In this document: piece after piece, positions 1 through 36,496 of the stretch
Position numbering within the stretch: position 1 is the first letter of the stretch
Layout of the letters: every line of letters begins with the position of its first letter
NCBI GenBank assembly: GCA_016931115.1
Contig: JAFGFM010000227.1
Location: forward strand, 1 to 36,496
Direction of reading: 5' to 3'
DNA from: Deltaproteobacteria bacterium
GTDB lineage: Bacteria; Desulfobacterota; DSM-4660; Desulfatiglandales; HGW-15
Length of the DNA: 36,496 nt
Position numbers and translations under genes: made by a program
The notes under the pieces: model-generated
Databases searched by the model: none
What the model saw: only the letters and a program-made list of their open reading frames with translations
Told to the model about the DNA's origin: nothing

Positions 1-543
1 GTCGCCCTTGACCGGGCTGAAAGGAATATCAAAAGATGTGATCTGATAATAGATGAACTCCTTAACTATTCCAGGGTAAAGGCGCTTGCACTCGATCCTA
101 CCGCCCTTGATGACTGGATCAGGGATATTCTGGATGAGACAAAACCCCCAAAAGGGATAACTGTTAAAACAGATCTTAATGCGGCAGCATCAATCAATAT
201 TGATCGTGAACGTTTCAGGCAAACTATTGTTAATATACTTACAAATGCCTATCAGGCCATAGAAGAAAAGACTTCTGAAGAACCTGGAAATGTGCTAATC
301 AGTACCTTTAACGAAAAAGATAAAATTTTTATCAAAATATCTGATAATGGGGTTGGATTTGATATGGCTGTAAAGAGCAAGCTGTATGAGCCGCTTTTCA
401 GCACCAAGGCCTTTGGCGTAGGGCTTGGGTTATCGATTACCAGACAGATAATTGAACAGCACGGTTTTAAGATGGATATGCATGGTGAACCAGGTAAAGG
501 AGCCTCTGTGACTATAACGATTCCAGTGGAGGTTATAGAATGA
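1..543 (+). CDS. sensor histidine kinase, C-terminal part (5' end outside window)
   Basis: The reading frame is open from base 1 to the TGA ending at 543, so the true start lies upstream. About 180 residues are visible. The first 25 or so look like the second helix of a HisKA dimerisation domain (DELLNYSRVK). An HATPase_c domain follows, with an N box (NILTNAYQAI), a G1 box (DNGVGFD) and an F/G2 box (PLFSTK...GVGLGLSI). The phospho-accepting histidine and any sensor domain are outside the window. It would phosphorylate a receiver domain, most simply the double-receiver protein that starts 25 bases downstream and is probably co-transcribed. The kinase assignment is firm; signal and output are unknown. 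Confidence 0.9.
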   Translation, partial: VALDRAERNIKRCDLIIDELLNYSRVKALALDPTALDDWIRDILDETKPPKGITVKTDLNAAASINIDRERFRQTIVNILTNAYQAIEEKTSEEPGNVLISTFNEKDKIFIKISDNGVGFDMAVKSKLYEPLFSTKAFGVGLGLSITRQIIEQHGFKMDMHGEPGKGASVTITIPVEVIE

Positions 544-568
544 AAAACATTTTATTCGGAGATATACA

Positions 569-1309
569 ATGAAAAGCCTGAATATTTTTATAGTTGATGA
601 TGACAGGGACTTTGCAGAGAGTCTCTTTGATATCTTTGAAATGGAAGGTCATAGGTGTGAAATGGCCCATGACGGTGATACAGCCATTAAAATGCTCACT
701 GAAAAAGACTTTGATCTTACCTTCATGGATATAAAGATGTCAGGCAAAAATGGTGTTGAAAGCTTTCTTGAGGTTAGAAAGAAAAAGCCTAATGCGAAAA
801 TAATCATGATGACCGGTTACAGTGTAGAGGATCTGCTCACGCAGGCAGTTGAAAACGGGGCATGGGGTGTCCTTCACAAACCTCTTGATATGGATGAAAT
901 CCTGGGCATGATCAAAAAAGTAACACCTACAGGGATACTTATTGCTGATGATGACCAGGACTTTTTAAATAACCTCAAGGATGTTCTTGATGATTATGGT
1001 TTTACTGTATACAAGGCAAAAAATGGAGATGAGGCAATCAAACGCGTGGAGGAAGGGGATGTCGATGTACTCATACTTGACCTGAGAATGCCTATACTCA
1101 GCGGCCTTGAAACATTCATGTTGATGAAGGAAAAAGGGATATCAATCCCAACAATTATTGTTACCGCTTATGCTGATATGGAAAATATGACTATTGAAAG
1201 GTTAAAGTCATATTGTGTTAATGGTATCTTAAATAAACCCTTTGACCCTCAAATACTTATTAATATCCTTAATGAACTGGTTGAAGACCCTGACAAGGTT
1301 TGTTACTGA
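569..1309 (+). CDS. response regulator with two receiver (REC) domains and no output domain
   Basis: 246 residues containing two complete receiver domains. REC1 (about 3-118) has the acidic triplet D10-D12, phospho-acceptor D54 (FMDIKMSG), T82 and K104 (HKPLD). REC2 (about 121-240) has D127-D129, D171 (LDLRMP), T199 and K223 (NKPFD). The protein ends right after REC2, so there is no DNA-binding, GGDEF or enzymatic output. It probably relays or integrates phosphoryl groups from the upstream histidine kinase to another protein. A ribosome-binding stretch (ttcggagat) precedes the ATG. Its link to the EPS genes further along is not shown by the sequence. Confidence 0.92.
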   Translation: MKSLNIFIVDDDRDFAESLFDIFEMEGHRCEMAHDGDTAIKMLTEKDFDLTFMDIKMSGKNGVESFLEVRKKKPNAKIIMMTGYSVEDLLTQAVENGAWGVLHKPLDMDEILGMIKKVTPTGILIADDDQDFLNNLKDVLDDYGFTVYKAKNGDEAIKRVEEGDVDVLILDLRMPILSGLETFMLMKEKGISIPTIIVTAYADMENMTIERLKSYCVNGILNKPFDPQILINILNELVEDPDKVCY

Positions 1310-1523
1310 TATTGTGGTGAGAACGATTTTTAGCCAACCGTGTACCCCTTAAAAAGGGAATTGCAGAGTGGTTTAAGCTTTTTACTTTATCTCTTCCGCT
1401 CTATGCATTCTGCATGCGTTTAAATAAAAAATTGAAATTAAATTGTAAATCTGTTAACTAATTTAAAACTAATAATCATTAATTAGATGGTAACAATTTT
1501 CTATTTAGGAAGACAAGGAAACA

Positions 1524-2651
1524 ATGAGCAATTTCTGGAACATTGTCAAGGATGTATGGCAGCAGGGTCTTTACGGCATTGATATCAGCCGAATAATAAT
1601 CGCGGTGTTGATATTCATCTTTTTTCTGCTTGTCAGGAAACTATTTTCAAGTTTGATTATTTTAAAACTAAAAGACAGGGTGAGCAAAACCAAGAACAGA
1701 TTTGATGATGAACTTCTTAAAATACTTGAACAGCCCATTGCCTTTATACCTGTTGTTATCGGGTTTTTTATCTCAATGGAGTATTTATCTCTTCCCGAAC
1801 CCTTTTCACTTATTGTGGATCGTCTTGTTCGCTCATTGATTGTCCTTGTGATCTTCTGGGTTCTGATAAAACTTGTAGAACCCATGTCATTTCTGCTCAG
1901 GAGTCTTGAAAAAATATTTACAAAGGCTATGATAGTGTGGCTCATCAAGGCAATAAAGACAGCTTTTATTTTTATTGCAGCCGCAACAATTCTTGAAATC
2001 TGGGGAATAAAAGTAGGCCCTATACTGGCCGGACTAGGATTAATAGGGGTGGCCGTAGCGCTTGGCGCTCAGGATCTTTTCAAAAATCTGATTTCAGGTA
2101 TTCTTATTATAGCAGAAAAGAGATTCAACATCGGTGACTGGATCAAGGTCGAAGGAGTAATTGAGGGTACTGTTGAAGCTATTGGATTCAGGTCAACCTT
2201 AGTGAGAAGGTTTGATAAAGCCCCTGTCTATATCCCAAATTCACAACTTTCGGATAATTCACTCATAAACTTCAGCGCCATGAGCCATAGAAGGATCTAC
2301 TGGGTAATAGGTGTCGAGTACAGGACAACAATTGATATGCTTAAAAAAATCCGCGAAGGCATTGAGGCTTATATACTTGAATCGGATGATTTCGCCCATC
2401 CTCCGGAAGTTGTTACATTTGTACGCATTGACAAGTTTAATGATTCTTCAATCGATATAATGGTGTACTGCTTTACAAAGACAACCATATGGGGAGAGTG
2501 GTTAAAAATTAAAGAGGCCCTTGCCTATAAAATAAAGGAGACGATTGAAGGCGCAGGGGCAGGGTTCGCATTTCCCAGTCAGTCAATCTATGTTGAGTCT
2601 TTCCCGGAAGACCAGGCAGAGGTATTTGTGCCTGAAAATATGAAAATGTAA
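1524..2651 (+). CDS. MscS-family mechanosensitive channel
   Basis: 375 residues with several hydrophobic segments in the N-terminal half, then the MscS core. A Gly/Ala-rich pore helix (GLIGVAVALGAQDLFKNLISG, about 174-193) leads into the beta domain (KRFNIGDWIKVEGVIEGTVE) and the typical RRFD...YIPNSQL stretch, followed by a C-terminal alpha/beta region. Members of this family open under membrane tension and release solutes on hypo-osmotic shock; they sit in the inner membrane. It is longer than E. coli MscS (286 aa) because of extra N-terminal membrane segments. An aggaagacaagga Shine-Dalgarno region lies just before the ATG. The 214-base gap in front holds only AT-rich sequence and weak hairpins, with no promoter I would defend. 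Confidence 0.93.
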   Translation: MSNFWNIVKDVWQQGLYGIDISRIIIAVLIFIFFLLVRKLFSSLIILKLKDRVSKTKNRFDDELLKILEQPIAFIPVVIGFFISMEYLSLPEPFSLIVDRLVRSLIVLVIFWVLIKLVEPMSFLLRSLEKIFTKAMIVWLIKAIKTAFIFIAAATILEIWGIKVGPILAGLGLIGVAVALGAQDLFKNLISGILIIAEKRFNIGDWIKVEGVIEGTVEAIGFRSTLVRRFDKAPVYIPNSQLSDNSLINFSAMSHRRIYWVIGVEYRTTIDMLKKIREGIEAYILESDDFAHPPEVVTFVRIDKFNDSSIDIMVYCFTKTTIWGEWLKIKEALAYKIKETIEGAGAGFAFPSQSIYVESFPEDQAEVFVPENMKM

Positions 2652-2815
2652 ATAATAACAGTTTAGTCCTTCGCTAAAGCGATTGCACGGCAGGCAGGTG
2701 CTGAACCCTTACGTTGTTTGATCATCTCCCACTTTGTGGCTTCGTGGCTTTGTGCTGACATTATACTGTATTAATCAGGGATGGGCATCGATTCCACGAT
2801 CCAGTATGAGAACGC

Positions 2816-3385
2816 CTATTTCTTGAGTATCCACTTCACCGCATCAAGGAGATCATCTGCTATAATCACCGGTTTGCATTTAAATCCGGGCAGTATAAAA
2901 TCAACCTCACCAAGGCCATACCCTGTTTTTACCATTATGCTTTTAAGGCCGCTATTACTTGCAAATTCAAGATCAGTGAAATGGTCTCCGATCATGTATG
3001 ACTGTTCAAGGTCTATATCAAATTTTTCCATAGCCTGTTTTATCATGCCTGTCTTTGGCTTTCTGCATTCACATTCTATGGCATATTCTTTAATCTTGCT
3101 CCTGGGGTAATGAGGGCAGTAAAAGATGGCATCTATCTCTGCCCCTGATTTTTTCAGCGAATCTTTCATATATGTATGAATCTGTTCCAGCAGCTCAAGG
3201 GAAAAATAACCCCGTGCTATGCCTGACTGGTTGGAGACCACGATAACAAGGTAATTATTCTCATTTAAAAGCCTTATTGCCTCTGGTACACCGGGCAATA
3301 TATGAAACCTGCTCAGGTGGTTTATATAACCCATCTGTTCATTTATTGTGCCGTCTCGATCTATAAAAATGGCTGGCCTTTTCAT
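2816..3385 (-). CDS. gmhB: D-glycero-D-manno-heptose-1,7-bisphosphate 7-phosphatase (HAD family)
   Basis: 189 residues, a normal length for GmhB. The HAD nucleophile motif is DRDGTIN near the N-terminus, followed by VVSNQSGIARG (motif II), the zinc-binding loop CPHYP...CECRKPKTG (Cys-x-His plus Cys-x-Cys) and motif IV GDHFTDLEFA. The zinc loop distinguishes GmhB and the related histidinol-phosphate phosphatase from other HAD proteins; HisB-type activity is the main alternative. GmhB removes the 7-phosphate during ADP-heptose synthesis for lipopolysaccharide core or other heptose-containing glycans. It stands alone on the minus strand, about 160 bases downstream of the EPS trio, so the glycan context fits without proving a role in this polysaccharide. 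Confidence 0.88.
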   Translation of the reverse strand: MKRPAIFIDRDGTINEQMGYINHLSRFHILPGVPEAIRLLNENNYLVIVVSNQSGIARGYFSLELLEQIHTYMKDSLKKSGAEIDAIFYCPHYPRSKIKEYAIECECRKPKTGMIKQAMEKFDIDLEQSYMIGDHFTDLEFASNSGLKSIMVKTGYGLGEVDFILPGFKCKPVIIADDLLDAVKWILKK

Positions 3386-3479
3386 GATAATCGATTATTC
3401 CTTTCTGTCCCAGTGTGAGCAGTTTATTTAATAAGTGTTTCTAAGTTTTATCTTATTTTCAGGTGGCAGGAGTCTAGGT

Positions 3480-3502
3480 AAATTGACCCTTTATGTCAAT
3501 TT
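3480..3502. repeat. perfect 8-bp inverted repeat between gmhB and the EPS trio
   Basis: The arms AAATTGAC (3480-3487) and GTCAATTT (3495-3502) are perfect complements around a 7-base loop. The stem is AT-rich and not followed by a clean T-run on the minus strand. It could be a weak transcript end for the upstream 3549-7389 genes or a protein-binding site ahead of gmhB. Confidence 0.45.
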
Positions 3503-3548
3503 GAAATTTATTTTTTATCTTGTTCAGATACCTGAGAGCCGTTCAATT

Positions 3549-5078
3549 TTAACTGAGAAGACCTGAGCCAAGTTCCCTCTGATGGTCATTTTCAGCGCTA
3601 AGGTTTTTTATATGGAAGAAGTATTTAAAAAGTATCATGATGTCATCCCTGAATGACCTGGTTGATGCATAGAAATTTTCAGAGACCATCCTTTCTTCCC
3701 ATATTGATACAGGGCTCTTTTCTGTTTCCCACAAATGTATAAGCCCTGTTAGAGCGTTTAACCTTACCTTCTGCCAATCCTCACGAAGAAGATTATTCTC
3801 CTCTTCAGAAAGGATTGAGTTGCCAACCAGCCTGATATCGCCCTTTATAACATTGATTAACCCTGGCAGTTTTCTGATTAATGAATAGCTGCTCTTAAAG
3901 TAATATTGAGATAATACAGAAAGCTCAGGGTTTCCTTTCATATCCCTGGAACCATAACCCCCGTATCCTGTTATTGTATCAAGATATCGTTTTGAGGGGC
4001 ACAGAAGGTGATATATGTAGAGAACCAGCATTACAGGAGTGAAAAGACAGAAGAGGAATAGCGCTGCAACTATGTTAAAAATCTTTTCCAGTTTTTCTTT
4101 AAAGAGATTTTTCTCCATATTACCAATAATGGTATCATCATCCACATACAGGTTTGACATTGCAGGGAGGTTAAAAATAAAATTCTGATTAACTATTGAA
4201 TCGTTTATCTCAGTATTTGTCCCTACATAGGTCTTTTCACAGATAATACTTCTTTTTATACTTGAGTCACTGTCAACAATAACACCATCTCCAATGATTG
4301 AATATTCACTGATTGATACTGAACTCTTGATACTGCAATTTTCACCTATCAGTGCAGGGGTATTTATTTCGGCTGCCGGATCGATAAAGGAATTTCTACC
4401 GATCCATAAACCCTTTCTTATCTCCTTTCCAGGTATGGTGATATGGCTTATCTCACCTTTTAATATAGCCCTGTTTACATCAACATAATCCTTCAGGCTC
4501 TCAATAAGAGAGTAATGGAATTCAGCCTTGTATGCATTTGATTTTAAACCTGCATCAGAAAAATTCTTTATAATCTCCTTAATACCAATATGTCCTTTAA
4601 TATTGGTAATATGACATAATGCACGATGGCTCATTATAAAAGGGCGAAATTTATTCAGGCCGGATTGTTTTATTTCTACAGGCGTTACCGGAAGTGTGAG
4701 GTCAGCAAGGGTCTCATTGTGAAAGTTAACAAACTTGGCAATATCCAGATTTGTTATCATGTTTACAGGAAAACAAATAAAACCCTCCTCAATGCTGTTT
4801 TTAATACGTGAAATGGCATCTATTGCGCCATGATATTCCCTGACAAGTGAATAGGAGATATTGCAGCCCCATCGCTCTCCCGCCTTGAAATACTCTTCAG
4901 TCTCATAAGGTTGATGGTTCAGGATGAAAATTATCTCCCTTATGTTATTCTCAAGTAACAGTTCTATCAGATGTTCTGCCACAGGTTTATTTACAACAGG
5001 CATCAGGTAATCTGAGGTCCAGTTGGATAAAGGGGTTAACAGCTCAGGTTTATCAGCAGGCAGGACTATTGCCTTCAT
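3549..5078 (-). CDS. nucleotidyltransferase-like / beta-helix / sugar-transferase-like fusion, probably inactive in both enzyme domains
   Basis: 509 residues in three parts. Residues 1-200 resemble an NDP-sugar pyrophosphorylase (MKAIVLPA at the start, MPVVNKPV at 26-33), but the usual glycine-rich G-x-G-T-R-L loop is replaced by ADKPELLTPL. The metal-binding Gly-Asp region reads FICFPVN. Residues about 222-320 look like hexapeptide/left-handed beta-helix repeats (PALIGENCSI, SIIGDGVIVD). Residues about 330-495 match the bacterial sugar-transferase family: a membrane segment at 333-358, then IRKLPGLINVIKGDIRLVG. The catalytic Asp-Glu of DELPQ is Arg402-Lys403 here, and GPRP reads GNSI. The ATG overlaps the stop of the upstream GT26-STAS gene (ATGA), so the two are translationally coupled. 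It may be a scaffold or regulatory subunit of the initiating transferase; that role is inferred. Confidence 0.78.
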   Translation of the reverse strand: MKAIVLPADKPELLTPLSNWTSDYLMPVVNKPVAEHLIELLLENNIREIIFILNHQPYETEEYFKAGERWGCNISYSLVREYHGAIDAISRIKNSIEEGFICFPVNMITNLDIAKFVNFHNETLADLTLPVTPVEIKQSGLNKFRPFIMSHRALCHITNIKGHIGIKEIIKNFSDAGLKSNAYKAEFHYSLIESLKDYVDVNRAILKGEISHITIPGKEIRKGLWIGRNSFIDPAAEINTPALIGENCSIKSSVSISEYSIIGDGVIVDSDSSIKRSIICEKTYVGTNTEINDSIVNQNFIFNLPAMSNLYVDDDTIIGNMEKNLFKEKLEKIFNIVAALFLFCLFTPVMLVLYIYHLLCPSKRYLDTITGYGGYGSRDMKGNPELSVLSQYYFKSSYSLIRKLPGLINVIKGDIRLVGNSILSEEENNLLREDWQKVRLNALTGLIHLWETEKSPVSIWEERMVSENFYASTRSFRDDIMILFKYFFHIKNLSAENDHQRELGSGLLS

Positions 5079-6625
5079 ATTGAACCCCTTGATAGAAATC
5101 TGTCACTATCAAAATCCGGTATAACCTTGAACAGGCTATTCAGTTTCATTATGTTGAATATCTGCATGATATCCTTGCTGGCATTGCACATAAAAGGGGT
5201 TTTATTATGTAAAGAAAGATGTTTTTTTATTTTTATAAAAAGCGTAAGCCCGGTACTGTCTACAAATTTCAACCCTTTCAGATTAATGACACAGTTATTA
5301 TCACCTATGGATTCTAAAATGCCCTGTACATCAATCTTCGTTATGTTTGCCGCATCAAGTCTGCCAAAAAGCTCTACTTTAAAAAGGCCTTCCTCAAGAG
5401 ATGTAGCATATGAAAAGGCCGTTTCATCACTGACATTCCTGATTTGTTCTGTAACTTTTATATAATTATCCTGATTCTGTTCTTTTACAATATCCCACAG
5501 ACGATTATATTTTAGTAATTTGGCTACACATGGTTTTATGCCTGTCATGAACATACTTTTATTGATGCTGTTGCAATAACTCCATACATCAACCAGAAAA
5601 CCCATAACATAAAGATCCAGGTGTCTTGTCGCACTAAAATCAATAACAAGTGATGAATCCTTATCATCAAGGATGAATGACCAGATATCAGAGATCGATT
5701 CCTTTGTTGCATTAAATGGCATCTTCAGTATAACAGCCCTTTGTTCAGGTCTGACATTGATAGTGATTCTATTTAATGTGTATGATCTCTGGGACCTTAT
5801 TTTTAAAATCAACCTGCCTGCCTTATGTAACAGTATCGGGAGTAAAATGGAGAAACCAAGTTTAAAAAATCCGATGAAATAACGTTTCCATAAGCGGACA
5901 GGGTCCTTGTATATCCTGTATATCCACTCAAGCCCGTTTTTCTGCATCCAGCCAGGCGCCCTTAATACATCACCGGTAATAAAACTGAAAGACCCGCCTA
6001 CACCTATAGATACCGGCACCTTGACATTACCCCTGTTCCTGTTGAACCATATCTCTTGCTTTGGGTTTCCAAGGCCAATAAAAAGTATATCTGCCCCTGA
6101 TTGGTTTATCATGGTAACGATCTTTCTGTCTTCCTCAAGGGAATCAAGCATGGCTTCCCCTTCAGTTGTAATATCAGGGGAGTATGTTCCTGCTATTTTT
6201 AAGCCTTGATATCTCTCCATAAGTATCTTTGCAGCATTATCAGCAATACCCGGTCTTGCGCCAAATAGAAATATGGATTTCTTAAGTTCTGCAGCCTTTT
6301 TTGATATGAAAGGGAGCATGTCAGACCCTGCAACCCTTTCCTTAAGGGGTGAATCCATTAACCTTGATATCCAGACAACTGGCATGCCATCGGCAGTAAC
6401 AAGGTCGGCCCGTCTCAATATATCCAGCAGTTCAGGATGACGCGAGCGTTTACTACTCCATGAAGTAGTGTTCGTTAGAAAATCGACATTTACAGTCGCT
6501 ATATATCTGGGAATGCTGCTGTCTTTGTAGTCATCTATCATCCTGAATACAGAGTCAACTGCCTCAGTCATTGTCAGGTTATCAATAGGGATCCCTAAAA
6601 CAGATATACAGTCTCTTTCAAGCAT
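5075..6625 (-). CDS. WecB/TagA/CpsF (GT26) glycosyltransferase fused to two STAS-like domains
   Basis: About 516 residues from the ATG at 6625, which overlaps the upstream stop as TGATG; a TTG one codon earlier is also possible. Residues 5-250 form a GT26 domain with TVNVDFL, TADGMPVVW (acidic residue near 80) and IGLGNPKQEIWF. GT26 enzymes add the second sugar to a lipid-linked intermediate (WecG, TagA). A hydrophobic stretch (about 252-268) follows. Residues about 285-395 resemble a degenerate STAS fold (LVIDFSATRHLDLYVMGF), and 415-505 are a convincing STAS domain with FGRLDAA and FVDSTGL, the motif phosphorylated in SpoIIAA/RsbV proteins. GT26 proteins usually end after the catalytic part, so the double STAS tail is unusual. 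It may receive regulatory input from the RsbW-like kinase and PP2C phosphatase encoded at 23431-25069. Confidence 0.88.
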   Translation of the reverse strand: MLERDCISVLGIPIDNLTMTEAVDSVFRMIDDYKDSSIPRYIATVNVDFLTNTTSWSSKRSRHPELLDILRRADLVTADGMPVVWISRLMDSPLKERVAGSDMLPFISKKAAELKKSIFLFGARPGIADNAAKILMERYQGLKIAGTYSPDITTEGEAMLDSLEEDRKIVTMINQSGADILFIGLGNPKQEIWFNRNRGNVKVPVSIGVGGSFSFITGDVLRAPGWMQKNGLEWIYRIYKDPVRLWKRYFIGFFKLGFSILLPILLHKAGRLILKIRSQRSYTLNRITINVRPEQRAVILKMPFNATKESISDIWSFILDDKDSSLVIDFSATRHLDLYVMGFLVDVWSYCNSINKSMFMTGIKPCVAKLLKYNRLWDIVKEQNQDNYIKVTEQIRNVSDETAFSYATSLEEGLFKVELFGRLDAANITKIDVQGILESIGDNNCVINLKGLKFVDSTGLTLFIKIKKHLSLHNKTPFMCNASKDIMQIFNIMKLNSLFKVIPDFDSDRFLSRGSI

Positions 6626-7389
6626 CAATATGCCCCTTTCCCTGTAAGTACCGCAGGTATGGTCTTAAAAAGGAGCTTTATGTCTGTCCATATGGACTGG
6701 CTTTCTATGTATTGCAGATCAAGATCCACCTGCCCATCAAAACCTATATTGCTCCTTCCACTCACCTGCCAGAAACAGGTTAGCCCTGGAGTAACATCAA
6801 GCCGCTTAAGGTCTCGGAGCCTGTATTTGGATACCTCTGATGGAAGGGGAGGGCGGGGCCCAACTATTGACATATCTCCCTTAAGGACATTAAAGAGCTG
6901 CGGCAGCTCATCAATAGATAGCTTTCTAATGATTCGCCCTGTACGTGTCAACCTGGGATCTTTTTTAATCTTGAAAATTAAAGACTGGGTCTCATTCAGG
7001 TTATCTAAATCATTCCTTATACGATCTGCATCAGTTACCATTGACCTGAATTTATATATGGTAAATCTTTTACCCCTTATGCCTACACGCTGTTGACAAT
7101 AGATTGCAGTCCCCCTGTCTTCAAGTTTAATAAGTATGACTGTTATAAGGAAAACCGGTGACAGCGCGAGGATCAATAATATAGATAGGATAACATCAAA
7201 ACATCGTTTAATAATAAGGGTGGATTTAACAACAAGATGCCAGCTGTAACGCTTGAAAATATAATACATGACAGAACGAAAGCGGGCAAACCTGCTTCCG
7301 CCTTTTGCATATCTGTCAAAAAGCCTGTCTCTTAATACATTTTCCCGCACACATACCCCACAGTAAAAATAATAGTCGAAATAAAACAA
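6625..7389 (-). CDS. EPS-initiating sugar-phosphate transferase (polyprenyl-phosphate hexose-1-phosphate transferase)
   Basis: About 254 residues. One hydrophobic hairpin-like segment (about 65-88) is followed by the bacterial sugar-transferase core: QQRVGIRGKRFTIYKFRSM, KLSIDELPQLFNVLKGDMS, GPRP (177-180) and PGLTCFWQVSGRS. The Asp160-Glu161 pair corresponds to the catalytic dyad of PglC-type monotopic phosphoglycosyl transferases. It is the short single-segment form, not the long WbaP form with four extra membrane helices. It would load the first sugar phosphate onto undecaprenyl phosphate at the cytoplasmic face of the inner membrane. The start is uncertain: TTG at 7389 has no good ribosome site, while a GTG at 7350 follows a GGGG stretch. 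Its stop is coupled to the GT26-STAS gene. Confidence 0.93.
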   Translation of the reverse strand: MFYFDYYFYCGVCVRENVLRDRLFDRYAKGGSRFARFRSVMYYIFKRYSWHLVVKSTLIIKRCFDVILSILLILALSPVFLITVILIKLEDRGTAIYCQQRVGIRGKRFTIYKFRSMVTDADRIRNDLDNLNETQSLIFKIKKDPRLTRTGRIIRKLSIDELPQLFNVLKGDMSIVGPRPPLPSEVSKYRLRDLKRLDVTPGLTCFWQVSGRSNIGFDGQVDLDLQYIESQSIWTDIKLLFKTIPAVLTGKGAY

Positions 7390-7570
7390 CGGGATTTATA
7401 AATACCTGTTAAACAATCTCTGAAAAAGTATCGGGATAATATATGAGAATCTTTAATAAAAATTGAAATCGGTCAGGTTTATTGGCAGTAAATGAATATT
7501 TTTTTCATTCTTAAAATAAAATAACTAAAAATATTAAATAATTGCAGTTATTAAACCGATAAAAGATATA

Positions 7571-7586
7571 CGGCATTATTATTGCA
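7571..7586 (+). promoter_or_regulatory. candidate sigma-54 (-24/-12) promoter for the PEP-CTERM/exosortase operon
   Basis: CGGCATTATTATTGCA has GG (7572-7573) and GC (7584-7585) exactly 10 bases apart and a complete TTGCA -12 element. It differs from TGGCACG-N4-TTGCW at three positions of the -24 half. Transcription would start near 7597, about 60 bases before the ATG at 7657. Sigma-54 control of PEP-CTERM genes is known in other organisms. Confidence 0.62.
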
Positions 7587-7656
7587 GACATTAACACTAA
7601 AGCTCAAAGCAGAATCAAATATTTACTTTCTTTAAACATTATAGAAGAGTTTATCA

Positions 7657-7914
7657 ATGAGAAAAAAAAATAAACTATTAATTCTGGTATCATTATTTTT
7701 CATATTATTTTTTAATGATTTTCAGATATTCGCAATGGGGATTTTTCCTCCTCCTGAAAACCCTCCATGGGAAAGGAAACCTCCACCGTGGGTTGACCCA
7801 ACTCCTGATGATCCAGCTCCTCCGGCAGCGCCTGAACCTATTTCACTCGCCTTAATTGGGATGGGTGCCAGCGGGGTAGTCGGGTATTATCTGGGCAAAA
7901 AGAAAAATAAATAA
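7657..7914 (+). CDS. very small proline-rich PEP-CTERM protein (likely exosortase substrate)
   Basis: 85 residues. An N-terminal signal peptide (KKNK, then a hydrophobic run, probable cleavage after Ala26) leads to a 35-residue exported segment, 27-61, in which 15 residues are proline and two short copies of PPW occur. The tail has the tripartite PEP-CTERM sorting signal: PEP at 59-61, a transmembrane helix with GMGASG (about 62-80) and a basic end KKKNK. An exosortase would cleave near the PEP motif, leaving a peptide of only about 30-35 residues. The exosortase gene starts 22 bases downstream. The signal is clear; whether the protein is structural, an anchor for polysaccharide, or a regulator cannot be told. 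Confidence 0.9.
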   Translation: MRKKNKLLILVSLFFILFFNDFQIFAMGIFPPPENPPWERKPPPWVDPTPDDPAPPAAPEPISLALIGMGASGVVGYYLGKKKNK

Positions 7915-7936
7915 CTATTCAACTGGAACAAACCTA

Positions 7937-8794
7937 ATGAAATCAATCAGAGGAATGGTTAAGCTAAAGCATGAAAATGCAATATACTATATACCCATGG
8001 TCATTTTCCTGGTTATACTGCTCTATTATCCATTTTTCAGATGGCTTTTGATATCATGGCTAAATAACCCTGCTGATACCTTTGGATATCTGGCGCCTTT
8101 TGTCTCAGCATGGGCTATTTATCTCAGACGAAGAGAGATTAATGGTATTGAAATATCTTCTGCAAAATCAGGCTGGATCCTGTTCCTATCAGGTTTGCTG
8201 CTGGTATTACTTTACCGGATATATGACCAGACAGTATTTGCCTCTGTTTCTCTCCCCCTTTTTTTATATGGAGTTACTCTTATTTACTGGGGAAGAAAAC
8301 GAAGCAGATACATGCTGTTCCCATTCCTGTTTCTTGTATTTCTATACCCATGGGGTGATATTTTGAATACCCTGATTGGCTTCAAGTTAAGACAATTCAG
8401 CGTTTATATATCCTGTCTTATATTTATCTGTATGGGAATGGACGCTGCTATTTCCGGCACCCTGTTGTATACAGGACGATTTCTTGTAGACATTGCACCT
8501 GCCTGCAGCGGGTTGACCATGATGAATGTACTCTTATTTATGGGCGCTATCGGGGCATATCTATATAATGGAAAGAAGTCAAAAGGGATAATAATCTTTT
8601 TATCAGTTATACCTTTAAGTTTAATTATGAACACCATCAGGATATTTTTTACCGGTTTGACAGGGCATTTTTTTGGAGAAAAAACAGCCCTGAATTTTTA
8701 TCATGATATTTCTGGTATGTTTATTTTTGGTCTTGCACTCTTATTTTTATATTGGGAGGCATCTTTTTTTAACCGGGTTGATCAGAAAAAATGA
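7937..8794 (+). CDS. exosortase (PEP-CTERM transpeptidase/protease)
   Basis: 285 residues, almost entirely membrane-spanning, with about eight hydrophobic segments. The three catalytic residues of the exosortase/archaeosortase family are present: Cys190 in APACSGL, Arg235 in MNTIRIFFTG and His256 in FYHDISG. Exosortases cleave PEP-CTERM proteins at the outer face of the inner membrane and are thought to transfer them to a surface acceptor. The upstream gene supplies a likely substrate, and the downstream gene overlaps by four bases (ATGA). An alternative start at the ATG at 7955 follows an AGAGGA stretch and would remove six residues. The family assignment is strong; I do not assign a numbered subclass. 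Confidence 0.95.
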   Translation: MKSIRGMVKLKHENAIYYIPMVIFLVILLYYPFFRWLLISWLNNPADTFGYLAPFVSAWAIYLRRREINGIEISSAKSGWILFLSGLLLVLLYRIYDQTVFASVSLPLFLYGVTLIYWGRKRSRYMLFPFLFLVFLYPWGDILNTLIGFKLRQFSVYISCLIFICMGMDAAISGTLLYTGRFLVDIAPACSGLTMMNVLLFMGAIGAYLYNGKKSKGIIIFLSVIPLSLIMNTIRIFFTGLTGHFFGEKTALNFYHDISGMFIFGLALLFLYWEASFFNRVDQKK

Positions 8795-9663
8795 CAAAAG
8801 AACAAATAAATATATTTAAAAAGGTTGTATATCTTTTACTCGCTATAGGAATAACGATTGAAATCATCGTGATATACAAGGATATTTTTTTATGGATGAA
8901 AACAGCATGGTTTACCTATCCTCCTGACAGGTTTGGAATATTTATCCCCCTGCTTTTTTTGTTTATATTCTTATACAGGTTTATCAGAAATCCTATTAAA
9001 AAAATAAAGGGCAACAGGATCGGGTTCTTTGTAATAGTTAGCGGGGCTTTAATCTTTATGATTGGTATTTTTGCGGATATTCATATCATACAGGCAGCCT
9101 CACTTATTATCACCTGCTATGGTATTGTTTTGTATCTGATGGGCAGTGAATGGGGAATGATTATGCTTTTCCCATTTTTCTTTCTTATTTTTATGCTGCC
9201 CACAACATCTTTTTTAATAGAGTCTATTTTCAGTGTGCCTCTTAGAAGCATGACTGCAAAGATAACATGCAAAATACTGAATTCAACCGGAAGTGCGTGT
9301 GAAACAATTAACTGCATTTTATATGTTTTTAATACAGAACTCCCTGTTCAATATTACAGGGAATCCATATCATCCCTTATGATGCATATAATTCTTACCT
9401 TTATTGCGGCAGAGTTTATCTTCATAAAAAACTGGAGCAAATTTTTGTACCTGCTTTTACTATGGGCACCATATATCATAATCGCTCACAGTGTTTTATA
9501 TCTGGTAATGGGCTGGGTGTATGCATCAGGGAGTGTCAATCAATCTGAAATAATCTGGGCATACAGGAAATGGTTACCTGCCATATTACATGTGTTAATG
9601 CTTATTTTTACCTGGGCCATGATAAGAAAAATTACAGGGAGAAAAGACCATGTCAGCAGATAG
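8791..9663 (+). CDS. exosortase-like membrane protein lacking the catalytic Cys/Arg (pseudo-exosortase)
   Basis: 290 residues with roughly eight membrane segments. It parallels the preceding exosortase in several stretches: PPDRFGIFIPLL against NPADTFGYLAPFV, GFFVIVSGALIF against GWILFLSGLLLV, and YLMGSEWGMIMLFPFFFLIF against YWGRKRSRYMLFPFLFLVF. By hand alignment on the shared Met-Met pair, the active-site Cys becomes Ser192 (YYRESISSLMMH) and the Arg position falls at Leu236 (AHSVLYLVMG); no HD-x-x-G motif is seen near the end. It is therefore probably catalytically dead and may pair with or regulate the active enzyme. Start and stop are coupled to the neighbours (4-base overlap upstream, 14-base overlap with the EpsI gene). 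The homology is my reading and not a database result. Confidence 0.75.
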   Translation: MTKEQINIFKKVVYLLLAIGITIEIIVIYKDIFLWMKTAWFTYPPDRFGIFIPLLFLFIFLYRFIRNPIKKIKGNRIGFFVIVSGALIFMIGIFADIHIIQAASLIITCYGIVLYLMGSEWGMIMLFPFFFLIFMLPTTSFLIESIFSVPLRSMTAKITCKILNSTGSACETINCILYVFNTELPVQYYRESISSLMMHIILTFIAAEFIFIKNWSKFLYLLLLWAPYIIIAHSVLYLVMGWVYASGSVNQSEIIWAYRKWLPAILHVLMLIFTWAMIRKITGRKDHVSR

Positions 9664-10276
9664 CCAGGCGAAAAAATTAAAAATAATTTTCCTTATACTT
9701 TTATTTGTTATTCTTTTTTTGTACTGGTTTAATAAGAAACAAAAGAATATTGAAATAGGCTCTTCCCTGGATAATATCACAATGGATATCGATGGATGGA
9801 AAGGAACCAACCTTACTCCCAGTGAAAAGGAAAAGAACTGGGTAGATAAGGGGGATCTGATAATCAGAAGCTATCAGAAAGACAACAATTCAGTATACCT
9901 TGTGGCAATACAGGAAAAAGGTGATCGCCACAAGGTACATTCCCCTCAAGATTGTTATTCAGGTTCTGGCTGGGTTATTTTAAGAAAAGACAATATAAGC
10001 ATAGGTGATGAAAATAACAAAGATAAGATCGTCAGAAGAATGCATGTGGCAAAGGATAACAAATCGCGACTGGTTTATTACTGGTTCACAAACGGATATG
10101 AACGATCTACTAGTTTTAAAGGACACCTAATTCTATTTTTGAGGGACATTCTGCTGAAGGGCTCAATAAGATCATGGATGTGCATCCAGGTTTCCGCTGA
10201 TATAAAAACTGATGCAGACAGGACTTCAGAGATAATGGAATCCTTTATAAGCCAACTTGACACTCAGAACAGGTAA
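9650..10276 (+). CDS. EpsI-family exosortase-associated protein
   Basis: 208 residues. One N-terminal membrane anchor (about 10-26) is followed by an exported domain carrying EpsI hallmarks: DGWKG, HSPQDCYSGSGW (about 97-108) and YYWFTNG. EpsI proteins occur next to or fused to exosortases and EPS genes; their biochemical role is unproven, though the conserved Cys in the HSP...CY motif suggests a catalytic or binding site. The start ATG follows a GGGAG ribosome site inside the end of the upstream gene. It completes a cassette of substrate, exosortase, pseudo-exosortase and EpsI. Confidence 0.88.
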   Translation: MSADSQAKKLKIIFLILLFVILFLYWFNKKQKNIEIGSSLDNITMDIDGWKGTNLTPSEKEKNWVDKGDLIIRSYQKDNNSVYLVAIQEKGDRHKVHSPQDCYSGSGWVILRKDNISIGDENNKDKIVRRMHVAKDNKSRLVYYWFTNGYERSTSFKGHLILFLRDILLKGSIRSWMCIQVSADIKTDADRTSEIMESFISQLDTQNR

Positions 10277-10291
10277 TTGAAAAGGTTAAAC

Positions 10292-11137
10292 ATGAAAGAA
10301 CCAGTCGATATATTATTTATCACTTTCAATCGCATTGAGTATGTCAATAAAACTATTAATCATCTGCTTGATGATACAGCAAATTTCCGCCTCTATTTTT
10401 GGGATAATGGATCAAAAGATGGTACTGCTGATGTTATTAGAGGATTACAGGATGAAAGGATCGCGGAACGCCATCTATGCCCTGTTAATGTGATGCAGGC
10501 CTACCCGACCGAGTGGTTTCTTGAAAGATGCAGATCAGAGATTATTGGCAAGATCGATGATGATACAATTGCCCCATATGGATGGATAGAAAAAATAGGA
10601 GATGCACTTAAAAAGAATGTATCTCTTGGCATGTTAGGTTGCTGGACATTCTGGCCTGAAGATTATGAAAGAAACAGAATCGAGGCATCAAAGAAGATCA
10701 TAGACTTTGGAGATCATCAGATTCTTCACAATTCCTATATTGGCGGGACAGCCTTCCTTATGAAACGTGATGTCGCAAAGAAATATTATATCAGGAATCA
10801 CATGGGTAATGCCTTTCCGATAGATCGCATAAAGATGACAGTCGATGGCTTTATAAGCGGGTGGTATTTTCCACTTATATATGCCGAACATATGGATGAT
10901 CCCAGGTCAGAACACTGCCTTATGACAAAAAATGGCGGGTTTAATAAGAATGCCGCTTTAACAGCAAAGGTACGCAATATCAGGACACCTGAACAGTATC
11001 TTGAATGGATCATGAAAGATGCGGATAATATCCTTACTACTCCAGTAAGCAGGCAGCTGAAAAAAATTCAGGGAGAGAACTCTCTTACCAACAGGATAAA
11101 AAGAAAGATTAAAAACTCAGTTTCAAAACTTTTTTAG
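10292..11137 (+). CDS. GT2-family glycosyltransferase
   Basis: 281 residues from the ATG at 10292, chosen over a TTG five codons earlier because aaagg sits at the right distance. The GT-A fold signature is visible: ILFITFNR at the start, FWDNGSKDGT, and KIDDDT, the metal-binding DxD-type motif. The C-terminal half (FGDHQILHNSYIGGTAFLMKR and later) has no membrane segment, so the enzyme is probably cytosolic or peripheral. It transfers a sugar from a nucleotide donor to the growing repeat unit; donor and linkage cannot be inferred. It is in the exosortase operon, 15 bases after EpsI and 32 before the flippase. Confidence 0.9.
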   Translation: MKEPVDILFITFNRIEYVNKTINHLLDDTANFRLYFWDNGSKDGTADVIRGLQDERIAERHLCPVNVMQAYPTEWFLERCRSEIIGKIDDDTIAPYGWIEKIGDALKKNVSLGMLGCWTFWPEDYERNRIEASKKIIDFGDHQILHNSYIGGTAFLMKRDVAKKYYIRNHMGNAFPIDRIKMTVDGFISGWYFPLIYAEHMDDPRSEHCLMTKNGGFNKNAALTAKVRNIRTPEQYLEWIMKDADNILTTPVSRQLKKIQGENSLTNRIKRKIKNSVSKLF

Positions 11138-11169
11138 TTATATCTTCAAGGTATATCTTCAGGAAATAA

Positions 11170-12663
11170 ATGTTTTTTAAGGACCTCTATACAGGATTAT
11201 TTAAAAGCAAAACCGATTCACTTAAGCTCTTAAGCATTCGGTCTGCGATTTGGAGTCTGATGGGAAAAGGAGGAAGCCATATAATAAGGCTTGCCGGTAA
11301 CCTGATCCTGACGCGTATCCTTTTTCCAGAGGCATTTGGCCTGATGGCTACAGCCAATATTGTGCTTGTCATGGCAGAGCTGTTTTCAGATACAGGGGTT
11401 AAAACCGCAATCATTCAGAATCCACGAGGAGCTGAGCCTGCCTTTCTTAATACAGTCTGGGTAATAAATATAGTCAGGGGAATAATACTAAGCAGTTTTA
11501 TTGTGGCAATAGCCTGGCCTTTATCGGCATTCTATAATCAACCTGTTTTAATGAACCTCTTTTTTATTATGGGTATAAGCCATTTTATATCAGGCTTTGA
11601 AAATCCTGCGCTTCCGCTCCTGATAAAAAATTTCAAGGTAGAAAAACAGGTAAAAATGGAACTTATTACCCAGTTTGTTGCACTGACCACCACAGTTATG
11701 TTTGCATATTATATGCAATCGGTTTATGCACTTGCCATTGGATACAGTTTTTCAGTGCTTTACAGGTTGATAGCTACATATTTTGCAGTCCGATTTAGAC
11801 CTCGTTTTGTATGGGACAGGGAAACAGGAAAAGAAATATTTAATTTCGGTAAATATGTATTCATTAATACTCTGATCACTGTTACCGTCTATCAACTGGA
11901 TATACTGTTAATAGGTAAGATACTGGATATGACAACACTGTCTTATTATAATATCGGTAAAAACCTTGGCATACTGGTATTTACCTTCTGCAGTCAGGTG
12001 GTATCACAGTCCTATCTGCCTGCTGTAAGCTCGGTTCAGAATGATATTTTAAGGGTACAGCGCATCTTTAAAAGGACAATTACCTTCTTCCTGACCATCT
12101 CTATCCCTATCTCTCTGATAATGATAATATTTTCACGCGATATAATACAGATAATGTATGATCCCAGATATGAGCTTTCATATATCTCTCTTGCCTGGCT
12201 TGCCATGGCCGGGATATTCAGGATAATTGGGAATTTCTCCGGTGCCACTTTTTTTGCCCTTGGAAAACCTGCACTTGAAACATCATCAATGGCAGCAGGT
12301 TTATTGATTGTGGCTGTAGCTCTTTTCACAGGTGTTAATACAGGAGGGCTTTCAGGAGCATCATGCGGTGTTGCTGTATCAATTTCATTTATACCAGTTA
12401 TAGAAAGTTTTCTTCTTGTACGTTGTGTAAAGTTCTCTTTGAAAACTGTTATTGGCCCATATTTGCAGGTGTTTTTTATTGGCGGCATCTGCCTTGTCAT
12501 TCATATGATGGCTAAAACATGGTTCCTCTCCATGTATAACAACAGGATTTTATATGCCTTATCCATAACCATCTTTGCTGTTATTTTATCACTTCTTGTA
12601 TTCCGCTATATTGAAGGGCCAAATCCTTTTGGAGACAGGGGAGGGGGCGTATCAAAAAGTTAA
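11170..12663 (+). CDS. Wzx-type polysaccharide flippase (MOP superfamily)
   Basis: 497 residues with about 12-14 hydrophobic segments and the N-terminal pattern of the WzxC/TuaB type (SAIWSLMGKGGSHIIRLAGNLILTRILFPEAFGL). It would flip undecaprenyl-diphosphate-linked repeat units across the inner membrane. An aggaaata ribosome site precedes the ATG. Its TAA overlaps the TAA of the convergent GT2 gene (12660-12663), so two EPS operons meet tail to tail with no intergenic space. Confidence 0.92.
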   Translation: MFFKDLYTGLFKSKTDSLKLLSIRSAIWSLMGKGGSHIIRLAGNLILTRILFPEAFGLMATANIVLVMAELFSDTGVKTAIIQNPRGAEPAFLNTVWVINIVRGIILSSFIVAIAWPLSAFYNQPVLMNLFFIMGISHFISGFENPALPLLIKNFKVEKQVKMELITQFVALTTTVMFAYYMQSVYALAIGYSFSVLYRLIATYFAVRFRPRFVWDRETGKEIFNFGKYVFINTLITVTVYQLDILLIGKILDMTTLSYYNIGKNLGILVFTFCSQVVSQSYLPAVSSVQNDILRVQRIFKRTITFFLTISIPISLIMIIFSRDIIQIMYDPRYELSYISLAWLAMAGIFRIIGNFSGATFFALGKPALETSSMAAGLLIVAVALFTGVNTGGLSGASCGVAVSISFIPVIESFLLVRCVKFSLKTVIGPYLQVFFIGGICLVIHMMAKTWFLSMYNNRILYALSITIFAVILSLLVFRYIEGPNPFGDRGGGVSKS

Positions 12664-13673
12664 GTAAGGCTCATTTTTTTAACATTAAGTCTGTTATACA
12701 GAGGTTTGCCTGATATTAAACCATAATAATATCTGATCACCCCGAAAAGCTGCGGAAATACAATAATAATAGCATTTACAGTATATATTATTATATCTTT
12801 CCATGGTCTGTTAAACTGTTTTTTAAATTTGAAAATGCTGAATGAAGGCTTTACTGCAAACAGTAAAGCGAATATCAGACCAGAGAATACAAAACCTGAT
12901 ATGAATCCTGTAAGCATTATGATAAGAGGTAATAGAGATCTGACCAATATGCGCAGAGTCTCCCTGAACCACATTTTTTCATTTTTTTTAATATACCTGA
13001 AGGAGATTTCCGCATATGCATATCCGCCTCGAAATGCCCTTTTGAGATATTTTAAAAAGCTGCTCATATTGATGTCATGCATGGCCATGGTATGGCCTGA
13101 GCGTTTAATTAACCAGCCCTTTTCTCTGATCCGGTAACTTAAATCAGGGTCTTCCCCCGCAATCAGGTATTCATCATACCCATTCGCATCCTCCAGTGCC
13201 TTCCTGCTAATTAAAACGCCTCCACCAAAGAAGTCGCATGGCCCCTCTTTGCCTGCCCACTCCATTTCTGCAAGGATATGATATATGTTTTTATCTGGAT
13301 AGATTTCTTTAAGCGTTCCGGTTACTGCCCCAATATTATTTTCCAGTAATTTATGGGCATGTAGAAACCAGTCAGGGTCAATTATCATATCTGCATCAAG
13401 AAACTGTATTATTGGAGATGAAAGGGTAAGCCAACCAGCATTCCTTCCGCGTCCCGGTGTTGGGTGTGGATTGTTGAGTTGCATAACCCTTACCCCCTCA
13501 AAGCCTGTTGCCAGATCAGGGGTGTTATCAGATGATCCGCCATCAACATATGTAATATCCAGTAAATCCTGCGGGTAATTAACGGCCCTGATAGCCTTTA
13601 TACAATCGGCGATATGTGAGCACTCGTTTATGCCTATTATCACAATCCCAATTTTCGGCAGTATCTTTTCCAT
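12660..13673 (-). CDS. GT2-family glycosyltransferase with C-terminal membrane segments
   Basis: 337 residues. The GT-A domain (about 8-230) shows IVIIGINECSHI, YVDGGSSDNT, PGRGRNAGW, FLDADMI (DxD) and AGEDPDLSYRIREKGW, the later acidic/aromatic motif typical of processive-like GT2 enzymes. Two to three hydrophobic segments follow (LLPLIIMLTGFISGFVFSGL and another near 295-315), which anchor the catalytic domain to the inner membrane. It is the last gene of the Wza-to-GT operon, three bases after the preceding GT2 stop, and converges with the flippase gene. Sugar specificity is unknown. Confidence 0.9.
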   Translation of the reverse strand: MEKILPKIGIVIIGINECSHIADCIKAIRAVNYPQDLLDITYVDGGSSDNTPDLATGFEGVRVMQLNNPHPTPGRGRNAGWLTLSSPIIQFLDADMIIDPDWFLHAHKLLENNIGAVTGTLKEIYPDKNIYHILAEMEWAGKEGPCDFFGGGVLISRKALEDANGYDEYLIAGEDPDLSYRIREKGWLIKRSGHTMAMHDINMSSFLKYLKRAFRGGYAYAEISFRYIKKNEKMWFRETLRILVRSLLPLIIMLTGFISGFVFSGLIFALLFAVKPSFSIFKFKKQFNRPWKDIIIYTVNAIIIVFPQLFGVIRYYYGLISGKPLYNRLNVKKMSLT

Positions 13674-13676
13674 AAT

Positions 13677-14666
13677 TTATTTGCGTTTACATGACCTGTA
13701 TACTTCACACAATGTAGTCAGGATATTCTTCATGGTCTGTTTCGCGTTTTCTCTCTTATTATGTGATTTCAATGAACCACTATGCAGATTTTTTATATAT
13801 ACGATGGCATTCCAAATAAATTCTATCCCTAACACAGTAATAGCATAATACCAGCCATAAAATTTAAGGTAATATTTCCATTCGCTTTCAAGACGAATTT
13901 TTAGTATCTGTTTGCCATTTTCTGAAAATGTACTGTCCGATTTTTCAGCACTCTTCCCTCCCAGATGAATCACTTCTGTATGGGGATAATAGACCACATC
14001 CCATCCAGATCTTCTGGCTGAAAGGCAGTAATCCACCTCTTCAAAATAGAGAAAATACCGGTCATCAAGATATCCTATTGAATCCATTGTTTCCCTGCGA
14101 ATAAGGAAATAGGCGCCTACCACCCAGCCAACACGCAGTGGATATGAATGATTCCACCATGTATAATCTACCCTGCCAAAAAAGCGCGATTTTGAATAGC
14201 GGTCTGAAAGCCCTGTAATGGCAAGAAATTTATTTAACGGCCCTGGAAGCATTCGTGCAGATGGCTGCATCCTGTTGTCCGTGTCTGTAAGTTTGCAGCC
14301 AAGTATCCCGGTATCAGGGTGTTGATCCATATATGAAATAGTCTTTACAAGGGTGTTTTTTCTTATAAAGGCATCAGAGTTTAATAAAAGTATATATCTT
14401 CCTTTTGCTATCTTCATACCGGGGATGTTACCGCCTGCAAAACCTCTATTTTCAGTGAGTCTTATCAGCCTGACCCACGGAAAATCTGTTTCGATCATGT
14501 CAGCAGAACCATCCTTTGATCCATTATCAACTGCAATTATTTCAAAATCTATTCCCGTTGAGTTCTCTTTAACGCAATTGATGCAATCAGCAGTTAATTC
14601 TCTGGTATTAAATGAGACTATTATTATGGAGACATCAGGAATTGATTTGCTGCTATCTTTTAACAT
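13677..14666 (-). CDS. GT2-family glycosyltransferase, rhamnosyltransferase-like (WbbL type)
   Basis: 329 residues. Motifs in order are SIIIVSFNTRELTADCI, AVDNGSKDGSADMI, ENRGFAGGNIPGM, LLLNSDAF (metal site), and FLYFEEVDYCLSARRSGWDVVYYP followed by VIHLGGKS. This set is typical of the WbbL-like subgroup, many of which transfer rhamnose from dTDP-L-rhamnose. That would fit the dTDP-rhamnose reductase gene at 33845-34729, although specificity within GT2 is poorly predictable. One C-terminal hydrophobic patch (WYYAITVLGIEFIWNAIVYI) may touch the membrane. Confidence 0.9.
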   Translation of the reverse strand: MLKDSSKSIPDVSIIIVSFNTRELTADCINCVKENSTGIDFEIIAVDNGSKDGSADMIETDFPWVRLIRLTENRGFAGGNIPGMKIAKGRYILLLNSDAFIRKNTLVKTISYMDQHPDTGILGCKLTDTDNRMQPSARMLPGPLNKFLAITGLSDRYSKSRFFGRVDYTWWNHSYPLRVGWVVGAYFLIRRETMDSIGYLDDRYFLYFEEVDYCLSARRSGWDVVYYPHTEVIHLGGKSAEKSDSTFSENGKQILKIRLESEWKYYLKFYGWYYAITVLGIEFIWNAIVYIKNLHSGSLKSHNKRENAKQTMKNILTTLCEVYRSCKRK

Positions 14667-14686
14667 ATTGTAAATCCATATAACTC

Positions 14687-15592
14687 TTACAGTTCATGAC
14701 TTTTCTTATCCAGACTGCCTTGTACAAATCCCATTGTCCAGTATGATAACCCTGTTAGAAATAGAGGTAATGACCTGATAAACCGGAAAACGTGAAGCAG
14801 GCCTGCATTTACAATCCTTGGTATAATCCTGCAGCATTTTATAATAAAAAACAAAGGTGCAAAGATGAAAGGGAAAATACCTGATTGATAAAAACTTCCT
14901 GATTCATTTTTTCTGTATATTGCAACATATTTTCCGAGCAGTTTTTGATTCGCAAAAAAACTTTTACAGTTTTCCCTAAAGATATGGGAGACAGTAATTT
15001 CAGGTACAAACCAGACCTTTTCAAACCTGCTTATATTGATGCCCAGCATGACATCTTCGGATGCCCTCATATCAGGAAATCCCCCTGCCTTATAAAATAT
15101 TCCCCTGTCACAGAATAAATTACAACTGGGAACAAACTTTTTTACCCTGTTTACTCCAACCGGCAGAAATTCATTAAATTGAAGGTAATACTGCGCGAGT
15201 GCGATAGATTTACTCTTTTGAAAATCAGGAATTTCGATTCCTCCACCACCGGTTAAATAACCTGATTCATAGGCCTCTTTTATTTTGTGCAGAAAATTAG
15301 GAGAGGGAACAACATCAGAATCAATGAACACAAGTAAAGTACCACTTGAATGGCTTGCACCCAGATTTCTTCCTTCTGAAGGGGAGAGTCTATTTTCCGA
15401 TCTGATAATTTTTATAATACTGGAAGCCTCACACTGAGAGATAATTCTGTCCATACTCCCATCATCAGAAGAGTCTACCAAAACAACTTCGTAATCATCT
15501 ATATTTTGTTGATTAATTATTCCTTCGATTGTATGCACCAGTGTCTTTGAAGAGTTATATGAAGGTATAATTACTGAAATCTGTATGCTCAT
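14687..15592 (-). CDS. GT2-family glycosyltransferase
   Basis: 301 residues. The GT-A signature is ISVIIPSYNSSKTL, VLVDSSDDGS, NRLSPSEGRNLGA and FIDSDVVP (DxD). A hydrophobic C-terminal region (SGIFPFIFAPLFFIIKCC and another at about 275-290) suggests membrane attachment. It starts 13 bases after the GT4 gene and is followed after 20 bases by another GT2, as expected for repeat-unit assembly genes in one transcript. Donor and acceptor sugars are unknown. Confidence 0.9.
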   Translation of the reverse strand: MSIQISVIIPSYNSSKTLVHTIEGIINQQNIDDYEVVLVDSSDDGSMDRIISQCEASSIIKIIRSENRLSPSEGRNLGASHSSGTLLVFIDSDVVPSPNFLHKIKEAYESGYLTGGGGIEIPDFQKSKSIALAQYYLQFNEFLPVGVNRVKKFVPSCNLFCDRGIFYKAGGFPDMRASEDVMLGINISRFEKVWFVPEITVSHIFRENCKSFFANQKLLGKYVAIYRKNESGSFYQSGIFPFIFAPLFFIIKCCRIIPRIVNAGLLHVFRFIRSLPLFLTGLSYWTMGFVQGSLDKKSHEL

Positions 15593-15605
15593 AGTATGCT
15601 TTATA

Positions 15606-16838
15606 TCAGAAGGTTTTCAAGAAAAAATCAGCCATCTGTTTACAGTTCTTTTCAAGATCATACAGGTTTGCAACTTTCTTTCTTGCATTTTTCCCTATCT
15701 TCTCCTGCAGCGGTCTGTTCTTTAAAAGTAATTCAATCCTGTCAGCAAGTGTAACAGTATCTGATGGAGCGATAAGCATTCCATCTTCGTTATCATTAAT
15801 CAGCTCAGGGATACCTGCTATACGGGTTGTGATGCATGGGATCTCTTTTGCCATTGCCTCCATCAAAACTACCGGGACACCTTCTGCAAAGCTTGGAAGG
15901 ACAAATAACTCCGCAGTATCATAATAATATTTTACCAGGTCCTGCCCCAGTGCCCCTGTAAAGGTAATTGAATCATGGATGTTAAGATCTTTTGCGAGTA
16001 ACTCAAGAGATTCTCTGTCAGGCCCATCACCAATGAATGTCAGATTAAAAATTGTTCCACGCTTTTTTAGCAAAGCGCAGGCCTCTAATAGAATATGTTG
16101 ACCTTTAGCAGGGACAAGCCTTCCTACGCATAAAATAGTAGGGATTGCATTTTCAGCTCTATCTACAGGTGTGAATTTAGATATGTCAACACCGCAGCGT
16201 ATTATATGAAACTTATTCCAGTAACTGTAAGGTACAACCCTTATCAACTGGCTTTTACAGAAATGGCTGATACACCTTATCTTTGATGCCCTTTTTATCT
16301 TATCTGCTATTAAATTATTATCTATGTTATAGAAGATATCAGGGCCATGTATGCTCAGGCTGAATGAAACAGTGCCGAAACATGCAGAAATCATGGCAAC
16401 AGTAGCCGCAGGATTTGCAAAATGGACATGGATATGTTCCACCCTGTTATTAAGTGCCCAGTTCACCAGTATGCCTGCTTCAATAAAATAACCACTTGAT
16501 TTTAAAAGACCGAAATGCCCTTTACGCGAAAATTGACAGGTATTAATTAACATTGAATAATACCTGTGTGGAGACTTAATCAAGAGTCTAAGATGATCTG
16601 ACAGTATATTTATTTTCGATCTGTTTTTTATGTATAGTGTATTTTCTGCATCTCCTTTTTCTTCATCGGTCATTTTTATCAGCATCTCAGGTCTTCTAAT
16701 AGATGCTGTTTTAATATCAAGACCGCTTTTCCTTAACTCCTGAACCTCTCTGAAAATGAAGGTATGAGAAATAGCTGGGTATTCACTTGCAAGATAGGCC
16801 ACAACAGAATCGTTGCGAGAAGTCTGAATTTTGTTCAT
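15606..16838 (-). CDS. GT4-family glycosyltransferase (WcaL/exosortase-locus type)
   Basis: 410 residues with a GT-B fold. The N-terminal part has SEYPAISHTFIFREVQELRKSG, the opening typical of colanic-acid WcaL-like enzymes, and HVHFANPAA. The C-terminal GT4 domain has ILCVGRLVPAKGQHILLEA, FIGDGPDRESL and PSFAEGVPVVLMEAMA with the E-x7-E motif that contacts the donor phosphate. It is a retaining transferase, cytosolic or membrane-peripheral. The start is well supported by AGGTGA about six bases before the ATG. A 53-base spacer separates it from the unknown membrane protein upstream. Confidence 0.92.
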   Translation of the reverse strand: MNKIQTSRNDSVVAYLASEYPAISHTFIFREVQELRKSGLDIKTASIRRPEMLIKMTDEEKGDAENTLYIKNRSKINILSDHLRLLIKSPHRYYSMLINTCQFSRKGHFGLLKSSGYFIEAGILVNWALNNRVEHIHVHFANPAATVAMISACFGTVSFSLSIHGPDIFYNIDNNLIADKIKRASKIRCISHFCKSQLIRVVPYSYWNKFHIIRCGVDISKFTPVDRAENAIPTILCVGRLVPAKGQHILLEACALLKKRGTIFNLTFIGDGPDRESLELLAKDLNIHDSITFTGALGQDLVKYYYDTAELFVLPSFAEGVPVVLMEAMAKEIPCITTRIAGIPELINDNEDGMLIAPSDTVTLADRIELLLKNRPLQEKIGKNARKKVANLYDLEKNCKQMADFFLKTF

Positions 16839-16891
16839 TTAATCACCTATAATAAAACAGTATTTAATTAGCTATTTACTGTTAGTTTTTT

Positions 16892-17494
16892 TCAAATAAA
16901 ACGTTCAGGATTGACATAAGAAACATGTTGATCTCTTATTTTTAAATCGTAAAAATGACGTTTGTATGATATAAGAATAAAAATAATAACTGCTATTTCG
17001 ATGCATCTTTCTATTCTGAAACCTAGAATTCTAATATTCATAATTTGATCAATAAAATGTAATGAAACAGAGTTAATCAGGTTGAAAGCAAATAATACTA
17101 TCAGCCAGCGTATTACGTTTCCATTGTAGCTAAAAATACCCGAAGAAGATGCCTCACTAACGACAGTAATTAGTAATAATATAGCAAAAATACCGGTTAT
17201 GAAAATGACCTGTAATGAATAACGATTATTATACCATCCCTGATTATTTGCTATGATTCGTGTGTTATCCATTAAGGTTTTTGATATATCAAAAATAGAT
17301 GATATCAGGATCATAAGGATAGTAATTGCAATTACAGCCCATAATAATCGGTATCCATTTACGTGTTGAGGCTTTACAATATGAGCGGCTCTAGTTAGTG
17401 AATGGAGACTTAATAAAAACAATATAAAGTAGCCTGCCCCTATTAATAAATTAATAATATTCATACCATATAAAAAAAGATATTTTTCAGTCAT
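16892..17494 (-). CDS. unknown integral membrane protein in the EPS operon
   Basis: 200 residues that I do not recognise. There are about five hydrophobic segments, near 10-30, 48-66, 93-112, 127-145 and 163-177, joined by short charged loops, with a polar C-terminal tail rich in His, Arg and Tyr. There is no signal peptidase motif, no obvious catalytic residue set and no cofactor motif. An AGGATAAA ribosome site precedes the ATG, and the gene lies 17 bases after the Wzy-like gene, so it is a real operon member. The local sequence is very AT-rich. It could be an accessory subunit of the polymerase or an acyl/sugar modification protein, but nothing visible decides this. Confidence 0.75.
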   Translation of the reverse strand: MTEKYLFLYGMNIINLLIGAGYFILFLLSLHSLTRAAHIVKPQHVNGYRLLWAVIAITILMILISSIFDISKTLMDNTRIIANNQGWYNNRYSLQVIFITGIFAILLLITVVSEASSSGIFSYNGNVIRWLIVLFAFNLINSVSLHFIDQIMNIRILGFRIERCIEIAVIIFILISYKRHFYDLKIRDQHVSYVNPERFI

Positions 17495-17511
17495 TTTATC
17501 CTGTTTAATAA

Positions 17512-18885
17512 TTATAAAAACCTTGGTTGATAAATCATTTTACCAATGCTTTCTAAAATGGGTATCTGTTGAACTTCTTTTTCCTCTAAAGACTCTTTAA
17601 TCAGTCCGGAAATTCCTCCAGATGCAACCATAAATATAGGATTGACCATTGCATTAAGCAGACTGTCAATCATATATAGACCCAGCAGTACTGAAAGTAT
17701 CGTGACTGGAATTACTTTTTGATTAAACAACTCATGGGGCCTGTAAAATTTCATGACTGCAATTATGGGGATAAGAATTGATGACATAAGAGCAGCAATC
17801 CCCAATATACCATTTTTCCCAAACACAATAATCCAGAGACCATCGGTGATTGTTATATCCTGACCTTCGTCATCATATACTCTTGATCTACCCCATCCAC
17901 CCCATCCAAAGAATTTTTTCTCGAGTGCCTTTTCGATAAGTATGTTTTCATTGTCAATTCTTGTCCATAGTGATTGTGCCCTTTCCTTATCATGCTTGTA
18001 AACGAACATGGCGAAGTTCTCCGCATTCCAGTAACCAGTAGCCCTTGTAGATACATAAAGGATCGGTAATAGTACAAGACATATAAACAAAATGTTCATT
18101 TTGATCTTTTTTGTTATCAGAAGAACAGTTGCTCCCATGATAAAAAGTGCGATTGCGCCTGTTGATTTGCATAATACTGAAGTTATCAGCAGTAAAATAA
18201 CAAGAATGGGAATCGGTATTCCTCTTACCTTTTTAAGTATACCGGTTACCCAAGCCCAGAGGCCGATCAGGGTAGCGCTTATCATCCATATTCCAACCAT
18301 TAAACCATGTTCCATGAAAACCATTGGTCTGAATCCGCCATACCTGATAGTCTGCACAAATGCGCGTTGATGGTATCCATAGAATATTCTATGTAATTGC
18401 GGGCTGAACCTGATCTCAAACCAGCATAATGGCATGTAAATAATGCCACCTATAAAGATGCCAAAAGTAAACTCTTTGAGACTTTCAAGGTCATTAAAAT
18501 ATATTCTTCCAATAAAATAGGGAAAACCCCATGTGACAGTCTGTGCCAGGGATTCTGAAACGCCATCATATAATCCAAGGTCGTTTGAAAGTGAAGAGAG
18601 GGCAGGGCAGATGCACCAAACAATCATAGGGATGTCGATAATTTTAAATCTGAAAGAAAACACACTATTGGAATCAAACATCAAAGCTGCAATTAAAACT
18701 CCCCAGCAGGTAGCTGACATTTTAGTGTAATCTGGAAGCCCTGGAATCGGATACTCAGCCATAGGAAGGAACATCCATGCAAAAAGGAACGATGTTATTA
18801 CAGCACGTCTGGGTGGCAATCTTGAAAAAAGGCCGATAACAATCGGTATCCAGCCAAACATCATTATGGGAACAAGTATGTTCAT
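17512..18885 (-). CDS. Wzy-like O-antigen polymerase/ligase family membrane protein
   Basis: 457 residues with about ten hydrophobic segments and one long polar loop (about 290-345) between late membrane helices. The loop contains SLWTRIDNENILIEKALEKKFFGWGGWGR, a pattern typical of O-antigen polymerases and ligases. Such proteins join lipid-linked repeat units in the periplasm (Wzy) or ligate glycans to an acceptor (WaaL). The setting between a Wzc-like copolymerase and glycosyltransferases favours the polymerase role. The ATG overlaps the stop of the upstream Wzc-like gene by one base (TGATG), so synthesis of the two partners is coupled. Confidence 0.85.
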   Translation of the reverse strand: MNILVPIMMFGWIPIVIGLFSRLPPRRAVITSFLFAWMFLPMAEYPIPGLPDYTKMSATCWGVLIAALMFDSNSVFSFRFKIIDIPMIVWCICPALSSLSNDLGLYDGVSESLAQTVTWGFPYFIGRIYFNDLESLKEFTFGIFIGGIIYMPLCWFEIRFSPQLHRIFYGYHQRAFVQTIRYGGFRPMVFMEHGLMVGIWMISATLIGLWAWVTGILKKVRGIPIPILVILLLITSVLCKSTGAIALFIMGATVLLITKKIKMNILFICLVLLPILYVSTRATGYWNAENFAMFVYKHDKERAQSLWTRIDNENILIEKALEKKFFGWGGWGRSRVYDDEGQDITITDGLWIIVFGKNGILGIAALMSSILIPIIAVMKFYRPHELFNQKVIPVTILSVLLGLYMIDSLLNAMVNPIFMVASGGISGLIKESLEEKEVQQIPILESIGKMIYQPRFL

Positions 18886-21638
18886 CAGCCTTTTTCTCTC
18901 AGATTAATGATTTGCTGCTGGATTATCTTGATACTCCTCACACGTGAGGTTTTAAGTATTCTCTCCGGCAATTCTGCCAGCGCTTTGTTTGCTGTCTGGT
19001 AGTTCGTATATATTCCATATATTACCGAGTATCGTTCTTTTCCTTTATATCTGTTTTTATATATAGATAAATCATCTTCCGACAGGGCATGGGCATGAGC
19101 AAAGGCCTGTAAATCGACCTTTTGTGATGAAACAATTAATTGTATTGTATAGAAAGACTGATCCTGCTTTAGAATCCATTGCTTGTTATTTATATCAAGC
19201 GTATCATCATTTTGTGAACTTTGGTTTTCATCACTGACTGTTTCTACACTGCCTGTCTCAACATTTGCTGTAGAGGCAACATATGATATCAGTAAGGTCA
19301 CCTGTACAAAGATAAAAAGTACAAATATTGATTTACATGCATTAATTATTATCCGGGGATTGATAAATTTGAATAATTTTTTGAAAGAGAGTTTAAAAGA
19401 GGAGCCTATAGTATTAACAGACTGCCAGGACATCCTGAATAAAGGATAGGGTTCATCCTGTTCAGGGTGCATTGTTTTAAGAAATGTATTCCTGACCAAT
19501 TCCTGAAAAGGCTGTATTACCCTGACAATAGTTTCCTGAAATTTAGTATTGTATCTGGGCGCCCCAAGATTTAATACTGCTGCAATCGCAGGGACTTCCA
19601 GCTTTAAGAGTGTTTGTCCTGCCATATACACATATTGATAATAACTGCGATCTGACTGTATAATGAGAGGAATTATATCTGCCTGCACTATCAGGAATTC
19701 AGCCAGATCGCTTATAAGCATTGGCATTGTGTCAATCAGGATAAAATCATATTTCTCTTTAACCTGTTTTATAACCTTTGATATCTTTGATCTGTCAAGA
19801 TTTACAAGCTCATCATCGCTCGGGAGATGCCCTGCCAGCAATATGTCTATCCCTCTTTCTTTATCGTGTGATATGCAGTCTGACAGCGCTGTATGGCCCT
19901 TGATATAGTCTAAAAGTCCTTTTTTATCTCTCTTGATATTGATCAGTTTTTTCAGGGAAGGATTTGCAAAATTGGTTTCAATGACAAGGATTTTTGAACA
20001 AAGTTTTGACATGGCATAGGCAGTATTGAGCAGGATTTCAGTAACACCGCTTTTGGCATCAACGCCTGTAAATGCAGCGATTTTTGCCCCATGATTTTTG
20101 CGTTCTTTATCAAACTTTATGGCAAGGCTGTGAATGGATTGAGCCACCTTGTTTGTGGGATCATCCATCAGCACCCGTGCGAAGGGTGTGCCCTTCATCC
20201 CTACCTGTAAATAATCATCAATAGGCCTGTGAGGAAGTGTGCCCAGACTATTTAGTATATCTTTTTCATTGCGGATCCTGTCATCAAGTATATCAAAGAG
20301 GACACACCCTGCTGTAATGAATCCAAATGCAAACATGAAAATCAGGATGATCAGTTTTTTAAGATTATTGCCGGAAATCATTGACTGACTATTTGCCATT
20401 CTTTCAAGTCTGATTTTACCCGGGGCCTTTGATTCCAGTTTTAATTCATATATCCTTGTGTCCACCCTGTTAAGCTGGATTTTCAGCTGTTCCAGACTGG
20501 TTTCTATCTGTTTGAGTGTTAGTTCCTTTGTTGCTATTTCAGCTCTTTTCTTTAACAGCAGGTCGCGTTCCTTAAGGATTTCATCCTCAATCATTCTTGC
20601 GGCATTCAGCTCTGTTTCAGCATGAATGATCTTTTCTTTAAGTTCTGTCTCTCTCTTTTCATATAAAAATTTCTTGGTATCTTCCTTGATGATATCTTTC
20701 TGTTCTTCTGTGTATTTCTTTATGTCTTTTATCCTTTCTTCCACCTGATGTTTCCCGGGGTTATCATCTGAGAGACCAACCTGTGAATCCCGAAGTTTGT
20801 GCAAAGACTCCTGGGCCAGGATATCGAGCTTTGAAACAACCGAGTTCTGAACAACTATCTCCTCTATATGGGCATCCAGTGAAAGCTTCTTTAATGTTTC
20901 AGCTTCCATTGTTATTGCTTTAAGTTTTTTTTCCTTTTCTAATCTATCCCTGTATGCCTTTTCATAGGATATCTGGAATTGGGAGGCATCATCATTACTG
21001 CCTGCAAATACACTGGATGCGATCTGTTCTGAGATCCTTTTTAATTCGATGGTCTTTTTTTCTATTTCAGAGCTCAGATTCTTTTTCTCACTCTGGAGAA
21101 ATGAGAGACGTCTGGAATCTTTCCCTTCTTCATCTTTCTGGTATTCCTCAGTATATACCTCCATGATGGCATTGACCATTTCAACTATACCTTTATCATT
21201 ATCTCTTAAAAGAGTTACATCTATGAAATGTGTGCCACGGGGTTGTTCTACCGTAAGCGTACCTCCAAGCATCCTGGCCGCGAAGGAGAGGGTCATATTG
21301 TCCGGTAAATAATGCTGTTTAATATCAGGAGGCAGCTTATCTATAGCCTTCTCAAGTATTTTAGGACTTTGTATAAGGTCCAGCTGCGTATTAATGAATT
21401 GATTATAATACCCCACTACAGATCTTTCATCATTGCGGGAAATAACTGATTCAGACTCAGGCAACACCACAAGCTTGCCGCTGACCTGATAAAATGAATT
21501 ATTAAAGATAAAGGCTATAGGAGAGAGTAATACAAACAGGCTTCCACCAAATACAACAATCTTGAGCCAGTGCCGCATAATAGTGGCTACAGGGTCAAAT
21601 GGTTTTTTCGGTTTTATGATAATATCCTGTTGCGTCAT
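18885..21638 (-). CDS. Wzc-like polysaccharide copolymerase with degenerate kinase domain and C-terminal periplasmic SPOR domain
   Basis: 917 residues. Layout: cytoplasmic N-terminus; TM1 about 26-46; Wzz-type periplasmic region with long coiled coils (about 175-405); TM2 about 428-448; cytoplasmic BY-kinase-like domain about 495-720; TM3 about 763-788; a polar linker; then 827-905, which resembles a SPOR domain (FYTIQLIVSS, ERYSVIYGIYTNYQTANKAL, LPERIL, SRVRSI). The Walker A site reads GVDAKSGVTE (525-534), without the expected Gly-Lys-Ser/Thr. Walker A' is LVIETNF and Walker B is FILIDTMPM. The Tyr-rich tail of active BY-kinases is replaced by TM3 and the SPOR domain, which in other proteins binds denuded peptidoglycan strands. 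The predicted topology puts the SPOR domain in the periplasm, which is consistent. It probably controls chain length and export with Wza and Wzy. Confidence 0.88.
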   Translation of the reverse strand: MTQQDIIIKPKKPFDPVATIMRHWLKIVVFGGSLFVLLSPIAFIFNNSFYQVSGKLVVLPESESVISRNDERSVVGYYNQFINTQLDLIQSPKILEKAIDKLPPDIKQHYLPDNMTLSFAARMLGGTLTVEQPRGTHFIDVTLLRDNDKGIVEMVNAIMEVYTEEYQKDEEGKDSRRLSFLQSEKKNLSSEIEKKTIELKRISEQIASSVFAGSNDDASQFQISYEKAYRDRLEKEKKLKAITMEAETLKKLSLDAHIEEIVVQNSVVSKLDILAQESLHKLRDSQVGLSDDNPGKHQVEERIKDIKKYTEEQKDIIKEDTKKFLYEKRETELKEKIIHAETELNAARMIEDEILKERDLLLKKRAEIATKELTLKQIETSLEQLKIQLNRVDTRIYELKLESKAPGKIRLERMANSQSMISGNNLKKLIILIFMFAFGFITAGCVLFDILDDRIRNEKDILNSLGTLPHRPIDDYLQVGMKGTPFARVLMDDPTNKVAQSIHSLAIKFDKERKNHGAKIAAFTGVDAKSGVTEILLNTAYAMSKLCSKILVIETNFANPSLKKLINIKRDKKGLLDYIKGHTALSDCISHDKERGIDILLAGHLPSDDELVNLDRSKISKVIKQVKEKYDFILIDTMPMLISDLAEFLIVQADIIPLIIQSDRSYYQYVYMAGQTLLKLEVPAIAAVLNLGAPRYNTKFQETIVRVIQPFQELVRNTFLKTMHPEQDEPYPLFRMSWQSVNTIGSSFKLSFKKLFKFINPRIIINACKSIFVLFIFVQVTLLISYVASTANVETGSVETVSDENQSSQNDDTLDINNKQWILKQDQSFYTIQLIVSSQKVDLQAFAHAHALSEDDLSIYKNRYKGKERYSVIYGIYTNYQTANKALAELPERILKTSRVRSIKIIQQQIINLREKG

Positions 21639-21699
21639 ATCATTTCTAAAAATATCTATTTAATTCCATTAATTAAATCGGATTATCATGCTGTTTTCA

Positions 21700-22740
21700 T
21701 TAATCCAAAATCTCATCCTGTATTATATTTCCAGTTATAAAGGTCCTTAAGAACGGGTCTATCTGCCTCAGGTAATAATTAAATGAAGCTATGCCTTTTT
21801 TAGGCACATAAATAATATCATTATCCTGAAGGGTCTGGTTTTGCGAAAAATCCCCATTCTTTAAAAACTCATCAAGATCAATGATAATCGGGCTTTTTTG
21901 TTCTCTCATATCCCTTATAAGGTGTATCTTTGTTTTATTTGCATTTTCAGTTGGCCCGCCCGCCTGATTGATTGCATCAAGAAATGACATGCCAGATGTT
22001 TGAATCGGGTAAGAACCAGGGTTATTAACCTCACCCATTACAAAGACAGAAGCATCGGTTGAATCAGGTATATAGATAATGTCATTATTGGCAAGACCTA
22101 TGTTCAGTTTCAGGTTGGCCTTTCCCAGAAGTTGAAGCAGATCTATCCATATGATCTGCTCTTTGCCCCTTATAATATAACATTTTGATAGAAAGGCCGA
22201 TTTGTCAACAGTAGGAAGCCCACCAGCCATGGATAGTGCCTCAAGTATGGTGGCATGCCCGTCAAGGTGGATGATGCCAGGATTACTCACCCGGCCTAAC
22301 ACGTACACCTTGTTATTCATGTACTTTAGCACTGTTACCATCACAATCGGGTCAGAGTAGAGTTTTGAATATGCCTCTTTAATGGATTTTGTTGCATCTT
22401 TGACTGTATTTCCGCCAATATTTAATTCGCCTAAAAGGGGAAGGGTAATCATTCCATATGGCCCGACCAGATGCTCTCCTGACAACTCCGGCCTGTTCCA
22501 TATATCTATTTTGATCTGATCACCAGGGCCAATGTAATACTCCTTTGCGAGATTTGCCTCGTACATCTTTATTATCTCAGGGGTTGCAAATGGAATATCG
22601 TCATTATCCATATTATTTAAAGCCAAATTATGGATATCCCCTGGCTCTTTTGTCTCCATTTTTGATGAGACACACCCTGAAAATATAATAGAGGTGAGTA
22701 ATATAAAACAGGCAATATAATCTTTTTTAATATTCAACAT
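21700..22740 (-). CDS. Wza-like outer-membrane polysaccharide export lipoprotein
   Basis: About 346 residues from the ATG at 22740. The frame is open to an earlier ATG at 22809, but the later start gives a clean lipoprotein signal (KKDYIACFILLTSIIFSGC with the acylated Cys about 23 residues in). Neither start has a strong ribosome site. A Poly_export domain (YYIGPGDQIKIDIWNRPELSG, then GPYGMITLPLLGEL) is followed by two SLBB-type repeats (VYVLGRVSNPGIIHL with LEALSMAGG, and VFVMGEVNNPGSYPI with LDAINQAGG). It would form the export channel across the periplasm and outer membrane, working with the copolymerase encoded 61 bases downstream. It is the first gene of the long minus-strand EPS operon and has a sigma-54-like promoter in front. 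Confidence 0.92.
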   Translation of the reverse strand: MLNIKKDYIACFILLTSIIFSGCVSSKMETKEPGDIHNLALNNMDNDDIPFATPEIIKMYEANLAKEYYIGPGDQIKIDIWNRPELSGEHLVGPYGMITLPLLGELNIGGNTVKDATKSIKEAYSKLYSDPIVMVTVLKYMNNKVYVLGRVSNPGIIHLDGHATILEALSMAGGLPTVDKSAFLSKCYIIRGKEQIIWIDLLQLLGKANLKLNIGLANNDIIYIPDSTDASVFVMGEVNNPGSYPIQTSGMSFLDAINQAGGPTENANKTKIHLIRDMREQKSPIIIDLDEFLKNGDFSQNQTLQDNDIIYVPKKGIASFNYYLRQIDPFLRTFITGNIIQDEILD

Positions 22741-22840
22741 TTTATTTATATATAAAACACCTGTTACTATCTGATATTCCTTATAAACTTCAATGCAAAC
22801 CCTGATCATGAAGTGTTTGCATTATCCCTTTTTTTAATTT

Positions 22841-22856
22841 TGCAATATATGTACCA
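22841..22856 (-). promoter_or_regulatory. candidate sigma-54 (-24/-12) promoter for the Wza/Wzc/Wzy/GT operon
   Basis: Minus strand TGGTACATATATTGCA has GG and GC 10 bases apart and only two differences from TGGCACG-N4-TTGCW. Transcription would start near 22830, upstream of both possible starts of the Wza-like gene. A long inverted repeat lies 125-180 bases further upstream, a normal distance for an activator site. Confidence 0.68.
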
Positions 22857-22978
22857 TTATGGGGCATTTTGAATAGATTTATTGACTATCAAAATTAATA
22901 TAAACTAAGTTAAATATGTATAAAATTACTGCCAGAGATGTAATTAGTCAAAAAAGATGTCATACAAAGGAGATGCCA

Positions 22979-23034
22979 GCCAATATTATGACGTATATTG
23001 TCAAATTAAATGACCATATGGATATAATATTGGC
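22979..23034. repeat. 11-bp perfect inverted repeat with phased TGAC/GTCA elements; possible activator-binding region
   Basis: GCCAATATTAT (22979-22989) and ATAATATTGGC (23024-23034) are perfect complements separated by 34 bases. Inside lie TGAC (22989), GTCA (23000) and TGAC (23011), each start 11 bases after the last, and the palindrome CCATATGG (23014-23021). The block sits between the STAS gene end and the sigma-54-like promoter of the Wza operon. There is no T-run, so a terminator is less likely than an upstream activating sequence. Confidence 0.55.
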
Positions 23035-23060
23035 ATTATAAGTATGAAATATATAATATG

Positions 23061-23393
23061 CTAAAAGCTCTTAATTGCTGTATCTGTATCATCAAATATC
23101 TGAAAGACCCGATGCATCCTGGTCAATTCCAGCAGTGCCCTTATCTGGTTTTGCAGGGATGACAGCCTTATATCGCCCCCTTCATTGTTCACAACCCTCA
23201 GGCATGATACCAGGCTTCCCAGTCCAGAGCTGTCAATAAATTCCACCTCTTTCATGTCTATAACAATATTGCAGATTCCTTTTTTTACCAGGGTAGTTAC
23301 TGAATCCTTGAAGCCTTTTACAGAGGCTGCGTCAAGTCTGCCTGATAACTTTACAACGCCGGTTTTGTCAATAATCTCTTCATGAATATTCAT
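23061..23393 (-). CDS. STAS-domain anti-sigma-factor antagonist (SpoIIAA/RsbV-like)
   Basis: 110 residues forming one STAS domain: VVKLSGRLDAASVKGF, IVIDMKEVEFIDSSGLGSLVSCL, then LLELTRMHRVFQIFDD. The DSSG motif (54-57) carries the Ser that RsbW/SpoIIAB-type kinases phosphorylate in this family. The GRLDAA and F-[IV]-D-S-[ST]-G-L stretches closely resemble the second STAS domain of the GT26 fusion at 5075-6625. It is the last gene of a three-gene set with the RsbW-like kinase (37 bases upstream) and the PP2C phosphatase. A GGAGAACTGGAAAA stretch precedes the ATG. Confidence 0.93.
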   Translation of the reverse strand: MNIHEEIIDKTGVVKLSGRLDAASVKGFKDSVTTLVKKGICNIVIDMKEVEFIDSSGLGSLVSCLRVVNNEGGDIRLSSLQNQIRALLELTRMHRVFQIFDDTDTAIKSF

Positions 23394-23430
23394 TTTTCCA
23401 GTTCTCCAATCTTACATTGATATTAAATTT

Positions 23431-23859
23431 TTAATATCTTTTAATCATGACAAGATGATTTCCTTTATCATCACTGCTGTAGGTAACATGGTTCATAAAT
23501 TCCTTTATAAAACCCAGGCCTCTGCCTGATTCTGATATATCAGAGATATTGTCCATACTATTATCCGGATATTTGATGACCGCCTCTTCAAGGATATTTA
23601 TATTCATCGGTTTTCCATGGTCACAGATCTCGATTTCTATCAGCCTCTCTTTTAATGTTAATATGATTTCGACATTATTATCTGATTTACTGTTGTATGC
23701 ATGAATTATGCTGTTATTGATTGCCTCAACAGAGCAAAGCTCCACCTGGAATGATTGCGTCTCATTTAAAGGAGTAAGAGAGCATATCTTATTGATTGCC
23801 ATACCGGCAAGAGCAACATTTTCAAGATCACTCTCAATTATTAACCTGATCTTCTTCAA
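23431..23859 (-). CDS. RsbW-like serine kinase / anti-sigma factor (HATPase domain)
   Basis: 142 residues. GHKL ATPase motifs are an N box (EAINNSIIHAY, 45-55), a G1 box (EICDHGKPM, 77-85) and a G2 box (ESGRGLGFI, 110-118). This compact form without a histidine dimerisation domain is typical of RsbW/SpoIIAB anti-sigma kinases, which phosphorylate STAS antagonists. The start codon is TTG, supported by AAAGGG seven to eight bases upstream and no in-frame alternative nearby. No cognate sigma factor gene is in the window, so its second partner is unknown. Confidence 0.92.
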   Translation of the reverse strand: MKKIRLIIESDLENVALAGMAINKICSLTPLNETQSFQVELCSVEAINNSIIHAYNSKSDNNVEIILTLKERLIEIEICDHGKPMNINILEEAVIKYPDNSMDNISDISESGRGLGFIKEFMNHVTYSSDDKGNHLVMIKRY

Positions 23860-23881
23860 TATATGCCCTTTATTACCTGTT

Positions 23882-25069
23882 TTATTTCATTTCAAAGGCA
23901 AGGAGTGATATGTCATCATCAAATTCACCCCCGCCTTTCCATTCCTTAAGATTCTTTTCCACGTCAGTAATAAGGTCGTGCAGAGGCAGCCCCTTGTTTT
24001 TTTTGATAATCTCAACAAAACGTTCTGTTGAAAAGGTGATGCCCTTATCATTCGGGCATTCTATTATGCCATCTGAATACAGGATAAACCTGTCACCGCT
24101 TTCAAGATAAAATTCATTTTCTTCATATGTTGCATCAGGGAATATGCCAACAGGAAATCCGCCTGACCCTATGAATGATGTAGAGCCATTCTTTTCTATC
24201 TTTATGGGTGATGGATGTCCTGCCTGGGTAATATTAACCTGGCCGGTCCTTGCATTGATTACGCCATATACCATGGTAAAATACTGCATGGAATCATCAG
24301 AGGCTTGAAAACGCTGGTTAAGGTCTTCCACTACATCCTTTGGTCGTGTGTACTCATAGTATGGTGGTATTATTAAAAATTTCTTTAACGGACTGTCCTG
24401 GTTGTCAACTGGTGAAAGATATCTGCTTAATGTTATGGATAGAAGGGCAGATGGAATGCCATGCCCTGCCACATCAAGCAGATAAAAGCCGATGTGATCA
24501 TCAACAAGCCAGAAGTAATTAAAAATATCCCCTGCCATAAATGCCGCGGGCATAAAAAGCCAGTCAAATTCAACACCGGATATCATTGCATCGGATTTTG
24601 GCAGAAGACTTAATTGTATCTTTGCAGCAGCCTCAAGATCCTTCTTTATGGCTGCATAGGTATCAGCAAGTTTTCGGTTCTGTTCTTCCTTGCTCTTTTC
24701 AAGCTGAAGTATACGTTCGCCAATGCGTATCTTTACAAACAGTTCATCCCTGTCACAGGGCTTTACTATAAAATCATCTGCGCCTGCCTCAAGACCCTCT
24801 ATCATCTCACTTTTTTCTTCTTTTGATGTAAGGATAACAATATAGACATAGTGGCTAAGGTCAGCACTTCGGATCCTTTTACAGAGCTCAAGTCCATCCA
24901 TTTCAGGCATTATCCAGTCAGTAATAACAAAATTGATATTACTTTTCTGTATGATATCCCAGGCCTCTTTTCCATCTGAGGCCATTGTAACACCGTACCC
25001 CAGCTTTGAAAGAAGTTTTGCTAAAAGTACCCTTGAAGGTAAGTTATCATCAGCAATTAATATGTTCAT
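23882..25069 (-). CDS. response regulator with PP2C (SpoIIE/RsbU-type) phosphatase output
   Basis: 395 residues from the ATG at 25069. An upstream TTG at 25087 lies inside the predicted promoter and adds six poor residues. REC domain about 1-118: ILIADDN, phospho-acceptor Asp51 in VITDWIMPEMDG, and Lys103 in VKPCDRDE. A short coiled coil (about 120-160) leads into a SpoIIE-type phosphatase: MAGDIFNYF (Asp181), LLDVAGHGIPSAL (Asp199), FILYSDGIIE and the terminal FDDDISLL, which together supply the metal-binding aspartates. It would dephosphorylate the STAS antagonist when the receiver is phosphorylated. There is no Shine-Dalgarno before the ATG. The kinase that feeds the receiver is not adjacent. 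Confidence 0.93.
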   Translation of the reverse strand: MNILIADDNLPSRVLLAKLLSKLGYGVTMASDGKEAWDIIQKSNINFVITDWIMPEMDGLELCKRIRSADLSHYVYIVILTSKEEKSEMIEGLEAGADDFIVKPCDRDELFVKIRIGERILQLEKSKEEQNRKLADTYAAIKKDLEAAAKIQLSLLPKSDAMISGVEFDWLFMPAAFMAGDIFNYFWLVDDHIGFYLLDVAGHGIPSALLSITLSRYLSPVDNQDSPLKKFLIIPPYYEYTRPKDVVEDLNQRFQASDDSMQYFTMVYGVINARTGQVNITQAGHPSPIKIEKNGSTSFIGSGGFPVGIFPDATYEENEFYLESGDRFILYSDGIIECPNDKGITFSTERFVEIIKKNKGLPLHDLITDVEKNLKEWKGGGEFDDDISLLAFEMK

Positions 25070-25082
25070 GCTGGATGATATT

Positions 25083-25098
25083 TGCAATATTTGAGCCA
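25083..25098 (-). promoter_or_regulatory. candidate sigma-54 (-24/-12) promoter for the partner-switch operon
   Basis: Minus strand TGGCTCAAATATTGCA has GG and GC 10 bases apart and two differences from TGGCACG-N4-TTGCW. The predicted start near 25072 is only three bases before the ATG of the REC-PP2C gene, which has no Shine-Dalgarno sequence. The message would therefore be nearly leaderless, which makes this site less certain than its sequence match suggests. Confidence 0.5.
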
Positions 25099-25240
25099 GA
25101 TACAGATTAATAAAATTTTATCAATAATATAGAGGGTTTTAAGGGTTACTGATTTTTATTAAAAAAGGAGTCATGAAAAATATGTTTGTTTTTCGAACAT
25201 TTTCTGCCCCTTTTTTGACATATCAGAAAAGAGGCATTCA

Positions 25241-26614
25241 TTACCGATTAAAAACCTGCAAATTATTCGATTTATTTAAAAGGGGCTCTGGATTATTGTT
25301 TTGACAAAGGGTTTCCACTTCATGCTTTAGGCGTAAAAACCTTTCCAGTTCATTATTTTTCAGGATCCTTCCTGATGGGGTCTTTATTGAAGCCGGGTTA
25401 ACATTTTTCTTATTATAAAGTACCTCATAATGAAGATGAGGCCCTGTGGAAATGCCGGTTGATCCCACATAGCCTATTATGCTCCCCTGCTTTACTCTTA
25501 CACCCTTTTTTATACCTGATGCAAATTTCTTCATATGCCCATATACTGTCTGATAGCCGTTAGCATGCCGGATCCTTATATAATTACCATAACCGCCTTT
25601 TTTGCCTGCAAACTCTATAACACCATCACCTGCTGCCATGATCGGGGTCCCGGATGGAGCAGCAAAATCAAGGCCCTTATGCATACGGGTATAACCCAGT
25701 ATGGGGTGGCGACGCATGCCATAGCCGGAACTCAATCGTGCACCATCAATGGGTGTTACCATAAGGGTCTTACGCACTGAATAGCCTTTTGAATCATACA
25801 TATCTATTTCACCATCAGTGGCCTCATATCTGAAAATGGTGATCGGGCTGCCATTGGTATTAAGGGATGCATATAATAATTCATCCCCTTTAATAAAATT
25901 TCCATTTTTATCAACTACCTTCTCATAAAGTGCCTCAAAACTATCCCCGGGCTGAATATCTCTTTGGAAATCAACATCATAAGAATAGGCCCTGATCATC
26001 TTAAAAAGGACTTCCATTGGCATGCTGGCATCGAGTGCAGCGTCATATAGACTGGTCTTTATTATCACTTTTGCCTTGACTGTCTTTTTCTTAAGCTCAT
26101 ATAAAATTTCTTTTGATGAAAATTTATTTTCAGGGGAACGGGTTACCTGAATCTCCCTTGTAAGATCAGGAACAAGGCTGAGGCTATGAAATAGCATGGG
26201 GGCAGGGGTATCAGGGGTTTCAAAGTTTAATATGATCTCCTGGCCCTGACGCAACTGCCTTGGATTAAATAGCTCTGAAAGAGATGATATAATGCTAAAT
26301 GCGTCTCTCCTGTCAATCCCCGCCTTTACAAGTAGTACCATGAATGTATCACCATGAGAAACTGGAATACTTTTTTTTACTGTTTTAGGTTTATGAGGTA
26401 TCTCCTTTGTATTTTTTACACCTGCTTCAGGTAATGAGATTTTTTGCGTGTTAACTATTGTTTTATTATCATTGAAAAGATGGAGGTTAAAACAGGAAAA
26501 AGAAAAAAGGGCCAACGCCACAAAAAAAATGGCGAGAAGGAGAACAATTATTCTTCTGCTGCGCCTTTTAGTTTCACTCAGACCTCTTATGGATGGAGCA
26601 TGATCAATAAGCAT
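25241..26614 (-). CDS. membrane-anchored M23 murein endopeptidase (MepM-like)
   Basis: 457 residues. An N-terminal membrane anchor (about 21-42) is followed by a linker, an OapA/LysM-like region (SHGDTFMVLLVKAGI, LFNPRQLRQGQEI), a mixed beta region, and a C-terminal M23 domain (about 285-415). The zinc and catalytic residues are present: His312 and Asp316 in MHKGLDFAAP, His360 in VYGHM, and His393/His395 in GPHLHYEV. Such enzymes cut peptide cross-links in the periplasm. It stands alone between the partner-switch operon and the divergent sigma-54 activator. Opening of the wall for EPS export or PEP-CTERM traffic is a possible role, but housekeeping cell-wall growth is equally plausible. Confidence 0.93.
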   Translation of the reverse strand: MLIDHAPSIRGLSETKRRSRRIIVLLLAIFFVALALFSFSCFNLHLFNDNKTIVNTQKISLPEAGVKNTKEIPHKPKTVKKSIPVSHGDTFMVLLVKAGIDRRDAFSIISSLSELFNPRQLRQGQEIILNFETPDTPAPMLFHSLSLVPDLTREIQVTRSPENKFSSKEILYELKKKTVKAKVIIKTSLYDAALDASMPMEVLFKMIRAYSYDVDFQRDIQPGDSFEALYEKVVDKNGNFIKGDELLYASLNTNGSPITIFRYEATDGEIDMYDSKGYSVRKTLMVTPIDGARLSSGYGMRRHPILGYTRMHKGLDFAAPSGTPIMAAGDGVIEFAGKKGGYGNYIRIRHANGYQTVYGHMKKFASGIKKGVRVKQGSIIGYVGSTGISTGPHLHYEVLYNKKNVNPASIKTPSGRILKNNELERFLRLKHEVETLCQNNNPEPLLNKSNNLQVFNR

Positions 26615-26683
26615 TAATTAACCTTTCGGGGAATTTATTGTCTATCTAATATAATTGGACATAATTGTAAATAAAAAATCATA

Positions 26684-26723
26684 ATTAGCTAATAATTTAT
26701 TATAGTTTTTTCGCAATATATTG
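26684..26723. repeat. two perfect 10-bp palindromes in the divergent M23/activator promoter region
   Basis: ATTAGCTAAT (26684-26693) and CAATATATTG (26714-26723) are each fully self-complementary and their starts lie 30 bases apart (about three helical turns) in the 206-base gap between divergent genes. They may be operators, but palindromes of this kind are common in AT-rich DNA. Confidence 0.35.
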
Positions 26724-26820
26724 AAATATATTTAATATGTTGATAGAAAGAAACGATATAGAAAGACAGCTGCATATTATATTTATTGGCAAAAATGATT
26801 AAGAGAGGCAGGTTTAGGCA

Positions 26821-29800
26821 ATGATGATCCATCTTATGGACATAAAAGCTCAATGGCAAAAAATGGACCCTGACAGCAGGAATTTGTTTATGATAGCCGC
26901 CCTTATGCCTTCACCTTTCATGTACTCAGAAATTGATGAAATCAACGAAGGAAAAAATATTAAGCAGCAGCATCTCCTGCTAGAAAACTTCCTTTCCAAT
27001 GGTCTTTTTGATCTTGATAATAATAAGATATCCCATAACTTCAAAACTGATGATATTTCCGATTTTTTACTGGATTATGTTCCGAAAAAAAAAGTAACAG
27101 GCATTATCAGACGATTATTAAAATATTACGAAAAGAATATGCATAATAGCCCTGAAAAAGACCTTTACATGGCCGGGCTATATCTTTACGCGGATATTTC
27201 TGAGGGTCATCTTAAATACCTTGTTGAGGCCGCAAAAATGCTTTCATCATCAGGGGAGAAAAAAAAGGCCTATAGATTTTTTGACAGGGCACTGCACTTC
27301 TTTATTGATAATGCCCCTGAAAAAGAGACTATTGATTATTACCTTGAAAGCGTAATTGGAAGCCTTCAGGCATCGAGGATGATGAAGCCTCTTGAGAAGA
27401 TAATACCATTGCTGACAGATGCATGGAGGCATGCCAGATATTTTAAAAGGTGGGAGTACCTGTCTAGAATAAATCTTCGTCTGGCACGCTCCCTTGCTGC
27501 ATCAGGACATACCCAGAAAGCTATTGAATATATAAATAAAACACTTGAGATCGTAGATAATAAGGGCATCCCGTCTGCCAGGATTTTGTCAGCGCTCTGC
27601 ATGGGGCAGATCATGTTCTGGAAAGGCAGGATTATTGAAGCCCTGCAAAGTTATGAAAAAACAATATCAGGGCTTGAAGAATTCGGTGATGATACCTCTA
27701 CCCTTATGGGTGACAGTTATATGGGGCGCATATATGTGATTAACGGCAGGATTGCCAGGGGGATGGGCATGATAGAGGCTGTTTATAAAAAGGCGGTTTT
27801 GCTGAACCTCAAGGATGCAGCTCTCTTTTCGAGCATCCTATACGCCCATTCATGCATTGAGGTCGGTAATATTGATGAGGCAGAAAAATGGATACAAAGG
27901 GCATTTGAACACCCGGATAAGATCGATAACCTGATGCAGTTGATGGCAGATACATGCAATGCCTGTATCTATTATGAGAAGGGTGATTATGAGAGGGCAT
28001 TTGAATGTCACAGGCGAATCGCTGATTACCCAAAGGATACAGGATATCCTCATATAAAGAGCGACTGGTTTTTTGAATACCTGTACGGCCTTGAGTCAAA
28101 GGGATATTACTATGAAAAACTAAATTTCAATGATGCAATAACTGAATCAATTAAGGGAGATAATCTTTATTACAAGGGCATTGCTTACAGACAGAGGGCT
28201 GTTAAACAAAAGGATGGCAAACTGGATGTAATTTCCGAGCTTGAAAAAAGTGAAAAATGGCTTGAATTATCCGGAGCAGAAATTGAACTTGCCAAAACCA
28301 GGATCATGCTAGGTGATGAATACCTGAAAAGAGGTAATTCTGCCAGGAGGAAGGAGTATATGGAAAAGGCCTGGGGGTTATTTGCCAAGGTGGATCACGG
28401 CTACCTGCCCAAAGAACTAATGGCTATAATGCCCCGTGAGCGCAAGATAGAGATCATGATTGATAAGATAATCCGCATCAATGAATCCCTGGAAATATTA
28501 CAGGATGTGCCTGCATTCCTTGACAGGGTTCTGGATGTAGCAATAGATTTTTCAATGGCCACCCAGTGTGCCTATATAGCGTCAACACACGATAATACTC
28601 TTAAGGTGGCAGCAAGCAGAAACCTTGACACTGCCTTTCTTGAATCAGAGGCATTTAATTCCATTGTAAAGTTACTGATAACAGATCTTAAAGATAGAAC
28701 AGAGATATTTATACCTGATACTGAAAAATGCGAGCCTGTTTATTCAGACTACTTCAAACAGGTAGAAATAAACTCTGTGATACTCATGTCTGTTAAAATG
28801 CCTGAAAATAAACTCGGGTATATCTGTCTTTTTAACAGGCTTGGAGGTCAGCCATTTTCTGATAACCAGCTCCGTTATCTGAGGCTTTTATGCAATCAGA
28901 TATCAGTAGGCGTATCCAATATCAGGATGTTTGAAGAGATGAGGCAGCTTAAAACAAGATTCAAGGATGAAGCCCTTTTCTATAAACAGGAGATGGGAAT
29001 ATCAAATCCCATTGAAATGATAGTTGGTGAATCAAAGGCTATCAGGACGCTTAAAAACCAGATTGCCCAGGTCGCTGCAACTGACAGTACTGTCCTGATC
29101 ACTGGTGAAACAGGGGTAGGAAAGGAACTTGTTGCCAAGGCCATCCATAATTTAAGCGAAAGAAAAAACGGATCATTTATATCTGTGAACCTTGCCGCAT
29201 TACCTTCTGAACTGATAATCAGTGAATTGTTCGGGCATGAAAAAGGGGCCTTTACAGGTGCCAATGAAAGGAAAAAGGGAAGATTTGAGATATCCCATGA
29301 AGGCACAATATTCCTAGATGAAATCGGTGATCTGCCTCTGGAATTACAGATTAAGTTATTAAGGGTACTTCAGAGAGGATCATTTGAAAGGCTTGGCAGC
29401 ACTAATACCATCCACTCAGACTTCAGGGTTATTTCAGCAACCAATAAAGATCTTTATGGAGAGGTGCTTAAGGAAAAATTCCGTCAGGATCTTTATTACA
29501 GGCTCGTTGTTTTCCCTATACATGTGCCTCCGCTGCGTGAAAGAAAAGAGGATATACAAATGCTTGTATGGCACTTTATTGACAAGTTCGCAAAAAAGAT
29601 GTCAAAGCCAATCAAGTTTATCCCGAAGGAGGAGATGGAAAAGCTGCTGACCTATGACTGGCCCGGCAATGTCAGAGAGCTTGAGCATTTTGTGGAAAGA
29701 TCAGTAATACTATCAGACGGCAGGCGTATTAGTTTTTCAGGTCTTCATACTAACCGTGTTGGCACATTAACACCTGATTCATATCAATTAAATGCCTCAC

Positions 29801-29952
29801 TTGCTGATGTTGAAAGGGATCATATAGAAAAGGTGCTCAAATCCACCTACTGGAAGGTGAGCGGTCCAAAAGGGGCAGCAGAGATACTCGGGCTTAAACC
29901 GACAACATTACTCTTCAGAATGAAAAAACTTGGGATAAAAAAACCGGGATAA
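26821..29952 (+). CDS. sigma-54 enhancer-binding protein with TPR-like and GAF sensor region
   Basis: 1043 residues. Residues 1-540 are helical with TPR-like repeats (KAYRFFDRALHFF, GHTQKAIEYINKTLEI, GRIIEALQSYEKTI, KGDYERAFECHRRIA). A GAF-like domain spans about 550-720 (SLEILQDVPAFLDRVLDVAI to LRYLRLLCNQISVGVSNI). The AAA+ domain (about 738-970) has Walker A GETGVGKE (762-769), GAFTGA (809-814), which contacts sigma-54, Walker B GTIFLDEIGDL and the FRQDLYYRLVVFPIHVPPLRER segment. A Fis-type helix-turn-helix closes the protein (GAAEILGLKPTTLLFRMKKLGI). There is no receiver domain, so control is probably by ligand or protein binding to the TPR/GAF part. It is the obvious candidate activator for the sigma-54-like promoters in this locus. 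An aggtttagg stretch precedes the ATG. Confidence 0.93.
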   Translation: MMIHLMDIKAQWQKMDPDSRNLFMIAALMPSPFMYSEIDEINEGKNIKQQHLLLENFLSNGLFDLDNNKISHNFKTDDISDFLLDYVPKKKVTGIIRRLLKYYEKNMHNSPEKDLYMAGLYLYADISEGHLKYLVEAAKMLSSSGEKKKAYRFFDRALHFFIDNAPEKETIDYYLESVIGSLQASRMMKPLEKIIPLLTDAWRHARYFKRWEYLSRINLRLARSLAASGHTQKAIEYINKTLEIVDNKGIPSARILSALCMGQIMFWKGRIIEALQSYEKTISGLEEFGDDTSTLMGDSYMGRIYVINGRIARGMGMIEAVYKKAVLLNLKDAALFSSILYAHSCIEVGNIDEAEKWIQRAFEHPDKIDNLMQLMADTCNACIYYEKGDYERAFECHRRIADYPKDTGYPHIKSDWFFEYLYGLESKGYYYEKLNFNDAITESIKGDNLYYKGIAYRQRAVKQKDGKLDVISELEKSEKWLELSGAEIELAKTRIMLGDEYLKRGNSARRKEYMEKAWGLFAKVDHGYLPKELMAIMPRERKIEIMIDKIIRINESLEILQDVPAFLDRVLDVAIDFSMATQCAYIASTHDNTLKVAASRNLDTAFLESEAFNSIVKLLITDLKDRTEIFIPDTEKCEPVYSDYFKQVEINSVILMSVKMPENKLGYICLFNRLGGQPFSDNQLRYLRLLCNQISVGVSNIRMFEEMRQLKTRFKDEALFYKQEMGISNPIEMIVGESKAIRTLKNQIAQVAATDSTVLITGETGVGKELVAKAIHNLSERKNGSFISVNLAALPSELIISELFGHEKGAFTGANERKKGRFEISHEGTIFLDEIGDLPLELQIKLLRVLQRGSFERLGSTNTIHSDFRVISATNKDLYGEVLKEKFRQDLYYRLVVFPIHVPPLRERKEDIQMLVWHFIDKFAKKMSKPIKFIPKEEMEKLLTYDWPGNVRELEHFVERSVILSDGRRISFSGLHTNRVGTLTPDSYQLNASLADVERDHIEKVLKSTYWKVSGPKGAAEILGLKPTTLLFRMKKLGIKKPG

Positions 29953-29967
29953 GATACGTGTAATCCC

Positions 29968-31239
29968 TTACTTCATTATTCCCGGCAAAAACAGGCTAAG
30001 CCAAGGGCAGAATGTGATAATGATAAGAGCTATCAGGCTTATCACAAGAAAGGGCAGGGTAGAGGCATATAATTTAAGTAATGGCCGTTCCAGCCTTGCG
30101 CTTGCAACAAACAGATTTAATCCTACAGGAGGGGTGTTGTAACCTATAGCAAGGTTCACCAAAAATACCACTGCAAGGTGAAGCTGGTTAATACCAAATT
30201 CCTGTGCCATTGGAATTATGAGAGGAACAATTATCAGTATTGCGCTGAATATATCCATCATGCATCCGATAAGAAGAAGAAACAGATTAAGTATAAGGAG
30301 AAAACCTGTTTTGCTTTGCACAATACCTTTCATAAATTCAAGTATGGTCGCAGGCACAAAGACGTCTACCAGGTAATTTGTAAAACCCAGCGCAGCCCCG
30401 AGGATAATCATTATTCCTCCAACCAGTTTAAGGCTTTCGACCATTATTGAGGGGACATCTTTAAATAATCTTATTTCTTTATAAATTACAGTTTTTATAA
30501 ACAGCACATATACTACTGTTAAGCTTGCCGCCTCTGTTGCCGTACAAAAGCCTGAATAGATGCCCGCAATAATAATTAAGGGTATTGGCAGCTCCCATAT
30601 GGCGTTCCAAAAAGAGTGAAAAAGCTCAGTCAGATTAAATGAGGTCGTGTTGATGTGCCATTTTTTACCCATATAGAATGAGTAAATACAAAGCAGGAGA
30701 ATCATAATGGTTCCTGGTATAAACCCTGCTATGAAAAGCTCATCAATATTCAGACCTGATACATAACCATATAAAATGACAGGCAGGCTTGGAGGGAAAT
30801 TTAACCCGAGGCTGCCTCCAGTGGTAATCAGACCAATGGAGAAATCTTCTTTATACTGCTCCTTTAGAAGGGAAGGGAACAGAAGACCACCAAGCGCAAT
30901 AATAGTAACCCCTGTTGCACCGGTAACAGCAGTGAAAAAGGCGCATGAGATAATGGCTACTATGGCAAGCCCGCCCGGCATCCAGCCTAAAAGACTTTTT
31001 GAAAATCTGATAAGACGTTTAGATGTATCTCCTTCAGCCAGAAGATAACCTGCAAAGGTAAATAGAGGTATGGAGATTAATACCGGAGATGACGAGAGCC
31101 TTAATATCTCTATCGGAATCGCAGCAAGATTGATTCCTTCATGGTAAAGCCCAAGCATAGCTGCCGCAAATATGGAGGCAAAGAGAGGCATTCCATATAT
31201 TGTCAGCAATATTAAAATTATTACCAGTAAAATTATCAT
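29968..31239 (-). CDS. dctM: TRAP transporter large permease subunit
   Basis: 423 residues with about 12 hydrophobic segments and family stretches such as SPVLISIPLFTFAGYLLAEG near the start, TAVTGATGVTIIALGGLLFPSLL, GGSLGLNFPPSLPVILYG, and the terminal NLAIGYNTPPVGLNLFVAS. DctM carries the Na+-coupled translocation path. The ATG overlaps the DctQ stop (ATGA). It is the last gene of a four-gene TRAP operon and its stop lies 15 bases from the convergent activator gene. Substrate is unknown. Confidence 0.96.
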   Translation of the reverse strand: MIILLVIILILLTIYGMPLFASIFAAAMLGLYHEGINLAAIPIEILRLSSSPVLISIPLFTFAGYLLAEGDTSKRLIRFSKSLLGWMPGGLAIVAIISCAFFTAVTGATGVTIIALGGLLFPSLLKEQYKEDFSIGLITTGGSLGLNFPPSLPVILYGYVSGLNIDELFIAGFIPGTIMILLLCIYSFYMGKKWHINTTSFNLTELFHSFWNAIWELPIPLIIIAGIYSGFCTATEAASLTVVYVLFIKTVIYKEIRLFKDVPSIMVESLKLVGGIMIILGAALGFTNYLVDVFVPATILEFMKGIVQSKTGFLLILNLFLLLIGCMMDIFSAILIIVPLIIPMAQEFGINQLHLAVVFLVNLAIGYNTPPVGLNLFVASARLERPLLKLYASTLPFLVISLIALIIITFCPWLSLFLPGIMK

Positions 31240-31760
31240 AGCTTGTTTATTTTGCGGATGTTTATGATATTTTCAACCAGATTGATGCCAAAACGAAGTA
31301 ATAACAATAGGAATCCGGCAGGTATTATCAGGCTCCATATCCATGATTTCAACCCAAGGATTATGCCTGCTCCATGTGCGATTTCCATACTGATAAAACC
31401 GATAGAGGCTTTGAACATAAAAAAACAGATTATCATGCAGGCAATGGAGATGATAATCTCCCTTATTGAAATAAAAAAGGGGGACATAAACTGTCCAAAC
31501 ATATCTATCTTTATATGTCTATTTTTATTTGTCAGAAGTGACGCACCGATAAAGGTTATCCAGAGCAGCATCATCCTTGAAAAAGGGTCACTCCATTCAA
31601 TATTATTTAAAAGGACACTGGCAGGCCTGAAATCAAATTTTGTATATAAGGCCCTGAGTATAACGTTTAAAAAAGAAAAGATGACCATCAGGCTAAATGA
31701 CAGGATCACTAAACCGCGTTCAAGAAAATCAATAAATTGGAATATGTATTTAAATGTCAA
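31236..31760 (-). CDS. dctQ: TRAP transporter small permease subunit
   Basis: 174 residues with four hydrophobic segments, the layout of DctQ proteins, and the family stretch SRMMLLWITFIGASLLTNKNRHIKIDMF. It partners the large permease. The start is a TTG that overlaps the DctP stop as TTGA; the next in-frame ATG falls inside the first membrane segment, so the TTG is preferred. Confidence 0.92.
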   Translation of the reverse strand: MTFKYIFQFIDFLERGLVILSFSLMVIFSFLNVILRALYTKFDFRPASVLLNNIEWSDPFSRMMLLWITFIGASLLTNKNRHIKIDMFGQFMSPFFISIREIIISIACMIICFFMFKASIGFISMEIAHGAGIILGLKSWIWSLIIPAGFLLLLLRFGINLVENIINIRKINKL

Positions 31761-32794
31761 TTATTTGACCGCTCTTTATCAAGTATATTATTAACTTTAA
31801 TAAGCAGTGACTCAGGAAATATTTCTCCTTTAAGACTATCAGCAATATTATTATGTATTTTATAAAATCCTGAAAGCTCCAGTGAGCTAGGATTGGGAGA
31901 TAACTTTAACCCTTTATGATTAATAATCTTAATAGAGTCATCAGTCTGCCGAACAAGTGCAGAAGATAACTCAGCCATGGATATTTTAACTTCATCATTA
32001 AGTAACTTAATTAACTCCTCAGGAATATTATTAAAATATTCTTTAAAAATGAGAATGGCCCCTGTTGAATGGGCAATGGGAAATCCGGTCATATGACTCA
32101 TTCGTTCATTCCATTGCATAGAAAGGGCACCTATAGGGGGTGCATAGACCGTATCTATCATGTTTGTGTTTATGGCTGTTGTTACATCAGTAATGGATAG
32201 TGATATAGGGATTGAGCCCAACATGGTAAATGTTTTTCTGGAAACAGGGTCGCCTGACCAGGTCCATATCTTTAATCCTTTAAAATCATTGCTGTTTTTT
32301 ATCTCTTTTTTTGAAAACAGGTAAACGTCACCGACCTCTGCCCAGGTTATATATTCAAAGCCCTTTTTTCTAAATTCTTCTTTAAAAAGGGGGTCCAGTT
32401 CCCTGTGTACTGCATTGACCTCATTAATATTTCTGAATAAAAATGGTAAATCCATGATTCGCCACATTGGCAGGATCTCGGTTATGCCAACACCTGAAAA
32501 GGCCGCACAGTGAATTTGACCTATCCGAATCTTTTTTAAAACATCAAGCTCATCACCGGCAATCCCTCCGGCATATATTCGAAGACCTATTTTATCCTGA
32601 CTCTTTGATCTGAGTCTTTTGTCAAGTTCTCTCATATGATTGACCCATATGGAGCCATCAGGTGCAACAGTTGCAAATTTAATCATATATTGCTTTTCAG
32701 CGCCAGATGTCTCACTGCTATAAAAACAGGTACTCACAAACAATAAGAACAAGTAAGATATTAATGTTATAAAGGCTAAATTATCTCTTTTCAT
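31757..32794 (-). CDS. dctP: TRAP transporter substrate-binding protein (DctP family)
   Basis: 345 residues from the ATG at 32794, chosen over a TTG nine bases upstream because AAAGGG then sits at proper distance. A signal peptide (about 1-32) precedes a DctP domain: IKFATVAPDGSIWVNHM, IYAGGIAGDELDVLKKIRIGQIHCAAFSG, MDLPFLFRN, and FKGLKIWTWSGDPVSRKTF, where the family's conserved Arg clamps a carboxylate in many members. The adjacent TatT gene groups it with the TPR-protein-associated TRAP systems of the Treponema type, for which hydrophobic or other non-standard ligands have been suggested. The ligand here is unknown. Confidence 0.95.
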   Translation of the reverse strand: MKRDNLAFITLISYLFLLFVSTCFYSSETSGAEKQYMIKFATVAPDGSIWVNHMRELDKRLRSKSQDKIGLRIYAGGIAGDELDVLKKIRIGQIHCAAFSGVGITEILPMWRIMDLPFLFRNINEVNAVHRELDPLFKEEFRKKGFEYITWAEVGDVYLFSKKEIKNSNDFKGLKIWTWSGDPVSRKTFTMLGSIPISLSITDVTTAINTNMIDTVYAPPIGALSMQWNERMSHMTGFPIAHSTGAILIFKEYFNNIPEELIKLLNDEVKISMAELSSALVRQTDDSIKIINHKGLKLSPNPSSLELSGFYKIHNNIADSLKGEIFPESLLIKVNNILDKERSNN

Positions 32795-32815
32795 AAATAG
32801 CAACCCTTTAAATCG

Positions 32816-33682
32816 TTATATAAAATATTCATCAATATCATTTAATAAAATTTTAGCCTTTTCGCGGAATACAGAATTAATAAGAGATAGATCATCAGGG
32901 TATTTAATATTACTGCTGATGATTTCATTTAGAAGCGATATAAACATTTCCCTGTTTTGTGTTCCTACACAATAATACCGTGCATAGTAATATTGCGAAA
33001 GAAATAACAATCTTTTACCCGATATAAGTGCATTATCATAATTTTTTTTTGCCGCTTCAAAATCCCCTCCAAGCATGGATGGTTTAACTGAATGGCTTAA
33101 CGCCTTGAGGAGACTTGGGAGTCCGAAATAAAGGTCAGGATACTTTTCGGCCAGATTGTCAATACATAACTGTGCGTTTCCAAGCTGTGCGAGTGCCTCT
33201 GGTCTGTGTATATTAAGTTTTATCCAAAGGCACCAGGAGGCAGTTGCCCACATAAAACTTTCAGTATTTACCTTATCCCCCAGATAAATGAGCCTTTCAA
33301 GTAACTCTTCTCTATTTAAATTATCAGGTATACCGGGAAAACCAGCCGCCTTAAACCCGTAACTGGCTCCCCTTAAATAGAGAGAAGATGCCCTCTCATC
33401 ATCAACCCCTTCAATGAAAAGCAGGCTATAGCCGCAATAACCAATAGATAATAACCTAAGAAGATCAGAATGTTGAGGATCACTTTTTAACAATCCCTCT
33501 AATATTTTCAAATTGCCGGGGATCGCCTGTTGAGCTATCGCATAATCGCACTCTTCAAAGATGGATAATGATATATTGTTTAATAATTGCGGTGACATCC
33601 TGACAGCTATTTTCATGCAACCCGCTTCTGTCATTAAAAAGATAATCAGAAATAAAAGAAAATATGGTATTTTTATTTTCAT
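32816..33682 (-). CDS. tatT: TatT-like TRAP-associated lipoprotein
   Basis: 288 residues. A lipoprotein signal ends in MTEAGC (Cys about residue 22). The rest is helical with TatT-family features: AIAQQAIPGNLKILEGLLKSDPQHSDLLRLLSIGYCGYSLLFIEGVDDERASSLYLRG is the characteristic first third, followed by further TPR-like helices (EALAQLGNAQLCIDNLAEKYP, FEAAKKNYDNALI). In Treponema pallidum the homologue (Tp0956) is a TPR lipoprotein that pairs with the substrate-binding protein encoded next to it. It is the first gene of the TRAP operon, 21 bases before DctP. Confidence 0.88.
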   Translation of the reverse strand: MKIKIPYFLLFLIIFLMTEAGCMKIAVRMSPQLLNNISLSIFEECDYAIAQQAIPGNLKILEGLLKSDPQHSDLLRLLSIGYCGYSLLFIEGVDDERASSLYLRGASYGFKAAGFPGIPDNLNREELLERLIYLGDKVNTESFMWATASWCLWIKLNIHRPEALAQLGNAQLCIDNLAEKYPDLYFGLPSLLKALSHSVKPSMLGGDFEAAKKNYDNALISGKRLLFLSQYYYARYYCVGTQNREMFISLLNEIISSNIKYPDDLSLINSVFREKAKILLNDIDEYFI

Positions 33683-33828
33683 GTATTCTATTTTAAATTA
33701 AATATTAATTATTTATCATAAATAAAATAGTACAGGCAAGAAGAAAACCGGACAATTTAAATGTATAAATTAAAAGTTTTTCTGGTGTTTGTAATTTTTT
33801 TCATTATAATTGATAACTTTGCACAAAC

Positions 33829-33834
33829 AGGAGG
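33829..33834 (+). promoter_or_regulatory. ribosome-binding site that fixes the rfbD start
   Basis: AGGAGG lies 10 bases before the ATG at 33845. The frame is open to an ATG at 33761, but that would add a 28-residue hydrophobic leader to a cytosolic Rossmann enzyme. Confidence 0.7.
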
Positions 33835-33844
33835 ATCTCTTTAT

Positions 33845-34729
33845 ATGAAAATTTTGCTTTTAGGTTCAAGTGGTTTACTTGGAAGTGACTGCAGGGATGT
33901 ATTAAAAGATGAACATCAAGTGATTGCACCATCCAGATCGGAACTTGATATTATCAGCTGGGATGCAGCTATTGACAGCCTTCATAAAATTTCACCGAAT
34001 GTGATTATTAATTGTGCCGCCTATACAGATGTAAATGGTTGTGAAAAGGATGACTATAGAATTAAAAAGGTTAATATAGAGGGCCCAAGGAATTTTGCTC
34101 AGGGTTCTGCCCGTTATAATTGTCGAATGATTCACATTTCAAGTGATTATGTGTTCAGTGGGCAGAAGGGAATACCTCAACCTTATTTTGAAGATGACCC
34201 TGTTGAACCTGTTTCTGCATATGGAAGATGTAAGGTTGAATCTGAAGTAGCGGTTAAAGAAAATGCTCCTAGCTATATAATAATAAGGACAGGCTGGCTG
34301 TATGGAAAAAATGGCAATGATTTTATTGATGCACTCCTTGTAAAGGCGATGAAAAGCCCAAGGAAGACTATCAAGGTTGTGGATGATCAGGTAGGTTCAC
34401 CAACATGGTCATACCGTCTTGCATTACAGATCAAAACGCTTCTTAAGACAGATCTTAAGGGTACTTTTCATGCAACATCAGAAGGGTATTGCAGCAGATA
34501 TGAATTTGCTCAGCATGTCTTTGAGCAGCTCAATATTAAAACTCCGATTAAACCTTGCAAGCTTTCTGACTTTCCTCAACAGGCAAAAAGGCCACATAAC
34601 TGTATCCTGGAAAACAGATTACTTAAAACCCTTGGTTACAATATTATGGCTGATTGGAAGGAAGATGTTAATGAATATCTTGAGAAATATGGGAAGGATC
34701 TGATTAAAGAGGCCAAAGCAAATAAATAA
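33845..34729 (+). CDS. rfbD: dTDP-4-dehydrorhamnose reductase
   Basis: 294 residues from the ATG at 33845. The NAD(P)-binding motif GSSGLLGSD opens the protein, followed by INCAAYTDVNGCE, ISSDYVFSG and the short-chain dehydrogenase pair in VSAYGRCKVESE (Tyr-x3-Lys). Later stretches such as RTGWLYGKNGNDFI and VDDQVGSPTWS are typical of RfbD/RmlD. It makes dTDP-L-rhamnose, a donor for rhamnosyltransferases such as the WbbL-like gene at 13677-14666. RfbA, RfbB and RfbC are not in the window. It is separated from the main EPS block by the TRAP operon. Confidence 0.93.
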   Translation: MKILLLGSSGLLGSDCRDVLKDEHQVIAPSRSELDIISWDAAIDSLHKISPNVIINCAAYTDVNGCEKDDYRIKKVNIEGPRNFAQGSARYNCRMIHISSDYVFSGQKGIPQPYFEDDPVEPVSAYGRCKVESEVAVKENAPSYIIIRTGWLYGKNGNDFIDALLVKAMKSPRKTIKVVDDQVGSPTWSYRLALQIKTLLKTDLKGTFHATSEGYCSRYEFAQHVFEQLNIKTPIKPCKLSDFPQQAKRPHNCILENRLLKTLGYNIMADWKEDVNEYLEKYGKDLIKEAKANK

Positions 34730-34738
34730 ATATTTTGT

Positions 34739-34768
34739 CTGAAATCCGATAATAACACCGGGTTTCAG
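34739..34768. terminator. bidirectional hairpin between the convergent rfbD and oxidoreductase genes
   Basis: CTGAAATCC (34739-34747) pairs with GGGTTTCAG (34760-34768) over nine positions, one of them a G-T wobble, with a 12-base loop. It occupies the whole 48-base gap between two convergent stop codons. The T-runs on either side are short, so intrinsic termination would be moderate. Confidence 0.6.
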
Positions 34769-34777
34769 GCATAATAC

Positions 34778-36496
34778 TCAGATTTTGCTGCTTATTAATG
34801 CAGCTTCATATATAGCCTCTTTTGCACCCCTTGCCTGGATGCAGTCTCCTAATAAATATACCTCAATACCTTTATTTTTTAGATCATTGAATAATTTGTT
34901 ATCAGGCTTATTCCCTGCAGAAACAACCAGTTTATCGCATTCAATAGAGAATTGATTATTGTTCTTATCTGCAAGATATACCCTGTCAGCGGTTATCTCC
35001 AGTAAAGTATGCTCAGTAAGGATTTTTACCCTGTTTTCTTTCAGGCCTTTTATAATCATTTTTTTGGTTACTGCCTCAATCTGTGTGCCTATTCCGGGTA
35101 ACTGTTCAACAATTGTTACATTGCAACCTTTATGAGATAAATCAAGGGCAATCTCACACCCGGTGGAGCCTCCACCCAGAATCACAATATTTTCTACGCT
35201 TAGAGCAACTGCCATGTTAAGAATTTCAGGCACTGTCAAGACAATCTGGCTATCTATGCCCTGGATTGGTGGCATAAAAGGTTTTGAACCTGTTGCTACA
35301 ATAACTACATCCGGATTAAGGTTAATAATTTCTTCCAGTGTTATCTCATGGTCAAGGTGGCAATTTACATTTTCTTTTTTAATCTGGATAAGGAGATACT
35401 CCAGCAAAAGACTCAGTTCCTTTTTAAAGTAGGGTTTAATGCCAAAAAGTAGCTGCCCACCAAGCTGGTTGTTTTTCTCATAAAGATCAACAAAATGTCC
35501 TCTTTTGGATGCGATATGGGCTGCATTTAGGCCTCCGGGGCCACCGCCTACTACCAGAACTTTTTTAGGTTTATCAGTAGTCTTTAAAATCAGTTCCTTC
35601 TCTCTGCCAAGTGTCGGATTAACAAGACACTCAATTTTTCCATTTCGAAAAATGCTCTGCATACATGTATTACATGCTATACACTTTCTTATATCTTCCA
35701 GTCTGCCTGCCTTGGCTTTTTTAGGCAATTCAGGGTCAGCCAGAAGACCCCTGCCTATGCAAATTAGATCCGCCTTTTTTTCTTTTATTATTTCATCAGC
35801 TATTTCAGGATCATTTATTCTTCCTACAACCATAACAGGTATCGCTATTGTAGATTTTATTTGTGCTGCCGATTCAACAAGACAGGCCTGTTTCATAAAC
35901 ATTGACTGACATATCCATTCAGGAGTTGCATCATTCCCGGCAGAGACCTGAATTACATCAAGACCTTCAGGTATTAACAGCTTCAATATTTCAATACTTT
36001 CCTCTGTAGTAAGACCATTTGGAACAAATTCCTGTGCGCTGATCTTGAATGATAATGGAAAATCCGGCCCAACCCTTTTCCTTAACTCTCTTATTATCTC
36101 CCTGGCAAATCTTGATCTTCTTTCAGTAGTTCCACCATATTCATCCTCTCTTACATTTGAAAATCCGGATAAAAACTGGTTTATCAGGTAACCGTGTGCA
36201 CCATGTATTTCTATCAATTCAAAACCTGCTGCTTTTGCCCTTTCAGCAGCATCCCCAAACTGGGTAATAATTTTTTCTATACCTTTAATTGATAGAGGTT
36301 CAACTTCTCCTTTAATTGAAGGGCAGGGGAGGTGAGAAGGAGCAAAGGGTTTTCGGTTAATCACCCTTGATGGGACCTGTCTGCCTGCATGATGGATCTG
36401 GATTGCAGGGATACAGCCTTCATTTTTAATTACTGCGGCTGCCCTGGATATATCTTTAATAAATCTGTCATCATAAATCCTGGCCTGATGATTGGA
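34778..36496 (-). CDS. old yellow enzyme family FMN/Fe-S/FAD oxidoreductase (FadH-like), N-terminus outside window
   Basis: The frame is open through base 36496, giving about 572 residues, with roughly the first 65-70 missing. The N-terminal TIM barrel has IQIHHAGRQ, EIHGAHGYLINQFLS, NVREDEYGG and GRGLLADPELP. A Cys cluster CIACNTC, with a fourth Cys in KIECLVNP, would bind a 4Fe-4S centre. The C-terminal half binds FAD and NAD(P)H (VLVVGGGPGGLNAA, VIVATGSKP, IVILGGGSTGCEIA). The set matches 2,4-dienoyl-CoA reductase and related NADH:flavin oxidoreductases, which move electrons from NAD(P)H through FAD and Fe-S to FMN and an enoate. Its substrate is unknown, and no link to EPS is visible. Confidence 0.92.
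   Translation of the reverse strand, partial: SNHQARIYDDRFIKDISRAAAVIKNEGCIPAIQIHHAGRQVPSRVINRKPFAPSHLPCPSIKGEVEPLSIKGIEKIITQFGDAAERAKAAGFELIEIHGAHGYLINQFLSGFSNVREDEYGGTTERRSRFAREIIRELRKRVGPDFPLSFKISAQEFVPNGLTTEESIEILKLLIPEGLDVIQVSAGNDATPEWICQSMFMKQACLVESAAQIKSTIAIPVMVVGRINDPEIADEIIKEKKADLICIGRGLLADPELPKKAKAGRLEDIRKCIACNTCMQSIFRNGKIECLVNPTLGREKELILKTTDKPKKVLVVGGGPGGLNAAHIASKRGHFVDLYEKNNQLGGQLLFGIKPYFKKELSLLLEYLLIQIKKENVNCHLDHEITLEEIINLNPDVVIVATGSKPFMPPIQGIDSQIVLTVPEILNMAVALSVENIVILGGGSTGCEIALDLSHKGCNVTIVEQLPGIGTQIEAVTKKMIIKGLKENRVKILTEHTLLEITADRVYLADKNNNQFSIECDKLVVSAGNKPDNKLFNDLKNKGIEVYLLGDCIQARGAKEAIYEAALISSKI

Follow-up and report, generated by a model that had tools for sequence, protein, structure and literature searches.

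Exosortases are membrane enzymes with a presumed role in the cleavage and sorting of surface proteins. The family is characterized by the motifs Cys-x-Gly, Asn-x-x-Arg, and His-x-x-x-Gly, which together comprise six invariant residues (Haft et al. 2006; PMC1569441). EpsI, the exosortase-associated protein, was listed in 2006 as having no known function (PMC1569441). In a different sorting system, SipA, a signal-peptidase relative devoid of the catalytic Ser and Lys, is essential for sortase-built pili (PMC4049620). The locus described here features an active-type exosortase and, immediately downstream, a full-length paralog that carries none of the six residues at the aligned positions and is under purifying selection. 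It lies in the window, i.e., the whole stretch of 36,496 nucleotides that was analyzed.

The cassette consists of four tightly packed genes at 7657–10276 on the plus strand (Table 1) and is embedded in an exopolysaccharide cluster. As judged from the open reading frames—with the domains partly checked—the flanks of the cassette hold glycosyltransferases, sugar transferases, a flippase-like gene, and a gene of the chain-length/tyrosine-kinase type. With a PEP-CTERM protein, an active exosortase, and EpsI side by side among exopolysaccharide genes, the locus is a PEP-CTERM/exosortase cassette. Inspected by eye, the PEP-CTERM protein features a signal peptide, a Pro-rich stretch, the PEP motif, a hydrophobic helix, and a KKKNK tail. 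The HSPxxC....GW motif common to other EpsI proteins is intact in the EpsI of the window, which scores highest against the fused XrtD model. The exosortase and paralog genes overlap by 4 bases (ATGA), and the paralog and EpsI genes by 14 bases, exactly as the earlier note had read them; because of these overlaps, co-transcription of exosortase, paralog, and EpsI is very likely, so that the claim of the three being made together is very probably correct.

Table 1. Genes of the cassette, with positions in the window and the scores or alignment on which each assignment is based
Feature	Position	Strand	Basis
Small Pro-rich PEP-CTERM protein, 85 aa, presumed dedicated substrate	7657..7914	+	TIGR02595 16 bits, at cut-off
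Active-type exosortase, 285 aa, C190xG, N232xxR235, H256xxxG	7937..8794	+	PF09721 173.5 bits
Exosortase paralog, 290 aa, without the six invariant residues	8791..9663	+	PF09721 72 bits, profile alignment
EpsI (exosortase-associated protein), 208 aa	9650..10276	+	TIGR02914 61 bits, PF11984 91 bits

The PEP-CTERM proteins of this type of cassette, in the window and in a second species of the genus (L017:6005-6265 and 6390-6626), are very short and Pro-rich, with a mature part of approximately 25–35 residues. Their C-terminal tail reads GMGASGVxGYYLGK, whereas the other tails examined in the source genome (G000) are of the GSGLLGLAGF type. This genome carries approximately 17 PEP-CTERM tails, another full-length intact exosortase (C128:2343-3092), and three more exosortase/archaeosortase-like matches that are shorter or weaker (C164, C172, and C119; the four loci are L021, L024, L025, and L026); hence, several sorting systems coexist. 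A further feature of the exopolysaccharide cluster is a WecG/TagA-type glycosyltransferase at 5075–6628 (minus strand), the C-terminus of which gives two STAS matches. An RsbW-like HATPase (23431–23859, minus strand) and a response regulator–SpoIIE phosphatase (23882–25087, minus strand) are encoded in the same cluster. Together these genes look like a partner-switching system, possibly one whose direct target is a glycosyltransferase of exopolysaccharide synthesis.

The paralog is a full-length exosortase homolog and not a chance likeness. Its score for the fold family PF09721 and that of the copy in the second species (80 bits) lie well above the curated Pfam cut-off of 25.7, and a comparison of profile scores, which had been proposed beforehand, places it in the family together with its neighbor (Table 1). 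BLASTP aligns the two neighbors with an E-value of 6e-15, and the DRFG, SG, and MLFPF stretches match. The Smith-Waterman score of the pair is 193, compared with 50 ± 8.7 and a maximum of 97 for 500 locally shuffled versions in which the hydrophobic pattern was kept. Aligning a profile of the two dead paralogs, from the window and from the second species, with an alignment of active-type exosortases by hhalign gave a probability of 99.3% and an E-value of 1e-20 over 275 columns. The same order of segments and matching stretches that the earlier note had pointed out by hand are hence borne out. As regards the order of about eight membrane helices, hydropathy peaks coincide with those of the neighbor along most of the protein, but the predicted structure is of poor quality: the AlphaFold model of the paralog, computed from a two-sequence alignment, has a mean pLDDT of 46.5. 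A PDB sequence search with both proteins returned no exosortase relative. The narrower models separate the pair: the active-type exosortase reaches 117 bits against TIGR02602 and 65 bits against TIGR04178, both above cut-off, whereas the paralog reaches 37 bits against TIGR02602, below the cut-off of 105.55, and does not match the C-terminal signature model TIGR04178. The best NCBIfam model for the paralog is XrtW (NF038142) with 73 bits, covering the N-terminal part only and falling short of the cut-off of 425 bits; XrtD (TIGR04152) yields 48–58 bits at a cut-off of 400.

All six invariant residues are present in the active-type exosortase (C190, G192, N232, R235, H256, and G260), and all six are replaced in the paralog, where the profile alignment places R190, S192, H233, L236, W256, and K260. 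The Cys-x-Gly position is occupied by Arg190-Glu-Ser192, and the only C.G of the paralog lies at 109, away from the motif. The Asn-x-x-Arg position reads His233-S-V-Leu236, with Ile in place of Leu in the second species, and no N..R occurs anywhere in the sequence. The His-x-x-x-Gly position reads Trp256-A-Y-R-Lys260, and likewise no H...G occurs anywhere in the sequence. Pairwise alignments move the position of the catalytic Cys by 1–3 residues, and none of them puts a Cys there; Cys109, Cys160, Cys170, and Cys175 of the paralog are conserved. The hand alignment of the earlier note was thus right about the missing Cys, about Leu236 at the Arg position, and about the missing HD-x-x-G motif, but its assignment of Ser192 to the Cys position does not hold, since the profile alignment puts Arg190 there and Ser192 at the Gly of the motif. 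As judged by its sequence, the paralog is catalytically dead as an exosortase.

The second species of the genus (G001) carries the same order of PEP-CTERM protein, exosortase, dead paralog, and EpsI, with two small PEP-CTERM genes at the first position. Its paralog is 76% identical to that of the window, lacks the same six residues, and has identical replacements except for L236, which is Ile. The reading frame is intact in both species. The dN/dS of the paralog between them is 0.22 (bootstrap 0.15–0.33), and the substitutions are distributed over the three codon positions as 45/27/85, i.e., with an excess at the third position. The paralog is hence under purifying selection and not decaying, and a non-catalytic paralog, as proposed from the single sequence, is what both species hold. 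In addition, it is better conserved between the two species than the active exosortase, with 76% compared with 59% identity. The latter is a mosaic: residues 1–164 are 43% identical, residues 165–285, which contain the catalytic motifs, 78%. The substrate peptide is 51% identical. At the nucleotide level, identity is approximately 0.5–0.6 over the PEP-CTERM gene and the N-terminal exosortase half (7657–8430 versus L017:6390-7160) and approximately 0.8 over the catalytic half of the exosortase, the paralog, and most of EpsI. This mosaic suggests an exchange or a co-divergence of substrate and recognition half. Because divergence of the paralog is even along its length, whereas strong divergence is seen in the substrate and in the N-terminal exosortase half, the paralog would appear to belong to the machine's constant portion and not to its variable substrate side, as far as two genomes can indicate; its even conservation is a mild argument against a function in recognizing the variable substrate.

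The paralog is known from these two species only, both represented by draft assemblies. A profile search found no close relative in the rest of the class (85 genomes) or in the phylum (395 genomes; a second phylum sample of 394 genomes from another center overlapped with the first), and the next best matches scored approximately 60 bits or less and, in every case in which the active site was checked, proved to be ordinary exosortases. No relatives were returned by scans of genome collections with the paralog sequence and with the alignment of the pair, nor by a search of plasmids, and scans of viral collections gave no homologs by which the alignment could be deepened. Two adjacent full-length exosortase matches occur only in G000 and G001 in a class-wide Pfam search; in G025 and G364, two intact copies lie 6–7 kb apart. 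Among 131 complete family members that were aligned, Cys and Arg are both kept in 128, and Cys, Arg, and His were directly seen in 116. The remaining 15 comprise nine archaeosortase-type proteins, all short and with an H-x-Y shift; three proteins in which Cys and Arg are intact but the His column differs; and three whose aligned positions hold neither Cys nor Arg: the paralog of the window, the copy in the second species, and a protein of the unrelated genome G301. Most apparent losses of the His are alignment shifts, comprising the nine proteins with H-x-Y and two fused proteins with a His three residues upstream. One exosortase with intact Cys and Arg motifs (L169; G329:C8:49927-50685) has an Asp in the His column (EFYDGFAGW) and may be a true His-to-Asp variant of the triad.

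The G301 protein is one of two LamG–VanZ–exosortase fusions on contig C35 (L158:1144-3108 and 5754-7730) that are 36% identical over 648 residues and are separated by MBOAT and DUF1574 genes. All motifs are present in the first fusion; the second has its Cys displaced by one residue, Asn in place of the Arg, and Ser in place of the His. This pair apparently arose independently of the cassette of the genus. The search of genomes for neighboring catalytic and non-catalytic exosortases that the earlier note had suggested thus yielded G000, G001, and the separate pair of G301, and degenerate partners beside intact exosortases are rare and seem to have arisen more than once. In a tree of 67 proteins, the branch of the paralog is very long (4.4 changes per site), and, given a p-AU of 0.41 and the long branches, a sister grouping of the two paralogs of the window can be neither upheld nor dismissed; for this reason, an origin of the paralog by tandem duplication of its neighbor is likely rather than proven.

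From operon structure and constraint, the pseudo-exosortase is probably a non-catalytic partner of the neighboring exosortase and of EpsI in a dedicated PEP-CTERM cassette. The paralog would have kept the multi-span membrane fold, lost catalysis, and been retained as a partner. The active exosortase would cut the small Pro-rich peptide at the PEP motif, with the pseudo-exosortase located beside it in the membrane. The latter would contact EpsI, the common acceptor, or the conserved half of the exosortase that contains the catalytic motifs rather than the variable substrate part and—by analogy with SipA—may assist in retaining or passing on the acyl-enzyme or the acceptor. A bolder extension, rather unlikely as it stands, is that exosortases in part work as obligate catalytic/non-catalytic pairs, which would have arisen at least twice (in this genus and in G301), with the dead subunit serving the acceptor-binding or release step of transpeptidation.

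Four other roles can be considered for the paralog. It could be a regulator or decoy that restrains the active exosortase by binding to it or to its substrate, a common mode of action of pseudoproteases that agrees with the shared fold family and the probable co-expression; a fixed operon with the target is awkward for a switch, however, and no sequence feature suggests inhibition, so that we regard this role as unlikely. Quite unlikely is a new chemistry, in which Ser192, His233, Arg190/Glu191, and Trp256 would form a new active site, e.g., that of a serine-type transferase whose action follows that of the exosortase. R190, E191, S192, S194, S195, H199, H233, W256, R259, and K260 are indeed identical in both species, and the stretch 183–199 is 94% identical compared with 76% overall, but 10% of windows of equal length reach that value—local conservation being merely mildly above that of the rest of the protein—and no relative of known activity exists. 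The 14-base overlap with the EpsI gene, the fusion of EpsI to an exosortase domain in many relatives (L022, L023), and the preference of the EpsI of the window for the fused XrtD model would fit a paralog that is a membrane platform for EpsI as its sole partner, without contact to the active exosortase; this is very unlikely, as many stand-alone EpsI genes adjoin active exosortases without an extra platform. Finally, a decaying duplicate without function would account for the loss of all catalytic residues and for the very long branch, but is highly improbable, with a decaying pseudogene rejected on account of the frame kept intact in two species, a dN/dS whose bootstrap range stays well below 1, and conservation exceeding that of the active gene.

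As a non-catalytic partner, the paralog would give the cassette its wider interest. Conserved and dead, it occurs with one active enzyme, a tiny substrate, and EpsI in an apparent operon, and this would be a compact natural system in which to tell the cutting step apart from the other steps. To our knowledge, the completion of the exosortase reaction, the identity of the acceptor, and the role of EpsI are not settled. A literature search, which did not extend to the main review of 2012, found no described case of an exosortase that is inactive, paired, paralogous, or a pseudo-enzyme. The family itself is known; because of this scope of the search, the description of a pair formed by an active exosortase and a dead yet conserved one as new to the literature is provisional.

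Among known systems, the exosortase/EpsH family (PF09721, TIGR02602, TIGR04178) is close to the paralog, which belongs to the same multi-span membrane family over its full length and, within an exopolysaccharide cluster, is encoded beside EpsI and a PEP-CTERM gene. It differs from this family by the absence of CxG, NxxR, and HxxxG from the aligned positions, by a score below the TIGR02602 cut-off, and by the lack of a TIGR04178 match. The models of XrtW (NF038142) and XrtD (TIGR04152) both include an EpsI part, and the cassette likewise ends in EpsI; the paralog, however, stays far below their cut-offs, and XrtW and XrtD are each one fused protein whose exosortase domain is of the active type. 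The degenerate fusion of G301 (L158:5754-7730) is also a degenerate exosortase encoded near an intact paralog, but has a LamG–VanZ–exosortase architecture, two acyltransferase-like genes between the members of the pair, and a Cys that is just one residue off. SipA of Streptococcus pyogenes is not homologous to the paralog, having a signal-peptidase fold and acting with a Gram-positive sortase; as an analogy of function, however, it is likewise a protease relative without catalytic residues that is encoded together with the sorting enzyme, and it is needed for surface assembly.

Follow-up and report, generated by a model that had tools for sequence, protein, structure and literature searches.

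The closest described relatives of the protein analyzed here are Wzc of Escherichia coli K30 and related PCP-2a copolymerases, in which a periplasmic copolymerase domain with two transmembrane segments (TMs) is joined to a cytoplasmic BY-kinase fold. Changing Lys540 of Wzc abolishes phosphorylation, while the octamer stays stable (PMC8285477). In Myxococcus, EcpK/EpsV is a phosphorylation-independent PCP-2 system with a BY pseudokinase; a scaffold role has been proposed for EcpK and for HfsB, and fused pseudokinase forms such as SMc01795 and VV1_2305 have been mentioned (PMC12004946). As for SPOR domains, those studied so far recognize denuded glycan, a product of amidases that is enriched at the septum (PMC6895207). 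One of them is borne by DamX, a divisome protein with an inner-membrane anchor and a flexible linker.

Our window, a stretch of 36,496 nucleotides from a Deltaproteobacteria bacterium (contig JAFGFM010000227.1), encodes a protein that brings these parts together. Like Wzc, it consists of a two-TM periplasmic copolymerase and a cytoplasmic BY-kinase fold, but the residue equivalent to Lys540 is Val, Walker A' is changed, the Tyr tail is missing, and a third TM and a SPOR domain are added. With EcpK/EpsV and with HfsB/HfsA of Caulobacter it shares a kinase fold devoid of catalytic motifs and Tyr tail, a PCP-2 and a Wzx/Wzy pathway; however, those are two-protein systems, whereas here the pseudokinase lies in one chain that also carries TM3 and SPOR. 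Each part is known already, while the literature searched contained no instance of the combination: a full-text search returned no description of a PCP-SPOR fusion, with a mention in the SPOR review 10.1128/JB.00118-17 still conceivable, and none of the matching NCBIfam models describes one.

A Wzc-type copolymerase in an exopolysaccharide cluster

The copolymerase gene runs from 21638 to 18885 on the minus strand, starts with ATG and comprises 917 codons with no internal stop. The genome to which the window belongs is a 5.18-Mb assembly in 240 contigs. A second genome of the genus (G001) encodes a copy with 91% identity and identical architecture, which rules out an assembly artefact as the source of the fusion. 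Directly upstream lies a gene for a Wza-type outer-membrane export protein with Poly_export and SLBB domains (21700 to 22809, minus strand), and the start of a Wzy-like polymerase/ligase gene (17512 to 18885, minus strand; weak PF04932 match) overlaps the copolymerase stop. The order Wza, copolymerase, Wzy is common to the window and G001. Domain searches identified four glycosyltransferase genes (12660 to 16838, minus strand) and a gene for a Wzx-type flippase (11170 to 12663, plus strand) in the same cluster, which also encodes a sugar-phosphate transferase and an exosortase/DUF3485 set. The copolymerase is therefore encoded together with Wza, Wzx, glycosyltransferases and a weakly assigned Wzy, the genetic context of a PCP-2a, and it is the predicted inner-membrane PCP-2a of what we annotate as a Wzx/Wzy exopolysaccharide cluster.

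An initial annotation of this DNA had described a Wzc-type copolymerase that has lost the Gly-Lys-Ser/Thr of Walker A and the regulatory Tyr tail, and has acquired a third membrane segment followed by a periplasmic C-terminal domain with SPOR features. It had further proposed a domain search, a structure prediction of the tail and a family-wide look at Walker A. As detailed in this section and the next, the proposed architecture is confirmed, with support from Pfam and NCBIfam models and from profile and fold matches.

Hydropathy reveals three hydrophobic segments, at about residues 25-45, 428-450 and 766-790. TM1 (residues 25-45; 21504 to 21566; all protein features given here are on the minus strand), seen as a helix over residues 16-44 in the structure model, and TM2 (residues 428-450; 20289 to 20357), also present in the model, flank a large, mostly helical periplasmic domain (residues 46-427; 20358 to 21503) homologous to that of Wzc, as in other PCP-2a proteins. 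Wzc structures are the best matches by both sequence and fold: a profile built from eight homologues matched them in the PDB (E=1.3e-24), and in a Foldseek search started from the full-length model Wzc chains came first (E 9e-22), ahead of BY-kinase domains such as that of VpsO (target TM-score 0.80). The kinase-like fold and the periplasmic helices are modeled with confidence, and order is lacking at about residues 453-489 and 708-818. TM3 (residues 766-790; 19269 to 19343) follows the kinase-like domain and has a basic N-terminal side, with six Lys/Arg and no Asp/Glu over residues 740-769, and an acidic C-terminal side, with no Lys/Arg and seven Asp/Glu over residues 789-818. Since these charges obey the positive-inside rule, the C terminus is placed in the periplasm. 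TM3 is connected to the SPOR domain by an acidic, low-confidence linker (residues 791-818; 19185 to 19268; pLDDT under 50).

Degenerate kinase-like domain and DamX-like tail

The cytoplasmic moiety (residues 495-700; 19539 to 20156) is a BY-kinase-like Rossmann domain whose catalytic motifs are gone. Its Walker A region (residues 524-535, TGVDAKSGVTEI; 20034 to 20069), with the stretch TGVDAKSGVTE, lacks the GK[ST] Lys of active BY-kinases: a profile alignment pairs Val532 precisely with Lys540 of Wzc, the position altered in the K540M structures. The site is not a deviant Walker A of the MinD type either, the signature-Lys position being an invariant Asp (Asp527) and residue 529 being variable. 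Walker A' reads VIETNFANP, without the DxD of the hhhDxDxR consensus, while the Walker B Asp (Asp636) is retained. There is no Tyr cluster after the kinase fold, residues 690-765 holding only Y696 and Y731; the tyrosines at positions 666, 667, 669 and 671 sit inside a predicted helix of the fold. The protein thus has the conserved fold without catalytic motifs that defines the BY-pseudokinase PCP-2 subfamily of the EcpK type, in its fused form. Because loss of Lys540 stops phosphorylation in Wzc, the window copolymerase should not run a phosphorylation cycle, although its degenerate site may still bind nucleotide.

Despite these losses, the pseudokinase is strongly constrained. Between the two species of the genus, dN/dS is 0.038 for the pseudokinase, 0.037 for TM3, 0.114 for the periplasmic part, 0.28 for SPOR and 0.47 for the linker. 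The pseudokinase has the lowest value among the large domains of the protein, which argues that it is needed and not decaying, and it probably still works as a scaffold, the role suggested for EcpK of Myxococcus. The values for SPOR and linker indicate that the tail is under genuine, if weaker, constraint: SPOR is 74% identical between the congeners, versus 96% for the pseudokinase, and can be described as drifting, since it evolves faster than the remaining folded protein.

As for the tail itself (residues 819-900; 18939 to 19184), it is best matched in sequence and structure by the SPOR domain of DamX. The Pfam SPOR model scores 18.5 bits on the protein, just under its 21-bit cut-off, and 23.3 bits on the tail in a six-frame scan of the genome; the DamX model of NCBIfam matches with E=3.5e-4, and a profile of three tail sequences finds the E. 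coli DamX SPOR structure (PDB 2LFV) with E=1.9e-9. Pfam lists no SPOR for the G001 copy. The tail is predicted, with a pLDDT of about 80 over the core, to adopt a beta-alpha-beta-beta-alpha RNP-type fold, for which the DamX domain ranks first in both Foldseek and VIA (Z 4.8 over 71 residues). Its margin over unrelated folds in VIA is small, so that the assignment rests mainly on the sequence profile. When compared with the functional residues of DamX (PMC6895207), the ligand Gln is conserved (Gln833, aligned with Gln351), Arg901 sits at the position of Lys418 in the profile alignment, Ser354 is replaced by Val in the genus, and the position of Trp416 is a gap in both the window protein and G001. 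In the related copolymerase of G055 this Trp is present and the SPOR domain is canonical, with 33.6 bits against the same cut-off. From what is known of the family, the tail is likely to contact peptidoglycan. The genome has one Amidase_3 gene, a potential source of denuded glycan. Among its other SPOR proteins, none with a tail of this DamX-like subtype was found, so no local donor gene emerges.

Tail and kinase state across relatives

In a cleaned kinase-domain tree, the window protein belongs to a clade of eight with support of 99/99. All eight have Val, Thr or Asn in place of the Walker A Lys, share an alternative conserved motif (GxDxxxGxTEIxxN), have an altered Walker A' and keep the Walker B Asp. 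Three of them carry TM3 and SPOR (window genome, here G000, G001 and G055), while the other five (G002, G080, G327, G437 and G285) stop after the kinase fold, at ends that lie away from contig ends. Since these tail-less members also lack the Lys (Thr or Asn), kinase loss is independent of the tail. The tailed members group together in a first tree (93/86) and weakly in a second one from which badly trimmed rows were left out (55/84), and the tail may have been gained once within the clade.

A separate PCP family of the order, exemplified by proteins at L076 (6314-9445) and L084 (6135-9212), has the same domain order as the window protein, that is, PCP, kinase fold, TM3 and periplasmic SPOR, but usually bears two SPOR domains of another subtype; its tail is therefore of the same kind without being the same tail. 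The family profile matches 23 of the 85 genomes of the order. This number is a maximum for the fusion, since many matches reach the end of the model through SPOR but others end with the kinase part, and some lie at contig ends. Most sequenced copies keep GKT or GKS in Walker A, and the Tyr cluster is kept in G004, G006, G007, G009, G010, G012, G030 and G045; G010, for example, has a KEGKTL Walker A together with the cluster (DFQDFKYYKYYSYYGEE). Their Walker A' is often GxDxRKP, not DxDxRKP, the first Asp being changed. G237 (L099), from a different family of the phylum, combines, in the same domain order and in one chain, an intact Walker A (GEGKT) and Walker A' (LLIDGDLRRP) with a Tyr cluster, TM3 and a SPOR domain above the Pfam cut-off. 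The window genus has a second-type SPOR-PCP as well (G000:C160, G001:C104), with a GEGRST P-loop and no Tyr cluster, whose locus in G000 adjoins genes for an AAA ATPase and an HD_5 protein and lies outside any glycosyltransferase cluster. The window genome also encodes, as a separate protein, a BY-kinase with GDGKT, and it has three genes for LMW phosphatases; none of these genes lies on the contig of the window.

SPOR tails and kinase state thus vary independently at the family level. The initial annotation had suggested that export is localized by the cell wall instead of being tuned by tyrosine phosphorylation, and had named homologues with the same tail but an intact Walker A and Tyr cluster as evidence against itself. 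Homologues with the same kind of tail, of another SPOR subtype, and with these motifs exist in the separate SPOR-PCP family and in G237, and together with the tail-less clade members devoid of Lys they make the "instead of" reading fail.

Possible wall tethering of polysaccharide export

We propose, with a probability of roughly 60% and on the strength of sequence and modeled structure, that the window protein is a phosphorylation-independent PCP-2a tethered by its DamX-like SPOR domain to stem-peptide-free peptidoglycan, most likely with septal enrichment. Such a PCP-2a would serve the Wzx/Wzy cluster without tyrosine phosphorylation of its own, its inactive but strongly conserved kinase-like scaffold supporting the PCP ring from within the cytoplasm. 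The chain would then cross the membrane a third time, and a short linker of about 30 residues, acidic and flexible, would present SPOR in the periplasm. By analogy with the known families, the ring would contact Wza above and could carry up to about eight SPOR domains, which would bind peptidoglycan strands freed of their stem peptides, thereby tethering the Wzc-Wza complex to the wall. Enrichment would be most probable where amidases act, i.e., at division sites.

The tail could also be a general peptidoglycan anchor that keeps the Wzc-Wza channel in place across the wall at any site on the cell, without conveying a septal signal. This is possible rather than probable. Within our sample of the phylum, the nearest other SPOR of this subtype is fused to IcmF/TssM (G170), an inner-membrane protein of the T6SS, which is another wall-spanning machine, and in the window genome two AAA/ExeA-like ATPases likewise end in SPOR domains; however, the glycan that known SPOR domains recognize is itself septum enriched (PMC6895207), so that binding by itself should bring some septal bias. 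That the SPOR domain of the genus is a decaying remnant that has ceased to bind the wall seems unlikely. The missing Trp416 equivalent, the Pfam score below cut-off and the low identity between congeners relative to the pseudokinase would fit decay, but a dN/dS well under 1, the open frame, the retained ligand Gln, the strongly constrained TM3 and the canonical domain of G055 speak for maintenance.

Even less credible is that a wall signal took over from tyrosine phosphorylation, kinase loss and SPOR gain being one linked change. The two do co-occur in the three tailed members of the clade, and the second SPOR-PCP of the genus likewise has an altered P-loop and no Tyr cluster. This reading is nevertheless contradicted already at the family level, by the tail-less members that also lack the Lys and by SPOR-PCPs with GKT and a Tyr cluster in the order and beyond, and the window genome retains its separate BY-kinase and phosphatase genes. 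Because the same kind of tail occurs on relatives with competent-looking motifs, it is not a general substitute for kinase control. Under the tethering we favor, wall attachment of exporters may come on top of whatever kinase control exists.

More broadly, we tentatively suggest, at somewhat less than even odds, that wall-tethered copolymerases form an unrecognized, recurrent class: at least two PCP-2a lineages, the pseudokinase clade and the kinase-motif family, would have gained TM3 and a periplasmic SPOR, and denuded peptidoglycan would determine where export takes place, whatever the state of the kinase cycle. In Streptococcus pneumoniae, the capsule machinery is located at the septum (PMC4574921, PMC10233549). 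Our finding adds single-chain members to the newly proposed group of phosphorylation-independent PCP-2 proteins, and a copolymerase with its own binder of denuded glycan would be a direct physical link by which Gram-negative bacteria could coordinate surface polysaccharide synthesis with cell-wall growth.

Walker A substitutions and SPOR tails elsewhere

BY-kinase-like domains without the Walker A Lys also occur outside the eight-member pseudokinase clade of the window copolymerase, at the compared loci L010, L018, L036, and L046, where the altered motif reads GEGVS, GGGCS, EEGVS, and GGGAS, respectively; loss of this Lys is thus recurrent.

SPOR domains are likewise carried by other proteins. 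The window's genome encodes a second copolymerase with two SPOR domains (L085 9241-13737, G000:C160), whose P-loop reads GEGRST and whose neighbors are an AAA ATPase and an HD_5 protein, with no glycosyltransferases nearby in L085. In another genome of the phylum sample, G170, an IcmF/TssM-type T6SS protein (L070 7352-11413) ends in a SPOR domain of the DamX-like subtype, as does the window copolymerase.

Exosortases and regulatory genes of the EPS cluster

The window contains a tandem exosortase pair (7937-9663, plus strand), also found in G001, the second genome of the genus. While the first retains the catalytic Cys (APACSGL), the second reads ESISSL at this site and, from its sequence, looks inactive. 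An M23 peptidase gene (25241-26614, minus strand), conserved in G001 and presumably MepM-like, adjoins the EPS regulatory genes.

These regulatory genes (23061-25087, minus strand), immediately upstream of wza, encode a response regulator-SpoIIE phosphatase, an anti-sigma-type kinase, and a STAS protein. Elsewhere in the cluster, a WecG/TagA glycosyltransferase is joined to two STAS-like segments (5075-6628, minus strand), the second of which retains FVDSTGL, a fusion conserved in G001. Together, this gene content suggests a partner-switch module acting on the glycosyltransferase.
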